In this document: positions 1 through 64,000 of the stretch, piece by piece
Position numbering within the stretch: the stretch's first letter is position 1
Layout of the letters: each line of letters begins with the position of its first letter
From: a virus
DNA length: 64,000 nucleotides
Virus record (IMG/VR): IMGVR_UViG_3300027782_000030
Span: 124,001-188,000 of that record
Direction: 5' to 3' (one strand)
Program-made: the position numbers and the translations under genes
The notes under the pieces: model-generated
The model's database searches: none
Told to the model about the DNA's origin: nothing
What the model saw: only the letters and a program-made list of their open reading frames with translations

Positions 1-831
1 AAATGCCGAATGTGCGGCCCTGATTATAGTTCACTATGGGCACAAGAAGAAAATAATAGACTAAAACCATATCATCAAATACCTGTTTATAACTTGTCAA
101 AAAATACTAAAATTCTCTCAGAATTTTTATCACATGTTGATGATGTAGAATTTGTGTATTTTGCAGGTGGTGAACCAATGATCACTGAAGAACATTACAC
201 TATTTTAGAAGAGTTGATTAGGAAAAATAAAACTCATGTTAAAATAAGATATAACACAAATTGCAGTGTCTTGTCATATAAAGATAAAAATATATTTGAT
301 TTATGGAAATATTTTGATCATATTGATATATCAGCAAGTATGGATCATATAGGTGAACGTGCAGAATATATTAGAACTGGAACAGATTGGGCAGTAATTG
401 AGAATAATTTACACAGACTTAACAATGTTGAAAATATTACATTGTCTATTAATACTGTGCTTAGTGTATATAATTATACTACATTACCATTATTATATGA
501 ATATTTTATTGATTTTGGGATTGTTAATAGCACTGTTTCAAATAATAGTTTAATATGTACTACTGACCCTAAATATTTTGCTGCCACTACCTTGCCTAAA
601 ATTCTGAAAGAACAATGTTTGGCAAACAATTTAAAACTGCTTGATAAGATGAATTCTATAAATTCAGGATACTTAATTGAACCGGCTATTAAGTTTACAA
701 ATTCAAGTGATGATTGGGATAAACAAAAAGAAAACTTTTTAAAAGAAACTTTATTGAGAGATGGGCTTAGAAACGATTCGTTTGAAAAAACTTTTCCTGA
801 ATTAAAAATGATGATGGATATTAATTCATGA
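1..831 (+). CDS. Radical SAM protein, twitch/SPASM-like family (5' truncated by window edge)
   Basis: The reading frame is open at base 1 and starts inside the radical SAM cluster motif (KCRMCG), so the N-terminus lies outside the window. The visible 276 residues cover the radical SAM barrel. The segment YFAGGEPMITEEHY matches the GGE motif (SAM-binding strand) of the next two genes, and the C-terminal FEKTFPELK tail is also shared. It is therefore the first of three paralogues in a row. The stop overlaps the next ATG as ATGA, which implies translational coupling. The substrate is unknown; the setting beside sugar genes suggests modification of a glycan or small molecule. Confidence 0.85.
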   Translation, partial: KCRMCGPDYSSLWAQEENNRLKPYHQIPVYNLSKNTKILSEFLSHVDDVEFVYFAGGEPMITEEHYTILEELIRKNKTHVKIRYNTNCSVLSYKDKNIFDLWKYFDHIDISASMDHIGERAEYIRTGTDWAVIENNLHRLNNVENITLSINTVLSVYNYTTLPLLYEYFIDFGIVNSTVSNNSLICTTDPKYFAATTLPKILKEQCLANNLKLLDKMNSINSGYLIEPAIKFTNSSDDWDKQKENFLKETLLRDGLRNDSFEKTFPELKMMMDINS

Positions 832-2057
832 TTGATAAAAATTATTTACTAAATGAAAGTAAAGTGTTTTGTATGTTTCCATGGATGCACTTAAATGTAA
901 CTCCTAAGGGAGATATATATCCCTGTTGTAGCAATGACTACACTGTTCCATATGGCAATACTAAAGAAACTAGCCTCAAAGAAGCATTTAATAATCACCA
1001 AATGAAACAATTGAGATTAGATATGTTGGCTAACAAACCAAACAAGATATGTAACTTTTGCTATAAACATGAAGAAGCAGGTCCCCATAGTTTCAGAAAC
1101 TATAGCAAAGAACAGTTTGGTAAACACTTTGATGAGATTATACCCACTACACTTGAAGATGGTACTGTTCCTGAATTCAAAATGCATTACTTTGATATTA
1201 GGTTTAGTAACATATGCAACTTCAAATGCAGAACATGTGGGTCAGAATTTAGTAGTCAATGGGGAGCAGAAATGCGAGCCAATCATGATCCTAAACATCC
1301 TATAGTGATTCATGCCGACGAAAAAGGCAATTTACTTCGTGAAGTATTGGATCAGGTAGAACATATTGATTTGGCATATTTTGCGGGTGGCGAGCCTACT
1401 CTGACAGAAGAACACTATATTATGTTAGAGGAAATGATTCGCAAAAAGCGTACGGATATTACACTTAGGTATAATACTAATGCTAGTAATATTAAGTTCA
1501 AAGACTATGATTTGTTAGACATGTGGAAACACTTTAAAAAAATTGAACTAAGTTGTAGTATAGATCATTATGGCGAACGGGCTGAATGGTTACGACATGG
1601 AACTGATTGGGGTCTAGTTGAAAGTAACCTGTTAAAGTTTAGAGAATTAGATTATATCTCATTCCAATTGAACACTGTTTTTTCATTGTTTAACTACTTG
1701 ACTATTGGAGAATTCTACTCGTATCTAAAAAGTAAAGGATTGGTTCGTACTCATGATTGGTATCATAGTTTATACTTAGCAGTGCATCCTAGTCACTATA
1801 GTGCTAAGAGTTTACCCAAAGAATTAAAGATTGATGCGACAAATAAGGCTATGGCTTGGGCAAATCAGTATCGGGATGATGAAACATCATTATCACGTTT
1901 AGTAACAGATGCGGTTAACTTTGCAAAAGATTCTGATATTTGGGCTGAGAATAAAGAAACATTTATGATGCATACTGGATCAGGGGATAAGATACGAGGC
2001 GAAAATTTTTGGAAAACATTCCCTGAATTAAATAAACTACAAGATTTGACGGAGTAA
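828..2057 (+). CDS. Radical SAM protein with N-terminal twitch/SPASM-like cysteine domain
   Basis: Radical SAM enzyme that would cleave S-adenosylmethionine at a 4Fe-4S cluster. The cluster cysteines are C130, C134 and C137 (CNFKCRTC), followed by the GGEP motif near residue 188. Before the core lies a cysteine domain with FPWMHLNVTPKGDIYPCC (C33, C34) and CNFC (C75, C78). This is the usual signature of an auxiliary-cluster SPASM/twitch domain, which normally sits after the barrel; here it sits before it. The start overlaps the upstream stop by 4 nt. It is a paralogue of both neighbours. The substrate cannot be told from sequence. Confidence 0.88.
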   Translation: MIDKNYLLNESKVFCMFPWMHLNVTPKGDIYPCCSNDYTVPYGNTKETSLKEAFNNHQMKQLRLDMLANKPNKICNFCYKHEEAGPHSFRNYSKEQFGKHFDEIIPTTLEDGTVPEFKMHYFDIRFSNICNFKCRTCGSEFSSQWGAEMRANHDPKHPIVIHADEKGNLLREVLDQVEHIDLAYFAGGEPTLTEEHYIMLEEMIRKKRTDITLRYNTNASNIKFKDYDLLDMWKHFKKIELSCSIDHYGERAEWLRHGTDWGLVESNLLKFRELDYISFQLNTVFSLFNYLTIGEFYSYLKSKGLVRTHDWYHSLYLAVHPSHYSAKSLPKELKIDATNKAMAWANQYRDDETSLSRLVTDAVNFAKDSDIWAENKETFMMHTGSGDKIRGENFWKTFPELNKLQDLTE

Positions 2058-2059
2058 AA

Positions 2060-3337
2060 ATGCAAAACCCCTTGGTAATAGAAAATTTAGTTAAGTTTGG
2101 AAAACACTTTTGTGTATTACCTTGGGTACATTTTCACTCATGGCCAGACGGTAAAGTAATGCCTTGTTGTGTCGCAGATAGTTCTATGCCAGTGGCAAAT
2201 ATTAATGATGGCGAATCTATTATTCAGATGATGAATAGTGATGACTACAAAAAAATGCGTGAAGCAATGCTAGTTGATGAGCCTGTCGAAGCATGTAGAA
2301 GGTGTTATGACTTAGAACTATTAGGTACGTGGACTATGCGTAAAAGTCATAATAAACGCAGAGGTCTAGAATATGTTAACATGATTGCAGAAACTACCGA
2401 TGATGACGGTACTATTTCTGAATTCAACATGAAGTATATGGACTTGCGTTTCAGTAATATGTGTAATATGAAATGCCGTAGTTGTGGTCCTGGATGTAGT
2501 AGTCTTTGGGCACAGGAATATGTTGATGAAAAGGGCATAGATGAATACGAAAAGCATTTTAAAACTAAAAAAATTGTAGTCAATACCGCAGAAGAAATGA
2601 GTTTTATGAGTAAACTAAAACCATATCTTAAAGACGTATTAGAAGTTTATTTTGCAGGTGGAGAAATCATTATTACTCCTGAGCATTATGAGTGCTTAGA
2701 CTACTGGGTTGAAAATGGATTGACGGATCAAGTTGAGTTGACCTATACTACTAATTTTAGTGCAATGAAATATAAAGACAAAGACTTGCTTGGGTATTGG
2801 AAGAAGTTCCCTCAATTAAAAATTTGGGCTAGCCTAGATGCACATGGCGATGTAGCAGAAGTTATACGCAAGGGTACAGATTGGGAAAGAATTGTTAAAA
2901 ACATTAGAACATTAAAAGAACAAGTACCTCATGCACAATTTCAAATTACCCCAACCCTTAGCATTTGGAATATATTTGATTTCCCTGATTTTTTTGATTA
3001 TCTGATTAAAGAAAATTTGATAGATGATAAGACAACTAGCCCAAGATTTAATCTAGCAACTAATCCATGGTACGCAAACATCATGATTCTACCTGTTTCT
3101 GTTAAACATAGGTTAATGGAATTGTACAGAGTGTATGCGGATAGATATGAAAATGTCAATATTGAACTACACAATGGCTTTAAAATGATAATTTACAATT
3201 TAAGCGTTGGTGAAGAGAATAAAGGCGGCATTTTAGAGTTTAAAAAGTTCAATGATGAACTAAATCAATTTAGAAATGAAAAGATAGAAGATATTATTCC
3301 TGAACTCAAAGAGATATATCAGTGGGCCGAAAGTTAA
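2060..3337 (+). CDS. Radical SAM protein with N-terminal twitch/SPASM-like cysteine domain
   Basis: Third paralogue. The N-terminal auxiliary cysteines are C18, C36 and C37 (LPWVHFHSWPDGKVMPCC) and C79, C82; the radical SAM cysteines are C135, C139 and C142 (CNMKCRSC). The SAM-binding motif reads GGEI rather than GGEP, a small departure from the paralogues. The gene starts 2 nt after the previous stop and shares 16 nt with the next gene, so the four radical SAM genes form one operon. Three adjacent copies may act on successive positions of one substrate, but this is inference. Confidence 0.88.
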   Translation: MQNPLVIENLVKFGKHFCVLPWVHFHSWPDGKVMPCCVADSSMPVANINDGESIIQMMNSDDYKKMREAMLVDEPVEACRRCYDLELLGTWTMRKSHNKRRGLEYVNMIAETTDDDGTISEFNMKYMDLRFSNMCNMKCRSCGPGCSSLWAQEYVDEKGIDEYEKHFKTKKIVVNTAEEMSFMSKLKPYLKDVLEVYFAGGEIIITPEHYECLDYWVENGLTDQVELTYTTNFSAMKYKDKDLLGYWKKFPQLKIWASLDAHGDVAEVIRKGTDWERIVKNIRTLKEQVPHAQFQITPTLSIWNIFDFPDFFDYLIKENLIDDKTTSPRFNLATNPWYANIMILPVSVKHRLMELYRVYADRYENVNIELHNGFKMIIYNLSVGEENKGGILEFKKFNDELNQFRNEKIEDIIPELKEIYQWAES

Positions 3338-4299
3338 TAGCTATAGAGGCTCCCCAGCCTTACTTGGCCGTTACATGGCAAGTTAATAACTATTGTAACT
3401 TTAGGTGTAGTTATTGTAACCCGGGTAATTGGGGAGGCACTGACATCAATGATGGCAATCTAGACTTATACATCAACAATCTAGATATTATCATTAATCG
3501 TTATAGAGAGATAGGTTATAAGAATTTTAAATTTTTCTTTAGTGGTGGTGAGCCCACTGCTTGGCGTAACTTTATTCCAATATGTGAATGGTTATACAAA
3601 GAACTACCCCATGCTACTCTAGCCGTTAACACTAACCTAAGTCGCCCATTGAAATGGTGGCAAAAGAATCATTATCTATTTGATGATGTGGTCGCTAGTT
3701 TCCATGTAGAGTTTGCCGATAAAAATCGCTATGAAGAAAATAGTATATTCTTATGCGATAAGGTAAACTATTTGGCTACTAAGATGTTACTACATGAAGA
3801 AAGATTTTGGGAAATAGTAGAATTTGGTAAGCACTTAAAAACAGTAATGCCAAACTACTTTTTAGAATGGACTCCGCTATTTGATGAGATGAGTGTAAAC
3901 GCAGGTCCTTGGACATACAAAGATCCTGCAAAAACCCAGTTCATTAACGATTGTACATCAGAGCATCAACAAACTAAACCAAAGCCTGATAAACGATCAA
4001 ACTACAATGTTAGTTATAATAGATACGACGATAATCATTATGAAGTATGTAATAGCAACGAAGTGATTGTTGCGGGTAATAATTATTTTAGCGGTTGGAA
4101 CTGCAATGTAGGTGATGCTATTTTTATCAATCCAGTAGGCGAGGTCAGTTTAGCAAGTTGTGGTATGGGTGGTAATGTGGGTCATATATTAAAGGATATT
4201 TCTCGTGTTGGACCTAAACAAATCATTTGCAAAAAAGAACATTGCCATTGTGGCACAGACATTATAATCCCTAAATTTATAAACAATGGCAATTCTTAA
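3322..4299 (+). CDS. Radical SAM protein with C-terminal SPASM-like domain
   Basis: Canonical radical SAM motif CNFRCSYC at C25, C29 and C32, with GGEPTAW near residue 75. Unlike its three upstream neighbours it has the usual domain order: a cysteine-rich C-terminus (GWNCNVG, then CKKEHCHCGTD) that could hold an auxiliary cluster. The start is a GTG at 3322 inside the previous gene; no in-frame ATG lies before the cluster motif. It overlaps the next gene by 14 nt. It probably works with the preceding three enzymes on the product of this island. Confidence 0.85.
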   Translation: MGRKLIAIEAPQPYLAVTWQVNNYCNFRCSYCNPGNWGGTDINDGNLDLYINNLDIIINRYREIGYKNFKFFFSGGEPTAWRNFIPICEWLYKELPHATLAVNTNLSRPLKWWQKNHYLFDDVVASFHVEFADKNRYEENSIFLCDKVNYLATKMLLHEERFWEIVEFGKHLKTVMPNYFLEWTPLFDEMSVNAGPWTYKDPAKTQFINDCTSEHQQTKPKPDKRSNYNVSYNRYDDNHYEVCNSNEVIVAGNNYFSGWNCNVGDAIFINPVGEVSLASCGMGGNVGHILKDISRVGPKQIICKKEHCHCGTDIIIPKFINNGNS

Positions 4300-5515
4300 T
4301 AGAGACTCTTATCCTAAGATTCATACTAGTTTTGAAAAAGTAGGTACACCGCATTGGACAGCACCTGTTAACAAGACTGTTACAGAAGGAAATGTAACTT
4401 TTCAAGTATATTACTTTGATGAAAATAAAGATTATTGGTTCATTGACATATATAACGGAAATGCATTTGAATGTTACCCTATAGAAACTATTCTTCCTGA
4501 AGAAATATTAAGAAAAGTTTACAATAAGGAAGTAATATTATTAATTTCAAATACTCATGAAACTTATCACAGTTGTATTACTGGAATATATAGAGATTTG
4601 GTAGTTAGGGCTAATATCCCTATAGAGCAGATAATATTTCTAACCGAGTCTGCTGATATAATAGAAGAAGTAGACATTGTAAGACAAAAATATAATTTAG
4701 AACGAATCAATGTTGAATGGATAAGAACATTTGAGTTCAACGCAAAAAGTCAATTTTTACATATGTTTACTAATCCACCATTAACTCTTGAAAATAAACA
4801 TTATGATAAAAAGTTTCTAAGTTTTAATCGCCATATGATGACTCACGGTAGATTGCATAGAGGCGGTTTAATAGCATTATTATGTGCTATGAACTTATTA
4901 GACAATGGATTCGTTAGTGCTGGAATGTTTTATGAATATCCAACTTGGAATGACATTTTAAATGAGTTAAAACGTTACCATAATGACAGTGAAGAATTCA
5001 TTCAGTTATTAATGGCTAACGAACAACGAATTTTAAATATTGGCGACTTGACTGTAGATGTAGATAGCACTGTTTTAAAAGAGCGTGATAATGCTTATCT
5101 TTTACCTTCTATAGCTAAATTTTATGAAGATTCTTATTTTAGCGTAGTTACTGAAACAAATTGTTTTGCTAAAGGAATAATGCAGGGTGATATAACTCCA
5201 CCTGGTAGATTACTAAGTGAAAAAACATTTAAAACGATTGCTATTAAACATCCCTTCATTATAGTAGCTAGAGCTAAAACACTTGAATTGCTTAGAGAAA
5301 TAGGATATAGAACATTTAGTCCATGGATAGACGAAAGTTATGACAATGAATTAAATGAATCAGCTAGAATGTTAATGATAGTTAAAGAAATAAAAAGATT
5401 GTGTGAATTATCTTCTGACCAGTTAGTTGAGTTTTTAAACAATACTAGAGAGATTTGCGAATACAATCATCAAGTATTATTGAGTAAAAATAAATGGACA
5501 ACACAACTAAATTAA
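4286..5515 (+). CDS. HPFI/DESYD family protein, possible glycosyltransferase-like (copy 1 of 5)
   Basis: 409-residue protein of a family repeated five times in this island. The conserved C-terminal core (about residues 280-400) reads FSVVTET, then LSEKTFK, then KHPFI, then GYRTFSPWIDESYD, with a helical tail ending in YNHQVLL. An E-K pair in a V/L-T/S-E-K motif before a hydrophobic strand resembles the donor-binding region of GT-B glycosyltransferases such as GT10. That likeness is by eye only. The N-terminal half (NTHETYH, TESADI) is shared with the copy at 8809. The enzymatic role is unproven. Confidence 0.7.
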   Translation: MAILNRDSYPKIHTSFEKVGTPHWTAPVNKTVTEGNVTFQVYYFDENKDYWFIDIYNGNAFECYPIETILPEEILRKVYNKEVILLISNTHETYHSCITGIYRDLVVRANIPIEQIIFLTESADIIEEVDIVRQKYNLERINVEWIRTFEFNAKSQFLHMFTNPPLTLENKHYDKKFLSFNRHMMTHGRLHRGGLIALLCAMNLLDNGFVSAGMFYEYPTWNDILNELKRYHNDSEEFIQLLMANEQRILNIGDLTVDVDSTVLKERDNAYLLPSIAKFYEDSYFSVVTETNCFAKGIMQGDITPPGRLLSEKTFKTIAIKHPFIIVARAKTLELLREIGYRTFSPWIDESYDNELNESARMLMIVKEIKRLCELSSDQLVEFLNNTREICEYNHQVLLSKNKWTTQLN

Positions 5516-5625
5516 AATGCGATTTAATATATTTTGTAGGTGACAGTGTAACATTTGCGATGGATCAACTTTATATAGCAGATAAAATTTTAGAACATAT
5601 TGAAAAATTTAATATATTAAATTAA
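5494..5625 (+). CDS. Possible 43-residue ORF, SGNH-like fragment
   Basis: A short frame starting inside the end of the preceding gene encodes MDNTTKLKCD followed by LIYFVGDSVTFAM. The GDSVTF string resembles block I of SGNH/GDSL hydrolases, which occur twice nearby. The frame stops after 43 residues and there is no good ribosome binding site. It is most likely the remnant of a lost SGNH gene, or chance. Confidence 0.25.
   Translation: MDNTTKLKCDLIYFVGDSVTFAMDQLYIADKILEHIEKFNILN
5606..5623. other. 18-bp AT palindrome between convergent genes
   Basis: AATTTAATATATTAAATT is a perfect palindrome at the meeting point of the leftward block (5622-8764) and the rightward block ending at 5515. It could end transcription weakly from both sides, but it has no GC stem and may be simple AT-rich sequence. 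Confidence 0.3.
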
Positions 5626-5969
5626 CCATACTTCTTCATTTCTCTTACTGGGTCATTTAGTTTTTCTGCCATACTATTTTTTAAATCGTACCGTTTATGC
5701 ATTACATCTCTGACATGCAATGCTCTACGACCCACTTCTGCTAAATCGTATAAATGTTCAACACGGAATTTTTTAAAATCATCTTCTAAATCCCACACTT
5801 CCGCGTGTACTTCATATAATTGATCAAGTTCGTCCTTTATTAGTTCAAAATCAATGTCATGTAATTGTTCAGTGTAGAAGTCTAGTTCTTCTTTATTATT
5901 GCCTAATTTTGCAAATTTTAATTTGGCAATGCAATAACGGTCTACTAATTCTATTATTGGGAATTTCAT
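5622..5969 (-). CDS. Small helical protein, possibly DUF6165-like
   Basis: 115-residue, charged, mostly helical protein. It opens with PIIELVDRYCIAKLKFAKL, which resembles the GELLDKITILEIK opening of DUF6165-type proteins found beside glycan genes. That match is by memory and weak. There is no catalytic motif or membrane segment. It is the last gene of a four-gene leftward operon, and its start overlaps the upstream SGNH gene as ATGA. Confidence 0.6.
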   Translation of the reverse strand: MKFPIIELVDRYCIAKLKFAKLGNNKEELDFYTEQLHDIDFELIKDELDQLYEVHAEVWDLEDDFKKFRVEHLYDLAEVGRRALHVRDVMHKRYDLKNSMAEKLNDPVREMKKYG

Positions 5970-6670
5970 AAGTTATCTTTAATTAAATTTAAAATTTCAA
6001 TCTGCTGCTGAGGTGAGGTATGATAATGGGCATCACCGAAGATATCAACATAATTCTGTTTATATGTGTTACCGGTAATACATTCATACCATGGTACTTC
6101 AGTAATTGGCATATTAAGTAAATCAATGACTAATATAGCAGGTATATTACTTACATATAATTTATGTAATACTGCTTGCATACACCATAAATCTATTTTT
6201 CTTTTCATCATGGGTGAATACATATGCATGAACCATTGTTTTATAGCATCGTCCTTTTCTTTGGGAGCATGAGCTTTAGGGAATTTTGTTATAATTGGCT
6301 CATGTAATAACGACATAAGATTCTCACTAATTAAGGACGGCGAAGTATTATTATTTAATATCCTAGGATAATATGATATATCGAATAAGCTAGCACACCT
6401 ATTTACATATCTATTATCATTGTCTTCACCTGAAGTAGTGCTTAATTCTATGCGGTCAATGACCGTAGTCCCAAATAATATTAGATCAGGTTTATCTAAT
6501 ATGGCCTGTTCAATTTGCAGTGCGATTCCACCGTTACTCATTCCCCCGCGAGCATATGTAACAAGGTCATATCCTAATTCCTTAGCAAACAATTCTGAAA
6601 AATGAGTATTTTTATAATTATTATAATCTGGTGTCATCCAACTATCACCGCATACTATTAATTTTGGCAT
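5966..6670 (-). CDS. SGNH/GDSL-like hydrolase family protein
   Basis: 234 residues. Block I is VCGDSW with the presumed catalytic serine at S10; block II is ARGGMSNGG near residue 40; a GDAHYHTS segment near residue 216 fits the Asp-x-x-His block V. The block III asparagine is not obvious (GTTVIDRIE). SGNH proteins in phages are predicted esterases or acetyl transfer enzymes acting on sugars. It overlaps the methyltransferase gene start by 13 nt within the leftward operon. The reaction is inferred from fold only. Confidence 0.7.
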   Translation of the reverse strand: MPKLIVCGDSWMTPDYNNYKNTHFSELFAKELGYDLVTYARGGMSNGGIALQIEQAILDKPDLILFGTTVIDRIELSTTSGEDNDNRYVNRCASLFDISYYPRILNNNTSPSLISENLMSLLHEPIITKFPKAHAPKEKDDAIKQWFMHMYSPMMKRKIDLWCMQAVLHKLYVSNIPAILVIDLLNMPITEVPWYECITGNTYKQNYVDIFGDAHYHTSPQQQIEILNLIKDNL

Positions 6671-7866
6671 ATTTCTACCTTAGGAAAATATTTTAAGAAA
6701 ATGTCTTGCTCAATATTACGCACAGTTTTAATTCTTTTACTAATCTCTGTAAAAAAGTTCCAAGCCAATGGCATAAACACAAGCCGATCATTTGAACTAA
6801 ACTCTTTGATAGCATCAGGTCCTTTTATAAGAATATTTGTTCCTGGCGTATACAAATTATGCTTTAATGGGTTGTCATCTATAATCAAATCTAACTTCAT
6901 ATCTAAGAAATTCAATAGTGTATTACCTTTTGCGGCTGCACCGTAGCCAATTATTTTATAGCCGTTAAACTTATAGGACTCTATAGTACGCTTTAACTCG
7001 TCCATATTACTTTTGACATTTTTTTCCCATATAGTATACGTTTTTATGTTTAGTAAGGCTTTCTCTGTTTTGATTTTGTCATCGATGGTCGATGAATCAT
7101 CCTTAGTACTTAATATGAATAAGTAACTGTTACCGTGTACAGGAGTTTTGATAGCGTCAATCAAGTATAGCCCTGCTCTTTTGGCTAACTCATACAGACT
7201 GTTGATATTAAAGAAATTAATATGCTCATGGTATATAGTATCAAACTCATTATTCAGAACCATATCTGCTTGACTAGTCTGAATGAATAATAGTGTATGG
7301 TCACGCATCAACTTTTTACAAGTTTGTAAGAATTCTAGTGGGTTAGGATTATGTGCAAAAACATTTTGGGCAGTTATAGCATCAAATTCATATTTAATTT
7401 TATCTACCACATCAGGACCAAAAAAGTCACATATGACATTATGTTTTGCTGAACTAGTAGGATATATATTTTCTGCTGGATCTACACCAAACGTGTTAAA
7501 CCCTCTAGACTTGAAAGAATCTAATTGAGTTCCGTCATTGCATCCAATATCTAATACATTGGATGTTTGTTTGTTTAGTTTTTCAATGACATAATTAGCA
7601 AACCATTCGCTATAATCTTTTAGGGTTTTGCTAGTACCGCTTACATACAAGTAGTTTTTATAGATTGTTTTTGGATCAACCGTATGAGTTAATTGAAGAT
7701 GATAGCAGATTCTGCATAAATTTACTGCTAGAGGATACCGATCTTCAATCCCATCTTTAAGATTGAGATAACTGTTAGCCAATGGTTGAATACCTAGGTC
7801 AAGCGCCAATGACAAATTTTTATTACCACACGCTAAACACGCATGATTGTATTCTATTTTACTCAT
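6658..7866 (-). CDS. Sugar C-methyltransferase-like SAM-dependent methyltransferase
   Basis: 402 residues with the three-part layout of NDP-hexose C-methyltransferases: an N-terminal zinc-binding region (C10, C13, C51, C54), a class I SAM domain with VLDIGCNDG at 104-112 and FGVDPAEN, and a C-terminal domain with IIGYGAAAKGNTLLN (about 310-325) and IIDDNP. Known relatives add a methyl to a carbon of a nucleotide-linked deoxyketosugar. The partner dehydratase/epimerase lies immediately upstream and overlaps by 8 nt, which supports action on the same sugar. Confidence 0.82.
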   Translation of the reverse strand: MSKIEYNHACLACGNKNLSLALDLGIQPLANSYLNLKDGIEDRYPLAVNLCRICYHLQLTHTVDPKTIYKNYLYVSGTSKTLKDYSEWFANYVIEKLNKQTSNVLDIGCNDGTQLDSFKSRGFNTFGVDPAENIYPTSSAKHNVICDFFGPDVVDKIKYEFDAITAQNVFAHNPNPLEFLQTCKKLMRDHTLLFIQTSQADMVLNNEFDTIYHEHINFFNINSLYELAKRAGLYLIDAIKTPVHGNSYLFILSTKDDSSTIDDKIKTEKALLNIKTYTIWEKNVKSNMDELKRTIESYKFNGYKIIGYGAAAKGNTLLNFLDMKLDLIIDDNPLKHNLYTPGTNILIKGPDAIKEFSSNDRLVFMPLAWNFFTEISKRIKTVRNIEQDIFLKYFPKVEICQN

Positions 7867-8764
7867 ATGGTATGAACTGGTTTCTATTGCTAAAGGTTGT
7901 CTGATCTATCTTAGATACAATATCATTGACAATTGAGTCAATAGTCTCTTTAAACTGAAAGTTATAAGTATGCTTAAATTTTTGAGTGTTCATAATAAAA
8001 TCATAAACGCCTGTTACGCTAGGTTGTATTTTTATATTTGAAGTAGTTAAACTACTAACCATTAGGCTAATGTTATCAACAGTGTCATAGAAGCTAGCCA
8101 AGTTGTATATTCCAACTTTTGGATTCTGTAGTACACTATTAACTGCAAGACCAATATCAGCGATACCCAATATTGGTCTTGTTATTTCTTTATTATTAAT
8201 AAAAATGGTACCCAACTCAATTGATTTTTTAGTCATTGAATTAATCATTAGGTCTTCCCGCATGTTTGGACTCCATCCATTCACTGTTCCAAATCTAAAT
8301 CCAATTATATTATACCCATCTTGAATAAACTTTAGTGCATGTGTATCAAGCGTGTATTTGGTTAGATCATAGTTGTTTATGGGTTTAAATAGCAAGTTAT
8401 TATCTTCGCTCGTTTCTTTGGCAGAGTTACCGTACACACTTCCGCTGCTTGCATAAATCAATGTTTGTTTTTTGTCAATCATTGATACCAAATTGACAAA
8501 GTTATTAACATTGTTGTTAAAACTTGAAGTAATATCGCCGTTACACATATTCACTGAACTATGACCGGCAAGTAGAATTATGGCATCAAACTTACCTAGG
8601 AATTCTTTGGAAAGAGTATTGTAATCCTGTGTAATACTAGTACCTAGATTTCTTTCAAACCAACAAAGGTCAACACTCTGCATTTGGTATTGATATTGAA
8701 GGTCATGTATTAGTCTAGATCCTATATATCCATTGCCTCCCAAAATTAAGACTGTTTTAGCCAT
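7859..8764 (-). CDS. NAD-dependent epimerase/dehydratase (extended SDR)
   Basis: 301 residues. The Rossmann motif GGNGYIG begins at residue 8. The SDR triad is visible as YASSGSVYG (serine) and YDLTK (Tyr-x-x-x-Lys). This is the usual scaffold of nucleotide-sugar 4,6-dehydratases, epimerases and reductases; the exact reaction cannot be fixed. It is the first gene of the leftward operon. A perfect TATAAATA octamer on the minus strand ends 7 nt before its ATG, so the mRNA would begin almost at the start codon. Confidence 0.82.
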   Translation of the reverse strand: MAKTVLILGGNGYIGSRLIHDLQYQYQMQSVDLCWFERNLGTSITQDYNTLSKEFLGKFDAIILLAGHSSVNMCNGDITSSFNNNVNNFVNLVSMIDKKQTLIYASSGSVYGNSAKETSEDNNLLFKPINNYDLTKYTLDTHALKFIQDGYNIIGFRFGTVNGWSPNMREDLMINSMTKKSIELGTIFINNKEITRPILGIADIGLAVNSVLQNPKVGIYNLASFYDTVDNISLMVSSLTTSNIKIQPSVTGVYDFIMNTQKFKHTYNFQFKETIDSIVNDIVSKIDQTTFSNRNQFIPYE

Positions 8765-8771
8765 TGTGATT

Positions 8772-8779
8772 TATTTATA
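8772..8779 (-). promoter_or_regulatory. Late-promoter-like octamer TATAAATA (leftward)
   Basis: Minus-strand TATAAATA matches the T4 late-promoter consensus. If the octamer occupies -13 to -6, transcription starts near 8766, two bases before the ATG at 8764. Confidence 0.55.
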
Positions 8780-8795
8780 TGGTAATATAGTCTAC

Positions 8796-8803
8796 AATAA
8801 ATA
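8796..8803 (+). promoter_or_regulatory. Late-promoter-like octamer AATAAATA (rightward)
   Basis: AATAAATA lies so that the predicted transcription start is base 8809, the A of the ATG of the next gene. With the octamer at 8772 it makes a divergent late promoter pair in a 44-bp gap. Confidence 0.5.
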
Positions 8804-8808
8804 ATGTA

Positions 8809-9951
8809 ATGATTGTGAATAATCTTAAATTCTATTATATAGATACTGTATCTGCCTCAGATAATGAAGTCCCTTCAATTAGGTACGCCAGTGCTTATCA
8901 ATCGTTGCCGATATATTCTAACCATAATTATTATTACATAGAATTTAAACGGTCTCTTTCTAGTTTATCTGAATGTTTGATTAAGGACAATGTATTACAT
9001 CAGCTAGTACACGGTGACTTATACCTTGCGCTATGTAATAGTCATGAAGCCTTTCATTCTGTAGTTGATGAAGTATATGAACACGCTGTAATAGAATTAG
9101 CCATTCCTGAACATAAGATTATATTAATAAGCGAATCAGCGGATATAGTCACTGAAGTTAACGATGTGGCATTACAATTGGGTAAACATCCTATTAAAAC
9201 TCTTTGGGCTAGAATTTTTGAATGGGCAGGTAATAGATATATTAATTCCGTTTTAAACGGTAAAACTAATCCCAAATTAATAGACAAATCTTTTGGTAAA
9301 GCTTTTTTAAATTTTAATAGGAGATGGAGAACACACAGACCTGCTTTAGTAGCATTATTATTTGCTAATAATTTATTAGATAGGGGTTATGTAAGTTTGG
9401 CTCCGGTAGAGGGAACGAATTGGGAACTGATTTGGTGGTCATTAGTATCGTATCATAATGAAGAGATATCTACATTGTTAACAATGTACAAAGACGATAT
9501 ATGCAACATACCTCCTTTATTTTTAGACGCCGAAAATATGGAAGTCAACCGAGTTGAACATAGTGAGTCAGTAGCATATTTGTATAATGACAGTTATTTT
9601 AGCATAGTGACTGAAACAAATTATTATGCCAATCAACCGGGACGATTCTTCAGTGAAAAAGTTTTTAAACCAGTTGTTATGGAACATCCATTTATAATAG
9701 TATCTAGGCCACATTCACTAGCAAAATTTAAAGAATTGGGCTATAAATCATTTAGTCCATATATTGATGAATCATACGATGAAGTAGAAGATGACTCGGA
9801 AAGATTACTAGCGATAGTAAACGAAATAAAAAGATTGTCTCTTTTATCCCCTACAGAATTGTCAGAATTTTTAATCAATGTAAAGCCTATATGCGATTAT
9901 AATTTTAAAATTTTGTTAACTAAAAAAAATTTTATTACCCATTTAAATTAA
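8809..9951 (+). CDS. HPFI/DESYD family protein, possible glycosyltransferase-like (copy 2 of 5)
   Basis: 380 residues, paralogous to the gene at 4286 along most of its length. Shared blocks are NSHEAFHS, SESADIVTEV, NFNRRWRTHRP, FSIVTETN, FSEKVFKPV, EHPFI and GYKSFSPYIDESYD. No signal peptide or membrane segment is seen. It starts a rightward operon with the downstream SGNH-like and sugar dehydrogenase genes. Function is unproven; a sugar-transfer role fits the setting. Confidence 0.7.
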   Translation: MIVNNLKFYYIDTVSASDNEVPSIRYASAYQSLPIYSNHNYYYIEFKRSLSSLSECLIKDNVLHQLVHGDLYLALCNSHEAFHSVVDEVYEHAVIELAIPEHKIILISESADIVTEVNDVALQLGKHPIKTLWARIFEWAGNRYINSVLNGKTNPKLIDKSFGKAFLNFNRRWRTHRPALVALLFANNLLDRGYVSLAPVEGTNWELIWWSLVSYHNEEISTLLTMYKDDICNIPPLFLDAENMEVNRVEHSESVAYLYNDSYFSIVTETNYYANQPGRFFSEKVFKPVVMEHPFIIVSRPHSLAKFKELGYKSFSPYIDESYDEVEDDSERLLAIVNEIKRLSLLSPTELSEFLINVKPICDYNFKILLTKKNFITHLN

Positions 9952-9953
9952 CT

Positions 9954-10763
9954 ATGACAGATTTATCTAACATTGATTTTGGTAAATATAAACGCTTCTT
10001 TGCGTTTGGATGCAGTTTTACTTCATATCATTGGCCTACTTGGGCTGATGTATTAGCATCTGAAATGCCTAATGCTGAATTTTACAATTTTGGACATTGC
10101 GGTGGTGGTAATTCAATGATATCTAATCGCATTGCTGAAGCAAATTGTAGATATAAATTTACCGATACTGATTTAGTTGTGCCGATGTGGACTACATTTT
10201 GTAGAGAAGATAGGTATAGAACTGGTCAATGGATGAGTACTGGTAATATGTTTAGCCAAAATGAATTTGATGAAGAATTTGTGAGAAAATATTGCGACCC
10301 AATTGGATATTTGTTAAGAGATTTAGCAATAATTACTGTTACAAGTACCTATCTTAAATCCTTGCCTTCTGATTCATTCATGTTAAATGGAGTACCTTAT
10401 ACTTATCAAATGGATATTGAAACCGCACCATATCCAAAATTAAAAGAAATTTTGGAATTATATAAAGACACTATTAGCTTAACTCCACCTGCATTAGTTG
10501 ATTTAGAATTAGGAGGTGAATTTAAACACGGTCATGAATACTCAAGGATGCATAATGGTGATTGGTACTTAGACTATCATCCAAACACATTGCATTATAA
10601 TGGATACCTTAAAAAAATAGGTCTACCGTTAACATCTAAATCTTCAATGTATACAGAACATTCAATGACATTGTTAAAATCAACTAAAACAGAAGCACAA
10701 TTGATCATCGCCTTTAATAAAATGGTTGACGATAGAAATACAAAATTAAAAAATCTTTTTTGA
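9954..10763 (+). CDS. SGNH-like hydrolase family protein
   Basis: 269 residues. Block I is FAFGCSFT (serine in GCS), block II is FGHCGGGNS, and DYHPNTLHYNGYL near residue 205 fits the Asp-x-x-His end motif in a variant form. This GCSFT subtype is common in large phages. It lies 2 nt after the previous stop and shares no clear similarity with the SGNH gene at 5966 beyond the motifs. The likely role is removal or transfer of an acyl group on a sugar; this is inference. Confidence 0.68.
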   Translation: MTDLSNIDFGKYKRFFAFGCSFTSYHWPTWADVLASEMPNAEFYNFGHCGGGNSMISNRIAEANCRYKFTDTDLVVPMWTTFCREDRYRTGQWMSTGNMFSQNEFDEEFVRKYCDPIGYLLRDLAIITVTSTYLKSLPSDSFMLNGVPYTYQMDIETAPYPKLKEILELYKDTISLTPPALVDLELGGEFKHGHEYSRMHNGDWYLDYHPNTLHYNGYLKKIGLPLTSKSSMYTEHSMTLLKSTKTEAQLIIAFNKMVDDRNTKLKNLF

Positions 10764-10777
10764 ACTTAGGAATATTA

Positions 10778-13132
10778 ATGAAAAAAGTAACAATGATTGG
10801 AGTAGGCAAATTAGGACAAGACTGTGCTGAGGTAATGGCAGACGCGGGCTATGATGTAATCGGTTATGATATAGAACCTAGGTCACCTAAGTTTCCTATG
10901 ATGAATACTATTAAAGAAGCAGTCATTGACCGTGATATTATTTTTATTGCTGCACCAACACCACATGATCCTATATACGGCGGTGAAACTCCTACTAGTC
11001 ATTTACCTAATAAAGACTTTAATTATAATATAGTAATCAATATACTCAATGAGGTAAACATATTCGTTAATAAAAAGCAACTAGTTGTACTTATAAGCAC
11101 CGTGTTACCCGGGACAGTTCGTAATCATTTAGAACCTTGTATTACTAACGCTAGATTCATTTACAACCCATACTTGATTGCAATGGGCACGGTCAAATGG
11201 GACATGGTAAACCCTGAAATGATTATCATTGGAACAGAAGATGGTAGTATTACAGGTGATGCACAAGAGTTGATTGATTTTTATAATGTGTTTATGAATA
11301 ATAATCCTAGGTACGAAGTAGGTACTTGGGATGAAGCAGAATCAATAAAGATTTTTTATAATACTTTTATTAGTACTAAGTTAGCACTAGTGAATATGGT
11401 TCAAGACGTAGCCGAAACAAACGGCAACATTAATGTAGACATTGTTACCAAAGCATTAGCAAATAGTACACAGCGTATTATGGGCCCTGCATATATGCAA
11501 GCTGGCTTAGGAGATGCAGGAGCGTGTCATCCTAGAGATAATATTGCATTAAGGTATTTAGCCGATAGATTAGACTTGGGCTATGATCTGTTTGATTGCA
11601 TAATGACCGCTAGAGAAGTACAAGCAGAGCGTATGGCACTCAGATGTTTAAAGAATGGTAAGAACGTCACTATTATCGGTAAAGCATATAAACCTAAAGT
11701 ACCTTACACAAATGGTAGCGCTAGCATGTTGGTCGGTTATTATATTGAAAAACATGGAGGCTATATTAATTATTACGATGAAAATACAGGTGATTTAGAT
11801 TTAAAAACAGAATGGACTGAAGTATATTTAATTGGATATTGGGAAGATTGGGTGCATCATGCATTAAATAATATTCCATGTGATTATAGGTCAGTAGTTA
11901 TAATTGATCCATGGAGGAAGATTTCTGACCATAATGCATCTTATAAGTTTGAAACTATCGAATACGGTAACACTAGACCAAAAAATATATATGGGGTAGA
12001 AAACTCTCAATATCTAATTTATCAAACCGGTCATTTAAAGAATTTGTTTGGGTTATGGCCTGAAATGGAAAAACATAAAGATATTATTCATCTCATTGAT
12101 GCTGAATCAGGTCTAACAAAATTTCATTTGAGACCCACGGAATTGATTGTAGAAGAAATATTAGAGGCTTCTAAGAATGGAAAAATTAAATTTTTATTTA
12201 ATAATTTAGCTGAAGGATATCAAATTCCAGCAGTAGACAAAATTCACCGCATTGCAAATATATTAGAAAATCAAATTGATTCCAAGAATCTTATATATTT
12301 GACATCTTCGCCCGGAGTAGAACAAATATATGAAGATTTGTTTTCCAGTAAAAAGAATAAAAATTGGAAAAATAAAATTTCAATATTGTCTGCCCATGCT
12401 TTTCATTTATATACTCAGTGGAGTATGTTAGAGCTTAAAGAGTTAACTAATTATATAATTAAAGAAAAATCTAAAGATTTTTTATGTTTCAACAAAGTTC
12501 CTCGTGAGCATCGAATCAGACTACTTAATAGAGTGCTAGAGCATAATATGCTAGATAAAGGTTATTATTCGTTTGAAGGGTTACCAAATTGGTTAGACTT
12601 TTTACCCGAAGAATTCAACAGCATCAAATTAAATGAAAATAAATTTCCAATAAAATTAAATATAACCCCTGAAAGACCAAATCCGTTAATGGTAGAAGTT
12701 CAGGATCTTAAATATTTTGATGATAGTTATTTTAGTATAGTTACCGAAACAACTTTTTATAATAATGACCATCCGCGTATTGTTAGATATGGGACCTTAG
12801 ATAATATTTTTATTACTGAAAAGACTTTTAAATGTTTTCCTGCAATGCACCCGTTCATTGTATTTGCTTATCCTAATTTATTATCTGAATTAAGAAAACT
12901 TGGGTATAAAACGTTTGCACCCTTTATAGATGAATCATATGATACTATTATCAATGATGATGATAGATTTGAAGCAATATGGAAAGAAATAACTAGATTA
13001 TTACATAAAACACCTGAAGAATGGATTCAATGGCAATCTGGCATCAAAGAAATCGTTGAATTTAATAAAAATCATTTTTATTCAAATACAAATTATTCTT
13101 CTACCCCTATTGACGATATTTTTGGAGACTAA
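10778..13132 (+). CDS. Nucleotide-sugar dehydrogenase fused to HPFI/DESYD domain (copy 3 of 5)
   Basis: The N-terminal ~400 residues are a UDP-glucose/GDP-mannose dehydrogenase-type enzyme: Rossmann GVGKLGQDCAEVMADAGY, middle domain with catalytic C250 in GACHPRDNIAL, and C-terminal NAD-dependent domain with IIGKAYKPKV. Such enzymes oxidise the sugar C6 to a uronic acid. Residues ~410-785 are an HPFI/DESYD domain (FSIVTETTF, ITEKTFK, MHPFIV, GYKTFAPFIDESYD). The ATG at 10778 is chosen over upstream TTG codons because TTAGGA sits just before it. The fusion suggests the domain handles the oxidised nucleotide sugar. Confidence 0.85.
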   Translation: MKKVTMIGVGKLGQDCAEVMADAGYDVIGYDIEPRSPKFPMMNTIKEAVIDRDIIFIAAPTPHDPIYGGETPTSHLPNKDFNYNIVINILNEVNIFVNKKQLVVLISTVLPGTVRNHLEPCITNARFIYNPYLIAMGTVKWDMVNPEMIIIGTEDGSITGDAQELIDFYNVFMNNNPRYEVGTWDEAESIKIFYNTFISTKLALVNMVQDVAETNGNINVDIVTKALANSTQRIMGPAYMQAGLGDAGACHPRDNIALRYLADRLDLGYDLFDCIMTAREVQAERMALRCLKNGKNVTIIGKAYKPKVPYTNGSASMLVGYYIEKHGGYINYYDENTGDLDLKTEWTEVYLIGYWEDWVHHALNNIPCDYRSVVIIDPWRKISDHNASYKFETIEYGNTRPKNIYGVENSQYLIYQTGHLKNLFGLWPEMEKHKDIIHLIDAESGLTKFHLRPTELIVEEILEASKNGKIKFLFNNLAEGYQIPAVDKIHRIANILENQIDSKNLIYLTSSPGVEQIYEDLFSSKKNKNWKNKISILSAHAFHLYTQWSMLELKELTNYIIKEKSKDFLCFNKVPREHRIRLLNRVLEHNMLDKGYYSFEGLPNWLDFLPEEFNSIKLNENKFPIKLNITPERPNPLMVEVQDLKYFDDSYFSIVTETTFYNNDHPRIVRYGTLDNIFITEKTFKCFPAMHPFIVFAYPNLLSELRKLGYKTFAPFIDESYDTIINDDDRFEAIWKEITRLLHKTPEEWIQWQSGIKEIVEFNKNHFYSNTNYSSTPIDDIFGD

Positions 13133-13135
13133 TAA

Positions 13136-15385
13136 TTGGATTTTAACCTAACGTCATTAGCAGTAGATAAGTTAGTTCCTAAAGAACGGCCTACAGAAGA
13201 TATTGCCGATGCCCGACATCGTAATATGATGGAGGCTATAGCGCCCTATGCAAAGAAAACAGAACAAAAAAATCTAACACCTGTATATGTTAATTATAAA
13301 ACCCGCAATACTAAATTAGTATTGGTATTATGTCCTGAATGGAGTCCGTATATGCCGCCCTTTAGTCTAGCTAGACTAAGTGGTATAGCAAAAAGTGCAG
13401 GATATGAAACTACTATTATGGATTTGAATGTTAGAGCCTATAACGAATATCGTAACGATTGGCAACCTAATAAAAAACTCCCATTCAGACTATGGGATCC
13501 TAGTAGCAGTTGGCACTGGCTAGGCGAGACTTATATGAATGATATTCATCCCGTATTAGAGCCTGTACTTAGTAAAGCAATAGATGATATAGTTGAACTA
13601 AATCCTGAAGTAGTTGGCTTTAGTATATATTATATTAGTGAAGAGCCAACTAAGTGGATGTGTAAAGAACTCAAACGTAGACTGCCCAATGTAAAAATTG
13701 CAGTAGGTGGACCCAACGTACACAAGAGTTGGTTTAAAGTAGAACCATATTATGATTATGCAGTTGTGGGTGAAGGTGAGGCAAACTTATTAGTATTACT
13801 TGAAGAAGTAGAAAACGGTATCAACCACAGTGAACCTAAGATTCTAGATCAACCCGAAGAGCAGCGTATCAACATAAATGGCTTGCCTATGCCAGACTAT
13901 GAGTCTATAGATTTTAGTCAATATGAATTGCCTAACGGAGTAAACACAGAAATTAGTAGGGGCTGTACAGCAAAATGTACTTTTTGCGAAGAGACACATT
14001 TTTGGCGATATCGTCAGCGTCAATCTGTTGATTTGATTACGGAAATCGAATGGCTATACTATAATAAGGGTACAGATGTTGTTTGGTTCATTGATAGTTT
14101 AGTCAATGGCAACTTAAAAGAGTTGAGGGCTTTTGTCAAAGGAGTCGCCGCTAAAGGTCTTAAGATTAAGTGGACAGGATATGCCCGCTGTGACGGCCGA
14201 ATGGATCTAGAATACATGAAAGATTTAGCTGCCGGTGGTTGTATCATGTTTAACTATGGGATAGAATCCGGTAGTCAAAAAGTATTGGACGATATGGCTA
14301 AAGGCGTCACGATTGCAGAGATGGAACAAAACTTCATCGATGGTAAAAAGGTGGGTATATGGGCTGCTACAAACTGGATTGTAGGATTCCCCACTGAAAA
14401 TTTTCAAGACTATGCCGATAGCATGACACTACTATGGCGTATGCGTAATAATAATATTAATAACGCCGGCTTGGGAGTAGGTTATGGCTTGGGCCCAGAA
14501 ACTATAGTAGGTCAAAACCCGCATAAATTTAATATTAGTTGGCACAAGTATCAAGGACATTGGATTACAAAAGACTTGACAATGGGTGGAACTCATGTAA
14601 TGACTAGAGTAAAAACTTTTCACATGTTTGCCGATTTTATACAGGGGTGTAGTGAAGTCCCGATTAGTTATCCAGTGAGACACGGTTTAGCAAGAGAACA
14701 TTATAAAATAGAATTGAATGATCCTAAGTGTATCAAAGAAATTGAATATGAAAAATTTGATTATAATATTATTAAAGTAGATATTAATCCATTTGCTAAT
14801 ACATTAGTAAATGAAATGTGGCCATTCTTTCGAATGCTTTGGAAAACTAGAGGTGGATATAAAGCTGTAGTGAAATTTCATCCTGACATTGATTTAAAAG
14901 AGTTTGGCAGTCAGTTTGGACCCGGCATGTATTATGCTACTTATAAGTTTGATATCACGGATGACGGCAAGTGGGATGCCGATTTTGATATTATTTTTAA
15001 TCAAGTAGATAATATATTTGACGATAGAGAACGTCCGCCTCTAGGTAGAAAAGGTCCTTTTTACGCACAAGACTATAGTAGAATTCAAGCTAATACAGCC
15101 AAACGTGCCCGTAAATTAGCAAAGCCAACATGGAGCGATGAAGAAGGTAGAGATGGACAAGATTTTACAGACTTGTTAAATGAAGAACAAATGTTAAATG
15201 AAACTATTGACTTCTCATTTAAGCTACATTGGGTTGAGTCAGGTGATTGGGGCAACTATGCCGACTATGAAGTTAAAGTTTCTAATACTACTATCGTTGT
15301 GATTCCTGAAAAGAAAGCAATGTCGGCTACAGAATTTGCTACAATTGACGTAACATCTATTAAAAAACGTGAACCCAATACTTGA
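13136..15385 (+). CDS. B12-binding-type radical SAM protein
   Basis: 749 residues. Residues ~60-230 form a B12-binding-like Rossmann domain (LVLCPEWSPYMPPFSLARL is the usual opening, then GGPNVHKSW and VGEGE). The radical SAM motif is C277, C281, C284 (CTAKCTFC). This family includes methylases and cyclases of the BchE type. The C-terminal ~250 residues are unassigned. The start is a TTG with GGAG 9 nt before it; the next in-frame Met is at residue 31. It lies in line with the sugar dehydrogenase fusion and overlaps the next gene by 17 nt. Confidence 0.82.
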   Translation: MDFNLTSLAVDKLVPKERPTEDIADARHRNMMEAIAPYAKKTEQKNLTPVYVNYKTRNTKLVLVLCPEWSPYMPPFSLARLSGIAKSAGYETTIMDLNVRAYNEYRNDWQPNKKLPFRLWDPSSSWHWLGETYMNDIHPVLEPVLSKAIDDIVELNPEVVGFSIYYISEEPTKWMCKELKRRLPNVKIAVGGPNVHKSWFKVEPYYDYAVVGEGEANLLVLLEEVENGINHSEPKILDQPEEQRININGLPMPDYESIDFSQYELPNGVNTEISRGCTAKCTFCEETHFWRYRQRQSVDLITEIEWLYYNKGTDVVWFIDSLVNGNLKELRAFVKGVAAKGLKIKWTGYARCDGRMDLEYMKDLAAGGCIMFNYGIESGSQKVLDDMAKGVTIAEMEQNFIDGKKVGIWAATNWIVGFPTENFQDYADSMTLLWRMRNNNINNAGLGVGYGLGPETIVGQNPHKFNISWHKYQGHWITKDLTMGGTHVMTRVKTFHMFADFIQGCSEVPISYPVRHGLAREHYKIELNDPKCIKEIEYEKFDYNIIKVDINPFANTLVNEMWPFFRMLWKTRGGYKAVVKFHPDIDLKEFGSQFGPGMYYATYKFDITDDGKWDADFDIIFNQVDNIFDDRERPPLGRKGPFYAQDYSRIQANTAKRARKLAKPTWSDEEGRDGQDFTDLLNEEQMLNETIDFSFKLHWVESGDWGNYADYEVKVSNTTIVVIPEKKAMSATEFATIDVTSIKKREPNT

Positions 15386-15953
15386 GTTTGAAACGGTTAT
15401 AAAAGAATATTATAACAGCCCATATGCGGTTACAACTGATTGTTGTACCCACGCTATTGAACTATGTATTAGGTTATTAAAGCCAACTGAGGTATCATGT
15501 CCAAAACACACCTACCTAAGTGTTCCAATGACATTTGAAAAATTAAATCTAGATTGGAGATTTAAAAATTTTAAATGGAATGATTATTATTATATAACTA
15601 ATAATATTATTGATGCGGCAGTATATTGGAAGCCCGATGGATATATCCCTAATACATATATGTGCTTGTCATTTCAATTTAAAAAGCATTTAAATGTGGG
15701 TAGAGGTGGCATGATATTAACCGACGATTATGAATCTTATAAAAAATTAAAAAAGATGAGTTATGATGGTAGGCTTCCCGATATTGCATGGGCTGAACAA
15801 GACGTAGACACATTGGGTTATCATTATTATATGACACCTGAAACTGCTGAGTTGGGTTTAGATAGATTTCACGAAGTAAAGGACATTGAACCTAGACAAT
15901 GGTCTTGGAAAGACTATCCCGACTTAACAACAATGAGTGTATTCAAATGCTAA
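15369..15953 (+). CDS. Short DegT/DnrJ-like aminotransferase homologue
   Basis: 194 residues with the PLP-fold core of sugar aminotransferases: TDCCTHAIELCIRLL (phosphate-binding region), CPKHTYLSVP, and SFQFKKHLNVGRGGMILT, where a lysine is kept at the internal aldimine position. Full DegT enzymes have about 370-400 residues; this one lacks the first ~40 and the whole C-terminal domain. It may be an active minimal form, a partner subunit or a decaying gene. GTG start at 15369; the end overlaps the amidinotransferase start by 7 nt. Confidence 0.7.
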   Translation: MNPILEFETVIKEYYNSPYAVTTDCCTHAIELCIRLLKPTEVSCPKHTYLSVPMTFEKLNLDWRFKNFKWNDYYYITNNIIDAAVYWKPDGYIPNTYMCLSFQFKKHLNVGRGGMILTDDYESYKKLKKMSYDGRLPDIAWAEQDVDTLGYHYYMTPETAELGLDRFHEVKDIEPRQWSWKDYPDLTTMSVFKC

Positions 15954-16909
15954 GTAAAAACGAGTGGGATCCACTTAAAACCGTGATTGTTGGTATAGCA
16001 GATAATGCTACTAGACCAATTATATCTACAAGCGTTAGGACTGTTAACTATGCTGATGTAAAAGATGTGAGTACGATTGAATGTGGTCCATATCCTGTAC
16101 AAGTCATAGAAGAAGCGAATCAGGATTTAGAAACACTAAGTGATTTTCTTAAGAAAGAAAACATTAAGGTATTACGCCCTGAAGCAAATCATCCTAGGTA
16201 TTATAACTATTGCCCAAGAGATACGGTATTAATACATGATGAATTAGTATTGGCTACACCAACTGCACTAAGTGAACGACGCCATGAATGGACTAGTTCT
16301 GCGAAGCATTTAAATATAGTTACAGTAGCACCTATACCAAATGATGATATAATTTATAATACTGAATGTATAGGTAATCCTGATATTTTAGCATTAAATG
16401 AAATAGATCCTTGTTTTGATGCTGCTAATATTATTAGAGCAAATGAAGACCTTTATTATCTAGTTAGTAATACTGGTAATAAAAAAGGTGCAGAATACTT
16501 AAGGTCATTGGGCAAAACTGTACATACTATTGAAAACGTATATAGTTATATTCATATTGATAGTACTATTGCATTTTTGCGTGAGGGTTTAATGTTGTTA
16601 AACCCAAAAAGAATTACGAATGTCAAAGAACAATTACCCAAATCATTGCATAATTGGGATATAATATGGGCTACTGAGCCAATAGATATTGGACATTACC
16701 CCGGTATATGCAATGCTAGTGTTTGGATAAATGTAAATTTGTTATCTATCAATCCTAACTTAGTAGTTCTAGAAGAACACCAACACAATTTACGAATAGA
16801 ATTAGAAAAATACGGTATTGAATCAGCAATGTTACCAATGCGTCATGCTAGAACATTAGGTGGTTGTTTTCACTGTGTGACATTAGATTTAGTTAGAGAT
16901 GATAAATGA
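15947..16909 (+). CDS. Glycine amidinotransferase-like enzyme
   Basis: 320 residues of the amidinotransferase (GATM/StrB) family, which move an amidino group from arginine to an amine. Conserved blocks: NEWDPLKTVIVG at the start, CPRDTVLI, CFDAANIIR, SNTGNKKG, HIDSTI (catalytic His region) and GGCFHCVTLDLVR (catalytic Cys region). The ATG at 15947 is preferred because the family begins at NEWDP. A product carrying an amine, such as an aminosugar from a DegT enzyme, is a plausible acceptor. Next gene starts in a 4-nt overlap. Confidence 0.85.
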   Translation: MLSKNEWDPLKTVIVGIADNATRPIISTSVRTVNYADVKDVSTIECGPYPVQVIEEANQDLETLSDFLKKENIKVLRPEANHPRYYNYCPRDTVLIHDELVLATPTALSERRHEWTSSAKHLNIVTVAPIPNDDIIYNTECIGNPDILALNEIDPCFDAANIIRANEDLYYLVSNTGNKKGAEYLRSLGKTVHTIENVYSYIHIDSTIAFLREGLMLLNPKRITNVKEQLPKSLHNWDIIWATEPIDIGHYPGICNASVWINVNLLSINPNLVVLEEHQHNLRIELEKYGIESAMLPMRHARTLGGCFHCVTLDLVRDDK

Positions 16910-18627
16910 GTAAATGGCGTCGAGGACATGTTGGTAGATTTTGGTATACTGAAGAGGTTAAAAATCTTAATTATACTAAACAACCTATAACTCAAGATGA
17001 AGTTGACCAATGGGTATCTAAAGGTTATGATTACGTAAAGAGCTTTACGGGCAGCATGTATGATAATAAAAACCCAATGCCTGAATTTATTAATAGACTT
17101 AAAGATATCTTTTACAACTATAAAAATCTTACGTTTACTTTTTATAAAATGAGTACATTGGAAATTATGCCTGAGCATTCTGATCACTATAATACATATA
17201 TGAAATTATATGGGGCAGATTACAAAAATGTACACCGCATCTTATTAATGTTAGAAGATTGGAAACCCGGGCATTACTTGGAAATAGATGGCACTGGTAT
17301 TATTAATTGGGTAGCAGGTGATTACTTTATTTGGGAAAATGATTGCAAACATGCTGCTGCTAATATAGGTGTAGAAGATAGATATACTTTACAGATTACG
17401 GCTGAAATACTTAGCGACAACTCAACTGACTATAAACTACATTGGTATAATATTCCTGATAGAGAATCAAAAACCGAATCATCTCAATACTATATGAATA
17501 GGGTACTAAACGGAGTAACTGATAATATAAGAAATGAACCATTGTATATTTACATGCTTAATCAACAAATTGTTGAACTAGAAACAATAATACATGATCA
17601 AAGTACAGTACAGTATTTAAATGAAAAGGGTATTACATTTTATCTAACAGAACCATTATGCGGCTATACAAGATTACCTAGGAAACATACACTATCAATT
17701 TATTCAGAATTTAAAGGTGATGAAGATTCTTCTGCTTTACGGGCAGACGAGTTAGATAGCATTAAAGAATATGTTATCAGAAATAAATTAACTAATGTTA
17801 ATGTTTATACATGTGATTATGACGCTAAAACATATTATCCTTACTATAAATCTTTTATGAATATAGAAACAGATGATTTGTTTATTAGAACCATACCACA
17901 AAAAACAGTATTCCATACCAATGTCAAAGCTGCTTTTAATAAAAAATTTATTTGTTTAAATTGGAGATTTACTCCTCATAGGCAATTATTAGCCGCATAC
18001 TTGTCTCAAAAATCTAGCACTATTAGTTGGTATTTTAGGGGAGATTTGCCTGTTGTAGGGCACTATAATTGGATTAGTATTTTTTCACTTAGAGACCCTA
18101 AATATTTTAATACTTTAATAGATGGCATCACATATCTAAATGCTAACGCACCTCTGAGTGTTGACTTACCTGATGTAGAATCTATCTCTTTATATGATAC
18201 TGCTCATGGCGAATTTATTCCTAATAGTCAAATACTGAATAATAGTTCCAATGAGATAATAGAAAATGCTTATTTGAATGTGTTTTGTGATATAGTTACT
18301 GAGTCTAGATTCGCTCAGCCAACTGGTAACTTTAGCGAAAAGGTATTTCACCCTATATGGTATAAAAAGCCTTTCGTATTGGCAGCGCCTCCTCATACAC
18401 TAAAATATTTAAAAGAAGAAGGGTATAAAACCTTCAATGAATTTTGGGATGAAAGTTATGATGACTGTGAAAATCATGAAGAAAGATTAATGAAAATATT
18501 TGATGTAATAGATTTCATTGATAGTAAATCTATAGACGAATTGCGTGAAATGTATGAGCAAATGAAGCCAATACTAAAACATAATTATGATTTAATAAAG
18601 CAAAAACTGCCCACAGTAGAAAAGTAA
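16906..18627 (+). CDS. Oxygenase-like domain fused to HPFI/DESYD domain (copy 4 of 5)
   Basis: 573 residues. The N-terminal ~190 residues look like a double-stranded beta-helix oxygenase of the aspartyl hydroxylase/2-oxoglutarate type: MPEHSDHY gives the HxD motif and NDCKHAAAN the distal His, with DRYTLQITAE following. The remaining part is an HPFI/DESYD protein: VTESRF, FSEKVFHPIWYKKPFVL, GYKTFNEFWDESYD. This is the second fusion of that family to a small-molecule enzyme in the island. Overlap of 4 nt with the amidinotransferase suggests shared use. Confidence 0.72.
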   Translation: MSKWRRGHVGRFWYTEEVKNLNYTKQPITQDEVDQWVSKGYDYVKSFTGSMYDNKNPMPEFINRLKDIFYNYKNLTFTFYKMSTLEIMPEHSDHYNTYMKLYGADYKNVHRILLMLEDWKPGHYLEIDGTGIINWVAGDYFIWENDCKHAAANIGVEDRYTLQITAEILSDNSTDYKLHWYNIPDRESKTESSQYYMNRVLNGVTDNIRNEPLYIYMLNQQIVELETIIHDQSTVQYLNEKGITFYLTEPLCGYTRLPRKHTLSIYSEFKGDEDSSALRADELDSIKEYVIRNKLTNVNVYTCDYDAKTYYPYYKSFMNIETDDLFIRTIPQKTVFHTNVKAAFNKKFICLNWRFTPHRQLLAAYLSQKSSTISWYFRGDLPVVGHYNWISIFSLRDPKYFNTLIDGITYLNANAPLSVDLPDVESISLYDTAHGEFIPNSQILNNSSNEIIENAYLNVFCDIVTESRFAQPTGNFSEKVFHPIWYKKPFVLAAPPHTLKYLKEEGYKTFNEFWDESYDDCENHEERLMKIFDVIDFIDSKSIDELREMYEQMKPILKHNYDLIKQKLPTVEK

Positions 18628-18648
18628 ATACTTATAAGGAGCACATTT

Positions 18649-18747
18649 ATGTTTATATTTAAATGGATTAAGAATATTATCCGAGAATACAAATACCGTA
18701 AAAGAATTAAAGAATTACGCAAACGGGATCCTTTCATATACAAATGA
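18649..18747 (+). CDS. 32-residue basic peptide coupled to carbamoyltransferase
   Basis: Encodes a 32-residue lysine- and arginine-rich helix (begins MFIFKWIKNI, ends DPFIYK). AAGGA stands 8 nt before the ATG, and the stop overlaps the carbamoyltransferase start as ATGA. Good start signals, even spacing and amphipathic pattern argue for a real gene. It may be an accessory peptide or a leader that couples translation. Confidence 0.65.
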   Translation: MFIFKWIKNIIREYKYRKRIKELRKRDPFIYK

Positions 18748-20225
18748 ACTATGTAGGCATATCAGCAGGGTTTCATGACGCTGCAATCAGTGTAATAGAC
18801 AATGCAGGCAACCTATTATTTGCTGGGCATAGTGAACGTTATAGTAAGAAAAAACACGATAAAGACTTATGTGAAGAATTATTAGCCGACGCATTAAGTT
18901 ACTGTAATTCAGAATCATTAGAGTATCACTACTACGAAAGACCTTGGTTGAAAGCACTTAGACAGGTGCGTAGTGGTGAGGGTTTTGTTTGGCCAAGTTG
19001 GAAAAACTTATTAGGTCCCATCTATAATCAAATGGGTAAACCAAAGATACATGTACATGGTCATCATCTATGCCATGCAGCAGCAGGATTTCAAACCAGT
19101 CCTTATAGTGACGCCACAGTTGTAATAATTGACGCTATAGGTGAGTTTGACACTATGACGATTTGGGATGCTAGATATGACCTTATAACTGGCAAGGCTA
19201 CCTATGAGAAACTATGGAGTATGCAATATCCAAACAGTGTTGGATTATTTTATTCAGCAATGACTGAGCGAGTCGGGTTGCGTCCACTAGATGAAGAATA
19301 TATTCTTATGGGCATGGCTGCATATGGTCATCCTCATCATGTTGATGATATGTTTGATGCGTTAATAGATGATGATGACATATTGACCTTTAAGCAGAAT
19401 TTACATGTTGGGGTAAGTAAAGAATTTTTGAAAAACGCCAAAGATACAGACATTGCCAGCAGTAGTCAAAATATAGTAGAATATATGATTACTCTAGTTG
19501 TTAGTAAGGCCAAAAGTCTAGGTAGAAGTAGAAATCTAGTCTACGGTGGTGGGGTGGCATTGAATTGTTTAGCAAATAGATTATTAGGAAATATATATGA
19601 AAATATTTGGATTATGCCGAACCCTGGTGATGCAGGTAATAGCCTTGGTGCAGCATGTCTTGGCTATGGCACTAAACTTAATTGGAGTAATGCTTTTCTT
19701 GGGCATGATATTACTGGGGATTATCCTGTTCATCGGTTACTTGATGTTCTACTTACTGATCGGATGGTTGGTGTTGCGTCCGGTAGGGCAGAATTCGGAC
19801 CGCGGGCCTTAGGTAATCGTAGTCTGTTGGCAGATCCTCGCGGAGATGATATCAAAGACAGAGTAAATGAGATTAAGCGTAGACAAAAGTTTAGACCATT
19901 TGCTCCTATTATTCTTGAGGAATATGTGCATGATTATTTTGACATGCCAAGGTCTTGGAAAAATAGTAGATACATGCAAGTAATTGCTAACTGTAAATTT
20001 CCTGATCGGTTTCCTGCTATCGCTCATGCCGACAAAACTAGCAGAGTACAAACTGTACCAAAAGATGGCTCGGGTATTAGAGAGTTATTAGAGAAATGGT
20101 ATGTAATAACCGAATGTCCTATGTTGTTGAATACTAGTCTAAACATTCGTGGCGAGCCAATGGTCAATGACAGGGCCGATGCTGACAGATTTGAAAAACT
20201 GTATGGGGTTAAAGTTCTGTCATAA
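18744..20225 (+). CDS. Carbamoyltransferase, NodU/CmcH family
   Basis: 493 residues, close to full length. The Kae1-like N-terminal domain shows YVGISAGFHDAAISV, HHLCHAAAGF (metal-binding histidines) and VYGGGVALNC; the YrdC-like C-terminal domain begins at AEFGPRALGNRSLLADPR with FRPFAPIILEE after it. The family moves a carbamoyl group from carbamoyl phosphate to hydroxyls of sugars or antibiotics. It follows the amidinotransferase and oxygenase genes, so the island could make a carbamoylated, guanidinylated sugar. Confidence 0.9.
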   Translation: MNYVGISAGFHDAAISVIDNAGNLLFAGHSERYSKKKHDKDLCEELLADALSYCNSESLEYHYYERPWLKALRQVRSGEGFVWPSWKNLLGPIYNQMGKPKIHVHGHHLCHAAAGFQTSPYSDATVVIIDAIGEFDTMTIWDARYDLITGKATYEKLWSMQYPNSVGLFYSAMTERVGLRPLDEEYILMGMAAYGHPHHVDDMFDALIDDDDILTFKQNLHVGVSKEFLKNAKDTDIASSSQNIVEYMITLVVSKAKSLGRSRNLVYGGGVALNCLANRLLGNIYENIWIMPNPGDAGNSLGAACLGYGTKLNWSNAFLGHDITGDYPVHRLLDVLLTDRMVGVASGRAEFGPRALGNRSLLADPRGDDIKDRVNEIKRRQKFRPFAPIILEEYVHDYFDMPRSWKNSRYMQVIANCKFPDRFPAIAHADKTSRVQTVPKDGSGIRELLEKWYVITECPMLLNTSLNIRGEPMVNDRADADRFEKLYGVKVLS

Positions 20226-20236
20226 GTAACTACATC

Positions 20237-23200
20237 ATGAGAGATGTATTTTATTACGGTAAAAAACCCAACGTTCACCCAAAAGAAAAATTTGCGACTT
20301 CAATAGAAGATGCCAGGAGTCAATGTACCACTGAACATTTTTGGATAATCAATGAATACTGTGATTATCGCAATCTAGATTGGGACTTTGATTTTGAATT
20401 CTTACCCGATGAAGATGTATGGGCAGAAGACCATAACAATGTATGGCCCAGCCAACATCAAAAAGACAGTGGCACTTGGCTATGTCCAAAGAAAAACAGT
20501 GATATAATTATCTATCGTGCTGATGTTGACCCTGTTATTCGTAAGAATATAAAGAATGACAATTGGGTAATATTATATGAAATTGATGAAATTAACTTTG
20601 ATTTTAGTTGGCATCCTGATCCAACTGATCCTTCCTATACTTATGTATGGGGTAACCAATGGCACTCTGGTAAGATTATGCCTACGGTTAAATATTCCGT
20701 ACTTGGTTCGTTAGAAGTAAAATATATTGAAAATAATATTGCGATATTAGCACAATTGCCTGAAAACTTTGATATTTTTGAAGAAGTTGAGAATTTTGAT
20801 TTTAGTTGGCATCCTAATCCAACTAGTCCTCCTTACATATATGTTTGGGGTAATCAATGGAATATCCCTCAGGACAAAATATCTATTCAATATAAAGTTG
20901 ATGGTGCGACCGAACATAATTATATGGCCGAACGTGCGATTCGTAAACCATGTACAGGTAATTGGATAATACCTGATAATGTTGATACAATTGGGTTTGA
21001 CTTTAGTTGGGAACCTAGCCCAGCGGATCAACCTTATATTTACCAATTTGGCACTCAGTGGCAAAAGACAGGTGGTCCACAATATTTAACACCAGGCGTA
21101 CATAAAAATAGTGACATTAAGTATATTGATTTGCAAAAAGTAAAAATATTGCCTAATAAAGATAACTTTATTATCTTAGACAATATTATTGTAGATGATT
21201 TTGATTATAGTTGGCATTCTGATGAAACAGAAGAACCATACATATACGTATTTGGTAATAATTTATATGCGGCTGAAATTATGCCAACTATCCAGTACGT
21301 ACCTAAAAACGCAGTTAGATTAACATCAGGTAAACCAATTGAACAAATAAAATATGTCAATGACTTAGTTGCTAAATTAGGAGAGAATAGAAATAATTGG
21401 GTTATTCATCAGCCAATAGATGAAATTAAATTTGATTTTAGTTGGGTGCCTAATCCTAAAGATCCCCCTTACATATATGTTTGGGGTAACAAATATATTT
21501 CAAACATATATAAACCAACGGTTGAATATATAGTTGAAGGTGCAACTGAAATAAAATACATGGATGACAGTGTTGCTGTATTACCCGAGCTTGATCGATG
21601 GTATATACCAAATAATATTGATGATACTGGTTTTGATTACACATGGAGACCTGATCCATTAGAACCTGTATTAATTTGGCAATTTGGCACTCAGTGGCAG
21701 AAGACAGGTGGACCTAGATATACCATGCCTAGCGCTATTGAAATCAAATATATTGACAGTCAAAAAGTAAAAGCACTGCCTAACAAAAATTGGACTATAC
21801 CTAAAAATATTGATGTATCTGAATTTGATTTTAGTTGGCACCCAGATGACACTTCACCTTCTTACATATATAGATTTCCTACACAGTGGGCAATGAGTGG
21901 TGGTCCAATTTACACTGTAGTTGGAGCAACAGAAGTAAAGTATATAGATATCTTTAGGGCTAAAGCGCTACCTAATACAGACAATTGGGAATTCGATTCT
22001 AACAATATTGATTCGTCTATCTTTGATTTTAGTTGGCACCCATATGCTGAAGATGAGCCTTTCATATATCAATTTGGTACTCAATGGCAAAAGACAGGTG
22101 GTCCTAGATATTTAACTCCAGGAGTTCATAAAAATAGTCCTGTAAAATATATTGATACACGAATTATAAAAGCAAAAAGATTGCCGAACAAAAATAATTT
22201 TGTTATTTTAGATGACAATGTTATATCTGATTTTGATTATAGTTGGCATCATGATGATACTGAAGAACTTTTTATATATGTATTTGGTAACAATTTATAT
22301 TCTGCTGAAATTATGCCAACTATCCAGTACGTACCTAAAAACGCAGTTAGATTAACATCAGGTAAACCAATTGAACAAATAAAATATGTTAATGACTTAG
22401 TTGCCAAGTTAGGAGAAAATAGAAATAATTGGGTAATATATCAACCAATAGATGAATCTAAATTTGATTTTAGCTGGGTCCCCAATCCCAAAGACCCAGC
22501 TTACATATACTGTTGGGGTAACAAATTTATTTCCAATGTATATAAACCAACCATTGAATATATAGTTGAAGGTGCAACTGAAATCAAATACATGGATGAC
22601 AATGTTGTAGTAGTACCTGAAAGCGATCGGTGGTATATACCAAGTAATATTGATGATACTGGCTTTGACTATACATGGAGACCTAATCCATTAGAACCTG
22701 ATTTAATTTGGCAGTTTGGTACTCAATGGCAAAAAACCGGCGGCCCAAGATATATTATGCCCGGTGCTATTGAAGTCAAATATATTGACAGTCAAAAAGT
22801 AAAAGCACTTTCTAATAAAAATTGGACTATACCTGAAAATATAGATGTGTCTGAATTTGATTTTAGTTGGCATCCAGATGATACAAGTCCACCGTATATT
22901 TATAGATTCCCAACTCAATGGGCAATAAGCGGCGGACCTAATTATATAGTTGAAGGTGCTACTGAAATAAAATATATTGATAAGCTTAAGGCTAAAGCAC
23001 TTCCTTGTAAAGATTATTGGGATTTTAATTCTGCTATAGTTGATGAAAATAGTTTTGATTTTAGTTGGCATCCATATGCAGAAGACGAGCCTTTTATATA
23101 TCAATTTGGAACACAATGGCAGAAAACAGGTGGTCCTAGATATTTAACTCCAGGTGTTCATAAAAACAGTCCCATAAAATATATCGATACACGAATTATT

Positions 23201-26200
23201 AAATCAAAAAGATTGCCAAACAAAAATAATTTTATTATCATTGATAATAACATAATTGACAGTTTTGATTGGTCATGGCACCCTGATGAAACAGAAGAGC
23301 CATTTGTTTATATATTTGGTAATAATCAGTACTCGGCTGAGATAATGCCAACTATAAAATATGTTGTAGAAGGTGCTGCTGAAATAAAATATGTTAACGA
23401 TATAATTGCTACTTTAGGTGAAAACAAAACCTATTGGGAAATGCCTGAAGGTGTGAATATTATCAACTTTGATTTTAGTTGGGTACCTAACCCTAAAGAC
23501 CCTGCTTACATATATGAATTTGGTACTCAATGGAATGATAGAGGAGGACCAAAATATGTTCCTCCTAATAAAGGGCTTAGATTAGCATCAGGTAAACTTA
23601 TCGGTCAATATAAGTATGTCAGTGATCAAATTGCTACAGTAGGGGAAAATAAAACAAATTGGATCATACCTAATAATATTGACATTACAGGTTTTGATTT
23701 TAGTTGGGTCCCACATCCCGATGATCCGCCATATGTATATGAATTTGGTACCCAATGGCAGCAGACAGGAGGGCCCAAGTATATAGTTGAGAATGCTACT
23801 GAAGTTAAATATGTAGATATATTTAAAGTTAGAATGTTACCCAATAGTGATAATTGGGAAGTACCTGATAATATAGATAGCACTAAATTTGATTTTAGCT
23901 GGCATCCAAATTCAACTGAAGAACCCTACACATATAAATTTGGAACTCAGTGGCAAAAGACTGGAGGTCCTAGTTATTTAACACCTGGTATTCATAAAAA
24001 CAGTCCGATAAAATATATTGATAATCAAGTACTTAGTAGTATTAGATTACCCAACAAAGACAATTTTACTATATTAGATAATATTATTGTTGCTGATTTT
24101 GATTACAGTTGGCACCCTGACGAAACTGAAGAGCCGTATGTGTACGTATTTGGTAATAATTATTATCCAGCTGAGATAATGCCAACTATTCAATATGTAC
24201 CCGAAAATGTAGTCAGAGCAGCATCAGGGATACCAATTGAGCCAATTAAATATGTTAATAATGTGGTTGCAACATTAGGACAAAATAAAACTAATTGGAT
24301 AGTACATCAGCCGATAGATGAAAGTAAGTTTGATTTCAGTTGGGTACCTAATCCCAAAGATCCTCCTTATATCTATGTTTGGGGTAACAAGTATATTTCA
24401 AACATATATAAACCTACATTGGAATATGTTCCTTCTGAAATTCCTAGACTAGCAACAGGTAAACCAATTGGTCAAATTAAGTATATGGATGATGACGTTG
24501 AAGTTCTTCCCGAATGGGATAATTGGATTATACCTGAAGATATAGATAAAAATAGTTTTGATTTTACATGGAGACCTGATCCACGTGAGCCTGATTTTAT
24601 ATATCAATTTGGTACACAACATCAAAAAACAGGTGGTCCTCAGTATATTACCTTAGGTATCCCTAGACTAGCAACAGGAAAACCAATTGGCGGTCAAGTT
24701 AAATATGTTGATGGTATAAAGGCTAAAAAGCTACCTAATAAAACTAATTGGACTAATCCTAGCAAAGCGGATGTTAGTACATTTGATTTCAGTTGGCACC
24801 CGGACGATACGTCACCTCCTTACATATATCAATTTGGTACATTATTAGATAGAGAAGATGGACCTAGGTATATGACTCCAAAGACTAATGGAGTGATTGT
24901 TTATTTGGAAAAAGTTGAAAAAGAAATTGAGGAAGTTATAGAAGAATTGGTACGAGGTGATTTCCCTAAATATTATATTTCTACTACCCTTGAAGATTTG
25001 GTAAAAGAACACCCAAATGAAATGTTTTGGGCATTAAATCCTAATTTAGATTATAGTGATTTTGATTTTGATTGGAGACCTAATATTGACCGATCACAGT
25101 ATGAATCAGAATATGTTCATGTGTTTGGATCTAGTGAAAGTGAAAAAACACAGACATATCTAGTTAATAGTATAATGTGGGAGAAAGGTTTTAGAGAATT
25201 AAATTGGGTCGTTGACAAAAAACTTGATGATGTAACATTATTTAAAATGTTCAAAAAATCCGATATGTTCTTTGTAGATAGAAGTAACCTAGAATCTCAC
25301 GCAAGATTTGAACAACTTAAAGTTAAATTTCCTAATATACAAAAGACAAGATACCTAAATAGTTGGGTTGATACTATTAATCGTTGTATAAATCGTGCAA
25401 GTAGTAATTTATGTTGGATATTAAACAGTGAATTAGATTATAGTAATTTTGATTTTGATTATTATCCTAATCCTTGGCAAATGAAAATGGTCCATGTATT
25501 TGGAACACAATGGAGTCATTGGGGGTCAACATTCATGGTCAACCGAGAATCATTTGCTGAAGATACTAAATGGATTAAAATTATAGAGCATTTAAGTAAT
25601 CTTAACTTTGTAAAAGATAGAATTGCTATAGCTGATAACAATGTATATGACATATATGTTGTAGACCACGGTAATAAAGAAACAGCCACTGTGGTTGATC
25701 AATTGACTAATAAAGCGTGTGGTAAATCAGTTAATACTATTAAATATACCGAAAATTATTTACTTACATTTAGAAATCTATTAAGACAATTACCTGAAAA
25801 GAAAGAACATTATATTTGGTTATGTAGTAGCATATGTGACTATAGTAATTTTGACTTTAGTTATATATGCGATCCTTTTGCCCGTGAGCAATTGCATGTA
25901 TTTCCTAGTGATACTCAAAAATTAGGTGATACCTTTTTAGTTAATATTAATAAGTTTCGTGAATTAATTAATAATATGACTTTATTAAATGAATATAATA
26001 AAATCAATTATAATCAACATCAAAAAGTTAAAAGATTAGAACCGCCCACTATTATTACTAATTACGATTCTCATGTATTAAGTGTAATGGAAGACTTTGA
26101 TTTCCCATATGCTGTGTTTTTATCTGAAGATAATAAAGATTTAAAAGTCAATGACGAAGAGCCGATTAGTTTATGGAGCAGTGACACTAAAAACATTGTT

Positions 26201-26986
26201 GTTACTAGCACAGGTGGAACAAGAATAGTAGTTCCCAAAGAGGCTAAAAATTATGTAGATACGCAATTGTATGATTACCCCTACATTAAAAAGGCTAGTA
26301 GACTTGTGCCTAGTAATGTTTTAGACATTGTGTTTTTAAGTAATGGTGAGCCCAATGCAGATGAAAACTATGAAAACTTGTTAAAACTAACTCGTGGGTT
26401 ACCAAATAAAGTTACTAGAATAGAAGGCATAAATGGTAGAGTAGCCGCTTATCATAAAACAGCAGAGGCTAGTAATACTAACTGGTATTTTGTTGTTTGG
26501 GGTAAACTATTTGTTAATCCAAAGTTTGATTGGTCGTGGCAACCTGATAGATTACAAATACCTAAGAACTATATATTTCATGCAAAAAATCCATTGAATG
26601 GATTAATATATGGCCATCAAGCAGTTGTTGCGTATAATAAAAAATTAGCATTATCTACTAAAGGTAATCAATTAGACTTTACTATGGAAAGTCCACATCA
26701 GGTAGTACCTATATTATCAGGGACCGCTAATTATAATAGTGATGCATGGACTACATGGAGAACTGCATTTAGAGAGTGTATTAAACTTAGATATGATAAT
26801 ACTGAAGAAAGCAAAAATAGATTAAAAATTTGGTTAACTAAAGCCGATGGAAATTTTGCAGACTTTAGTATTCAAGGCGCTAACGATGCTATAGAGTATT
26901 TTGATAGTGTGGATGGTGAGTATTCTAAACTCAAACTAAGCTACGAATGGGCTTGGCTGAGAGAAAAGTTCCAAAAATTTGACTAA
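20237..26986 (+). CDS. Giant 2249-residue repeat protein (FDFSWHPD repeats, GT-A-like C-terminus)
   Basis: Very long protein. Residues ~115-1560 hold 21 clear repeats of about 65-75 residues, each with FDFSWxPxxxxPxYIYxFGTQW, often QKTGGPxY, and IKYID. Three degenerate repeats follow to ~1910 and one degenerate copy lies near residue 45. The C-terminus (~2030-2249) has DIVFLSNGEPNADENY and LDFTMESPH, which recalls a phage glycosyltransferase-like family, but the place of the Asp-x-Asp reads VVWGK. No signal peptide. A role as surface protein or multi-domain glycan enzyme is open. Confidence 0.8.
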   Translation: MRDVFYYGKKPNVHPKEKFATSIEDARSQCTTEHFWIINEYCDYRNLDWDFDFEFLPDEDVWAEDHNNVWPSQHQKDSGTWLCPKKNSDIIIYRADVDPVIRKNIKNDNWVILYEIDEINFDFSWHPDPTDPSYTYVWGNQWHSGKIMPTVKYSVLGSLEVKYIENNIAILAQLPENFDIFEEVENFDFSWHPNPTSPPYIYVWGNQWNIPQDKISIQYKVDGATEHNYMAERAIRKPCTGNWIIPDNVDTIGFDFSWEPSPADQPYIYQFGTQWQKTGGPQYLTPGVHKNSDIKYIDLQKVKILPNKDNFIILDNIIVDDFDYSWHSDETEEPYIYVFGNNLYAAEIMPTIQYVPKNAVRLTSGKPIEQIKYVNDLVAKLGENRNNWVIHQPIDEIKFDFSWVPNPKDPPYIYVWGNKYISNIYKPTVEYIVEGATEIKYMDDSVAVLPELDRWYIPNNIDDTGFDYTWRPDPLEPVLIWQFGTQWQKTGGPRYTMPSAIEIKYIDSQKVKALPNKNWTIPKNIDVSEFDFSWHPDDTSPSYIYRFPTQWAMSGGPIYTVVGATEVKYIDIFRAKALPNTDNWEFDSNNIDSSIFDFSWHPYAEDEPFIYQFGTQWQKTGGPRYLTPGVHKNSPVKYIDTRIIKAKRLPNKNNFVILDDNVISDFDYSWHHDDTEELFIYVFGNNLYSAEIMPTIQYVPKNAVRLTSGKPIEQIKYVNDLVAKLGENRNNWVIYQPIDESKFDFSWVPNPKDPAYIYCWGNKFISNVYKPTIEYIVEGATEIKYMDDNVVVVPESDRWYIPSNIDDTGFDYTWRPNPLEPDLIWQFGTQWQKTGGPRYIMPGAIEVKYIDSQKVKALSNKNWTIPENIDVSEFDFSWHPDDTSPPYIYRFPTQWAISGGPNYIVEGATEIKYIDKLKAKALPCKDYWDFNSAIVDENSFDFSWHPYAEDEPFIYQFGTQWQKTGGPRYLTPGVHKNSPIKYIDTRIIKSKRLPNKNNFIIIDNNIIDSFDWSWHPDETEEPFVYIFGNNQYSAEIMPTIKYVVEGAAEIKYVNDIIATLGENKTYWEMPEGVNIINFDFSWVPNPKDPAYIYEFGTQWNDRGGPKYVPPNKGLRLASGKLIGQYKYVSDQIATVGENKTNWIIPNNIDITGFDFSWVPHPDDPPYVYEFGTQWQQTGGPKYIVENATEVKYVDIFKVRMLPNSDNWEVPDNIDSTKFDFSWHPNSTEEPYTYKFGTQWQKTGGPSYLTPGIHKNSPIKYIDNQVLSSIRLPNKDNFTILDNIIVADFDYSWHPDETEEPYVYVFGNNYYPAEIMPTIQYVPENVVRAASGIPIEPIKYVNNVVATLGQNKTNWIVHQPIDESKFDFSWVPNPKDPPYIYVWGNKYISNIYKPTLEYVPSEIPRLATGKPIGQIKYMDDDVEVLPEWDNWIIPEDIDKNSFDFTWRPDPREPDFIYQFGTQHQKTGGPQYITLGIPRLATGKPIGGQVKYVDGIKAKKLPNKTNWTNPSKADVSTFDFSWHPDDTSPPYIYQFGTLLDREDGPRYMTPKTNGVIVYLEKVEKEIEEVIEELVRGDFPKYYISTTLEDLVKEHPNEMFWALNPNLDYSDFDFDWRPNIDRSQYESEYVHVFGSSESEKTQTYLVNSIMWEKGFRELNWVVDKKLDDVTLFKMFKKSDMFFVDRSNLESHARFEQLKVKFPNIQKTRYLNSWVDTINRCINRASSNLCWILNSELDYSNFDFDYYPNPWQMKMVHVFGTQWSHWGSTFMVNRESFAEDTKWIKIIEHLSNLNFVKDRIAIADNNVYDIYVVDHGNKETATVVDQLTNKACGKSVNTIKYTENYLLTFRNLLRQLPEKKEHYIWLCSSICDYSNFDFSYICDPFAREQLHVFPSDTQKLGDTFLVNINKFRELINNMTLLNEYNKINYNQHQKVKRLEPPTIITNYDSHVLSVMEDFDFPYAVFLSEDNKDLKVNDEEPISLWSSDTKNIVVTSTGGTRIVVPKEAKNYVDTQLYDYPYIKKASRLVPSNVLDIVFLSNGEPNADENYENLLKLTRGLPNKVTRIEGINGRVAAYHKTAEASNTNWYFVVWGKLFVNPKFDWSWQPDRLQIPKNYIFHAKNPLNGLIYGHQAVVAYNKKLALSTKGNQLDFTMESPHQVVPILSGTANYNSDAWTTWRTAFRECIKLRYDNTEESKNRLKIWLTKADGNFADFSIQGANDAIEYFDSVDGEYSKLKLSYEWAWLREKFQKFD
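21272..21357 (+). repeat. 86-bp exact repeat inside giant gene, copy 1
   Basis: Identical to 22304-22389, offset 1032 nt (344 codons). It marks a duplication of a five-repeat block inside the giant gene. Confidence 0.95.
22304..22389 (+). repeat. 86-bp exact repeat inside giant gene, copy 2
   Basis: Second copy of the 86-bp identity at 21272-21357. The flanking sequence is similar but not identical, so the duplication is recent relative to the repeat family. Confidence 0.95.
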
Positions 26987-27007
26987 ATATATAGAAGGTG
27001 ATATACT
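26979..27007 (+). promoter_or_regulatory. Sigma70-type promoter TTGACT-17-TATACT
   Basis: TTGACT at 26979 and TATACT at 27002 with 17-bp spacing, overlapping the end of the giant gene. Drives the small exported proteins downstream. An overlapping ACTAAATA could be a late octamer. Confidence 0.6.
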
Positions 27008-27037
27008 GTAGTCATCGGTAACACAACGGAGGTTGAT

Positions 27038-27292
27038 ATGAAACGAGTTCTTGGTCTTGTCGTAGCGTTAGGTCTTGGTGCAAGTGCTACTGGTTGCGCC
27101 AGTCATCAGGTTGCCCCCGCAATTGTAGGGGCAGTAGTTGGAGTAGCGGTTGCAGATGCGGCTTACCGTCGTCCTGTAGTGGTTCAGGGTCCTGTTGTTA
27201 TTCAGCAACGTCAGTATCCTACAAATTATAATCGTCAGCCGGTTTATGTGTGTGACTACTATACTATCCCTAACCGTTGTTCTTGGCAATAA
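27038..27292 (+). CDS. Small predicted lipoprotein, glycine-zipper-like
   Basis: 84 residues. A lipoprotein signal peptide (MKRVLGLVVALGLGA) ends in a lipobox, ATGC, with C19 as the lipid site. AIVGAVVGVAVADAA is a small-residue membrane-like segment of the kind seen in glycine-zipper lipoproteins. GGAGG stands before the ATG. Probably anchored to the outer membrane in infected cells. No known phage function; it may be host-derived. It is followed by another exported protein. Confidence 0.75.
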   Translation: MKRVLGLVVALGLGASATGCASHQVAPAIVGAVVGVAVADAAYRRPVVVQGPVVIQQRQYPTNYNRQPVYVCDYYTIPNRCSWQ

Positions 27293-27306
27293 TAGGAGAT
27301 CGTAAA

Positions 27307-27627
27307 ATGAAAACAAAAATTCTAGCTGCCGTGCTAGCCATGGCTCCATTAAGTGGCATGGCCCAACACCATCAAGGGTTCAGACATTTTGACCATCATC
27401 AACACTACAGAGGTGGATTGGGATGGGTAGCACCTGCTGTAATCGGTGGTGCTGTAGTATATGGACTAACCCGCCCTGCACCAGTAATCGTTCAACAACC
27501 GCCGGTTTATATTCAACAACCTATTATAGTAGACTCATCACAGGTTGTAATCATTGATGGAGTATCTTACATTAAACAGGCCATGATTATTAATGGAGTA
27601 ACACAAGAGGTATTGGTACGCCAATAA
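27307..27627 (+). CDS. Small exported protein with signal peptide
   Basis: 106 residues. MKTKILAAVLAMAPLSGMAQ is a cleavable signal peptide ending in an AxA-like site (GMAQ). The mature part has a histidine-rich start (HHQGFRHFDHHQHY), then a small-residue stretch VAPAVIGGAVVYG like that of its upstream neighbour. The ATG at 27307 with AGGAG at 27295 is chosen over an upstream TTG. Function unknown; with 27038 it forms a pair of envelope proteins. Confidence 0.72.
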   Translation: MKTKILAAVLAMAPLSGMAQHHQGFRHFDHHQHYRGGLGWVAPAVIGGAVVYGLTRPAPVIVQQPPVYIQQPIIVDSSQVVIIDGVSYIKQAMIINGVTQEVLVRQ

Positions 27628-27633
27628 TAAACA

Positions 27634-27783
27634 ATGTTTAAATTTAAATTATGGGTTAGGATTAATCCCTATCAAACTGCTCATACTGTAGTTTGGGCCA
27701 GCAACGCACTGGAGGCCAAACAATTAGGTGAGACTCAGTATGGTGTAGGCAATGTGCTTAACTATACGCAAATAGATGAATAA
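27634..27783 (+). CDS. 49-residue protein of unknown function
   Basis: Frame of 49 residues beginning MFKFKLWVRI, with an AHTVVWASNALEAKQLGE segment that has the rhythm of a small alpha/beta fold. It is compact, lies 6 nt after the preceding gene and 6 nt before the next. The ribosome binding site is weak. Short phage proteins of this shape are common; nothing more can be said. Confidence 0.55.
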   Translation: MFKFKLWVRINPYQTAHTVVWASNALEAKQLGETQYGVGNVLNYTQIDE

Positions 27784-27789
27784 CCTATA

Positions 27790-28941
27790 ATGAATAATTT
27801 TATAGTTTATAACCCATCATCTTTGGATGGGACAGTATACAATATATTTTTTAATATTTTTGGTAGATATACAGATATCGTAGAAGATGTTAAACTGTTT
27901 AGTGGTATTTCAGTCTTAACATTAAGAGAAGATTTATTGTTAACAAAAAATCCACTAATGTTTAATTATTATGAAATTTACATGTACAGAAAATCTAAAG
28001 GGTTACCTACAAAAATTATCATTGATTGGTCATTAGAGGGTCAATGTCATAATTCAAGTTTATCAACTTTATTCAAGGAAAACGAACTTAATATTGATAA
28101 AGATATATTATTTGTACATAATGATTCTTCTAATAGAATTTGGGTTCCGTTTAATATTGGACAACAGTTAACTATTGATTACCATGCATTAGATGCATAT
28201 AAAAGGTGTATTATTACCTCTAGCAATTTGACTGACAGAACCTTAGTAAAAGACAGAAAAAATGGATTAAATTTATTAATAGGTAAATTAAAAACAAAAC
28301 ATTCTAGATTTTTGGCAGCATATTATTTTTATAAATATGATTTACTTGATAGTGCTGTATTAGGTTTGCATGTACTACCAGAAGATATTGTCACAAGGAT
28401 GAAACTACATCCTGCATATTATGATATGAACTTTTATAATAAAATTGTACCATTATTAGGACCAGCGGATTCAGTTTCTAAACTACACGATACGAATGAA
28501 GGGTGTACAGCAGAAGATGGCGGGTGGCCATTTGATCCAAACATATTTAAAAATTCTAGTATAAGCTATGTTTGTGAAACCTATGATATTGACAAAGGAA
28601 TTTTTCCATACTTAGTGACAGAAAAATTTTATAGGTCTATTATTAATAAACATCCGTTTGTAGTGCAAGCCGGTTCAGGTCAATTAAACACTGTTAAATC
28701 TTTGGGGTTTGAAACCTTTTCATCTATCATTGATGAAAGTTATAATGATTATGATGTTCTTGATTATTCACATGTTGAAAAAACTGTATTAGCCGCAAAG
28801 GATTTTTTATCAAAACTATCTAATAATGCTGATAAAATACAAGAAATTGTAGACTATAATTATAATCGTTGGCTATCAAGAAGTAAGGATGAATATGATA
28901 AGACTACTGATTTTTTTATCAGATTTATAAATAATCAGTAA
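27790..28941 (+). CDS. HPFI/DESYD family protein, divergent (copy 5 of 5)
   Basis: 383 residues. The C-terminal core is recognisable though divergent: ISYVCETYD, LVTEKFYRSI, KHPFVV, GFETFSSIIDESYND, and the tail VDYNYNRW. The VTEK string makes the likeness to GT10/GT-B donor sites clearer here than in the other copies. The N-terminal half differs from the others, so acceptor choice may differ. It closes the biosynthetic island and lies directly before the tmRNA gene. Confidence 0.68.
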   Translation: MNNFIVYNPSSLDGTVYNIFFNIFGRYTDIVEDVKLFSGISVLTLREDLLLTKNPLMFNYYEIYMYRKSKGLPTKIIIDWSLEGQCHNSSLSTLFKENELNIDKDILFVHNDSSNRIWVPFNIGQQLTIDYHALDAYKRCIITSSNLTDRTLVKDRKNGLNLLIGKLKTKHSRFLAAYYFYKYDLLDSAVLGLHVLPEDIVTRMKLHPAYYDMNFYNKIVPLLGPADSVSKLHDTNEGCTAEDGGWPFDPNIFKNSSISYVCETYDIDKGIFPYLVTEKFYRSIINKHPFVVQAGSGQLNTVKSLGFETFSSIIDESYNDYDVLDYSHVEKTVLAAKDFLSKLSNNADKIQEIVDYNYNRWLSRSKDEYDKTTDFFIRFINNQ

Positions 28942-29027
28942 ATAAAAGTATTGTTGTAAAAGCCGTGAGGAAAGAAGCAAGTCAAAAGACGGGCAAGACG
29001 GGGGTGCGAATCCCCCCACCTCCACCA

Positions 29028-29099
29028 AAAGCATACTAGAGTGACGCTGGGGAAGAGTAATAGGCAGCGGTCGATAAATCTTCCAAGTATGCTTCTGAT
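29028..29099 (+). other. Intervening spacer of permuted tmRNA (hairpin)
   Basis: Lies between the CCA and the coding piece. Its ends form a perfect 9-bp stem, AAGCATACT (29029-29037) with AGTATGCTT (29086-29094). In known permuted tmRNAs this segment is cut out after transcription. Confidence 0.75.
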
Positions 29100-29170
29100 G
29101 GGGGTGACTAGAATCGATTGACGGATGAGTAGATGAGTGGACAACACGAGAGGCGATGGACGTAATCCAA

Positions 29171-29218
29171 GCAAAATCTATAAATGCCAACGATGAGGTA
29201 TTTTCTTTAGCCGCATGA
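29171..29218 (+). other. tmRNA proteolysis tag reading frame
   Basis: Reads AKSINANDEVFSLAA then TGA. The end ANDEVFSLAA matches the bacterial tag pattern (E. coli ANDENYALAA) and keeps the LAA signal for ClpXP-type proteases. GCA at 29171 is the likely resume codon; GCC at 29186 is the alternative and would give a 10-residue tag. Confidence 0.85.
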
Positions 29219-29262
29219 GGCTGAGACGGAGTAGGACAGACTCTGTAAAATAACCAACCTGT

Positions 29263-29289
29263 AATAGGCCCGCAAGGGCCTATTATTTT
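29263..29289 (+). terminator. Rho-independent terminator after tmRNA
   Basis: AATAGGCCC (29263-29271), loop GCAA, GGGCCTATT (29276-29284), then ATTTT. The 9-bp GC-rich stem fixes the 3' end of the tmRNA transcript. Confidence 0.85.
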
Positions 29290-29316
29290 GTTGTTTTTTC
29301 GCAACAAACCCAAAAT

Positions 29317-29345
29317 TTGACATTAATTCGGCATAAGCGTATACT
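29317..29345 (+). promoter_or_regulatory. Sigma70 promoter TTGACA-17-TATACT
   Basis: Perfect -35 and near-perfect -10 with 17-bp spacing. Start predicted near 29352, giving a 24-nt leader with AAGGAG before the ATG at 29376. Confidence 0.85.
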
Positions 29346-29375
29346 ATATCTATAGTGAGAAACAAGGAGAGCGAA

Positions 29376-29747
29376 ATGAGCGAACTGACTTACAAGACTT
29401 GGGAAGAGTACACTCCGCTTGAGCAGGCCGCAATGACCTACTGGGACATGTACAAGGACGCTTACAATTTCCGCCCCCGTAGTGTAGACACGTCCACATG
29501 GACGCTGGCCGACTTCCAAAAGGAGTTCGAAACCCTTCAGTTTATCATCGACCGTGATGAGGCCCAGCGTATCGAGGACGAGGCTGCGGCCGTGACTCGG
29601 TTCGAAGCCCGTATTGCTAGCATCATCCAACTTGGTGCTAGGGACCGTGCAATGGCACTGCGTTGGATTCACGAGGCTGAGGACACCGGCGGCGACGATG
29701 AGTACCTCTGCTACACGGTTGGCATCCCTTATGGATACTTCAAATGA
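29376..29747 (+). CDS. Early protein of unknown function (123 residues)
   Basis: Acidic, helical protein beginning MSELTYKTWEEYTPLEQAA. No signal peptide, cysteine motif or known domain seen. The ATG at 29376 follows AAGGAG at 29363. Codons are richer in G and C than those of the neighbouring island. It is the first gene behind a strong host-type promoter, so it should be expressed early. It overlaps the next small gene as ATGA. Confidence 0.75.
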   Translation: MSELTYKTWEEYTPLEQAAMTYWDMYKDAYNFRPRSVDTSTWTLADFQKEFETLQFIIDRDEAQRIEDEAAAVTRFEARIASIIQLGARDRAMALRWIHEAEDTGGDDEYLCYTVGIPYGYFK

Positions 29748-29857
29748 CATTCACTTTAACTACCCCAACTGGTAAGGTTATGCAGTTCTATTTGCAGGCT
29801 ATGGCTGAAATGTATCAGACACTTTACCAAGGCACAATCACTAAGGTTTCTGCTTGA
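29744..29857 (+). CDS. 37-residue protein of unknown function
   Basis: Short frame coupled to the previous gene by ATGA, reading MTFTLTTPTGKVMQFYLQA and onward to TKVSA. The next promoter's -35 box overlaps its stop codon. Start coupling supports it; no function can be suggested. Confidence 0.55.
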   Translation: MTFTLTTPTGKVMQFYLQAMAEMYQTLYQGTITKVSA

Positions 29858-29882
29858 CATTAATTCAGGCAGTTGCTATAAT
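29854..29882 (+). promoter_or_regulatory. Sigma70 promoter TTGACA-17-TATAAT
   Basis: Perfect consensus boxes at 29854 and 29877 with 17-bp spacing, upstream of the MoxR gene. CAGGAG precedes the ATG. Confidence 0.88.
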
Positions 29883-29916
29883 CTTTTTATCGTAGTTTTT
29901 TCAACAGGAGTAAGAA

Positions 29917-31017
29917 ATGGCTCAAGTATCTGACAATCTCACCGTTACTAGTGTTCAGGCCCGTAAGGCAATTCTCAAGGCGTTCAAGGTCAAACGTCCC
30001 GTGTTTCTTTGGGGTCCTCCCGGAATCGGTAAGAGTGAGGTTGTTTCCGAAATCACCGAGGAGCTCGGTGGTTTCATGATTGATTTGCGTATGGCGCAAA
30101 TGGAACCCACTGACATTCGTGGTATTCCCTTTTTCAACAAAGACAATGGCAAGATGGACTGGGCGCCCCCGGTTGATCTTCCTGACGAGGAACTTGCTAG
30201 CCAGTATCCTATCGTCTGTTTGTTCTTGGACGAGATGAACTCGGCTGCCCCTGCTGTACAGGCTGCAGGATATCAGTTGATTCTCAATCGCCGTGTTGGT
30301 AAGTACAAACTTCCTGATAACGTGGTGATTGTCGCGGCAGGTAACCGTGATAGCGACAAGGGTGTTACTTATCGTATGCCGATGCCCCTTGCTAATCGGT
30401 TCTTGCATATTGAAATGCGCCCCGACTTCACTTCGTGGCAGAACTGGGCAGTTAACAAAGGTATCCACAAGGATGTGGTTGGTTATCTGTCATTCGCTAA
30501 ACAGGATCTCTATGACTTTGATTCAAAGTCCTCTAGCCGCGCATTTGCTACTCCCCGTACTTGGTGCTTTGTCAGCGATTTGTTGAATGATGAAGAGGAT
30601 ACTGATTCCGATACCCTGTTCAACTTGGTTGCAGGTTCTGTTGGTGAAGGTCTTGCTGTTAAGTTTATGGCACACCGTAAGGTTGCGGGTCAGATGCCCG
30701 AGCCTAGCGACATTCTCGCAGGTAAGGTCAAGGAACTCCGTGTCAAGGAAGTGTCGGCAATGTACTCCCTCACGATTAGCCTGTGCTATGAATTGAAGGA
30801 TGCGCTTGACAACAAGCGTGTATCTAACAAACAGTTCCATGAAATGGCTGATAATTTCTTCAGTTACATCATGGCTAACTTTGAAACTGAGTTGGTCGTA
30901 ATGGGTGCAAAGGTCGCTCTGAAAACTTATCGTCTTCCGATCGAACCCAGTCAGTTGAAGCATTTTGATGACTTCCACAAGAAATACGGCAAGTACATTG
31001 TAGAAGCAGGTAACTGA
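29917..31017 (+). CDS. MoxR-family AAA+ ATPase
   Basis: 366 residues. Walker A GPPGIGKS at 33-40, Walker B IVCLFLDEMNSA near 98-109, then VVAAGNRDS (sensor 1) and MPMPLANRFLH. MoxR ATPases act as chaperones that load or activate a partner with a VWA domain. Exactly such a partner is encoded by the next gene. It has its own strong promoter and a terminator directly after the stop, so the two genes are separately transcribed early units. Confidence 0.9.
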   Translation: MAQVSDNLTVTSVQARKAILKAFKVKRPVFLWGPPGIGKSEVVSEITEELGGFMIDLRMAQMEPTDIRGIPFFNKDNGKMDWAPPVDLPDEELASQYPIVCLFLDEMNSAAPAVQAAGYQLILNRRVGKYKLPDNVVIVAAGNRDSDKGVTYRMPMPLANRFLHIEMRPDFTSWQNWAVNKGIHKDVVGYLSFAKQDLYDFDSKSSSRAFATPRTWCFVSDLLNDEEDTDSDTLFNLVAGSVGEGLAVKFMAHRKVAGQMPEPSDILAGKVKELRVKEVSAMYSLTISLCYELKDALDNKRVSNKQFHEMADNFFSYIMANFETELVVMGAKVALKTYRLPIEPSQLKHFDDFHKKYGKYIVEAGN

Positions 31018-31020
31018 TCA

Positions 31021-31046
31021 AAGGGGAGGCAACTCCCCTTTTTTCA
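31021..31046 (+). terminator. Rho-independent terminator after MoxR gene
   Basis: AAGGGGAG (31021-31028), loop GCAA, CTCCCCTT (31033-31040), then a run of T. Uses the same GCAA tetraloop as the tmRNA terminator. Confidence 0.9.
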
Positions 31047-31047
31047 T

Positions 31048-31076
31048 TTGCAATTAAATACGGTATATGTTACAAT
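31048..31076 (+). promoter_or_regulatory. Sigma70-type promoter TTGCAA-17-TACAAT
   Basis: Weaker boxes but the same 17-bp spacing, between the MoxR terminator and the VWA gene. Confidence 0.65.
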
Positions 31077-31104
31077 ATAGCATATATACGATAAAGGAGT
31101 AGGT

Positions 31105-32388
31105 ATGAGTGATGTAGTCGCCCCAACTAAAAAACGCAAGCGCAGTAAAAAATTTGAGAACTTGGTCGGTCCTACCGACGCTAAAGTAGACTTCAATGCC
31201 CGTGAGCGGTTGGTAACTGCCCGCATTGGTCTGCTTCTCCGTCATTCATTCTTTGGTAACCTTGCGACCCGTATGCAACTGGTTAACGCCGATGAATGGT
31301 GTAGTACAGCCGCTACCGACGGCTTGAAATTCTATTACAATTCTCGGTTCATTATGATGCTAAAGCCCAAGGAAGTTGAATTCTTGGTTGGGCATGAAGT
31401 GCTCCACGTAGTCTACGATCATATCGGTCGTCGAGGCAATCGTGATCCCCAACTTTGGAACATTGCTGATGACTACGCCGTTAATGCCGATCTAAAACGG
31501 CACAAGGTCGGTGAGTTTATTAAAACCGTTCCTTGCTTGTACGAAGCAAAATACGACGGGAAGTCTGCCGAAGAAATCTATGATGACCTTTACGAAAAGG
31601 CAGAAAAGATTAACGTCGAGGATTTGATCGACCAAATGATTGATGATCATATGGAAGGTGAAAGTCAAGGTGAGAGTGACGGCGAAGAAATTGACGGTAG
31701 CGGTAAGGGCAAAGGTCGTCCTAAGATGAGCCCTGAGGAGCGTGAGCGTGTACGTCAGGAAGTCAAGCAGGCTATCATCAATGCCGCACAAGGTGCAGAA
31801 GCAGGTTCTGTTCCTAAAGGTGTTGAGCGGTTGATCAAACATCATACTAATCCAGTAATGCCTTGGCGTGAGTTGATTCAAACTAACTTGACCAGTTCTA
31901 TTCGTACCGACTTTAGTTTTATTCGCCCTAATCGTCGCGGTTGGCACATGGATGCTATCATGCCTGGTATGACCCCGGGTGAAGAAATTGATGTTGTGGT
32001 TAGCCTTGATATGTCAGGGTCTATCACTGATAAACAAGGACAGGCATTCTTAGGTGAGATTGCAGGTATGATGGATGCCTTTGACGGATACAAAGTACAT
32101 GTATTCTGTTTTGATACAGAAATCTACAATCCACAAGACTTTACCAGCGAGAACCTAGATTCAATTGATTCATATGAACCAGTTGGTGGCGGTGGTACTG
32201 ACTTTGATGCTATCTTCGGCTATCTTAAAGAAAACGCAATCGAACCAAAACGTTTGATTGTATTTACAGATGGTTATCCTTGCGGTAGTTGGGGAGATCC
32301 TGACTATTGCGATACGACTTGGATCATTCATGGTGATAAGGATCCGAACCCCCCGTTTGGGACTTTCGCTATCTATGACGAGAAGTGA
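31105..32388 (+). CDS. Putative metallopeptidase plus VWA-like domain protein (MoxR partner)
   Basis: 427 residues. The N-terminal part has HEVLH (97-101), a zinc peptidase-like motif, in the DUF2201 type of layout. A charged linker (~180-235) follows. The C-terminal part is a VWA-like domain with the MIDAS motif DMSGS near residue 302 and TDFDAIFGYL with TDGYPCG further on. In bacteria MoxR and VWA proteins act together to insert metals or remodel complexes. AAGGAG precedes the ATG. The pair may alter a host complex early in infection; that is inference. Confidence 0.85.
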   Translation: MSDVVAPTKKRKRSKKFENLVGPTDAKVDFNARERLVTARIGLLLRHSFFGNLATRMQLVNADEWCSTAATDGLKFYYNSRFIMMLKPKEVEFLVGHEVLHVVYDHIGRRGNRDPQLWNIADDYAVNADLKRHKVGEFIKTVPCLYEAKYDGKSAEEIYDDLYEKAEKINVEDLIDQMIDDHMEGESQGESDGEEIDGSGKGKGRPKMSPEERERVRQEVKQAIINAAQGAEAGSVPKGVERLIKHHTNPVMPWRELIQTNLTSSIRTDFSFIRPNRRGWHMDAIMPGMTPGEEIDVVVSLDMSGSITDKQGQAFLGEIAGMMDAFDGYKVHVFCFDTEIYNPQDFTSENLDSIDSYEPVGGGGTDFDAIFGYLKENAIEPKRLIVFTDGYPCGSWGDPDYCDTTWIIHGDKDPNPPFGTFAIYDEK

Positions 32389-32620
32389 CCTGATATATGA
32401 ATCCCCCGATAAGGGGGAAACTATATATGCTAGGAAAGCAGGATCCACTGAAAGAGTATTACTATCGATGAGTGAAAAGGCTTGGTCCCGTATCAATGAA
32501 CAGGAACAAGCCGAAGTTTGGAAAGATATTAGAGCATTGGCAAAGACTAATCCATCATTGAATGATGTTTTGGATAGATTGTTAGTAGTATATAACCTTA
32601 TCAAAAAAGAAAACTTATGA
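32375..32620 (+). CDS. 81-residue protein of unknown function
   Basis: Helical protein starting MTRSDLIYESPDKGE, with a C-terminal half (AWSRINEQEQAEVWKDIRAL) that looks like a small helical bundle. The ATG at 32375 lies inside the end of the VWA gene (14-nt overlap); the upstream extension in the same frame is antisense-free but lies wholly inside the VWA gene, so it is left out. Stop and next start overlap as ATGA. Confidence 0.6.
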   Translation: MTRSDLIYESPDKGETIYARKAGSTERVLLSMSEKAWSRINEQEQAEVWKDIRALAKTNPSLNDVLDRLLVVYNLIKKENL

Positions 32621-33024
32621 TGTATATTGGTAATAGTTTGGGTGGTTGCTTGCAGAGTATCCTACGCGGCGAAGTGTCCGAGGACCAAGTTTTGATGATT
32701 ATTACTAGGACTAAGTGTGAAACCTATGAGCAGTATATTGGGGTAATTAAGTTGTATTATGATGAAGGTAATCAGTACGCTAGGAATTCCCAAAGATATG
32801 ACTTCTCAAAATTTGATTTTGAAACCGTTATGGAGTTGGCTTCCAAACTTTATAATTCAGGCAGGATCCATCAACCTAGATTGTACTCAGAGAGTAAGTA
32901 TTTGCCTATTACCTTTGCTTTTAAAGACCTTTGGTTAGAAGTAGTGCCAACCAATAATAACTCTTCACCCGCAGTAGTAGATGCGTATGAAAAATATAAA
33001 ATGCTAGCCACACTAACTCAATGA
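32617..33024 (+). CDS. 135-residue protein of unknown function
   Basis: Starts in a 4-nt overlap. Mixed helical protein with GNSLGGCLQSILRGEVSED at its start, a regular pattern seen in small T4-like phage proteins without assigned function. No motif recognised. The end overlaps the next gene as ATGA, so it belongs to a run of coupled genes. Confidence 0.65.
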   Translation: MMYIGNSLGGCLQSILRGEVSEDQVLMIITRTKCETYEQYIGVIKLYYDEGNQYARNSQRYDFSKFDFETVMELASKLYNSGRIHQPRLYSESKYLPITFAFKDLWLEVVPTNNNSSPAVVDAYEKYKMLATLTQ

Positions 33025-33254
33025 CATTCCTTGATCCCATAACTTGGTTTACTTACCGTCGATTAGAGTTTAAGCCAACACATTTTGTATTGGCTAAAAC
33101 CCCGGTAACTGCTAAGTCTATGGCATGGATAGCTACCACGCTTAACGGTAGGTATTCACTAGTTACTATAATGGATGAGGATTATCAAAAATTTCAAGTT
33201 CCTGCGTTTGAAGATCCAGGAGAAGCAGTATTATATGAACTAACTTGGTCATAA
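33021..33254 (+). CDS. 77-residue protein of unknown function
   Basis: Short protein starting MTFLDPITWFTYRRLEFKP, with one beta-rich domain and no signal or membrane segment. Coupled to the gene before it. A 57-nt gap with AGGAG before the next ATG separates it from 33312. Confidence 0.6.
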   Translation: MTFLDPITWFTYRRLEFKPTHFVLAKTPVTAKSMAWIATTLNGRYSLVTIMDEDYQKFQVPAFEDPGEAVLYELTWS

Positions 33255-33311
33255 TAAATTTTTACTATACAACAGAAATCAATTAAATAATTACATAATC
33301 AGGAGATTAAT

Positions 33312-33983
33312 ATGAGTTTCTTAAGACATGTAGGCAAACACGGTGATCGTAAAATAGCAGTTATCTTTAGGGAGGTCCCTGGAGAGCCACATATGTGTTT
33401 GGTAACATACACTGAAACATTGAATATGCACGTTCATGATCCTATGATTCAATGCATTGAAAGTGATATTGGGCAATCAAGTCAAAACCTAGCAGACGCA
33501 CTAAATAGGACTTATACCAAAGATGGTAAACCTATTCTTCATGTACTTCACCATGAAGGTCAACTTAAAAAGGTTAATACAGAACAAATTGTAATGACCC
33601 CTCAACCTAATACTAGAATCAAACTGAATGAATTAAACAAGATTCTAAACGAAATGCAACAAGGTGAGGATGCTGTTCGTAGATTAGCCGAAATGGATAA
33701 GAGCATGGGATTGCAAGATCCGGCTGATGTAGTCCGTAGAATGCGTGGTCCACAACCTGGTGTTCAAGGATCAGGTGATATTTTAGGTGATACATCATTA
33801 GCACAACAGAGAATTGAACAAGCACAAAAAATGGAACGTGAGGCACAGGGGCTATTAGCTGAATCAAAGCGTTTAATGGATGAGGCTAAATCATTAGATC
33901 CAAGTGTTGGTACATCAACCATGCCAGTCATTGAAACTAAACCAGTTAAAGCAAGAAAACCAAGAGCGAAAGTTAGTGCATAA
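33312..33983 (+). CDS. 223-residue protein with coiled-coil tail
   Basis: An N-terminal globular region (~1-90; KIAVIFREVPGEPHMCLV) is followed by a helical region with a long heptad-like stretch (~160-200; LAQQRIEQAQKMEREAQGLL) and a basic end (KPVKARKPRAKVSA) that may touch nucleic acid. AGGAG stands before the ATG. Could be a structural or scaffold-type protein; no family recognised. Confidence 0.65.
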   Translation: MSFLRHVGKHGDRKIAVIFREVPGEPHMCLVTYTETLNMHVHDPMIQCIESDIGQSSQNLADALNRTYTKDGKPILHVLHHEGQLKKVNTEQIVMTPQPNTRIKLNELNKILNEMQQGEDAVRRLAEMDKSMGLQDPADVVRRMRGPQPGVQGSGDILGDTSLAQQRIEQAQKMEREAQGLLAESKRLMDEAKSLDPSVGTSTMPVIETKPVKARKPRAKVSA

Positions 33984-34285
33984 TGTCACCTGAATTTATA
34001 TCCAAATGGGAACACATCCTTGAGGATGTTGAAAAGCAAAAAATACCCGTGCAATTTATTAAAAAAATAGTTATTAAATTACAAGGCATGGGTAGAAAAC
34101 AGCAAACAATCAACATTGAGAAGTTTTTAAATCAAGGATTGGACCCAGATCAAATTGAAGAAGCGGTAAGCAGGAAGCTTCAAGAACTAGACGATACTAT
34201 TACCAGTGTAGAGTTTATTCTTAATGTTCAAAGCATTGCCGATACGGTTCAACCTACTACAGATGAGTTATTGAAAAATTTATGA
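33983..34285 (+). CDS. 100-residue protein of unknown function
   Basis: Entirely helical by appearance (MSPEFISKWEHILEDVEKQK). Starts in TAATG overlap with the previous stop and ends overlapping the DHFR start as ATGA. The position in a coupled run with nucleotide enzymes does not reveal a role. Confidence 0.6.
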   Translation: MSPEFISKWEHILEDVEKQKIPVQFIKKIVIKLQGMGRKQQTINIEKFLNQGLDPDQIEEAVSRKLQELDDTITSVEFILNVQSIADTVQPTTDELLKNL

Positions 34286-34755
34286 ATTTGATTGTGGCCT
34301 GTGATCCAAAAGGTGGTATTGGATATCTGAACAAATTACCCTGGAGTAAAATCGAGGGTGATTTGCTACGCTTCAAAAGACTAACACAAGATAAAACCGT
34401 TGTTATGGGCCGTAATACTTGGGATAGTCTTCCAATGAAACCATTACCTAACAGGTTTAATGTTGTAGTAACTACCAAACCAATCCAGTTACCTGCCAAT
34501 GTTAAAACTATTTCAAATTTAAATGATTTAAAATATTTTCACGAACCATGGATAATGGGTGGTGCAGCACTAATCAGATCCTGTTGGGAAAAAATTAATA
34601 AAATTCATTTGACTAAAACCTTTGTTGAATATGCCTGTGATACTTTTATAGATTTAAGAAAATTACACGGCGAGTTTAGAATTTCGCATGAAGAGATTCA
34701 TAGCGATCATGTATATGAAATTTGGGATAGAGATTATCCCGACTATTGGAAATAA
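34282..34755 (+). CDS. folA: Dihydrofolate reductase
   Basis: 157 residues, normal length. MNLIVACDPKGGIGYLNKLPW is the standard opening; GRNTWDSLP, VVVTTKP and IMGGAALI follow, as in bacterial DHFR. It regenerates tetrahydrofolate from dihydrofolate using NADPH. ThyA, which makes dihydrofolate while forming dTMP, is the next gene, so the pair sustains thymidylate supply for phage DNA synthesis. Confidence 0.93.
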   Translation: MNLIVACDPKGGIGYLNKLPWSKIEGDLLRFKRLTQDKTVVMGRNTWDSLPMKPLPNRFNVVVTTKPIQLPANVKTISNLNDLKYFHEPWIMGGAALIRSCWEKINKIHLTKTFVEYACDTFIDLRKLHGEFRISHEEIHSDHVYEIWDRDYPDYWK

Positions 34756-34757
34756 AT

Positions 34758-35600
34758 GTGAAATTATACTTAGAGTTACTTAAAGATATACTAGATAACG
34801 GTGATGATAAAGACGATAGAACTGGTGTAGGAACTATATCGGTATTTGGTAGACAATTACGATTTGATTTACGCAAGGGATTTCCCGCTGTTACTACTAA
34901 AAAACTAGCATGGAAAGCCTGTGTAGGTGAATTGCTATGGTTTATCGAAGGTAGTGGGGATGAACGCAGATTAGCAGAGATAACACATGGTACTAGAGAT
35001 GGCACTGTTACTATTTGGACTCCAAATGCTTTGGCATCTTATTGGAAACCTAAAGCCAAGTTTGAAGGGGATTTGGGTAGAGTATATGGAGTACAATGGC
35101 GAGATTGGGTAACCAATTCAAGGCATATTGACCAATTGACAAATTTGTTAGAAGGATTGAAATCAGATCCTAGTGGTCGCAGACATATTCTTAGTGCATG
35201 GAATGTTGGTGAATTAGATCAAATGGCATTGCCACCTTGTCATATTATGAGTCAATATTATGTGAACAAGAACCGTGAATTGAGTTGTCATATGTATCAG
35301 AGGTCAGTAGATGTTTTCTTGGGTCTACCTTTCAATATTGCTAGTTACGCTCTACTAACTCATTTGATTGCCCATCATTGTGGTTACAAAGTTGGTGAAT
35401 TAGTTATTAGTACAGGGGATACACATATCTATAAAAACCATGTAGAACAAGTTAAAGAACAATTATCTCGTGATCCATTACCCTTACCTACATTAATGCT
35501 ACCAGTAGAAAAGAAAGATATTTTTGAAATGACTATGAATGATATACACTTAGAAGGATATAGTAGTCATGGTCCAATCAAAGCGGAAATGGCTGTATGA
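34758..35600 (+). CDS. thyA: Thymidylate synthase
   Basis: 280 residues. DRTGVGT at the start, GRVYGVQWRDW, catalytic C161 in LPPCH, QRSVDVFLGLPFN and GDTHIYKNH are all present, so it should be active. Methylates dUMP to dTMP with methylene-tetrahydrofolate. GTG at 34758 is preferred (MKLYLELLKDIL aligns with the family start); a TTG at 34746 would add four residues and overlap folA. Stop overlaps next start as ATGA. Confidence 0.94.
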   Translation: MKLYLELLKDILDNGDDKDDRTGVGTISVFGRQLRFDLRKGFPAVTTKKLAWKACVGELLWFIEGSGDERRLAEITHGTRDGTVTIWTPNALASYWKPKAKFEGDLGRVYGVQWRDWVTNSRHIDQLTNLLEGLKSDPSGRRHILSAWNVGELDQMALPPCHIMSQYYVNKNRELSCHMYQRSVDVFLGLPFNIASYALLTHLIAHHCGYKVGELVISTGDTHIYKNHVEQVKEQLSRDPLPLPTLMLPVEKKDIFEMTMNDIHLEGYSSHGPIKAEMAV

Positions 35601-35845
35601 AAGACTATATAGAAACCAAGGTACATTACTTCAGAGTAGGTGATGCAGAAGATCCTGATATCTATGCCGCTCAACCTCTTTGGGAATTCCAACAATCAGA
35701 AAAAGGTAAGTGGATTATGGAAAATTCTATAGAAACACCTACTTGGCATAGACATGTAGATCATAATACATTTGGGTATGGTTATTATGTTACCGCTAAA
35801 TTGCCTAAAGAAAAATATACATTTTTCAAACTTAAGTTTGATTAA
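35597..35845 (+). CDS. 82-residue protein of unknown function
   Basis: Translationally coupled to thyA. Aromatic-rich, with HYFRVGDAEDPDIYAAQPLW and WHRHVDHNTFGYGYYVTA. No domain recognised. Ends just before a late-promoter octamer, so it is the last gene of the middle operon. Confidence 0.6.
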   Translation: MKDYIETKVHYFRVGDAEDPDIYAAQPLWEFQQSEKGKWIMENSIETPTWHRHVDHNTFGYGYYVTAKLPKEKYTFFKLKFD

Positions 35846-35857
35846 TTGATTCCCGTA

Positions 35858-35865
35858 GATAAATA
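35858..35865 (+). promoter_or_regulatory. Late-promoter-like octamer GATAAATA
   Basis: Predicted start is base 35871, the A of the spanin ATG, so the mRNA would be leaderless. The octamer sits in the loop of a 6-bp hairpin (CCCGTA/TACGGG). Confidence 0.6.
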
Positions 35866-35870
35866 CGGGC

Positions 35871-36338
35871 ATGTGGATCTTATCTGTTTTACCTAGTTAC
35901 GCTATACATGGTTTATTAACTGTTGGTATTATTGGTGTAATTCTAGGCTTTGTATTAGGGTTTATACCACTTGTTGGCAAGTATAAACTCCCTATTCAAA
36001 TTATCAGTATATTCGTACTAACACTTGCCTTATACTTAGAAGGTGGGTTAGAAAATGAACGCATATGGCAATCGAAAGTAAAAGAAGTAGAAGCTAAAGT
36101 TGCTGTATCAGAAGTCAAAGCTGTAGAAAAAACTGTAGAAATACAAGAAAAGATTGTAAACAAAACCAAGGTCATCAAACAAAAGGGCGATGATATAATA
36201 AAATATATTGATAATGAAATAATTAAAAAAGAAGAGATTATCAAGTATATAGAAAATTGTCCAGTGCCACAAGAAATCATTGAACAGCATAATAAGATTG
36301 TAAACTTATCTAGTCAATCCTCAGGAGAGAAGAAATGA
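35871..36338 (+). CDS. Inner-membrane spanin, Rz-like
   Basis: 155 residues. Two hydrophobic N-terminal segments (about 8-32 and 40-58) anchor it; residues ~60-135 are a long charged coiled coil (KVKEVEAKVAVSEVKAVEKT). This is the Rz layout, although Rz itself has one membrane segment. The next gene is an overlapping lipoprotein, the partner in a two-component spanin. Together they fuse inner and outer membranes in the final step of lysis of Gram-negative hosts. Confidence 0.75.
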   Translation: MWILSVLPSYAIHGLLTVGIIGVILGFVLGFIPLVGKYKLPIQIISIFVLTLALYLEGGLENERIWQSKVKEVEAKVAVSEVKAVEKTVEIQEKIVNKTKVIKQKGDDIIKYIDNEIIKKEEIIKYIENCPVPQEIIEQHNKIVNLSSQSSGEKK

Positions 36339-36604
36339 GGACGTTAATACCAGTAATATTATTGTTATCTGCTTGTGCTACCGCCCCTGTTCCAATAGAG
36401 CGTAAATTTCCTCCTTATCCTAGCGCATTAGCAGAAAAATGCGAACCGTTAAAACCTATTGAGCCTGGTGATAAAGTACCTATTACAGACATGTTAAAAG
36501 TTGTAGTAGAAAACTATGTGAGATATTATAATTGTGCAACCAAAGTTGAGAGTTGGCAAGAATGGTATACTGAGCAGAAAAAAATATTTGAAAGCGTGAA
36601 ATAA
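36335..36604 (+). CDS. Outer-membrane spanin lipoprotein, Rz1-like
   Basis: 89 residues. A short signal ends in a clear lipobox (LLLSAC), lipid site C14, followed by ATAPVPIERKFPPYP, proline-rich as in Rz1. It overlaps the inner-membrane partner by 4 nt. Larger than classical Rz1 (about 40 mature residues). Role follows from pairing and lipobox. Confidence 0.75.
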   Translation: MRTLIPVILLLSACATAPVPIERKFPPYPSALAEKCEPLKPIEPGDKVPITDMLKVVVENYVRYYNCATKVESWQEWYTEQKKIFESVK

Positions 36605-36631
36605 TTCTCAGTTTACAAAAGCCTACTGTGT

Positions 36632-36639
36632 GATAAATA
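36632..36639 (+). promoter_or_regulatory. Late-promoter-like octamer GATAAATA
   Basis: Followed by CTATATAG. Predicted start near 36645 gives an 18-nt leader before the ATG at 36663. Confidence 0.6.
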
Positions 36640-36662
36640 CTATATAGATTTGGAACATAGAT

Positions 36663-37193
36663 ATGGCCACAATTGAAGTCATTAATGTAGGGGCAACAGC
36701 CAATGATGGCGACGGTGATCCTTTACGCACTGCCTTTCAAAAGGTAAATAATAACTTTGCGAATATTAATGCAGTAAATTTCTCTACTCTACAAAGTATT
36801 ACTGTTGGTGTAGATCCGCAATTAATTTTAAGTACGCCTGCAAATGCTTTTACACAAGCCACTATGCAGATTAACTCTAGTAATGTTCTTAATGATGATA
36901 GTCAAAATATCATCATATATTCTGCTATTAATAATAGTTTAACTGATGTTAATTGGACCGATCAAAGTCAGCAATATTTTGGAAATCTTGTAACAGAATA
37001 TGATATGATAGTGGAAAATGGTAATGTTAATTTATATGTTCTTCCATTAGGCAATTCAGCAAATACAACTTTAGTTCATTTTATTTCTTATCAGATAACA
37101 TTCAATGCTATAGTACCTGGAAGCATATTAACTCTGACACAAGATACTGATTATGAGTTAGTAACCAACAATGGATTAATAATTACCACATGA
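36663..37193 (+). CDS. Tail-fibre-like virion protein (short)
   Basis: 176 residues. IEVINVGATANDGDGDPLR followed by TAFQKVNNNFANI is the N-terminal module found at the start of many phage tail fibres and baseplate proteins. The rest is beta-rich. It is far shorter than a full fibre, so it may be a fibre base, connector or cut-down copy. Late promoter upstream; the stop overlaps the next ATG. Confidence 0.7.
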   Translation: MATIEVINVGATANDGDGDPLRTAFQKVNNNFANINAVNFSTLQSITVGVDPQLILSTPANAFTQATMQINSSNVLNDDSQNIIIYSAINNSLTDVNWTDQSQQYFGNLVTEYDMIVENGNVNLYVLPLGNSANTTLVHFISYQITFNAIVPGSILTLTQDTDYELVTNNGLIITT

Positions 37194-37594
37194 GAGCAAA
37201 AGAATTTATTACCGAGCAACGGTTAGATCAAGTTCACGATGGTTTGGACGTAGCATCCATGGCTCTTCCTAATACATATGTTATTCCAAAGTTAAAAAAT
37301 AGTGACTTCTATGATTTATATCGTTTTGGTGTAGCAATTGCCGCAGTAAGAGGCGAAAGCGGTACTGACAATGTACAAAATAGTTATAAGCCTGATTTTA
37401 GAGCAGAAAGCAGTTGGGGAGAACATCAAGTAGTATCCTCAGAGTTTGATAAAGACATTGGTAAAACTATTGACCAAGCATTAAAGAAAGTTGGCAAATC
37501 CGGCAAGAAATTAGTAAGTACTCTTGGAAGTGATGAGATGGATGATACTGAATTCAACTCTCCAATTAAAGCCTTTAAGGGATATAAAAAATGA
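37190..37594 (+). CDS. MRA-x-EF small late protein (1 of 2)
   Basis: 134 residues. Starts MRAKEFITE and ends FKGYKK, both shared with the next gene although the middles differ. The sequence coding for FKGYKK plus stop (about 37575-37594) holds AAGGGA and the next ATG, so it also forms the next gene's ribosome binding site. Lies among late genes; virion or assembly role is a guess. Confidence 0.68.
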   Translation: MRAKEFITEQRLDQVHDGLDVASMALPNTYVIPKLKNSDFYDLYRFGVAIAAVRGESGTDNVQNSYKPDFRAESSWGEHQVVSSEFDKDIGKTIDQALKKVGKSGKKLVSTLGSDEMDDTEFNSPIKAFKGYKK

Positions 37595-37962
37595 GAGCGA
37601 GTGAATTTTTAGCAGAAGGTGATGGCAAATTAAATCATAACCATGCACAAGCATCTAAGGGAATTTATAAAGTTCGTGATCGGGGTGGTTATGATCGTAC
37701 CTATCACATAAACCGTTTAATGATGGCTGCTGCTATGGCTGATGGTAAGAGCCAAGATGCGGTTACAATGGACAACTCTAGTTTTGTTGAAAAATATAAC
37801 TCTGTTCATCCATATACCGAAGAAGAATATAATATGCTTATTTCCGCAACAAAGACTATCCCAACAGAAAAACATGAGGTTGTTCCTTATTCTAAGAGCC
37901 AAGAACCTGAAGATACTAATACCAAAAGTATTGCTGTAGGATTTAAGGGCTATAAAAAATAA
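37591..37962 (+). CDS. MRA-x-EF small late protein (2 of 2)
   Basis: 123 residues. Starts MRASEFLAE and ends GFKGYKK like its neighbour. The middle is rich in histidine, aspartate and asparagine (HNHAQASKGIYKVRDRGGYD). Shared ends with unlike middles suggest terminal tags for packaging or binding, or recombination at conserved ends. Confidence 0.68.
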   Translation: MRASEFLAEGDGKLNHNHAQASKGIYKVRDRGGYDRTYHINRLMMAAAMADGKSQDAVTMDNSSFVEKYNSVHPYTEEEYNMLISATKTIPTEKHEVVPYSKSQEPEDTNTKSIAVGFKGYKK

Positions 37963-37979
37963 TTTATCCTGCGTTTGCG

Positions 37980-37987
37980 AATAAATA
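37980..37987 (+). promoter_or_regulatory. Late-promoter-like octamer AATAAATA
   Basis: Predicted start is base 37993, exactly the A of the next ATG; leaderless mRNA predicted. Confidence 0.5.
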
Positions 37988-37992
37988 TATGC

Positions 37993-38232
37993 ATGGAGAC
38001 TGTTGCGTATGTATACAAGTGGACTCATGTACCTACTGGAAAATGGTATATAGGATCACGCACTAGATCGGGCTTTGGAAAAATACAGTCCGATGAATGG
38101 AAACTAAAAAATAGTATAGCCAATTCAGGTAAACCCAAACCACAACTTAATTGCCCACATTGCGGAGTTACAGGTGGTACTGGGGTCATGTCTAGATGGC
38201 ATTTTAATAACTGTAAACAAAAGAAAGACTAA
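37993..38232 (+). CDS. Internally deleted GIY-YIG homing endonuclease remnant
   Basis: 79 residues. YVYKWTHVPTGKWYIGSRT is the start of a GIY-YIG nuclease domain, and CPHCG with MSRWHFNNCK is the zinc-finger end of SegA-like homing enzymes. Almost the whole nuclease middle, including the catalytic glutamate, is missing. Probably inactive for cutting, but the frame is intact and could still bind DNA. ATG at 37993 chosen because the family starts there. Confidence 0.68.
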   Translation: METVAYVYKWTHVPTGKWYIGSRTRSGFGKIQSDEWKLKNSIANSGKPKPQLNCPHCGVTGGTGVMSRWHFNNCKQKKD

Positions 38233-38234
38233 CC

Positions 38235-38924
38235 ATGATTGATGTTAACCAAATTTTTGACACTGTTAAACTTAAATTTTATTATGAATATTTAGTAAAC
38301 TGTCATATCTATAGCGAAGGTGAAAGTCAGTTTCATAAACAACTGACTACAGAAGTTACTAAGACTTATATAGACCCATTAAATATTCCCAAAGATGCGA
38401 AAATTTTAGATTTAGGGTGTGGTCCAGGCTATTTCCTAGATGAAATGAAAGAGCGTGAGTATACAGATTTAACTGGTGTAACACTAAGTCCTGAAGATGT
38501 ACAAATTTGTGAAAATAAAGGTCATACTATCAAAAAGTATGATTTAAGTTTCTTACCACAAAAAGATGGGTATTATGATGAGTCAGTAGATTTTATATTT
38601 CTACGCCATGCATTAGAGCATAGTCCTTATCCTATCTTTAGTTTAATGGAATATAACCGTGTACTTAAACAAGGTGGCAAGATGTATATTGAAGTACCTG
38701 CCCCAAACTGTGAAAGACAGCATGAGTTTAACTTAAATCATTACAGTATCTTAGGAGAGGCTCAGTTATTAGCACTATTCATGCGTACTGGGTTTGATAC
38801 TAACATATTCAATAGTATTGAGTTTGATTTAGGTAGTCCTGGCGAAAATGGTGAAATTAAGAACTTTAAAGAAAAGTTTTACTGTATTGTTCTTACAAAA
38901 ACTAGACCCTTAGATATTAAATAA
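38235..38924 (+). CDS. Class I SAM-dependent methyltransferase
   Basis: 229 residues. SAM motif I is ILDLGCGPGYFLDEM (about 56-70); VDFIFLRHALEHSPYP and LKQGGKMYIEVP are motifs IV and post-IV. The substrate is not shown; the type is common in phage glycan and small-molecule pathways, yet it lies in the late module directly before terminase. Followed by a strong terminator. Confidence 0.82.
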   Translation: MIDVNQIFDTVKLKFYYEYLVNCHIYSEGESQFHKQLTTEVTKTYIDPLNIPKDAKILDLGCGPGYFLDEMKEREYTDLTGVTLSPEDVQICENKGHTIKKYDLSFLPQKDGYYDESVDFIFLRHALEHSPYPIFSLMEYNRVLKQGGKMYIEVPAPNCERQHEFNLNHYSILGEAQLLALFMRTGFDTNIFNSIEFDLGSPGENGEIKNFKEKFYCIVLTKTRPLDIK

Positions 38925-38930
38925 ACGATA

Positions 38931-38959
38931 AATACTCACTATGTAGTGAGTATTTTTTT
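38931..38959 (+). terminator. Rho-independent terminator before terminase gene
   Basis: Perfect 11-bp stem AATACTCACTA (38931-38941) with TAGTGAGTATT (38944-38954) and a run of seven T. Its left arm starts within a GATAAATA octamer. Confidence 0.85.
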
Positions 38960-38961
38960 AA

Positions 38962-38969
38962 GATAAATA
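38962..38969 (+). promoter_or_regulatory. Late-promoter-like octamer GATAAATA for terminase
   Basis: Lies just after the terminator. Predicted start near 38975 leaves a 30-nt leader that contains a hairpin. Confidence 0.55.
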
Positions 38970-38970
38970 T

Positions 38971-38994
38971 TAGTTTGGGAAGACGCCCAAACTA
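38971..38994 (+). other. Hairpin in terminase leader
   Basis: TAGTTTGGG (38971-38979) pairs perfectly with CCCAAACTA (38986-38994) across a 6-nt loop, ending 10 nt before the ATG. No T run follows, so it is more likely a translation or stability element than a terminator. Confidence 0.6.
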
Positions 38995-39004
38995 AATAAT
39001 AATT

Positions 39005-40552
39005 ATGAGTGGATCACCATCATTAGTTAAAACTCCTTATGTAAAAACTAAATTCGCAACACAAAAAGAATTAGATGATTTTGTTAAGTGTTGCGACCCA
39101 GTTACTGGTTATCTATACTTTATGGATAACTTCTTTATGATACAACATCCTACCAAGGGCAGCATGGTATATCATCCATGGGATTATCAAAAACGACTAA
39201 TTCATACATACCACAATTATCGTTTTAGTATTAGTTTGATGCCTCGTCAAAGCGGTAAATCTACTAGTGCTGCTGGCTATCTACTTTGGTATGCTATGTT
39301 CGTACCCGACTCTACTATTCTTATAGCAGCACATAAGTATACAGGCGCACAAGAAATCATGCAGCGTATTCGCTACGCATATGAAAATTGCCCTGACTAT
39401 ATTAAAGCAGGTGTTACTACATACAACAAAGGATCATTAGACTTTGAGAATGGTAGTCGTATAGTTTCAGCCACTACTACTGAAAATACAGGTCGTGGTA
39501 TGTCTATCACACTACTATACCTAGATGAGTTTGCGTTTGTTCGACCTACTATTGCTGAACAGTTTTGGACTTCTATTACACCTACACTATCAACTGGTGG
39601 TAAAGCAATTATCACTAGCACTCCGAATAGTGACGAAGATCAATTCGCTCTTATTTGGAAAGGTGCTAATAAAACAGAAGATTCATATGGCAATCAAACT
39701 GAATTAGGTGTAAATGGATTTAGAGCATATAGGGCACATTGGACTGAGCAACCTGGCAGGGATCAAAAATGGGCTGATGAAATGAAAGCCCAACTAGGAG
39801 AAGATAGATTCCGTCGTGAAATAGGCTGCGAATTTATTATTGCGGATGAAACCCTTATCAATCCTAGTACATTAATTGATTTAGAAGGTATTGAACCTAT
39901 CACTCGCATGGGACAAGTTCGCTGGTATAAAAAGCCTGAGAAAGGTAATATTTACGCAGTAGGATTGGATCCAAGTTTAGGCACTGGTGGTGATCCTGCT
40001 GCTATACAAATTTTTGAGGCTAATACTACTACCCAAATTGGTGAATGGAAACATAATAAAACAGATATACCTAATCAGATTAAATTATTAGCACAAATAA
40101 ACAAGTATATCGTAGAGTGTACAGGAGAAACTGATAATCTATATTATAGTATAGAGAACAATTCTATTGGTGAAGCCTCTCTAATATCATTGGCAGAATA
40201 TGGTGAAACTAATATACCAGGTATTTTTTTAAGTGAGTCAGGCAAAAAGCGTAGAGGATACAATACTACACAAAAGTCTAAAATCACTGCCTGTGCTAAA
40301 TTTAAAACGCTATTAGAAAGCAAGAAAATGAAAATTTATAGCAAAAGTTTGATATCAGAATTAAAGACTTTTGTTGCTAGTGGTGGTAGTTATGCGGCTA
40401 AGATAGGTGATACTGATGATTTGATTATGGCTTCATTGTTAACAGTTAGAATGCTACAATCTTTAAGTGATTACTATCATGACTTGGGAGAACAAATTCG
40501 TGACCATGATGAATACATTCAACCATTACCATTCTTCGCCGTCTTAAGTTAA
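39005..40552 (+). CDS. terL: Terminase large subunit, T4 gp17-like
   Basis: 515 residues. ATPase domain: Walker A MPRQSGKST (79-87), Walker B LLYLDEFAF (~169-177), ITSTPN coupling motif. Nuclease domain: VGLDPSLGTGGDPAA (first acidic site ~320), a YYSIENN segment and GDTDDLIMA near the end. Packages phage DNA into the prohead. Shorter than T4 gp17 (610 residues). It anchors the late module and the T4-like assignment. Confidence 0.93.
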   Translation: MSGSPSLVKTPYVKTKFATQKELDDFVKCCDPVTGYLYFMDNFFMIQHPTKGSMVYHPWDYQKRLIHTYHNYRFSISLMPRQSGKSTSAAGYLLWYAMFVPDSTILIAAHKYTGAQEIMQRIRYAYENCPDYIKAGVTTYNKGSLDFENGSRIVSATTTENTGRGMSITLLYLDEFAFVRPTIAEQFWTSITPTLSTGGKAIITSTPNSDEDQFALIWKGANKTEDSYGNQTELGVNGFRAYRAHWTEQPGRDQKWADEMKAQLGEDRFRREIGCEFIIADETLINPSTLIDLEGIEPITRMGQVRWYKKPEKGNIYAVGLDPSLGTGGDPAAIQIFEANTTTQIGEWKHNKTDIPNQIKLLAQINKYIVECTGETDNLYYSIENNSIGEASLISLAEYGETNIPGIFLSESGKKRRGYNTTQKSKITACAKFKTLLESKKMKIYSKSLISELKTFVASGGSYAAKIGDTDDLIMASLLTVRMLQSLSDYYHDLGEQIRDHDEYIQPLPFFAVLS

Positions 40553-40558
40553 TACAAA

Positions 40559-40566
40559 GATAAATA
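40559..40566 (+). promoter_or_regulatory. Late-promoter-like octamer GATAAATA
   Basis: Followed by CTAT then ATG at 40571; the predicted start (40572) falls within the start codon, so the message would be leaderless or one base off. Confidence 0.55.
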
Positions 40567-40570
40567 CTAT

Positions 40571-42664
40571 ATGCCCATTAAAACAGACTCATTAAACCGC
40601 GATTTATACAAATTACTCAAGGTAAGGGGTTACGATCCTATACCAAAAGGCAGCGATGGGGAAACAGTACCTGTTCCTGATGAAGCCGAAGTTTTTAAGT
40701 TTACTTTCAAAAAAGAAGGTAAACCGATAGACACTGCTTGGGTAACTATTGACAGTAACCAAGACTTAAAAATATATTATGATGATGATATTACTGACTC
40801 TACTAACGAAGATTTAGAATCAGGATCGTTTGATGATAGTTGGACTGGGTTTTTACAACAGTTAAAGATGTGGAGTCAACGCCGGCAGTTAGGTTTTGAT
40901 ACCGAAAACAAAGACCATTTAGCTAGTGATATGGCACAGAGGGATCATATGAAAAAGAAAGAAAACATAGCAGAAGGATATTATCCAATGGGTAAACAAG
41001 CAAGTTATAGTGACGCTATCCCTAGTGTCAAAATAATATTACAACATAACCGTAAACTTGAAGAAGGTGAACAGCGTTATCGTAATATTTCTAGAATTTT
41101 CGTTGAAAATGCTAATGGCGAACGCTTTTTACTTAACACTACTAAGCCAGGTCTTGCCCGAGTATATGCTAGACATATCGCAGAGGGTGGCACACCATAT
41201 GATGACCGCGCTAGTCATATTCAATCATTGGTTGAAGAATATGAAAAAATGGCAGGATTTGTCCGTGCTACACGCAATGGACAGTTTAATGAAAGTACCC
41301 AACGCTTAGTACTAGAAGGAGCTAATCATTATCAATCATTAAGAGAAACTCTAAGCCGCATGACAGGTCGTCGCGGATACAATATGTATTTTGAAAGTTG
41401 GACTCCTGCTCTAATGGAAGATGATAGTGAAGTTTCAGGTATTAATGAATTATTCGTTCAGGAAACACTAGATCCTAGAATTGAAAGTGCTATGCCAATT
41501 CTTAAGAAATTGCACAAGAAACTTGGTGAGATGAAAGAAGTTACTCAGTTAGAAGAGTGGGCAGATAGTTTAGTAAATGAATATAAGCAGGGTGATGACA
41601 GTGGTTATATTCAGCTATTACAAAGTAAATTAAAAGCAGGCAAGCCACTAACTCCCCAAGAAAAAGAAAAACTTAAAGCATATCTTGCGGCTAAACAGTT
41701 AGGTCTAAAAGAAGAAGGTGATAGTGGTCAAACAGCACTTAATCCAGTTGGTATTCCTGAAGATGAACTTGATGAAGGCAAGGGCGCTATAAGAAAATTC
41801 TTAGCAGGTTTAGGAATCATAGGTGCTTTAGGCGCACATATCAGTAGTGAAGACGAAGCCATAATACAAAGAATGGCTGTAAAGTATGACCAAGCGCAGA
41901 CTCCACAAGAGAAAGCACAAATCAAGCATGACATTGAAAGAGTTACAAAAGGTAGTTTAGTTAAAGAAGAAGATATAGAAGAAAGCGGGCTACAGGCATA
42001 TCTTGGTAATAAGAAATATGGCAAAGAAGGTATGGATGCTTTACGCAAAGCAGGCCGTGATGGTGCTAGTAAAGAAAAGATGGCATCAATTCGTTCTAAG
42101 TATGACAAACTAGATGAAGAACATATGGCGGAAGACTCATTAAATGAATGGGTAGATCCAGGCGCGCCATGTGCTCATTGCGGATTGTCACACGGACAAC
42201 ATCGTGTTCAGTTCAATAAAAAAAATCCAAATGTTAGTTTTATGAATCAAGACGATGAATGGAACGATTTGGAAATGAAAAATGCTGAAGACCACCCCTA
42301 TACGCCAAGTAAAGGTTATCGCCCACTATCGCAGCGAGAAGCAGAGTTGGTTGGATTTGACAATCTAAATGTTGATATACCAAACGATATATATGACCGT
42401 ATTAATAGTGTAAGACAGCGCCTAGCCCGAGTAGGTAAAGATGCCGGCAAACTTACAAGAGTCAAAGAGCAAGGTGTGGAAGAAGACCTTGATGCCAACC
42501 AAAAGCGTGTAGGACAATTAGGCCCAACCGAAAAGGTAGGTAAAAAAGGTGCGGTTGGTAAACTAGTTGGCGCTAGTGAAAGTTTTATCAATACAGTTGA
42601 CCAAGCAGTAACGACTGAAGGTGTAGAAGAATTGGCTGCACTAAAACGATTATTGGGTAAATAA
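40571..42664 (+). CDS. 697-residue late protein of unknown function
   Basis: Long, acidic, helical protein. Begins with a small alpha/beta domain (~1-110), then FVENANGERFLLNTTKPGLA and many helices with lysine/glutamate-rich stretches (~320-400, 470-520). A possible metal site APCAHCGLSHGQH lies near residue 530. Late octamer upstream and terminator downstream make it a single-gene late unit next to terminase. A virion or prohead-core role is plausible but unproven. Confidence 0.7.
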   Translation: MPIKTDSLNRDLYKLLKVRGYDPIPKGSDGETVPVPDEAEVFKFTFKKEGKPIDTAWVTIDSNQDLKIYYDDDITDSTNEDLESGSFDDSWTGFLQQLKMWSQRRQLGFDTENKDHLASDMAQRDHMKKKENIAEGYYPMGKQASYSDAIPSVKIILQHNRKLEEGEQRYRNISRIFVENANGERFLLNTTKPGLARVYARHIAEGGTPYDDRASHIQSLVEEYEKMAGFVRATRNGQFNESTQRLVLEGANHYQSLRETLSRMTGRRGYNMYFESWTPALMEDDSEVSGINELFVQETLDPRIESAMPILKKLHKKLGEMKEVTQLEEWADSLVNEYKQGDDSGYIQLLQSKLKAGKPLTPQEKEKLKAYLAAKQLGLKEEGDSGQTALNPVGIPEDELDEGKGAIRKFLAGLGIIGALGAHISSEDEAIIQRMAVKYDQAQTPQEKAQIKHDIERVTKGSLVKEEDIEESGLQAYLGNKKYGKEGMDALRKAGRDGASKEKMASIRSKYDKLDEEHMAEDSLNEWVDPGAPCAHCGLSHGQHRVQFNKKNPNVSFMNQDDEWNDLEMKNAEDHPYTPSKGYRPLSQREAELVGFDNLNVDIPNDIYDRINSVRQRLARVGKDAGKLTRVKEQGVEEDLDANQKRVGQLGPTEKVGKKGAVGKLVGASESFINTVDQAVTTEGVEELAALKRLLGK

Positions 42665-42673
42665 CTTTCTAAA

Positions 42674-42697
42674 AAACCTCACTTTTTAGTGAGGTTT
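42674..42697 (+). terminator. Terminator-like hairpin
   Basis: AAACCTCACT (42674-42683), TTTT loop, AGTGAGGTTT (42688-42697): 10-bp stem between the late module and the gp32 promoter. T tail is short; the A run on the other side would help minus-strand termination. Confidence 0.75.
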
Positions 42698-42719
42698 ACC
42701 ATATTCGGCATAAATACAC

Positions 42720-42748
42720 TTGACGCAGCATGAAAGTTGTTATATACT
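42720..42748 (+). promoter_or_regulatory. Sigma70-type promoter TTGACG-17-TATACT, with overlapping late octamer
   Basis: TTGACG at 42720 and TATACT at 42743 with 17-bp spacing. A CATAAATA octamer at 42710-42717 sits directly upstream, so gp32 may be read both early and late. The leader is long (about 80 nt). Confidence 0.75.
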
Positions 42749-42831
42749 TAGTACTGTGTTAGTTGTCTCCTGACAACGACATTTAAATCATATTTAGGCT
42801 CAAATTAGGCACATTTTTAAGGAGAAAACAA

Positions 42832-43812
42832 ATGGCAAGTCTAGCAGAAATCCGCGCTCGCATTTCAGCGCAAGAAAACAAGTCAACCAAGGGCTCTAAC
42901 GCCCAATCAGATAACGCAATCTACCCCCACTGGAACATGGATGAAGGTACTTCAGCTACCCTTCGTTTTCTTCCAGATGCGGAATCAAAGAATGAATTCT
43001 TTTGGGTAGAGCGAGCAATGATTAAACTCCCATTCAACGGAGTTAAAGGCGATTCTAATACTAAACAAATTCAGGTACAAGTCCCATGCGTAGAAATGTA
43101 TGGCGATAACTGTCCTATTTTGGCAGAAGTTCGTCCATGGTACAAGGACGAAAGTCTCAAGGAAATGGCTAATAAGTATTGGAAGAAACGCAGTTATATT
43201 TTTCAAGGGTTCGTTCGCCAAAACCCTATTCAGGATGACAAGACTCCTACGAATCCTATTCGTCGGTTTATTATCAGCCCACAAATTATTCCTATTATCC
43301 GTACTGGTTTGATGGATCCCGAGATCCTAGAACTTCCTACTGATTATGTTCGTGGATTGGATTTTAAAATTATTAAAACCAGCAAAGGTGGTTATGCTGA
43401 CTACAGTACCAGCAATTGGTCTCGTAGGGAAAGCGCACTGACCGAAGCCGAGCAACAAGCAATTGAAGAACATGGTCTTTTCAACTTGGTAGACTTCTTG
43501 CCCAAGAAGCCTAGTGAGGCTGAATTGCGTGTTATCAAAGAAATGTTTGAAGCAAGCGTTGAAGGTCGTCCATACGATAATGATCGTTGGGGAGCATACT
43601 ATCGTCCATATGGTCTAGAAGCACCTGCAGGAGCAACAGCGGCTCAAACACAAGCGACTACTAGTAGCGCACCCGCAACAGCACCCGTAGCAGATTCGCA
43701 TGATGACCATGATGATGAAGCATCAAGTCCAGTTGTAGTTCCCAAAAATGCTCAAAGCGATAAAGCGCAAGACATTTTGGCAATGATCCGAGCCAGACAA
43801 AAATCTGCTTAA
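42832..43812 (+). CDS. Single-stranded DNA-binding protein, gp32-like
   Basis: 326 residues. MASLAEIRARISAQE resembles the basic N-terminal cooperativity region of gp32-like proteins; ATLRFLPD, FFWVERAMIKLPF and VQVPC with YGDNCPILAE belong to the OB-fold core. The zinc-finger cysteines of T4 gp32 are only partly present. The tail is acidic (DSHDDHDDEASSP), as needed for partner contacts. A long leader with AAGGAG precedes it; gp32 in T4 controls its own translation, and the leader here might serve that. Confidence 0.87.
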   Translation: MASLAEIRARISAQENKSTKGSNAQSDNAIYPHWNMDEGTSATLRFLPDAESKNEFFWVERAMIKLPFNGVKGDSNTKQIQVQVPCVEMYGDNCPILAEVRPWYKDESLKEMANKYWKKRSYIFQGFVRQNPIQDDKTPTNPIRRFIISPQIIPIIRTGLMDPEILELPTDYVRGLDFKIIKTSKGGYADYSTSNWSRRESALTEAEQQAIEEHGLFNLVDFLPKKPSEAELRVIKEMFEASVEGRPYDNDRWGAYYRPYGLEAPAGATAAQTQATTSSAPATAPVADSHDDHDDEASSPVVVPKNAQSDKAQDILAMIRARQKSA

Positions 43813-43820
43813 TAGGAGTT

Positions 43821-43838
43821 AGGGAGCAAATGCTCCCT
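43821..43838 (+). other. Hairpin between gp32-like and BPSL0761-like genes
   Basis: AGGGAGCA (43821-43828) pairs with TGCTCCCT (43831-43838). No T run, so more likely a weak attenuator or mRNA stabiliser than a full terminator. Confidence 0.55.
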
Positions 43839-43855
43839 TACTTAGGAGAATTCCC

Positions 43856-44092
43856 ATGACATTACCAGACGAAAGGTTTCGTGCCCTTAAGCAAGGCAAA
43901 AAATTACTTGAGGAGTTATGTGATCCCGGTCGTACTCCTCGTGTTCCTAGCTTGGTCAGAGATAAAGCAAGGGCTGCTCTAAGACATTATCCTAGCGATT
44001 ACGAATTGGATCGCATTGCGGATCAATGTCCAGATATCCTTGACAAATTATCATTTGCTGATAAACTATATGCTAGTGGAATACACAAATAA
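43856..44092 (+). CDS. BPSL0761-like small protein
   Basis: 78 residues. TLPDERFRALKQGKKLLEEL, then VPSLVRDKARAALRHYPSD, match from memory the pattern of the BPSL0761 family of Burkholderia and other proteobacteria, whose function is unknown. AGGAG precedes the ATG. It lies between the gp32-like and uvsX genes, which hints at a DNA role and a proteobacterial host. Confidence 0.75.
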   Translation: MTLPDERFRALKQGKKLLEELCDPGRTPRVPSLVRDKARAALRHYPSDYELDRIADQCPDILDKLSFADKLYASGIHK

Positions 44093-44104
44093 TAAGGAAA
44101 TGAA

Positions 44105-44296
44105 ATGAAATATTTAAACAAATTAGAAAAAGTAAACGAATCAATCACTATTAACCGTTACGACAATGGCTACATGGTTGAAGTAACTGGTCGTGATGAT
44201 GACAATGATTGGAAAACCTCAAAGGTTATCTGTAATACCGAAGAAGAAATGCTTACTGTAGTTAAAGAATGGAACTCAATGGATTTGGATAACTAA
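44105..44296 (+). CDS. 63-residue protein of unknown function
   Basis: Small alpha/beta protein starting MKYLNKLEKVNESITINRYD, with KTSKVICNTEEEMLTVVKEW at its end. AAGGAAATG stands before the ATG; it lies 1 nt before uvsX. It is probably a small member of the recombination operon. Confidence 0.65.
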   Translation: MKYLNKLEKVNESITINRYDNGYMVEVTGRDDDNDWKTSKVICNTEEEMLTVVKEWNSMDLDN

Positions 44297-44297
44297 G

Positions 44298-45365
44298 ATG
44301 GCAAAACCATTTGATGTGAGTAAATTTCGCCGTGACATTACTAAATCTATTGAGGGACTTAGTATTGGTTTTAACGACCCCACTGACTGGATATCTACAG
44401 GTAATTTCGCCCTCAATTATCTTATATCCGGTGATTTTAATAAAGGCGTACCTCTTGGTAAAGTTACTGTCTTTGCCGGAGAATCAGGCGCAGGTAAATC
44501 ATTCATCTGCTCAGGTAACTTAGTACGCCATGCTCAACAACAAGGTATTTTCGTTGTATTGATTGATACAGAAAACGCCCTTGATGAAAAATGGCTACAT
44601 GCCCTAGGTGTATCTACCGATGAAGATAAACTTCTGAAATTGAATATGGCTATGATTGATGATGTGGGTAAAACTATATCAGAATTTATGAAGTCATATA
44701 AAATTCTACCTGAAACTGATAAACCAAAAGTATTGTTTGTACTTGATTCATTGGGTATGCTTCTTACCCCCACTGATGTTAATCAATTTGAAGCAGGTGA
44801 TATGAAAGGTGATATGGGTCGTAAACCCAAAGCACTTACCGCACTTGTTCGTAATTGTGTTAATATGTTTGGTAATCATAATGTTGGTCTAGTTGCTACT
44901 AATCATACATACGCTAGCCAAGATATGTTTGATCCTGATGATAAAATCAGTGGTGGTCAAGGTTTCGTTTACGCATCTTCAATTGTAGTTGCTATGAAGA
45001 AACTCAAACTCAAAGAAGACGAGGATGGTAATAAGATTAGTGAAGTACGAGGTATTCGTGCCGCATGTAAGATTATGAAAACTCGCTATGCCAAACCCTT
45101 TGAAAGTGTTCAAGTTAAGATTCCCTATGAAACTGGGATGAGCCCCTATTCAGGAATGCTTGATATGATTGAAAAGGCTGAACTTGTTAAGAAAGAAGGT
45201 AATTCACTTGTATATACTACCCTTGATGGTGAAATTATTAAAAAGTTTCGCAAAGCATGGGAAGCAAATACAGATGGATGCTTGGACAAAGTAATGAATG
45301 AGTATAGTCAAAAAACAAATCGTAAGATAAGTAATGTATTACCTGAGGAGGAAAATACAGAATGA
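44298..45365 (+). CDS. uvsX: UvsX-like RecA-family recombinase
   Basis: 355 residues. Walker A GESGAGKS at 61-68, LIDTENALDEKW, LFVLDSLGMLLTP (Walker B) and a KISGGQGFVYASS loop. It coats single-stranded DNA and drives strand exchange for recombination-dependent replication. The neighbours are gp32-like and a UvsY-like candidate, the same trio as in T4. The last codons overlap the next gene by 4 nt. Confidence 0.92.
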   Translation: MAKPFDVSKFRRDITKSIEGLSIGFNDPTDWISTGNFALNYLISGDFNKGVPLGKVTVFAGESGAGKSFICSGNLVRHAQQQGIFVVLIDTENALDEKWLHALGVSTDEDKLLKLNMAMIDDVGKTISEFMKSYKILPETDKPKVLFVLDSLGMLLTPTDVNQFEAGDMKGDMGRKPKALTALVRNCVNMFGNHNVGLVATNHTYASQDMFDPDDKISGGQGFVYASSIVVAMKKLKLKEDEDGNKISEVRGIRAACKIMKTRYAKPFESVQVKIPYETGMSPYSGMLDMIEKAELVKKEGNSLVYTTLDGEIIKKFRKAWEANTDGCLDKVMNEYSQKTNRKISNVLPEEENTE

Positions 45366-45619
45366 GTCTAGATATTATTTCATCTGTTTGGGACGCATTA
45401 GTTACGCACATTGACTTAAATGAGCGTAAATATGCAGCAGAAACCCTTGTTGATTTTTTAATTGATAATGATTTTCAACCAAATGAGATTTTAGAACATT
45501 TTCAAGGTGATTCCGAAATGACTCATGCAATTAAAGGTTGGGTTGATCAATATGGTGATAATGATGATGGTAACTACGATTATCCATACGATAATGACGA
45601 TGACGATGATTGGCGATAA
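45362..45619 (+). CDS. 85-residue protein with very acidic tail
   Basis: The first ~60 residues are helical (SLDIISSVWDALVTHIDLNE); the last 25 are nearly all Asp, Asn, Tyr and Gly (DDGNYDYPYDNDDDDDW). Such tails often mimic DNA or bind basic partners. Sits between uvsX and the UvsY-like gene with overlaps on the uvsX side, so a recombination accessory is possible. Confidence 0.65.
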   Translation: MSLDIISSVWDALVTHIDLNERKYAAETLVDFLIDNDFQPNEILEHFQGDSEMTHAIKGWVDQYGDNDDGNYDYPYDNDDDDDWR

Positions 45620-46078
45620 ATGAATTGGTATACGAAAATCTCACAAGACCTTTCTGCTATACCTGATTTCATAACATACTACGAATTAGAACTAGTTTCA
45701 TCTAAAAAAGAGGTAACAATATACGGCAATGTTGAAAAAAACATTGCTGGGTTACCTGGTATTACTGAGCATAGATTTAACCAGCTTCAAGAAATTGAGG
45801 CTGTGTTAAATTTCCTCAACATTAAACTTAGGCAAATTCGCCGAAAACATTTTCAAAAATATTTAGAAGCGTATAATAGAGCATTAACTAGCCGTGATGC
45901 CGAGAAGTATGTTGATGGCGAAGATGAAGTTATTGATTTTGAAACTCTTATCAATGAAGTGGCACTACTACGCAATAAATGGTTAGGTGTTATGAAAGGA
46001 TTAGAATCTAAAAACTTTATGCTAGGTCATGTAGTTCGTTTAAGAGCAGCCGGCATGGAAGATATTCAAATAGGATAA
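45620..46078 (+). CDS. UvsY-like recombination mediator candidate
   Basis: 152 residues, near the size of T4 UvsY (137). The C-terminal part, LRNKWLGVMKGLESKNF and onward to LRAAGM, resembles the UvsY end in which a W-x-x-x-L helix is followed by a G-F turn and a last helix. The middle has RRKHFQKYLEAYNRALTSRD. UvsY loads UvsX onto gp32-coated DNA. Position two genes after uvsX supports the call. Confidence 0.6.
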   Translation: MNWYTKISQDLSAIPDFITYYELELVSSKKEVTIYGNVEKNIAGLPGITEHRFNQLQEIEAVLNFLNIKLRQIRRKHFQKYLEAYNRALTSRDAEKYVDGEDEVIDFETLINEVALLRNKWLGVMKGLESKNFMLGHVVRLRAAGMEDIQIG

Positions 46079-46082
46079 AAAT

Positions 46083-46877
46083 ATGTCAAGTAGTATTAGG
46101 GGACTCACATCCCAGCAAGTGATGGCTTGGAATACAAATTCTAATAATGGATTGAATTTGGCAGGAATTGGAAATATTCCAGCTATTAGTTTAAATGATT
46201 TATTAAAGGTTTATAACACCGACCATGTGAAAAAATACGAAATTATAGAAACTCAGGAAGATGCCCTAGCAGTTAGTGTAGCACATAAGCGGTTAGTTTC
46301 TTCTAAAAATTACAAGAGTTCAACAATTCCACTTAGGAATATGTTAGATTCACAGGTATTTGAAAAAGTAACAGACGAGGATAGGGAAGTTGCTAATAAT
46401 ATACGCACCTACTATGCTCATCAACTTGTAATGTGGACTCTAAAAGATATTAAACTTACTAAATTTAGAGAATGCCTAAATAGTTATATCAACGGTGATA
46501 GTAAACGATTCAAGGAAGAATTTGTTCCGATCATAGCCAAACTACCTTATTTTTATGAATATGATATCCAATTGGATGAAATTAAAAGATTCGTCAATAG
46601 TGATATTGATATTGATAAAGGTGTAAAAATGACAGCACATAATATGATTCCAATTAAATCATTGACTCGTAAAAATAAACGAATTAAATGTGTTGAATAT
46701 TGGTTAAAAGATACAAACGATATTGCTTATAATATACAAATAGAAATTAATAATCCATTGCAACATTTGTGGGATAATATCTTTAGTAAAGAAGAACTGG
46801 TAATTAACGGTTTGGGTGCGCCCAAACGCAGGGATGATTTTAAATATTACCAACTGTTACAATGGACCATGGCTTGA
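46083..46877 (+). CDS. 264-residue conserved-looking protein of unknown function
   Basis: Basic and helical, with GLTSQQVMAWNTNSNNG at the start and IPIKSLTRKNKRIKCVEYW near residue 200. No catalytic motif seen. It ends the recombination operon; a sigma70 -35 box overlaps its stop codon. A DNA role fits the setting. Confidence 0.65.
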   Translation: MSSSIRGLTSQQVMAWNTNSNNGLNLAGIGNIPAISLNDLLKVYNTDHVKKYEIIETQEDALAVSVAHKRLVSSKNYKSSTIPLRNMLDSQVFEKVTDEDREVANNIRTYYAHQLVMWTLKDIKLTKFRECLNSYINGDSKRFKEEFVPIIAKLPYFYEYDIQLDEIKRFVNSDIDIDKGVKMTAHNMIPIKSLTRKNKRIKCVEYWLKDTNDIAYNIQIEINNPLQHLWDNIFSKEELVINGLGAPKRRDDFKYYQLLQWTMA

Positions 46878-46902
46878 CAGTAAATCAAGGTTGATCTATA
46901 CT
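46874..46902 (+). promoter_or_regulatory. Sigma70 promoter TTGACA-17-TATACT
   Basis: Boxes at 46874 and 46897, 17-bp spacing. First of the run of promoters in the small-gene region. Confidence 0.85.
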
Positions 46903-46922
46903 ACTATTTTGATGGAGAACTT

Positions 46923-47141
46923 ATGAGTAGACTAGCATTTATTGGCCGCCCGTGGGTGGCATTTGAAGCAACCGATCCTCAACACAGAGAATGGTTCGCA
47001 GAGTTTCGCAAGTTAGGCACCTGGGGAAAATGCCCTGTGCGGTTTATCATCCCAGATGACCACGGCGATCTTATCACTATGATTCAACGACGGTTAATTG
47101 ATTTTTATGTTAGCAAAGAATTCGGATCAACACATGGCTAG
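46923..47141 (+). CDS. 72-residue protein of unknown function
   Basis: Starts MSRLAFIGRPWVAFEATDPQ. Likely small alpha/beta fold with tryptophan-rich core (REWFAEFRKLGTWGK). GGAG stands before the ATG. Overlaps the next gene by 8 nt. Early expression expected. Confidence 0.65.
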   Translation: MSRLAFIGRPWVAFEATDPQHREWFAEFRKLGTWGKCPVRFIIPDDHGDLITMIQRRLIDFYVSKEFGSTHG

Positions 47142-47355
47142 GATTATCCTAACTTGCGGACATGAAGTACATGATTTCCCCCGCGCCTATCATATCATGA
47201 CCAAAGGTACAGATCGGTACGGTGAGCGGGCTATCTTATATCAAACTGTTTGCGGGTGTTGTGAGGATATGTACCGTAGAGCCGGGGATATTTTTGATTT
47301 TGAAGAAGTAGCGTATTTTTGGGTTAGTAAAGGTAAAAAAACGGTTATAGACTAA
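47134..47355 (+). CDS. Small zinc-ribbon-like protein
   Basis: 73 residues. LTCGHEVHDF and TVCGCCEDMYR supply a Cys-x-His and Cys-x-Cys-Cys set that can hold one zinc. ATG at 47134 is preferred to an upstream TTG because the motif starts six residues in. May bind host nucleic acid or protein; unproven. Confidence 0.62.
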   Translation: MARIILTCGHEVHDFPRAYHIMTKGTDRYGERAILYQTVCGCCEDMYRRAGDIFDFEEVAYFWVSKGKKTVID

Positions 47356-47366
47356 GGATTATATAA

Positions 47367-47675
47367 ATGGAAAAAGTTATCCGCGATGGTAAAGTTGCTA
47401 TACTCACTAGCCCTGGTTACGGAGCTGGTTGGTATTCGTGGCATATGATTCCTGAATTAATGTATGACCCTACCGTAGTCTCTATGGTGGAGGATCGTGT
47501 TAATTATGAGGCAATTGAGGCTTATTGCGAAGAACGGTGGCCTGACAACTATTTTGGTGGAGCCGAAGATTTGGTAATTACTTGGGTCCCTGAGGGTAGG
47601 GTTTTCATTATTAATGAATATGACGGGGCTGAATACATCCAATTCAGGGATGACATTGAATGGATGGTAGCCTAG
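47367..47675 (+). CDS. 102-residue conserved phage-type protein of unknown function
   Basis: VAILTSPGYGAGWYSWHM followed by a helical part and a C-terminal beta part (VFIINEYDGAEYIQF). A similar opening is, from memory, widespread in tailed phages without known function. AGGA precedes the ATG. Confidence 0.7.
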   Translation: MEKVIRDGKVAILTSPGYGAGWYSWHMIPELMYDPTVVSMVEDRVNYEAIEAYCEERWPDNYFGGAEDLVITWVPEGRVFIINEYDGAEYIQFRDDIEWMVA

Positions 47676-47676
47676 G

Positions 47677-47705
47677 TTGACATTAAATTGCTGGTAGCGT
47701 ATACT
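47677..47705 (+). promoter_or_regulatory. Sigma70 promoter TTGACA-17-TATACT
   Basis: Boxes at 47677 and 47700, 17-bp spacing. Leader contains CACTGAAAAACGAGG, a variant of the shared leader. Confidence 0.85.
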
Positions 47706-47734
47706 AAGGTATACACTGAAAAACGAGGTGAGCA

Positions 47735-47929
47735 ATGAGTGCAATGGGCAGGCTTTATACAGAAATCCAAGAACTCTTAGAAGACGGAGTATTCCCGACG
47801 GTGATTGCAAGTCGGCTTGAGGTTCCCCTAAGTTGGGTAGATCAGATCCGCATGGATTTGGATGAGCCTGATTTGCCCTATGATAGTGAGGAGCAGTTCC
47901 AAGATTACGATTCAGCCCTAGAAATTTGA
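47735..47929 (+). CDS. 64-residue helix-turn-helix-like small protein
   Basis: MSAMGRLYTEIQELLEDG, then FPTVIASRLEVPLSWVDQI, has the spacing of a helix-turn-helix (IASRLEVPLSWV). The tail is acidic. Could be a small regulator. Own promoter; the next promoter overlaps its end. Confidence 0.65.
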   Translation: MSAMGRLYTEIQELLEDGVFPTVIASRLEVPLSWVDQIRMDLDEPDLPYDSEEQFQDYDSALEI

Positions 47930-47954
47930 CAATAATTCGGTTTGGGCGTATAAT
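47926..47954 (+). promoter_or_regulatory. Sigma70 promoter TTGACA-17-TATAAT, leader type B
   Basis: Perfect boxes at 47926 and 47949. The leader carries GACAGTTAACTAACGGAG, shared in near-identical form with the promoter at 48666. Confidence 0.9.
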
Positions 47955-47987
47955 CTATACATAGACAGTTAACTAACGGAGCAGAAA

Positions 47988-48254
47988 ATGTTCGTTGTTT
48001 TTCACACTGAATTTCCCCATCAAGACAAGCGTTATTTCACGACCAAGGCAGGTGCCAAGCGTAGTGCTACCTGTTCTAATCGGAACGCAGGTAAGTTTGT
48101 CTACAACTTTGTGGAAGAATCTTGGTTCGAACTCAAGTATGGCCCGGTTGGTACTAAGGTCGTCAAGAACCTGATGACTGGTAAGGATATTGAAATTGCC
48201 GAGGATACTCCTTGGTGTTGTAACCCCGCTAGCGAAGCGTATTGGAGTAACTAA
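47988..48254 (+). CDS. 88-residue protein of unknown function
   Basis: Starts MFVVFHTEFPHQDKRYFTTK; basic in the middle (AGAKRSATCSNRNAG), acidic toward the end with a CC pair (TPWCCNPAS). No domain recognised. CGGAG stands in the leader. G+C-richer codons than the flanking late genes. Confidence 0.68.
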   Translation: MFVVFHTEFPHQDKRYFTTKAGAKRSATCSNRNAGKFVYNFVEESWFELKYGPVGTKVVKNLMTGKDIEIAEDTPWCCNPASEAYWSN

Positions 48255-48258
48255 TTAT

Positions 48259-48287
48259 TTGACAATAATTCGGTTTGGGCGTATAAT
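48259..48287 (+). promoter_or_regulatory. Sigma70 promoter TTGACA-17-TATAAT, leader type A
   Basis: Perfect boxes at 48259 and 48282. The 31 bases from TATAAT to CGGAG (48282-48312) are identical at 49051-49081 and 51031-51061. Confidence 0.92.
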
Positions 48288-48317
48288 AGATTCATACACT
48301 GAGAAAACGGAGTTGTC

Positions 48318-48647
48318 ATGAATATGCTAGAAAAAGAAACCCAGTTCAAAAGCGCGGGTTACTATGCATGGTGTGCTTCTAGGGACGCAAGTATGCGTAG
48401 CGCGGTCAACGCTAGCCGGTTCAGTAGTGCCCAAAAACTCAGGGCCGACCGAGTAAAATTGGCCCTAGAGTTGGTCTATACGGCTAAGGAAGTGTCAATC
48501 ACTAACTGTAAAAAATGGATCCGCGTTAAGGTACACGGTGGGACGGTTCGTGACAAAAAAACCCTTCAACAGTTGGAAAGTGGCTGGGCCATGCAAGGAA
48601 TTCAAAAAAACATCACCCCTCAGGGCGTGATTTATCGTGTTGCGTAA
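48318..48647 (+). CDS. 109-residue basic protein of unknown function
   Basis: Basic, with FKSAGYYAWCASRDASMRS, then SSAQKLRADRVKLALELV, and a beta-rich end. Charge pattern would allow nucleic acid binding. Type A leader upstream. No family recognised. Confidence 0.66.
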   Translation: MNMLEKETQFKSAGYYAWCASRDASMRSAVNASRFSSAQKLRADRVKLALELVYTAKEVSITNCKKWIRVKVHGGTVRDKKTLQQLESGWAMQGIQKNITPQGVIYRVA

Positions 48648-48665
48648 AAGCAACAAGATCAAAAT

Positions 48666-48694
48666 TTGACAATAATTGATTTTGGATATACAAT
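48666..48694 (+). promoter_or_regulatory. Sigma70-type promoter TTGACA-17-TACAAT, leader type B
   Basis: Boxes at 48666 and 48689. Leader GACAGTTAAACAACGGAG pairs it with the promoter at 47926. Confidence 0.85.
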
Positions 48695-48726
48695 CTAATC
48701 TTAGACAGTTAAACAACGGAGAGAAA

Positions 48727-49011
48727 ATGGTAACGATTCAGGACATCAATTCTACTATTATCGCAGGTTTGTTCACAAACGAACAACTGGATTCCATTGC
48801 AATGGCAATCAAGTTTGCCCGCAATCAACTAGCCGCAAAGGCAAAGTTTACCTTGGTTAAGGGTACTAATGTCAAGTTTACATCTAGCCGTACCGGTCAA
48901 ACTGTGCTTGGTACAGTTGAAAAGGTAAATCGAAAGTTCATAATTGTGCGTGAGAATGGCAAGGCATTCGGTACTTGGCGTGTCCCTGCTAATATGCTTG
49001 AAGCCGCTTAA
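48727..49011 (+). CDS. 94-residue protein, small beta-barrel-like C-terminus
   Basis: Helical N-terminal half (MVTIQDINSTIIAGLFTNEQ) and a C-terminal SH3/KOW-like beta part: GTNVKFTSSRTGQTVLGTVE, then KFIIVREN. Such barrels bind RNA, DNA or peptides. ATG at 48727 follows CGGAGAG. Confidence 0.65.
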   Translation: MVTIQDINSTIIAGLFTNEQLDSIAMAIKFARNQLAAKAKFTLVKGTNVKFTSSRTGQTVLGTVEKVNRKFIIVRENGKAFGTWRVPANMLEAA

Positions 49012-49027
49012 TTGTTCAACCCAAAAT

Positions 49028-49056
49028 TTGACAATAATTGGGCTTGTCTGTATAAT
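49028..49056 (+). promoter_or_regulatory. Sigma70 promoter TTGACA-17-TATAAT, leader type A
   Basis: Perfect boxes at 49028 and 49051; leader identical to those at 48282 and 51031. Confidence 0.92.
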
Positions 49057-49087
49057 AGATTCATACACTGAGAAAACGGAGAAACAA

Positions 49088-49501
49088 ATGGCTTATATCA
49101 ATCAGGAACGTAAAGCGAAATTGGCCCCCACAATCAAGGCAATCTTGACCAAGTATGGTGTCAAGGGTTCGCTAAGTGTTCGTAATCACAGCACACTGGT
49201 TCTGACCCTGAAGTCGGGAAAAATTGATTTCATCGGCAGCAGTAACCGAGTTTGCGGTAATGATTTTTACCAAGTTTCTCGTGGTTTCAAGCCGAACACC
49301 TCGGGCTACTGTGATGTTAACCCGTACTGGTACAAGGATCACTATGACGGCGTTGCACTGTCTTTCCTCAAGGAAGTGATTGTAGCCATGAACGATGGTA
49401 ACCACGACAATTCGGATATTCAATCCGACTATTTTGATGTGGGCTGGTATATTGATGTTAACGTTGGTAAGTGGGATAAGCCTTACACTGTTGAAGCCTA
49501 A
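49088..49501 (+). CDS. 137-residue conserved phage-type protein of unknown function
   Basis: Starts MAYINQERKAKLAPTIKAIL, then KYGVKGSLSVRNHSTLVLTL and a C-terminal aromatic-rich part (NPYWYKDHYDG, YFDVGWYIDVNVG). The pattern recalls a protein common in large phages but with no function known to me. ATG at 49088 right after the type A leader. Ends 22 nt before a GTG-started gene. Confidence 0.7.
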   Translation: MAYINQERKAKLAPTIKAILTKYGVKGSLSVRNHSTLVLTLKSGKIDFIGSSNRVCGNDFYQVSRGFKPNTSGYCDVNPYWYKDHYDGVALSFLKEVIVAMNDGNHDNSDIQSDYFDVGWYIDVNVGKWDKPYTVEA

Positions 49502-49523
49502 TCAGGCATACAAGGAGAACACC

Positions 49524-49742
49524 GTGGGTTACAAAGTTTTGGCAGACAAATTTCAGATGGACGAGATGCGTACCAAATATGGTCCTCGCAAGGGACTTGA
49601 GGGACCATTCAACTTCTCGGGTCGGGTGTTGTACTATGACACCAAAGAGGGTCAGTATTACGACCCCAAGACCGACTTCTACGTGGAACAGGCCGAAATG
49701 GATCTGATTCACGCCCGTATCACTGATATCCTGAAAGCCTAA
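49524..49742 (+). CDS. 72-residue protein of unknown function (GTG start)
   Basis: Starts at GTG (49524) with AAGGAG 7 nt before it. Reads MGYKVLADKFQMDEMRTKYG, then a tyrosine-rich segment (VLYYDTKEGQYYDP). Shares the promoter of the preceding gene. Confidence 0.65.
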   Translation: MGYKVLADKFQMDEMRTKYGPRKGLEGPFNFSGRVLYYDTKEGQYYDPKTDFYVEQAEMDLIHARITDILKA

Positions 49743-49743
49743 T

Positions 49744-49944
49744 ATGTATAATTTATTGTACATTGTAAATTTTGTGTTTATGGGCACTTACGCCGATTTG
49801 CCCTCATGCCAAAACGCACTATATGAAATTTACGCTACTAAGATGAATATCCCTGGACAGCGGAATCCTGAATTGGATAAGGTTATCCAAAGCCAGTTGA
49901 AATTGGATAGAAGTTTCGTGTGCGTTCCAGTGAAGAAAGGTTAA
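49744..49944 (+). CDS. 66-residue protein with hydrophobic start
   Basis: MYNLLYIVNFVFMGTYADLP is a short hydrophobic start that could be a signal or membrane anchor, followed by a charged part and two cysteines (SCQNAL, FVCVP) that could form a disulfide. Lies 1 nt after the previous stop; no clear ribosome binding site. Confidence 0.55.
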   Translation: MYNLLYIVNFVFMGTYADLPSCQNALYEIYATKMNIPGQRNPELDKVIQSQLKLDRSFVCVPVKKG

Positions 49945-49957
49945 TATGGAGTTATAT

Positions 49958-50122
49958 ATGAAAGCCGCTTTTTATGTACGATGTGCCGAGTGTCAGGATC
50001 GTCATTATGTAGATGAGGTTGAATTCCTCAATGTTGAAGAAGATTACATGGGCCGAGACATTATGCATTTTGTCTGCCCTAAAACATTGAATGAATCTAA
50101 ATCTTTAGTGTATAAAGAATGA
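49958..50122 (+). CDS. 54-residue CxxC protein
   Basis: MKAAFYVRCAECQDRHYVDE contains C9 and C12; a third cysteine is at 40 (HFVCPKT). It may be a small zinc-binding or redox protein. Followed by a hairpin. Confidence 0.5.
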   Translation: MKAAFYVRCAECQDRHYVDEVEFLNVEEDYMGRDIMHFVCPKTLNESKSLVYKE

Positions 50123-50124
50123 AC

Positions 50125-50145
50125 TGCTAATTTAGCGAATTAGCA
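50125..50145 (+). terminator. Hairpin, weak terminator candidate
   Basis: TGCTAATT (50125-50132) pairs with AATTAGCA (50138-50145) over a 5-nt loop. AT-rich and without a T run, so termination is uncertain. Confidence 0.4.
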
Positions 50146-50174
50146 AAATCGATTTCCACGTAAAATTCCTAGAT

Positions 50175-50186
50175 CATTTTGGAGTT
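50175..50186 (+). repeat. CATTTTGGAGTT junction motif before HNH gene
   Basis: The same 12 bases code for HFGV at the end of MNERI-family genes (61389) and recur at 50658. Here they provide TGGAG as the ribosome binding site of the HNH gene. Confidence 0.6.
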
Positions 50187-50188
50187 TA

Positions 50189-50653
50189 ATGATGCCTACT
50201 CATTGTTATGAAAATCGCCCTTACTGCATAAATGTTGGTTGCTACAATCTTGCCCATTTGGTACAAGATTATTACAATGGTTGGGCTAACTACCGTAAGG
50301 TCTGTGGTGCCTGTCACAGTAAGGAGGTCGCAGCCAAACACGGCTTAAAAAGCATGGTTCAGGTCCTTGCTAAGAAGCAAGGCAAGACTGTTACTCAGTA
50401 TACCAATCAATTCCATCCTTATCTGCGTTATCGCAAGACCTACTGCGAGAACAATGACAGCCGTTTGGGTTTCCGCTGTACCACTAATATATTCTGGGAC
50501 GGTATGTTGGATGTAGACCATATCAATGGTGATCCTTCAGACAATAGGCCGTGTAATCTACAAACTTTGTGTAAATGTTGTCATGCATATAAAACTAGTA
50601 AGTATAAAGATTATGATACACCAGGTCGAAAAGCATTAGGATTGGTGTATTAA
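50189..50653 (+). CDS. HNH homing-type endonuclease
   Basis: 154 residues. The HNH core is LDVDHINGDPSDNRPCNLQT with CKCCHAYKT (about 114-140), giving the His, Asn and His positions; GACHSKE earlier and the CKCC set can bind structural zinc. It cuts DNA and probably spreads itself among phages. Two adjacent ATG codons (50189, 50192). It sits inside the promoter-rich small-gene array with recombination-like junctions on both sides. Confidence 0.8.
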   Translation: MMPTHCYENRPYCINVGCYNLAHLVQDYYNGWANYRKVCGACHSKEVAAKHGLKSMVQVLAKKQGKTVTQYTNQFHPYLRYRKTYCENNDSRLGFRCTTNIFWDGMLDVDHINGDPSDNRPCNLQTLCKCCHAYKTSKYKDYDTPGRKALGLVY

Positions 50654-50672
50654 ACAACATTTTGGAGTTGAA
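50649..50672 (+). repeat. 24-bp scar of a MNERI-family gene end
   Basis: Identical to 61380-61403, where it encodes the end IKQHFGVE. Here it is not in a gene of that family but serves as leader of the next small gene. Confidence 0.85.
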
Positions 50673-50674
50673 CA

Positions 50675-50791
50675 ATGAGGTTTAGCCTTACGGAACTTTT
50701 CTCTTGGATGCCGGTTCTGATCGCCGGCTTCATGGTATTTTTTGTAGTCTGTGCAGGTGTTGCGAAAATCATACAACTGTTCACAGGTTGA
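50675..50791 (+). CDS. 38-residue single-span membrane protein
   Basis: Residues ~12-33 are a hydrophobic span (MPVLIAGFMVFFVVCAGVAK). TTGGAG precedes the ATG, supplied by the MNERI scar. Small early membrane peptides in phages often act on host envelope functions or exclusion; no specific role is visible. Confidence 0.6.
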   Translation: MRFSLTELFSWMPVLIAGFMVFFVVCAGVAKIIQLFTG

Positions 50792-50816
50792 CAATAATTG
50801 GACCTTATAGTATACT
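50788..50816 (+). promoter_or_regulatory. Sigma70 promoter TTGACA-17-TATACT
   Basis: Boxes at 50788 and 50811, 17-bp spacing; -35 overlaps the preceding stop. Confidence 0.85.
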
Positions 50817-50844
50817 GTATATATTGACTTAAAAGGAAACTGAA

Positions 50845-51006
50845 ATGAATATTAACACTGTTACCGATCTCATCATGGTTGTTGGCCTTGGATTTACCCT
50901 GTTCCAAATGGGCAGGTGCTATGAGATTTTGGTAGAAATGCGTAAGAGCAACGAGGAACACCAGCGTAAGATGGCTGAAATTAGTATCCCTAAGCTGGGC
51001 TATTGA
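50845..51006 (+). CDS. 53-residue membrane-anchored protein
   Basis: Hydrophobic N-terminal span (VTDLIMVVGLGFTLFQMG) then a charged helix (MRKSNEEHQRKMAEI). AAAGGAAA precedes the ATG. Likely inner-membrane with cytoplasmic tail. Confidence 0.6.
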   Translation: MNINTVTDLIMVVGLGFTLFQMGRCYEILVEMRKSNEEHQRKMAEISIPKLGY

Positions 51007-51007
51007 T

Positions 51008-51036
51008 TTGACAATAAATGGGTTTGTGTGTATAAT
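51008..51036 (+). promoter_or_regulatory. Sigma70 promoter TTGACA-17-TATAAT, leader type A
   Basis: Perfect boxes at 51008 and 51031; third identical copy of the type A leader. Confidence 0.92.
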
Positions 51037-51067
51037 AGATTCATACACTGAGAAAACGGAGCAATAA

Positions 51068-52102
51068 GTGGCACAAGTTCTTATCAAATACGGCGAGTAT
51101 CGCAATCTTCCCGTGATCAATACCCGATTCACCCTTGTCAAAGACTATCAGCAAGGCAAGAAAGGTGCTTACATCACCGTTAAGAACGATGGACAATTTC
51201 CAATCGCTATTAGCGTGGTGAAAGTTAAAGTAAATAACGTTATGAATGTAGAATATCTTGATGGAGAACCTGTGATGGCACAGACTGTAGAATTTAAAGC
51301 ACTAAAAACCCCCGCGGTAGAGACCGAGCAAGAGGCAATGGATCGCATTGCTACCCGTTTTCAAATCCTCGATGACATGTCCAAGGCATGTATCAACGGC
51401 GATATCCGTGCAATGATTGTGTCAGGTCCTCCGGGAGTTGGTAAATCGTTTGGTGTTGAGACACAATTGGAAAAGGCTGCAATGTTTGACAAAATTGCAG
51501 GCAAGCGGGTTCGCTTTGAAATTGTCAAGGGTGCAATGACCCCGATTGGACTGTACTGCACACTGTACAAGTACTCTGATCCAAAGAACGTTTTGGTATT
51601 TGACGATTGCGATTCGGTCTTTCAAGATGACTTGGCTCTTAACATTCTCAAGGCTGCCCTTGACAGTGGTAAGCGTCGGCGCATTTGCTGGAACTCAGAT
51701 AGCTCTATGCTTCGCCGTGAAGGAGTGCCCGAGGCGTTTGAATTCAAAGGTTCGGCAATCTTTATTACTAACTTGAAGTTTGAGAACCTCAAGTCTAAGA
51801 AACTGCAGGATCACCTCGAGGCTTTGCAGAGTCGTTGTCACTTTCTTGACCTGACGATTGACACGGAGCGTGATAAGATTCTTCGTATCAAGCAGGTTCA
51901 TCGTGATTGCGACGGTGGTTTGTTCCGTGACTATGATTTTGACGCTGACGAGGGTGAGCAGATCCTCAACTTCATGGAAGCAAACAAATCCAAACTCCGT
52001 GAGTTGTCGCTACGCATGGCACTAAAGATTGCGGATCTGACTAAAGTGTCTCCGACTAACTGGCGTGTCCTTGCTGAAAGCACGGTGATGAAACGCGGTT
52101 AA
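51068..52102 (+). CDS. AAA+ ATPase of large-phage type
   Basis: 344 residues, GTG start at 51068 after CGGAG. Residues 1-100 are a separate beta-rich domain. The ATPase follows: Walker A SGPPGVGKS near 120-128, Walker B VLVFDDCDS near 178-186, sensor-like AIFITNL, and a helical lid. Similar ATPases of unknown role recur in large marine and freshwater phages. It may load or remodel a phage DNA or host protein. Followed by a strong terminator that closes the early array. Confidence 0.82.
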   Translation: MAQVLIKYGEYRNLPVINTRFTLVKDYQQGKKGAYITVKNDGQFPIAISVVKVKVNNVMNVEYLDGEPVMAQTVEFKALKTPAVETEQEAMDRIATRFQILDDMSKACINGDIRAMIVSGPPGVGKSFGVETQLEKAAMFDKIAGKRVRFEIVKGAMTPIGLYCTLYKYSDPKNVLVFDDCDSVFQDDLALNILKAALDSGKRRRICWNSDSSMLRREGVPEAFEFKGSAIFITNLKFENLKSKKLQDHLEALQSRCHFLDLTIDTERDKILRIKQVHRDCDGGLFRDYDFDADEGEQILNFMEANKSKLRELSLRMALKIADLTKVSPTNWRVLAESTVMKRG

Positions 52103-52120
52103 TAAATGTTCCTGGTTTTC

Positions 52121-52144
52121 AGGGGGAGAAATCCCCCTTTTTTT
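52121..52144 (+). terminator. Rho-independent terminator after AAA ATPase gene
   Basis: AGGGGGA (52121-52127), loop GAAA, TCCCCCT (52132-52138), then a T run. Ends the early small-gene array. Confidence 0.9.
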
Positions 52145-52154
52145 GCCTTTTAAC

Positions 52155-52183
52155 TTGATTAATTTTTTGGAATAGCGTATACT
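52155..52183 (+). promoter_or_regulatory. Sigma70-type promoter TTGATT-17-TATACT
   Basis: Same 17-bp design; the stretch AGCGTATACT matches the promoters at 29317 and 47677. Predicted start is base 52190, the A of the next ATG. Confidence 0.75.
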
Positions 52184-52189
52184 TGTAGG

Positions 52190-53206
52190 ATGATAAAAGT
52201 AACTACCAAGGAAGAACTACTATATTTTATGCAATGCGGAATGATGCGGTTAAGTATGAACGACCTTAGGTTCGTACATAATATGCATATGATTTCCTGT
52301 ATTAGAGATAAGGCATTAACTTCAAACCAAATTAAACTGTTTAATCTATTAACAAAGAAATATAAAAAACAATTGGATAAACATAAAATAACGCAGGGTA
52401 TGATTGAACACATGCCATGGGCTACTAAAATTATTTCCAGTACTCCTGAATTTACCAATGCTCAAATTACGATAGAAAATAATCATATCTATTTTAGAGC
52501 ACCGTTCAATAAACATTTCTTGGTAGGATTAAGGAAAGATAATTTAGTTAATACATTTGTATGGAATAAAGATTTAAAAAGATACGAATCACCTTTTAGT
52601 ACCCATGCATTAAAGGTGATAGTATCGGTTTCGCAGGAACATTACAAAGCCATTACTCATTGCGAAGTGACCAATAATTTGTTAAATACAGTTAAGCAAT
52701 ATGACGCATCGTATTGGGAACCTACTCTTGTTCCATTTAATGATCGTTATATAATAGCCGCATCTAATTCTTTTTTAGATGAAGCGATTAAAGATATTGA
52801 ATTGTCTAACGATATTAAATGTCTATCTCAATTAACCGAGCTTGGTGTAAAAATAGATAACAAGATTATTAATGGCAATGAGAAATTAAAATTTGCTAGT
52901 GAATATGAACCTACAATTGACTTTATAAATTTTGATTTAGTAGGACAATGGTTACAGGAATTAGAATGTGACACTGTGTGTTATGCGGGCACAGCAAACA
53001 AAAACTTCATGTATATTACAGAAACTATAGATAGAATATTAAGAAATCTAAACATTCAACTTAGATTATATTCTGCCAATTCAGAACGATCAAAATCAAA
53101 AAGTGTATTATTAATACTAAGTAGTAATTCGCCAACAATGTTGTACAACTATCAATTTAGGAAAATTATTAGAATGAAAAATTCAACTCCAATCACAATT
53201 AAATGA
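52190..53206 (+). CDS. HARP-like domain protein upstream of UvsW
   Basis: 338 residues. The segment ITIENNHIYFRAPFNKHFLV, then VWNKDLKRYESP, resembles the HARP repeat of SMARCAL1-type annealing helicases, which binds forked DNA. No helicase motif is present. It overlaps uvsW by 4 nt, so the two may act as one unit on replication or recombination forks. The ATG at 52190 would be leaderless; an in-frame ATG at 52229 behind AAGGAAG is the alternative. Confidence 0.68.
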   Translation: MIKVTTKEELLYFMQCGMMRLSMNDLRFVHNMHMISCIRDKALTSNQIKLFNLLTKKYKKQLDKHKITQGMIEHMPWATKIISSTPEFTNAQITIENNHIYFRAPFNKHFLVGLRKDNLVNTFVWNKDLKRYESPFSTHALKVIVSVSQEHYKAITHCEVTNNLLNTVKQYDASYWEPTLVPFNDRYIIAASNSFLDEAIKDIELSNDIKCLSQLTELGVKIDNKIINGNEKLKFASEYEPTIDFINFDLVGQWLQELECDTVCYAGTANKNFMYITETIDRILRNLNIQLRLYSANSERSKSKSVLLILSSNSPTMLYNYQFRKIIRMKNSTPITIK

Positions 53207-54660
53207 AAAAATGTAAAATTATAATTAAGGACGAGGTTAATGTTAAACTGGAAGGACTAGAATTGTCCGACCGTAAAACATTAATGAAGATGTTTGAATA
53301 TGAAGATCCTTCTGCTAGATTTAGACCATCATATAAACTTGGCAGATGGAATGGTAAAATTTCATTTTTTAGTTTAGGTGGAACAACTTATATTAATCTA
53401 CTACCTGAAATTCTTCCTTTATTGGATCGTGCAGGATATGACATTGAATTAGAAGATAACAGGGAATACACTACTACCTTTGCTTTCAACAAAGTAGCCG
53501 AAAACGCATTTGAAACGCATAAATGGCCAACTGGACATCCTAAAGTCGGTGAATCAATTATGTTGCGTGATTATCAAGTAGAGATTATTAATAACTTTTT
53601 ATCCAATCCACAAAGTATTCAAGAGGTAGCAACAGGCGCAGGTAAAACTATTACTACAGCCGCACTAAGTTATAGCGTACAAGACTATGGACGTAGCATT
53701 GTAATCGTACCTAACAAAAGCCTAGTAGTACAAACGGAAGCGGATTATAGAAATTTAGGATTGGATGTAGGGGTTTACTTTGGTGACCGAAAAGAAATAG
53801 GTAAACAACATACAATCTGTACTTGGCAAAGCCTTAATAATATGCTTAAAGCAACTAAGGCAGGTGAAGCGGATATTACTATCGGTGAATTCATTGAGGG
53901 TGTAGTTTGTGTAATGGTTGATGAGGTCCATAGTGCCAAGGCAGATGGACTTAAGGCATTGCTAACAGGTCCAATGGCATGTGTTCCAATTCGTTGGGGA
54001 CTAACTGGTACTATACCTAAAGCCAAACATGAAGCGCAATCATTATTCGTTAGTTTAGGTAATGTTATTGGCAAACTAACAGCCAGTGAATTACAAGATA
54101 AAGGTGTATTAGCAAGATGCCATGTTAATATTGTACAATTGCAGGATGAAGTAGAGTTTACTAATTATCAAAGTGAACTTAAACATTTGCTAGAAGATAA
54201 AAATAGACTTGATACTATTGCTCAATTAATTTTAAAAGTTAAAGAAACTGGTAATACTCTAGTGTTAGTTGATAGAGTAAATGCAGGAAAAGAATTAATT
54301 GAACGATTACCTAATAGTGTATTTGTAAGTGGCGAAACCAAACTAACGGAAAGAAAGGAAGAGTATGATGAAGTGGCAACTGCTACTGACAAGATTATTG
54401 TGGCGACTTATGGTGTGGCCAGTGTGGGTATTAATATTCCTAGGATTTTTAATTTGGTTCTTTTGGAGCCCGGAAAAAGCTTTGTTAGGGTTATACAATC
54501 TATTGGACGCGGAATCAGAAAGGCTGAAGACAAGGACTTCGTACAAATTTGGGACATAACTAGTAGTTGTAAATTTGCCAAAAAACATTTAACGCAAAGA
54601 AAGGTCTTTTATAAAGAAGCCGCATATCCATTTGATATTGAAAAACTTAAGTATAGGTGA
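53203..54660 (+). CDS. uvsW: UvsW-like DNA helicase
   Basis: 485 residues. N-terminal domain with YKLGRWNGKISFF (T4 UvsW type), Walker A VATGAGKT, MVDEVHSAKA (motif II, DEVH), GLTGTIPKAKHE (motif III), and a C-terminal lobe with SVGINIPR and RVIQSIGRGIRK (motif VI). Branch-migrates forks and Holliday junctions and clears R-loops in T4. It pairs with the HARP-like gene before it. Confidence 0.9.
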   Translation: MKKCKIIIKDEVNVKLEGLELSDRKTLMKMFEYEDPSARFRPSYKLGRWNGKISFFSLGGTTYINLLPEILPLLDRAGYDIELEDNREYTTTFAFNKVAENAFETHKWPTGHPKVGESIMLRDYQVEIINNFLSNPQSIQEVATGAGKTITTAALSYSVQDYGRSIVIVPNKSLVVQTEADYRNLGLDVGVYFGDRKEIGKQHTICTWQSLNNMLKATKAGEADITIGEFIEGVVCVMVDEVHSAKADGLKALLTGPMACVPIRWGLTGTIPKAKHEAQSLFVSLGNVIGKLTASELQDKGVLARCHVNIVQLQDEVEFTNYQSELKHLLEDKNRLDTIAQLILKVKETGNTLVLVDRVNAGKELIERLPNSVFVSGETKLTERKEEYDEVATATDKIIVATYGVASVGINIPRIFNLVLLEPGKSFVRVIQSIGRGIRKAEDKDFVQIWDITSSCKFAKKHLTQRKVFYKEAAYPFDIEKLKYR

Positions 54661-54672
54661 TATAGTATTACC

Positions 54673-55173
54673 ATGAACATATTATTACTAGACAACATTA
54701 AATATAATTTAGAAAATCTACCCGATGAAGTAGATGACTTTAGGTTTGCTATCTTAGATAATAGTAACCCTAGCAATGTAGATTACCATTATATCCCTCT
54801 TATCTTTTTGGAATCATTTAGTGCTCCTGCACTAGTCTTACAGATAGGTAACCATACAATTAAAATGCCCGTAGATTGGCAAATCTTAATTGGAGAAAAG
54901 GATCATGGTGATTTGGAAACTCTACCATTGACTAGTGTCAATGATAGGGGATTTTCAGCATTTGAATTTAATCCATTGACTTCATTTAGACCATCATTTC
55001 AACCAATTGAAATCGTAGATGTTTATCATGATGTAACTTGGTATGCGCCTAGGTTAAAGAACGGGCAGTTTCTTTGTGTACCTATTGAAGACTGTGAGAA
55101 ACCCATGTGCGTTTATTTTGTAAAAGAAATTAGTAGGAATTGTGAAATAGTAGACTATAATCAATCATTCTAA
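54673..55173 (+). CDS. 166-residue conserved-looking protein of unknown function
   Basis: Beta-rich, with FNPLTSFRPSFQPIEIVDVY, then DVTWYAPRLKNGQFLCVPI. I recall similar proteins beside replication genes in T4-like marine phages but know no function. It lies between uvsW and the clamp-loader candidate and overlaps the latter in TAATG. Confidence 0.68.
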   Translation: MNILLLDNIKYNLENLPDEVDDFRFAILDNSNPSNVDYHYIPLIFLESFSAPALVLQIGNHTIKMPVDWQILIGEKDHGDLETLPLTSVNDRGFSAFEFNPLTSFRPSFQPIEIVDVYHDVTWYAPRLKNGQFLCVPIEDCEKPMCVYFVKEISRNCEIVDYNQSF

Positions 55174-55763
55174 TGAAAAAAGCCGATATACCTATTGATG
55201 AGAAATTTGAAAATCAAGACTTTGATTTGTTTAATGCGTTAGCCGCATTAGATAAAAAAGACTATGGTTATTATGATAGACTTACACAGGAACAACAACG
55301 GAAGTTTGTTCCGTATATGATGTTGATGTGGATGAGTGCGGTTAAAGGTAATAAAGACTTACAAAACTATTATGTTAGTAGCACTGATTATTATGCCAAC
55401 AAACATATGTTTAATGAAAATGTTCAAAAGCATCCTAAATTACAATGGCTAATGCTTTGTGCGGCTAGTCCAGGTATTGGTAAACAGTTTCATCAATGGA
55501 TTCCTAATATCAGTTCTAATATTAGCAAATTAAAAACGGCAGCAAAAGTAAAAGACATTAAAGACTACTACGCAAAAATATATCCTAAATTAAATAAAGA
55601 TGATTTACAGGAAATGGCTACTGAGTTTGTAGAAAATCAAAAAAGAAAAATGTATCTTAGTCAAGTATATCCTAATATTAAAATTGAAGATGTAGAGGTA
55701 TTGAATCAGTTAATAACAGATATGGATATTGAGCAGTATGAAAAAGACAGAGGAAACGATTAA
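55173..55763 (+). CDS. Clamp-loader small subunit candidate (gp62-like)
   Basis: 196 residues; T4 gp62 has 187. LFNALAALDKKDYGYYDRLT, VPYMMLMWMSAVKGN and WLMLCAASPGIGKQFHQWIP are characteristic of the protein usually annotated as clamp-loader subunit in marine T4-like phages. With the large subunit (gp44) it would load the sliding clamp. The large subunit is not in this window. Overlaps the next gene by 26 nt. Confidence 0.6.
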   Translation: MKKADIPIDEKFENQDFDLFNALAALDKKDYGYYDRLTQEQQRKFVPYMMLMWMSAVKGNKDLQNYYVSSTDYYANKHMFNENVQKHPKLQWLMLCAASPGIGKQFHQWIPNISSNISKLKTAAKVKDIKDYYAKIYPKLNKDDLQEMATEFVENQKRKMYLSQVYPNIKIEDVEVLNQLITDMDIEQYEKDRGND

Positions 55764-56439
55764 TACTAAATTTGGCTGTGAATTTTGTAAACGGGAGTTT
55801 ATTCGTGAATCCACGGTATTAAAACATATATGTGAATATAAACATCGTTGGTTAGAAAAAGACAAGCAAAGTAATAGATTAGGTTTTCAGGCTTGGTTAG
55901 AATTCTACAAGAAAAATAGCGCATCTAAAAAATATAAAACCTACGAAGAATTTATTCGTAATCCTTATTACACAGCCTTCGCAAAGTTTGGTTTATATTG
56001 TACTGAAGTAAATGTTATCAATGTAAGTAGATACCTAGATTGGTTATTAAAAGACCAAATTAAAATTGATGAATGGTGTCATGATTCTGTTTATACTAGG
56101 TTCTTAATAGAATATTTGCGTAGTGAAGATCCATTTGATGCTATTCATAGAAGTGTAGAAACTACTATGAAATTTGCCGAGTTGGAAAGAATCCAACATA
56201 AGGATTACCTAAGATATGGCAACAAAAACAAAATCTGCTATGCTGTAACCAAAGGTAAAATCAGCCCATGGATGTTGTACCAAAGTGAGTCAGGTGTCCA
56301 TTTTCTAGATACAATAAATCCAGACCATGTTAAACTTATCATTGATTACATAAGTCCCGAGCAGTGGACATTACGATTTAGGCGTGATCCAAAAGTAGTT
56401 GGTGATATTAAGGACTTACTAAATGCGATCGGTTTATAA
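55738..56439 (+). CDS. Zinc-finger protein of unknown function
   Basis: 233 residues. A C2H2-type finger CEFCKREFIRESTVLKHICE lies near the start (~14-33). The body is helical with YYTAFAKFGLYC and KGKISPWMLYQSESG. The layout is familiar from T4-like marine phages near replication genes. ATG at 55738 is chosen over a TTG three codons earlier. Function not known; DNA binding is likely. Confidence 0.7.
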   Translation: MKKTEETINTKFGCEFCKREFIRESTVLKHICEYKHRWLEKDKQSNRLGFQAWLEFYKKNSASKKYKTYEEFIRNPYYTAFAKFGLYCTEVNVINVSRYLDWLLKDQIKIDEWCHDSVYTRFLIEYLRSEDPFDAIHRSVETTMKFAELERIQHKDYLRYGNKNKICYAVTKGKISPWMLYQSESGVHFLDTINPDHVKLIIDYISPEQWTLRFRRDPKVVGDIKDLLNAIGL

Positions 56440-56626
56440 ATTTAAGGTTCGTATTCCGTGGCGTAAGAATATGACTGTCACCGATTGGGATCAAGTTTGT
56501 ATTTGGGCGCTTGAAAATTATGGTACGCCGGGCTCTAAATATGTAACCACACTGACGCAAGATTATATGGATTTTTGTTTTCTTGATAGTAAAGATGCGA
56601 TTCACTTTTCCCTACGCTGGGAATAA
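56423..56626 (+). CDS. LRW-family small protein (67 residues)
   Basis: VYKFKVRIPWRKNMTVTDWD, then WALENYGTPG, then DAIHFSLRWE. The W-x-x-x-x-YG and F-x-LRW marks are shared with the tandem array at 58662-59829, so this is a separated member. It overlaps the preceding gene by 17 nt. Confidence 0.7.
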   Translation: MRSVYKFKVRIPWRKNMTVTDWDQVCIWALENYGTPGSKYVTTLTQDYMDFCFLDSKDAIHFSLRWE

Positions 56627-56643
56627 TTCTTAAGGGATATGAT

Positions 56644-58659
56644 ATGAAATTCAAAATGTTGGCAGCAAGCGTAGCATTGGCCTGTTCTAGTTTGGCTTAT
56701 GCTCAGACTACAGAATATTCACTAAGCCGTAGCCTTGATGTAGTTAAGGCTAGCGCCGCATATGCCCGAGGTTACACAGGTAAGGGCAGTGTTATTGCTG
56801 TACTAGATACAGGCATTGACACCAGTAGTGATGAATTTAAAAACAAGATCCTAGCGATTAAGGACTTCAGCAACAGTGGTACTATCGTTGATAAAGTTGG
56901 CCATGGTACTCATGTTGCGGGAATTGCGGCAGCAGCTAAAAATGGTGTAGGTGTTCAAGGTGTAGCATATGATGCTAGTTTGATCATTGGTAAAATCACT
57001 AACACCGGTGCTATGAATACTCAAACTGTTCTTACAGCCGCTACATGGGCTGCTAGTTTGGGTGCTGATGTTGCTAATATGAGTGTTACATTTCCTATTA
57101 GCCGTAACACACTTGTCCCAGTATTGATTGCTTCGGGTATTTACAAAACAGTGTATACTAATACTGGTAAACTGCCTTATGACTTTGATGCTAAAGCATG
57201 GGCGGCGGCTACTAAAGGTGAAATGGTTATGGTTGTAGCCGCAGGTAATGAGGCTACTGCATGGTCAAGTAGTATTACTCAATTGGCTACCGCTACTGAC
57301 GCAAATGGTAATTTGCTCTTGGGTGGCCGAATGATTATCGCTGGTAATTGGAATAGCATTACTAATAAAACAATTGGTCCTTCAACCAATGGTGCGGCAC
57401 ATCTATGCCAAGTTATGGTAAATTCTATTTGTCAGGACAAGTACAAGGCATATGACTTTTTTCTAATGGCACCCGGTACTAGCATCATTAGCACTGCACC
57501 TAAGACACCTGTTAACCCAACTGGATTGGCTACTATGTCTGGTACATCAATGGCAGCACCCGCTGTTTCAGGTGGTGCCGCTCTTATCCATCAGATGTGG
57601 CCACAGATGACAGGCTCTAACATTGTTAGGTTGTTGTTGGTTACTGCTAATAAGAATCTTCCTGGCTATAGTCTATATACTATGGGTCAAGGTCTAATGG
57701 ATCTTGATAAAGCAACTAGCCCAGTTGGATCAGTTGGTATTCCAACTACAGGTCGATTGTCTGGTACTACTTTAGCAAGCGCAAGACCTCTTGTTTACAC
57801 GGCAACTGGAAGTGCTAGCACAGGTAAACTAAGCGGCATTATGGTAGTAGATAGTTTTGAGCGAGATTTCTATCTGAATGGAAAAGCATTTACCGCACAC
57901 AAGAAAGCCGATCCTTTCAATCATCAACAAGCAATGATGCCTTATGAGTCGCACAACCCCTATACATTGTTCAATACATACTATGACCGTACCAATGTTA
58001 AAGTAGGCTCATATGAGATGAGCATTTACCGCGATACTACTAACATGTTGGAAACATCACCCATGATGTTGGAACTGGCTTACACTAAAAACTTTGGTGA
58101 CACCAGCGTCAAGTTTTCAGGTGGTTTCTTCAATGAAACTAACACTTGGTTGGGTAACAGCGTAGGTAGTTTTGTAGGTGATGGTAAAAACAATAACAGC
58201 ACTACACAATTTGCTGGTGTTGAATTGAACAAAGCATTTGACACTGGTACTAATGTGTATGCTAATTTTATGCATGGTGTTACCAAAACAAACTCTAACA
58301 GCGAGAATATTCAAAAAATCGGAAGTGTCCTAAGTTACGCATGGACGGCAGGAATTGAGCAATCATTGAATTCTACTAACAAAGTAGGTGTTATGGTATA
58401 TCAACCTGTTACTGTCTATCGTGCCAATGCTGATTTGGTTGCTCCTGTTGGACTTGATAGTTCATTCAATGTCATTCAGAACAGTAGTGTCAACCTAGCC
58501 GCAGATGTACATGAACTTAGAACAGGTATCTACCATAAGTTTCAAAACTCTAAAGAGTTTAACACTATGGCATTTGTAGAGGCTCGGCAAAATTATCGTG
58601 GCCAACTGGGACAAAATGACATGGCTGTAGGATTCAAACTTACGAAAACATTTGATTAA
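56644..58659 (+). CDS. Exported subtilisin-like serine protease, possible autotransporter
   Basis: 671 residues. Signal peptide MKFKMLAASVALACSSLAYA, cleaved before Q21. S8 protease triad complete: D55 (VLDTGID), H87 (GHGTHVAG), S302 (MSGTSMAAP). From about 390 the sequence changes to alternating beta strands with many Asn, Thr and Gly and ends MAVGFKLTKTFD, like an outer-membrane barrel. That is the plan of SphB1/NalP-type autotransporters. It could shed surface proteins of the infected cell, aid release or block superinfection. AAGGGATATGAT precedes the ATG. Confidence 0.82.
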   Translation: MKFKMLAASVALACSSLAYAQTTEYSLSRSLDVVKASAAYARGYTGKGSVIAVLDTGIDTSSDEFKNKILAIKDFSNSGTIVDKVGHGTHVAGIAAAAKNGVGVQGVAYDASLIIGKITNTGAMNTQTVLTAATWAASLGADVANMSVTFPISRNTLVPVLIASGIYKTVYTNTGKLPYDFDAKAWAAATKGEMVMVVAAGNEATAWSSSITQLATATDANGNLLLGGRMIIAGNWNSITNKTIGPSTNGAAHLCQVMVNSICQDKYKAYDFFLMAPGTSIISTAPKTPVNPTGLATMSGTSMAAPAVSGGAALIHQMWPQMTGSNIVRLLLVTANKNLPGYSLYTMGQGLMDLDKATSPVGSVGIPTTGRLSGTTLASARPLVYTATGSASTGKLSGIMVVDSFERDFYLNGKAFTAHKKADPFNHQQAMMPYESHNPYTLFNTYYDRTNVKVGSYEMSIYRDTTNMLETSPMMLELAYTKNFGDTSVKFSGGFFNETNTWLGNSVGSFVGDGKNNNSTTQFAGVELNKAFDTGTNVYANFMHGVTKTNSNSENIQKIGSVLSYAWTAGIEQSLNSTNKVGVMVYQPVTVYRANADLVAPVGLDSSFNVIQNSSVNLAADVHELRTGIYHKFQNSKEFNTMAFVEARQNYRGQLGQNDMAVGFKLTKTFD

Positions 58660-58661
58660 TT

Positions 58662-58910
58662 TTGTTTTATTACAATCATGAATCACCAAAGACTTGGGAA
58701 CAATGTAAGCCAGGTTGGTATGAATTTAAAATCTATTTGAATGATTCAGTATCACATGAACTTAAGTATATAGAATCAATTATAGATTGGGTTTACAATA
58801 ATATTGACAAATGTGAAAGACATGCTAGATGGGCTGTAACAAATGAATCCTTTAACATTAAGTTTCGTTACCAACGAGACTATATGATGTTTGTTTTGCG
58901 TTGGTCATGA
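58662..58910 (+). CDS. LRW-family small protein, irregular start
   Basis: In-frame coding from TTG at 58662; residues CKPGWYEFKIYLNDSVS, then YMMFVLRWS at the end mark it as a family member. No in-frame ATG exists before the end and no ribosome binding site is evident; an out-of-frame ATG at 58679 hints at an old frameshift. It is either TTG-started or decaying. The stop overlaps the next ATG. Confidence 0.5.
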   Translation: MFYYNHESPKTWEQCKPGWYEFKIYLNDSVSHELKYIESIIDWVYNNIDKCERHARWAVTNESFNIKFRYQRDYMMFVLRWS

Positions 58911-59119
58911 ATTCTGTTATAATTTATAATAAACACACCGGTGAAATCAGCGGTATAATAAATGAATTAAAAACGCATGGGCTCATTGCTAATGAGCATT
59001 ATGAATTTAGATATTATCCCGGTACTTGGGATCCCATGATAGGTGATGTTCCAAAAAAGTGTGAGTTTACTTTTAAAGATGCTAAACTAGCAAGTTGGTT
59101 TCTATTGAGGTGGGGATGA
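58907..59119 (+). CDS. LRW-family small protein (70 residues)
   Basis: MNSVIIYNKHTGEISGIINE, a beta-rich middle, and the end ASWFLLRWG. The codons for RWG plus stop read AGGTGGGGATGA and supply both ribosome binding site and start codon of the next gene. Confidence 0.72.
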   Translation: MNSVIIYNKHTGEISGIINELKTHGLIANEHYEFRYYPGTWDPMIGDVPKKCEFTFKDAKLASWFLLRWG

Positions 59120-59310
59120 AACTACTAAAAGCCGACCAAGCCGATAGTTTAGTAGTCATCATAAGAGATTATGAATTTTTTGATGGAGAGACTACCGAAG
59201 AAATGGATGAGTGGTGTTGGCAAACATTTGGATATCATCCTAGAGAGGGTATGGTTATGACATTTAAAGAGCCTAGTCATACTAATTGGTTTATGTTAAG
59301 ATGGGGATAA
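59116..59310 (+). CDS. LRW-family small protein (64 residues)
   Basis: MKLLKADQADSLVVIIRDYE, EWCWQTFGYHPREG and the end TNWFMLRWG. W-C-x-x-x-FG is shared with the next two members. The next gene starts inside its RWG codons (10-nt overlap). Confidence 0.72.
   Translation: MKLLKADQADSLVVIIRDYEFFDGETTEEMDEWCWQTFGYHPREGMVMTFKEPSHTNWFMLRWG
59283..59309 (+). repeat. 27-bp direct repeat, copy 1
   Basis: Encodes NWFMLRWG at the end of one LRW gene and the start of the next. Identical to 59566-59592. Confidence 0.95.
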
Positions 59311-59552
59311 ACGAATTTAATCACTTATCACCTATCATTGACTGTGTTGACATGGTAGAATACAAAAATCCACGAGACCATACAGGAATTACATTTGTCG
59401 TTAAAGACAAACATAAAGAAATTATTCAATGGTGTCGTAGAAATTTTGGACAGCGTGGTGACGGCTGGGATTTTATGGCTGGAACTCGACATGTTCAAAT
59501 AACTATTTGGTCTAGTAAACTTATTACAATGTACGAATTATGGATGAATTAA
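59301..59552 (+). CDS. LRW-family-related small protein without RWG end (83 residues)
   Basis: Starts MGINEFNHLSPIIDCVDMVE, has IIQWCRRNFGQRGDGWDF like its neighbours, but ends SKLITMYELWMN. Its ATG is within the RWG codons of the preceding gene. The lost end is found 40 nt downstream as a relic. Confidence 0.68.
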   Translation: MGINEFNHLSPIIDCVDMVEYKNPRDHTGITFVVKDKHKEIIQWCRRNFGQRGDGWDFMAGTRHVQITIWSSKLITMYELWMN

Positions 59553-59593
59553 TTAAACTTCTATGTAATTGGTTTATGTTAAGATGGGGATAG
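59540..59593 (+). pseudogene. Relic end of an LRW-family gene
   Basis: A 17-residue frame (MDELIKLLCNWFMLRWG) holds the family end without a body. It carries copy 2 of the 27-bp repeat, consistent with a deletion or unequal exchange that removed the gene but kept its end and its RBS function. Confidence 0.6.
59566..59592 (+). repeat. 27-bp direct repeat, copy 2
   Basis: Second copy, within the relic and over the start of the next gene. Confidence 0.95.
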
Positions 59594-59829
59594 AGACTAA
59601 ATGCAAGCGGAGAACACCAGAAGATTGGCATACCGTGATTACTGGAAAAGCCAATCACTGGCAGGCCATTGATTGGTGTACTGAACAATTTGGTCGACGC
59701 TGGGGTGTTGTAGATAATAGAGATGGCGTATGGTGTTGCTTTTGGGCTGGTCGAGAACAATTTGGTTCTTATAGATGGTATTTTGAAAATGAGTGTGATG
59801 CTATGTGGTTTACAATGAGGTGGGCGTGA
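59584..59829 (+). CDS. LRW-family small protein (81 residues)
   Basis: Starts MGIETKCKRRTPEDWHTVIT inside the relic's RWG codons, has IDWCTEQFGRRWGVVDNRDG, and ends DAMWFTMRWA. Last member of the array; a promoter follows. Confidence 0.72.
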   Translation: MGIETKCKRRTPEDWHTVITGKANHWQAIDWCTEQFGRRWGVVDNRDGVWCCFWAGREQFGSYRWYFENECDAMWFTMRWA

Positions 59830-59847
59830 AAAGGCCATGAAAACAGG

Positions 59848-59876
59848 TTGACATTAAATTGACATGGCTGTATAAT
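59848..59876 (+). promoter_or_regulatory. Sigma70 promoter TTGACA-17-TATAAT
   Basis: Perfect boxes at 59848 and 59871 before the MNERI array. Confidence 0.9.
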
Positions 59877-59908
59877 GTATACATACATTGACCAATAGGA
59901 GTTAATTT

Positions 59909-60115
59909 GTGAACAAACGAATTCTTGAACTTGCCTTAAAGTCTGGTAGCACACACAAACAGAATCTTGGTGTGTATCAATTCTATGAAGATGAATTGGA
60001 AAAGTTTGCTGAATTTATTGTGAATGAATGTCTGCGACAGGCAAAGGAAGTGGTAATTCCTATTACAGCCGATGCTATTGAAAGCAAGATTAAAGAATAT
60101 TTTAGAGTTGAATGA
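59909..60115 (+). CDS. MNERI-family small protein (68 residues, GTG start)
   Basis: Starts MNKRILELALKSG at a GTG with AGGAG before it. Family marks are ELEKFAEFIVNEC and a C-terminal helix ending YFRVE. First of four paralogues in 1.5 kb. Proteins of this pattern are frequent in tailed phages with no known role. Overlaps the next gene by 4 nt. Confidence 0.72.
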   Translation: MNKRILELALKSGSTHKQNLGVYQFYEDELEKFAEFIVNECLRQAKEVVIPITADAIESKIKEYFRVE

Positions 60116-60477
60116 TGAAAATCAGATACAGTACTAATTGGATGGGACCAGTCAGTATGAATTGGTATGAACAACGCGGCCTTGTTGAAACTAAAATAGT
60201 CACACTGGAGGAGGACTCTGCTTTCAGTGGCCTTAAGGCTGGCGATCAATATGAATCGCAAGAAATTACCACTCATTATAGTTGTGGTAGAATAGATGTG
60301 AGAGGAACCGATGATCCTCATGGTGATGAAATAGGTGTGCCGCCAATGCAGAGTGATGATTGGGCTAGATTTGGTAATTGGCTTGAAACTTTTGAAACTG
60401 ATGCGGTTTGGACATTGGATCAACTAGTCGAACTATACGAACGTGTTAACCCTAAGATCAAGTGGGATAAACAATGA
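60112..60477 (+). CDS. 121-residue conserved phage-type protein of unknown function
   Basis: MKIRYSTNWMGPVSMNWYEQ, SCGRIDVRGTDDPHGDEIGV and DDWARFGNWLETFETD form a pattern I recall from many phages, unnamed. Lies between MNERI genes with 4-nt overlaps on both sides. Confidence 0.72.
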   Translation: MMKIRYSTNWMGPVSMNWYEQRGLVETKIVTLEEDSAFSGLKAGDQYESQEITTHYSCGRIDVRGTDDPHGDEIGVPPMQSDDWARFGNWLETFETDAVWTLDQLVELYERVNPKIKWDKQ

Positions 60478-60650
60478 ACGAACGAATCCGAGAACTTGCT
60501 GAACAAGTATATGGTTCATTACACTATGATGATTTGAAGTTTGCCGAGTTGATTATTCAGGAATGTGTCAATGTATTTTTAGGTGCCGACACCAAAAACA
60601 TTCAATTGGCAATGAAAAGAATGAAACAACATTTTGGGATTGAATTATGA
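60474..60650 (+). CDS. MNERI-family small protein (58 residues)
   Basis: MNERIRELAEQVYGSLHYDD, LKFAELIIQECV and the end KQHFGIEL. TTTTGGGATTGAATTATGA at its end serves as ribosome binding site and start of the next gene. Confidence 0.72.
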   Translation: MNERIRELAEQVYGSLHYDDLKFAELIIQECVNVFLGADTKNIQLAMKRMKQHFGIEL

Positions 60651-60841
60651 ACGAACGAATTAGAATATTGGCTGAACAGGCTGAATTTTCCGAAAAAGAC
60701 TTGCACATTCAAGGTGATAATTTTCAAAGGTTCGCCGAGTTGATTGTGCGGGAATGTGCATTGACTGCTGGCTTGATGGAGCATGAAGGTAGGTCCAATA
60801 TTGGCGCACAAATATTAGATAATTTTGGAGTTGAATCGTGA
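60647..60841 (+). CDS. MNERI-family small protein (64 residues)
   Basis: MNERIRILAEQAEFSEKDLH, RFAELIVRECA, end LDNFGVES. Codons for FGVES include TTTTGGAG before the next GTG start. Confidence 0.72.
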   Translation: MNERIRILAEQAEFSEKDLHIQGDNFQRFAELIVRECALTAGLMEHEGRSNIGAQILDNFGVES

Positions 60842-61182
60842 GCCTTGATGTATCTCTAATGGTAACTAAACCTGTAGCAGTCTATGTCAACAACATCACC
60901 CATAACTTGGCTAAGATGGCTAGTGAAGTTAAATTGTCAAATGGTTTAACACTGTATGATGTTCTATGGCGTCCTGATGAACAACACGACCTAGTATTGG
61001 CTAAAGATATTGCAGAACTACTAGACGAAGGTTATAAAATTTTGATCAGTGACCCCGACCATTTCAAAAAATTCAATCCAGAGAATGGTTGGGGCAATTA
61101 CGATAATCTTTGTAAGTTTGTTTATGAATACTGGAGTGCTTGCCGAGCCAACTCAGGTGCCGAGGTACAGGTATGTCGATGA
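60838..61182 (+). CDS. 114-residue conserved phage-type protein of unknown function (GTG start)
   Basis: MSLDVSLMVTKPVAVYVNNI, then THNLAKMASEVKLSNGLTLY, and FNPENGWGNYDNLCKFV. This pattern is familiar from phage genomes and unnamed. GTG start overlaps the stop before it (GTGA). Confidence 0.72.
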   Translation: MSLDVSLMVTKPVAVYVNNITHNLAKMASEVKLSNGLTLYDVLWRPDEQHDLVLAKDIAELLDEGYKILISDPDHFKKFNPENGWGNYDNLCKFVYEYWSACRANSGAEVQVCR

Positions 61183-61409
61183 ACGAACGAATTAAAGAAC
61201 TTGCTGAACAGGTTGGCGTAAAATATAGCCTATGGCTTGGTAGTAAACCTGCTGCTTATATGACTTATGGTGAACTAGAAAAATTCGCCGAGTTGATTGT
61301 GAAAGAATGTTTGGACATTGTTAATAGACACGAATACAGTTATCATGAGGCTGACCCACTTTGGGAAACTGCTCAATTGATTAAACAACATTTTGGAGTT
61401 GAAGAATGA
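61179..61409 (+). CDS. MNERI-family small protein (76 residues)
   Basis: MNERIKELAEQVGVKYSLWL, ELEKFAELIVKEC, end IKQHFGVEE. Its last 24 coding bases recur as the scar at 50649. An ATG two codons upstream (61173) is an alternative start. Confidence 0.72.
   Translation: MNERIKELAEQVGVKYSLWLGSKPAAYMTYGELEKFAELIVKECLDIVNRHEYSYHEADPLWETAQLIKQHFGVEE
61380..61403 (+). repeat. 24-bp repeat (MNERI gene end)
   Basis: Encodes IKQHFGVE; identical to 50649-50672. Confidence 0.9.
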
Positions 61410-61714
61410 AAACATTAGCAGAAGCTTGGGAACTTATTGATTATTTAAACGAACAAGCACACTCAGATGCTTGGGAGAGTTGGGAAGCCGCAGATGAAAT
61501 GGAAGAATCTGATGATGAGGACAGCGGCGAAACTGCTGAACAACTTAGGGAAGAAGCCAGTAATGAACAAGCCGGTTACTTCCGTGATAGTTACGAGATG
61601 CTAGACGAAGAAGATCAAGCGGCAATTAAACATTGGCTCAAAGAAGATGAATCATTTAAGGATCAATTTGCTACCTGGTTTGGATACGACTACTTTGAAG
61701 ATGAATTTGAATGA
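61406..61714 (+). CDS. 102-residue very acidic protein
   Basis: Strongly acidic throughout (ADEMEESDDEDSGETAEQL, YDYFEDEFE). Could mimic DNA or bind basic proteins, as acidic anti-defence proteins do, but no family is recognised. TTTTGGAG from the preceding gene's end is its ribosome binding site. Confidence 0.68.
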   Translation: MKTLAEAWELIDYLNEQAHSDAWESWEAADEMEESDDEDSGETAEQLREEASNEQAGYFRDSYEMLDEEDQAAIKHWLKEDESFKDQFATWFGYDYFEDEFE

Positions 61715-61726
61715 TTGTTTGCGTTA

Positions 61727-61993
61727 ATGACAATAATTAAACCTTTTAAGGATTACGACGATGACGATCCTGAAATAGATCGTAGGAAGAATCGTTGGAA
61801 TTATTGGAACGCACTTAAAAAAATCAGAGTAGAATATCTTGATGGTAAAACAAATTTTGACGCATATGAATTTGAAGAATATATAACAAATGTATATGGT
61901 ATTAAAATGCACCTAACCGATGGTAAAATTACTGATGGTTACGAGATAGTGGATGAAAAAAAATATGTCATATTTTTATTAAAGTTTACTTAG
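61727..61993 (+). CDS. 88-residue protein of unknown function
   Basis: MTIIKPFKDYDDDDPEIDRR, then RWNYWNALKKIRVEYLDGK and a beta-strand end (KKYVIFLLKFT). Start uncertain: a TTG at 61715 coupled to the preceding stop would add four residues. Confidence 0.6.
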   Translation: MTIIKPFKDYDDDDPEIDRRKNRWNYWNALKKIRVEYLDGKTNFDAYEFEEYITNVYGIKMHLTDGKITDGYEIVDEKKYVIFLLKFT

Positions 61994-61994
61994 T

Positions 61995-62684
61995 ATGAAT
62001 GAATTAATAGACGGAAGTGGTTATGTATTAACTAAGAATTTTATTCCTGAACAATTAATTGATAATGTAGTTAATCGTTTAGATGAAATTTCACCAGTCC
62101 GTGCCTCTAGTAGCACAATGGAATATGCTGAAAAAGAAGATATAAAAAACTTACCTGATATAGCGGTATGGTGGTCACAAACTGTTATTAATTGGCCTGA
62201 AGTTTTAGAAATAGAAAAATTATTAAATCCATTAATTAAAAAATACTTACCTAATGCTGAATTTTATTCTAGTGATATTGTAGTAATTGAAAAAGAAAGT
62301 ACTTGGCTAAACCCACATGTGGACACTCCCCACAGATTTAAAAAATATAATTACGATAAAAGACTACTAGGTATACAGTGTATTATTTCACTAAGTGATA
62401 TCAATAAAGATTCTGCTAGCACTGGATTAGTCCCTCAAAGTCAACTAAAGGATTATAATATTAATTTGTGCTATGAGGGTTTATATAATGATTTCTTTTT
62501 AGAACATTGTATTCAACCTGATATGCCCAAAGGATCTGTTCTATTTTATAATTGTAGGGTATTACACAGTAGTATGCCTAATCCATTGCCCAAATCAAGA
62601 CCGGCATTATTGCTTCATTACCTAAATAGTGATATAATTGAAGATGTAAAAGATATTGACAATATTTGGAAAAGCAATAAATGA
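61995..62684 (+). CDS. Phytanoyl-CoA dioxygenase-like 2OG-Fe(II) oxygenase
   Basis: 229 residues. HVDTPH gives the HxD iron ligands (about 107-109), RVLHSSMP the distal His, and KSRPALLLHYL the arginine that holds 2-oxoglutarate. Would hydroxylate an unknown substrate. It belongs to a different oxygenase type from the one at 16906. Overlaps the next gene by 4 nt. Confidence 0.78.
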   Translation: MNELIDGSGYVLTKNFIPEQLIDNVVNRLDEISPVRASSSTMEYAEKEDIKNLPDIAVWWSQTVINWPEVLEIEKLLNPLIKKYLPNAEFYSSDIVVIEKESTWLNPHVDTPHRFKKYNYDKRLLGIQCIISLSDINKDSASTGLVPQSQLKDYNINLCYEGLYNDFFLEHCIQPDMPKGSVLFYNCRVLHSSMPNPLPKSRPALLLHYLNSDIIEDVKDIDNIWKSNK

Positions 62685-63301
62685 AAATTGAATCGGATGT
62701 TGATATTGATTTTGGAGATAGAGAAAAGATTCTTCAACATATCAAATATATTCCAGCCGCAATGCGTAAGGTTAAGCCACAACGCAAACATGCTACGGGT
62801 GTCCATATTACACAAATTCCATATGATCCCGTTAATGATATGGCTGCTATTGATTATTCAGATGCGGAACAGCGTGGATACTTTAAGTTAGATTTACTAA
62901 ATGTCCATGTATATAACCAAGTTAGGGATGAACTACATTTAGTTGAATTAATGCGTGATCCAAATTGGGACAACTTAAAAGATAAAGGGTTTGTAGAGAA
63001 ACTGATACACTTGGGTAATCATTATCAATCACTTCAAAAAATGCCTGAATCGGTTACTAGTATTCCTAGATTGGCAATGTTTTTAGCATTGATTCGTCCT
63101 GCTAAAAAACATTTAATTGGTAAGACTTGGCGAGAAGTAAGTAAAACAGTATGGGATAAAGGTGATGATGGTTATCAGTTTAAGAAAGCACATGCCATTG
63201 GTTATAGTCAATTAGTGGTAGTACATATGAACTTGTTAGAAGAATCAGGGCATTCTTTTGACAAGAGTGATGCTTCTGCGTTTGCTTCTTCTCTTGTGTA
63301 A
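62681..63301 (+). CDS. DnaE-palm-like protein (C-family DNA polymerase fragment)
   Basis: 206 residues. SDVDIDFGDREKILQHI resembles the DnaE palm segment with its catalytic Asp pair; HATGVHITQIP, then IDYSDAEQRGYFKLDLLNV, resembles DnaE HAGGVVI and LVKFDFLGL. The rest of a ~1100-residue polymerase is missing, including PHP, fingers and clamp-binding parts. It may be a reused scaffold. The ending overlaps the minus-strand gene by 57 bp. Confidence 0.65.
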   Translation: MKIESDVDIDFGDREKILQHIKYIPAAMRKVKPQRKHATGVHITQIPYDPVNDMAAIDYSDAEQRGYFKLDLLNVHVYNQVRDELHLVELMRDPNWDNLKDKGFVEKLIHLGNHYQSLQKMPESVTSIPRLAMFLALIRPAKKHLIGKTWREVSKTVWDKGDDGYQFKKAHAIGYSQLVVVHMNLLEESGHSFDKSDASAFASSLV

Positions 63302-63625
63302 TTCATTCATACTACATACAGGGCCATGTAGTATTATTAAACTTTTATTCGTAAAAGTTCTTAGATAAGGTTTAAAAGGAAGCCAATCTTCCTTTAAGAA
63401 TAAATTAATGGGAATCAATCTATTTGATTCCCACCACCATATATCACCTAATTCTAGAAAACGAGTTTTAGAATTACTATCTACGATTGATCCATAATCG
63501 TATATAGTAGTAACACTATCATCTTTATTTTGAACTATTCCTACATAGTCCTGATTAGCGTAGGAACATACCGTTATAAACGGATGATTGTCACTAAGCT
63601 TTTTAAAAAACTCATTTTGGATCAT
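63245..63625 (-). CDS. 126-residue protein of unknown function (convergent)
   Basis: NEFFKKLSDNHPFITVCSY, WWWESNRLIPINLFLKEDW and a basic end (KRRSKRRSITLV). The pattern recalls a protein conserved in T4-like marine phages. It is the only minus-strand gene in the right half and ends inside the DnaE-like gene. Its HPFI string is probably unrelated to the island family. Confidence 0.7.
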   Translation of the reverse strand: MIQNEFFKKLSDNHPFITVCSYANQDYVGIVQNKDDSVTTIYDYGSIVDSNSKTRFLELGDIWWWESNRLIPINLFLKEDWLPFKPYLRTFTNKSLIILHGPVCSMNELHKRRSKRRSITLVKRMP

Positions 63626-63691
63626 TATTAAATTTATAAATACATTCTATTTAATCGGGCAACCAAGAAGATAATAATTTAATATTTTGAG

Positions 63692-63699
63692 ACTAAATA
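63692..63699 (+). promoter_or_regulatory. Late-promoter-like octamer ACTAAATA
   Basis: One or two mismatches to the other octamers. Predicted start near 63705 would fall within AAGGAG, so either the start differs or this is weak. Confidence 0.35.
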
Positions 63700-63716
63700 C
63701 ATAAAGGAGCTAAACT

Positions 63717-64000
63717 GTGTACTCAACTGCTGTATTTCTTTATACTCAGCGTCAAATTGTTGTACTTTTAACCGGCACATCACCGAGGAGATATATGCCT
63801 GTATACGCAAAACCATTAACTTTAAATAAGGGTGTGGATAATCAAATACAATTTCAATTCATCAATCAGGAACAAAAACCAGTAGACATTACTGGTAAAG
63901 AAATTTCCTGTAGAATTATTAGTTATGATGGTACTCAAGTATTGCTTAGAAAGGCACTAACATTACAACTACCGGCTACAGGCATTGCCGCACTAATATT
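63717..64000 (+). CDS. Virion structural protein, 5' part (runs off window)
   Basis: GTG start at 63717 with AAGGAG 7 nt before it. Reads MYSTAVFLYTQRQIVVLL, then SPRRYMPVYAKPLTLNKG and beta-rich sequence. The pattern recalls a structural protein of T4-like marine phages; a baseplate or tail role is likely. 94 codons are visible and the frame is still open at the window end. Confidence 0.65.
   Translation, partial: MYSTAVFLYTQRQIVVLLTGTSPRRYMPVYAKPLTLNKGVDNQIQFQFINQEQKPVDITGKEISCRIISYDGTQVLLRKALTLQLPATGIAALI

What the first reader, a model, noticed from the sequence alone, without database searches (positions are those of the whole stretch)
56644..58659. Phage-encoded exported subtilisin with barrel-like C-terminus
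Full Asp-His-Ser triad, clear signal peptide, and a C-terminal third that looks like an autotransporter barrel ending in F-D. Secreted proteases are rare in lytic phages. It could trim surface receptors (superinfection exclusion), help release, or act outside the host.
Basis: partly seen in the sequence, partly recalled or inferred. Interest (0 to 1): 0.8.

Follow-up and report, generated by a model that had tools for sequence, protein, structure and literature searches.

The report
Phage-borne outer-membrane-anchored subtilisin protease
A large uncultured T4-like phage of a Gram-negative host, like dozens of its relatives, carries a gene for a protein-cutting enzyme that appears built to be exported and anchored in the host's outer membrane by its own barrel, suggesting that these phages rework the surface of the infected cell with a protease.

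Summary
The ORF at 56644-58659 (+) encodes 671 aa: a Sec signal peptide, a subtilase domain (Pfam S8, E 9e-37) with D55/H87/N202/S302, and a C-terminal domain ending in a conserved Phe. In 48 aligned viral homologues the four catalytic positions are invariant and the terminal position is Phe/Tyr. The C-terminal domain, modelled at pLDDT 90.7 / pTM 0.86, has twelve main beta strands preceded by a helix, and its top PDB matches are overwhelmingly outer-membrane beta-barrels, including the autotransporters Hbp, EspP, EstA and BrkA, but at low TM-scores. Sequence profiles tie it to the C-terminal domain of alphaproteobacterial S8 proteins (hhalign P 1e-17; shuffled controls nothing), not to the classical autotransporter family PF03797. 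All such phage proteins form one clade (100/100) among proteobacterial secreted subtilases, apart from the intracellular-type subtilisins of phages of Gram-positive bacteria. The gene recurs in at least two phage backgrounds, away from the virion and lysis genes recognised here, under strong purifying selection (dN/dS about 0.06). Best reading: an autotransporter-like, self-anchoring surface protease of the infected cell. The target is unknown; trimming of surface proteins is the leading guess. No cultured phage record carries this C-terminal domain.

The parts
56644..58659 (+). whole gene: exported S8 (subtilase) protease with C-terminal outer-membrane-type barrel, 671 aa
   Evidence: identical or near-identical gene and neighbours on independent contigs L002 and L006
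56632..56637 (+). ribosome-binding site AAGGGA
   Evidence: sequence
56644..56703 (+). Sec signal peptide, residues 1-20, predicted cleavage AYA/Q
   Evidence: sequence; conserved in relatives
56779..57693 (+). Peptidase_S8 catalytic domain, residues 46-350
   Evidence: Pfam PF00082 E 9.4e-37
56806..56808 (+). catalytic Asp55
   Evidence: 48/48 viral homologues
56902..56904 (+). catalytic His87
   Evidence: 48/48 viral homologues
57247..57249 (+). oxyanion-hole Asn202
   Evidence: 48/48 viral homologues
57547..57549 (+). catalytic Ser302 (GTSMAAP)
   Evidence: 48/48 viral homologues
57406..57432 (+). Cys255...Cys263, conserved cysteine pair, candidate short-range disulphide
   Evidence: 47/47 ungapped homologues
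57838..57876 (+). motif IMVVDSFERDFY region, residues 399-411, shared with bacterial S8 C-termini (DSYQRDY and similar)
57922..57969 (+). helical stretch, residues 427-442, directly before the first barrel strand
   Evidence: AlphaFold2 model
57985..58653 (+). predicted barrel domain, residues 448-670, twelve main strands, ending in conserved Phe670
   Evidence: model pLDDT 90.7, pTM 0.86; PDB matches to outer-membrane barrels; terminal Phe/Tyr 47/47

Best explanation
The gene encodes a self-anchoring, autotransporter-like serine protease. During infection it is made in a Gram-negative host, exported by Sec (signal peptide: read from sequence), its C-terminal domain is inserted in the host outer membrane as a barrel of about twelve strands (predicted with high confidence), and the N-terminal subtilisin domain is carried to, or held at, the cell surface (inferred from architecture and homology). 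There it most likely cuts host surface proteins, such as receptors, adhesins or other outer-membrane proteins, remodelling the surface of the infected cell (role inferred, not shown). It descends from proteobacterial secreted S8 proteins, probably by one old acquisition, and has since moved between at least two phage genome backgrounds.
For: S8 domain with all catalytic residues invariant across 48 viral proteins. Signal peptide plus terminal Phe/Tyr in nearly all complete members. C-terminal domain modelled at pLDDT 90.7 / pTM 0.86 with a helix followed by twelve main strands; the top 50 PDB matches are overwhelmingly outer-membrane barrels, among them Hbp, EspP, EstA and BrkA. Profile homology to the C-terminus of alphaproteobacterial S8 proteins, Prob 98.9, P 1.4e-17 over 185 columns, against P 0.06-0.93 for 20 column shuffles and 0.5 for the reversed profile. 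Monophyly 100/100 and grouping with proteobacterial S8 proteins rather than phage or Firmicute subtilisins. dN/dS about 0.06 in both domains. Gene lies among DNA-metabolism genes, not in the identified virion module. Gram-negative host supported by co-encoded PstS, TctC and a porin-like protein; PstS is 55-56% identical to that of two Burkholderiales MAGs.
Against: No PF03797 or other autotransporter-barrel match by sequence, and no profile similarity to classical autotransporter barrels. Translocation of the protease to the outside, and any substrate, are unproven. The full-length model had only pLDDT 67.
Confidence: 0.6

Rival explanations
1. Nutrient-scavenging auxiliary gene: the surface protease digests extracellular protein to feed the infected cell, alongside other exported scavenging proteins of the same phage.
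For: The same genome encodes exported PstS and a TctC-type binding protein, and PstS is a known phage auxiliary gene (many cyanophages).
Against: pstS and the porin-like gene are found only in the two window-type genomes (G000, G004) of 14 protease-bearing records; the 164-kb and 302-kb records lack them (records may be incomplete). No peptide uptake gene was sought or seen beside the protease.
Confidence: 0.25
2. Outer-membrane-tethered periplasmic protease: the barrel anchors the protein, but the N-terminal protease stays on the periplasmic side, acting on periplasmic or nascent outer-membrane proteins, for instance to weaken the envelope before lysis.
For: An N-terminal domain ahead of an even-stranded barrel is periplasmic by default; membership of the classical translocating family PF03797 was tested and not met.
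Against: Helix directly before the first strand and S8-plus-barrel domain order resemble known autotransporters (architecture of NalP, SphB1 and Ssp from general knowledge). Gene lies outside the lysis or virion genes recognised.
Confidence: 0.2
3. Virion-associated protease that helps entry.
For: One PHROG of the matching family is called only 'protease'; virion proteases exist in other phages (general knowledge).
Against: Signal peptide and membrane barrel are unsuited to cytoplasmic virion assembly; portal and major head genes are about 105 kb away; neighbours in both backgrounds are DNA metabolism, glycosyltransferase-like and queE genes; it does not group with the other phage subtilisins tested.
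Confidence: 0.05
4. Host gene wrongly assigned to a phage (bacterial contamination or chimaeric contig).
For: Host-derived by ancestry; the Pseudomonas phage Y5 hit looks like such contamination.
Against: Same gene with the same phage neighbours on many independent contigs up to 335 kb; two different phage contexts; a phage-only clade with a long stem.
Confidence: 0.01

Closest known systems
Alphaproteobacterial S8 family serine peptidases with a C-terminal domain of about 340-425 aa (Erythrobacteraceae, Sphingomonadaceae, Caulobacter, a Rickettsiales MAG L039)
   Same: S8 domain followed by a homologous C-terminal domain ending in an aromatic residue; nearest neighbours in the trees
   Different: Bacterial forms are longer (about 790-880 aa), many are lipoproteins with a Cys-Gly-rich linker, and their C-terminal domain is 340-425 aa against about 315; catalytic domains are only about 30% identical. 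None is functionally characterised as far as found here.
Classical S8 autotransporters (EprS of Pseudomonas, Ssp of Serratia, NalP, SphB1; type Va secretion, PF03797)
   Same: Signal peptide, N-terminal subtilase passenger, C-terminal 12-strand-type barrel with preceding helix, terminal Phe; best PDB profile match is 8e7f, 'Extracellular serine protease'
   Different: No sequence relation of the barrel to PF03797; no passenger beta-helix repeats; 671 aa against about 970-1010
Subtilisin-like proteases of phages of Gram-positive hosts (Bacillus phages Goe3/Goe17, SP-15, FADO; Moorella MTATph1)
   Same: Phage-encoded S8 domain
   Different: About 286-375 aa, several annotated as intracellular-type, without the C-terminal domain; those placed in the tree group with Firmicute subtilisins
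A0A6J5TBB6, 'Peptidase S8/S53 domain containing protein' [uncultured Caudovirales phage] (BFVD)
   Same: S8-named phage protein of similar length (689 aa) with a C-terminal structure match of TM 0.68, 21% identity
   Different: A database entry only; no description of the architecture or role was found in the paper library

Membership tests
Peptidase family S8 (subtilases) | Asp-His-Ser triad and oxyanion Asn in S8 motifs | tested here: met
   PF00082 E 9.4e-37; D55/H87/N202/S302 invariant in 48/48
Peptidase family S8 (subtilases) | Proteolytic activity | not testable with these tools
   needs expression and an S302A control
Classical monomeric autotransporter (type Va) | Sec signal peptide, N-terminal passenger, C-terminal translocator | tested here: met
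   Domain order; signal peptide judged by eye, no dedicated predictor available
Classical monomeric autotransporter (type Va) | Sequence match to the autotransporter beta-domain (PF03797 / TIGR01414) | tested here: not met
   no hit in Pfam or NCBIfam; hhalign P 0.23 against classical barrels
Classical monomeric autotransporter (type Va) | 12-strand barrel with a helix before the first strand | tested here: inconclusive
   twelve main strands and helix 427-442 in a pLDDT 90.7 model, but barrel closure not inspected and TM to solved autotransporters 0.28-0.37
Classical monomeric autotransporter (type Va) | C-terminal aromatic residue for BAM recognition | tested here: met
   Phe/Tyr at aligned position 670 in 47/47; the window and a few others carry one extra residue
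Classical monomeric autotransporter (type Va) | Passenger translocated to the cell surface | not testable with these tools
   needs protease shaving or surface labelling
Alphaproteobacterial S8 plus C-terminal barrel-like domain group (unnamed) | homologous C-terminal domain after S8 | tested here: met
   hhalign Prob 98.9, P 1.4e-17, controls negative
Virion-associated phage proteases | gene in virion module or clustering with phage proteases | tested here: not met
   neighbours and tree; virion proteomics not available
Intracellular-type phage subtilisins of Gram-positive phages | groups with Firmicute subtilisins, no signal peptide or barrel | tested here: not met

The most novel reading that the evidence does not exclude
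Tailed phages of Gram-negative bacteria carry their own lineage of autotransporter-like surface proteases, with a barrel type distinct in sequence from PF03797, and use it to shave receptors or other proteins off the infected cell, that is superinfection exclusion or progeny protection by extracellular proteolysis.
Probability: 0.3. Interest if true: 0.82.

Novelty: new variant of a known kind. Interest (0 to 1): 0.6.

Why it matters
Phage effects on the outer membrane are known mostly from small lipoproteins and prophage barrels (general knowledge). A conserved, catalytically intact protease anchored by its own barrel, in dozens of uncultured phages of at least two genome backgrounds, would mean that large phages actively edit the surface proteome of infected cells. 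It also points to a barrel family, shared with Alphaproteobacteria, that current autotransporter models miss.

Tried and rejected
Full-length AlphaFold2 model was too weak (pLDDT 67), and its PDB search returned only subtilisins; the C-terminal domain was therefore folded alone with a 35-row alignment. T4-type late promoter TATAAATA: none close upstream of the gene. Sigma-70-type sites in the region were not above the shuffled expectation. No Rfam match nearby. Contamination was rejected because of repeated synteny. A link to phosphate scavenging was tested by co-occurrence and is not general. The 524-aa exported lipoprotein beside pstS looked like PhoX, but the PhoX family search was negative. 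Another copy of the barrel in the genome was sought and not found. Per-strand hydrophobic alternation was weak (most p above 0.05) and is not used as evidence beyond a domain-wide excess over the catalytic domain. Searches of the paper library with terms for phage, autotransporter and subtilisin found no description of such a protein.

Full report
What is there. The ORF at 56644-58659 (+) is 671 codons with an ATG start and an AAGGGA ribosome-binding site. The window is bases 124001-188000 of a 200,570-base virus record. That record is a T4-like tailed phage: terminase, portal and major head protein, UvsW-like helicase and 21 tRNA genes, with no integrase match. The protein has a type I signal peptide (residues 1-20), a subtilase domain (46-350, Pfam E 9.4e-37), a linker, and a C-terminal domain ending in Phe670-Asp671.

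Conservation. One scan of IMG/VR with the protein, and one with the alignment, gave 53 viral loci. In 48 aligned viral proteins Asp55, His87, Asn202 and Ser302 are invariant, Cys255 and Cys263 are present in all 47 ungapped rows, and the position of Phe670 is Phe or Tyr in all 47. dN/dS is about 0.06 in both the catalytic and the C-terminal domain between the window and its nearest relatives, so both halves are maintained.

C-terminal domain. Folded alone with a 35-row alignment (29 viral rows including the window, 6 bacterial) it reaches pLDDT 90.7 and pTM 0.86. Counting strands of the model gives a small hairpin (399-411), a helix (427-442), then twelve main strands: 448-454, 457-463, 474-484, 487-498, 519-531, 536-549, 556-574, 579-604, 609-617, 625-634, 639-649 and 658-668. 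Foldseek against the PDB returns overwhelmingly outer-membrane barrels in the top 50, with the autotransporters Hbp, EspP, EstA and BrkA among porins and TodX, but TM-scores are about 0.25-0.41 (a few mitochondrial barrels score lower). It is thus an outer-membrane-type barrel by class; identity with the autotransporter fold in particular is likely but not proven. Coordinates could not be inspected.

Homology. The C-terminal domain shows no PF03797 hit and no profile similarity to classical autotransporter barrels. It does show strong similarity to the C-terminus of alphaproteobacterial S8 proteins: hhalign Prob 98.9, P 1.4e-17 over 185 columns, against P 0.06-0.93 for 20 column-shuffled versions and 0.51 for the reversed profile (an earlier alignment gave P 3.5e-12). 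Motifs such as VVDSFERDFY and QPVTV...APVGLD recur in the bacterial proteins. These bacterial proteins also lack a PF03797 hit. In the careful tree of catalytic domains all phage rows of this type form one clade (100/100). They join proteobacterial S8 proteins across a 100/99 branch and stand apart from those Gram-positive phage subtilisins that could be placed, which group with Firmicute enzymes. Two of the cultured-phage enzymes fetched could not be trimmed automatically and are not in that tree. The exact bacterial sister is not resolved, and a closer donor may have been missed because only one bacterial scan was available.

Context. Two settings recur. In the window's group the gene follows a UvsW-like helicase and several small genes. 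In the second group it lies between a gene that reads like a glycosyltransferase (no PHROG match) and queE, near DNA polymerase and an exonuclease. The window group nests inside the second group in the tree, so the gene probably moved between backgrounds. Portal and major head genes of the window phage lie about 105 kb away on the other strand. The window phage also encodes other envelope proteins: PstS, a TctC-type binding protein, a short porin-like protein and an FG-GAP lipoprotein. The PstS is 55-56% identical to that of two Burkholderiales MAGs and was not matched in three alphaproteobacterial ones, which suggests a Burkholderiales-like host; this is an inference. In 14 protease-bearing records pstS and the porin-like gene occur only in the two window-type genomes, so the protease does not depend on them.

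How it most likely works. Shown: intact subtilase residues, conservation, selection, monophyly. Predicted: export and an outer-membrane barrel. Inferred: the protease faces outward and cuts surface proteins. A role in blocking re-adsorption or superinfection is plausible but has no direct evidence; nutrient scavenging and a periplasm-facing protease remain open.

Known or new. In 50,697 cultured-phage records the closest matches are S8 domains at 24-38% identity, none covering 80% of the protein, and the C-terminal domain alone has no match even at E 1. The one hit from a Pseudomonas phage (Y5, an unverified record) is a Pseudomonas EprS-like autotransporter next to a bacterial oxidoreductase and looks like host contamination. 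BFVD holds a probable relative from an uncultured phage and several phage proteins named autotransporter or porin, so phage-encoded outer-membrane proteins are in databases. No description of a phage subtilase autotransporter was found in the paper library. I therefore rate it a new variant of a known kind.

Noticed in passing
G000 48973-49953 (-) and 47373-48947 (-) (L114:10973-11953, L114:9373-10947): Exported PstS-like phosphate-binding protein next to a 524-aa lipoprotein of unknown family; PstS 55-56% identical to that of two Burkholderiales MAGs.
   Followed up: partly
G000 30028-30939 (-) (L113:11028-11939): Exported TctC/Bug-type substrate-binding protein (Pfam E 1e-16), an unusual phage gene and a hint of a betaproteobacterial host.
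   Followed up: partly
G000 37246-37827 (-) (L113:18246-18827): Short exported porin-like barrel (PF13609 E 2.5e-7), also in the 335-kb relative G004.
   Followed up: partly
G000 4603-6108 (-) (L112): 501-aa lipoprotein with FG-GAP repeats.
   Followed up: no
G000 40170-44013 (-) (L114:2170-6013): Two adjacent exported proteins, 512 aa and 792 aa, low-complexity and Asn/Ser/Thr-rich, no Pfam match.
   Followed up: no
window 56423-56626, 58662-58910, 58901-59119, 59095-59310, 59569-59829 (+): A run of small (about 67-86 aa) ORFs flanking the protease that end in similar ...LRW/MRW motifs; looks like a tandem paralogue family.
   Followed up: no
G000 95688-114728 (+) (L117): Open frame of 6346 aa, not examined.
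   Followed up: no
L026, L027, L143-L150 group; L152; L154-L156: Relatives with N-terminal extensions before the S8 domain (Ala-rich about 100-150 aa, or several hundred aa); L152 begins like a lipoprotein.
   Followed up: partly
L031 (OQ572407.1, Pseudomonas phage Y5, unverified): Carries a Pseudomonas EprS-like autotransporter beside a bacterial oxidoreductase: probable host contamination in the record.
   Followed up: partly
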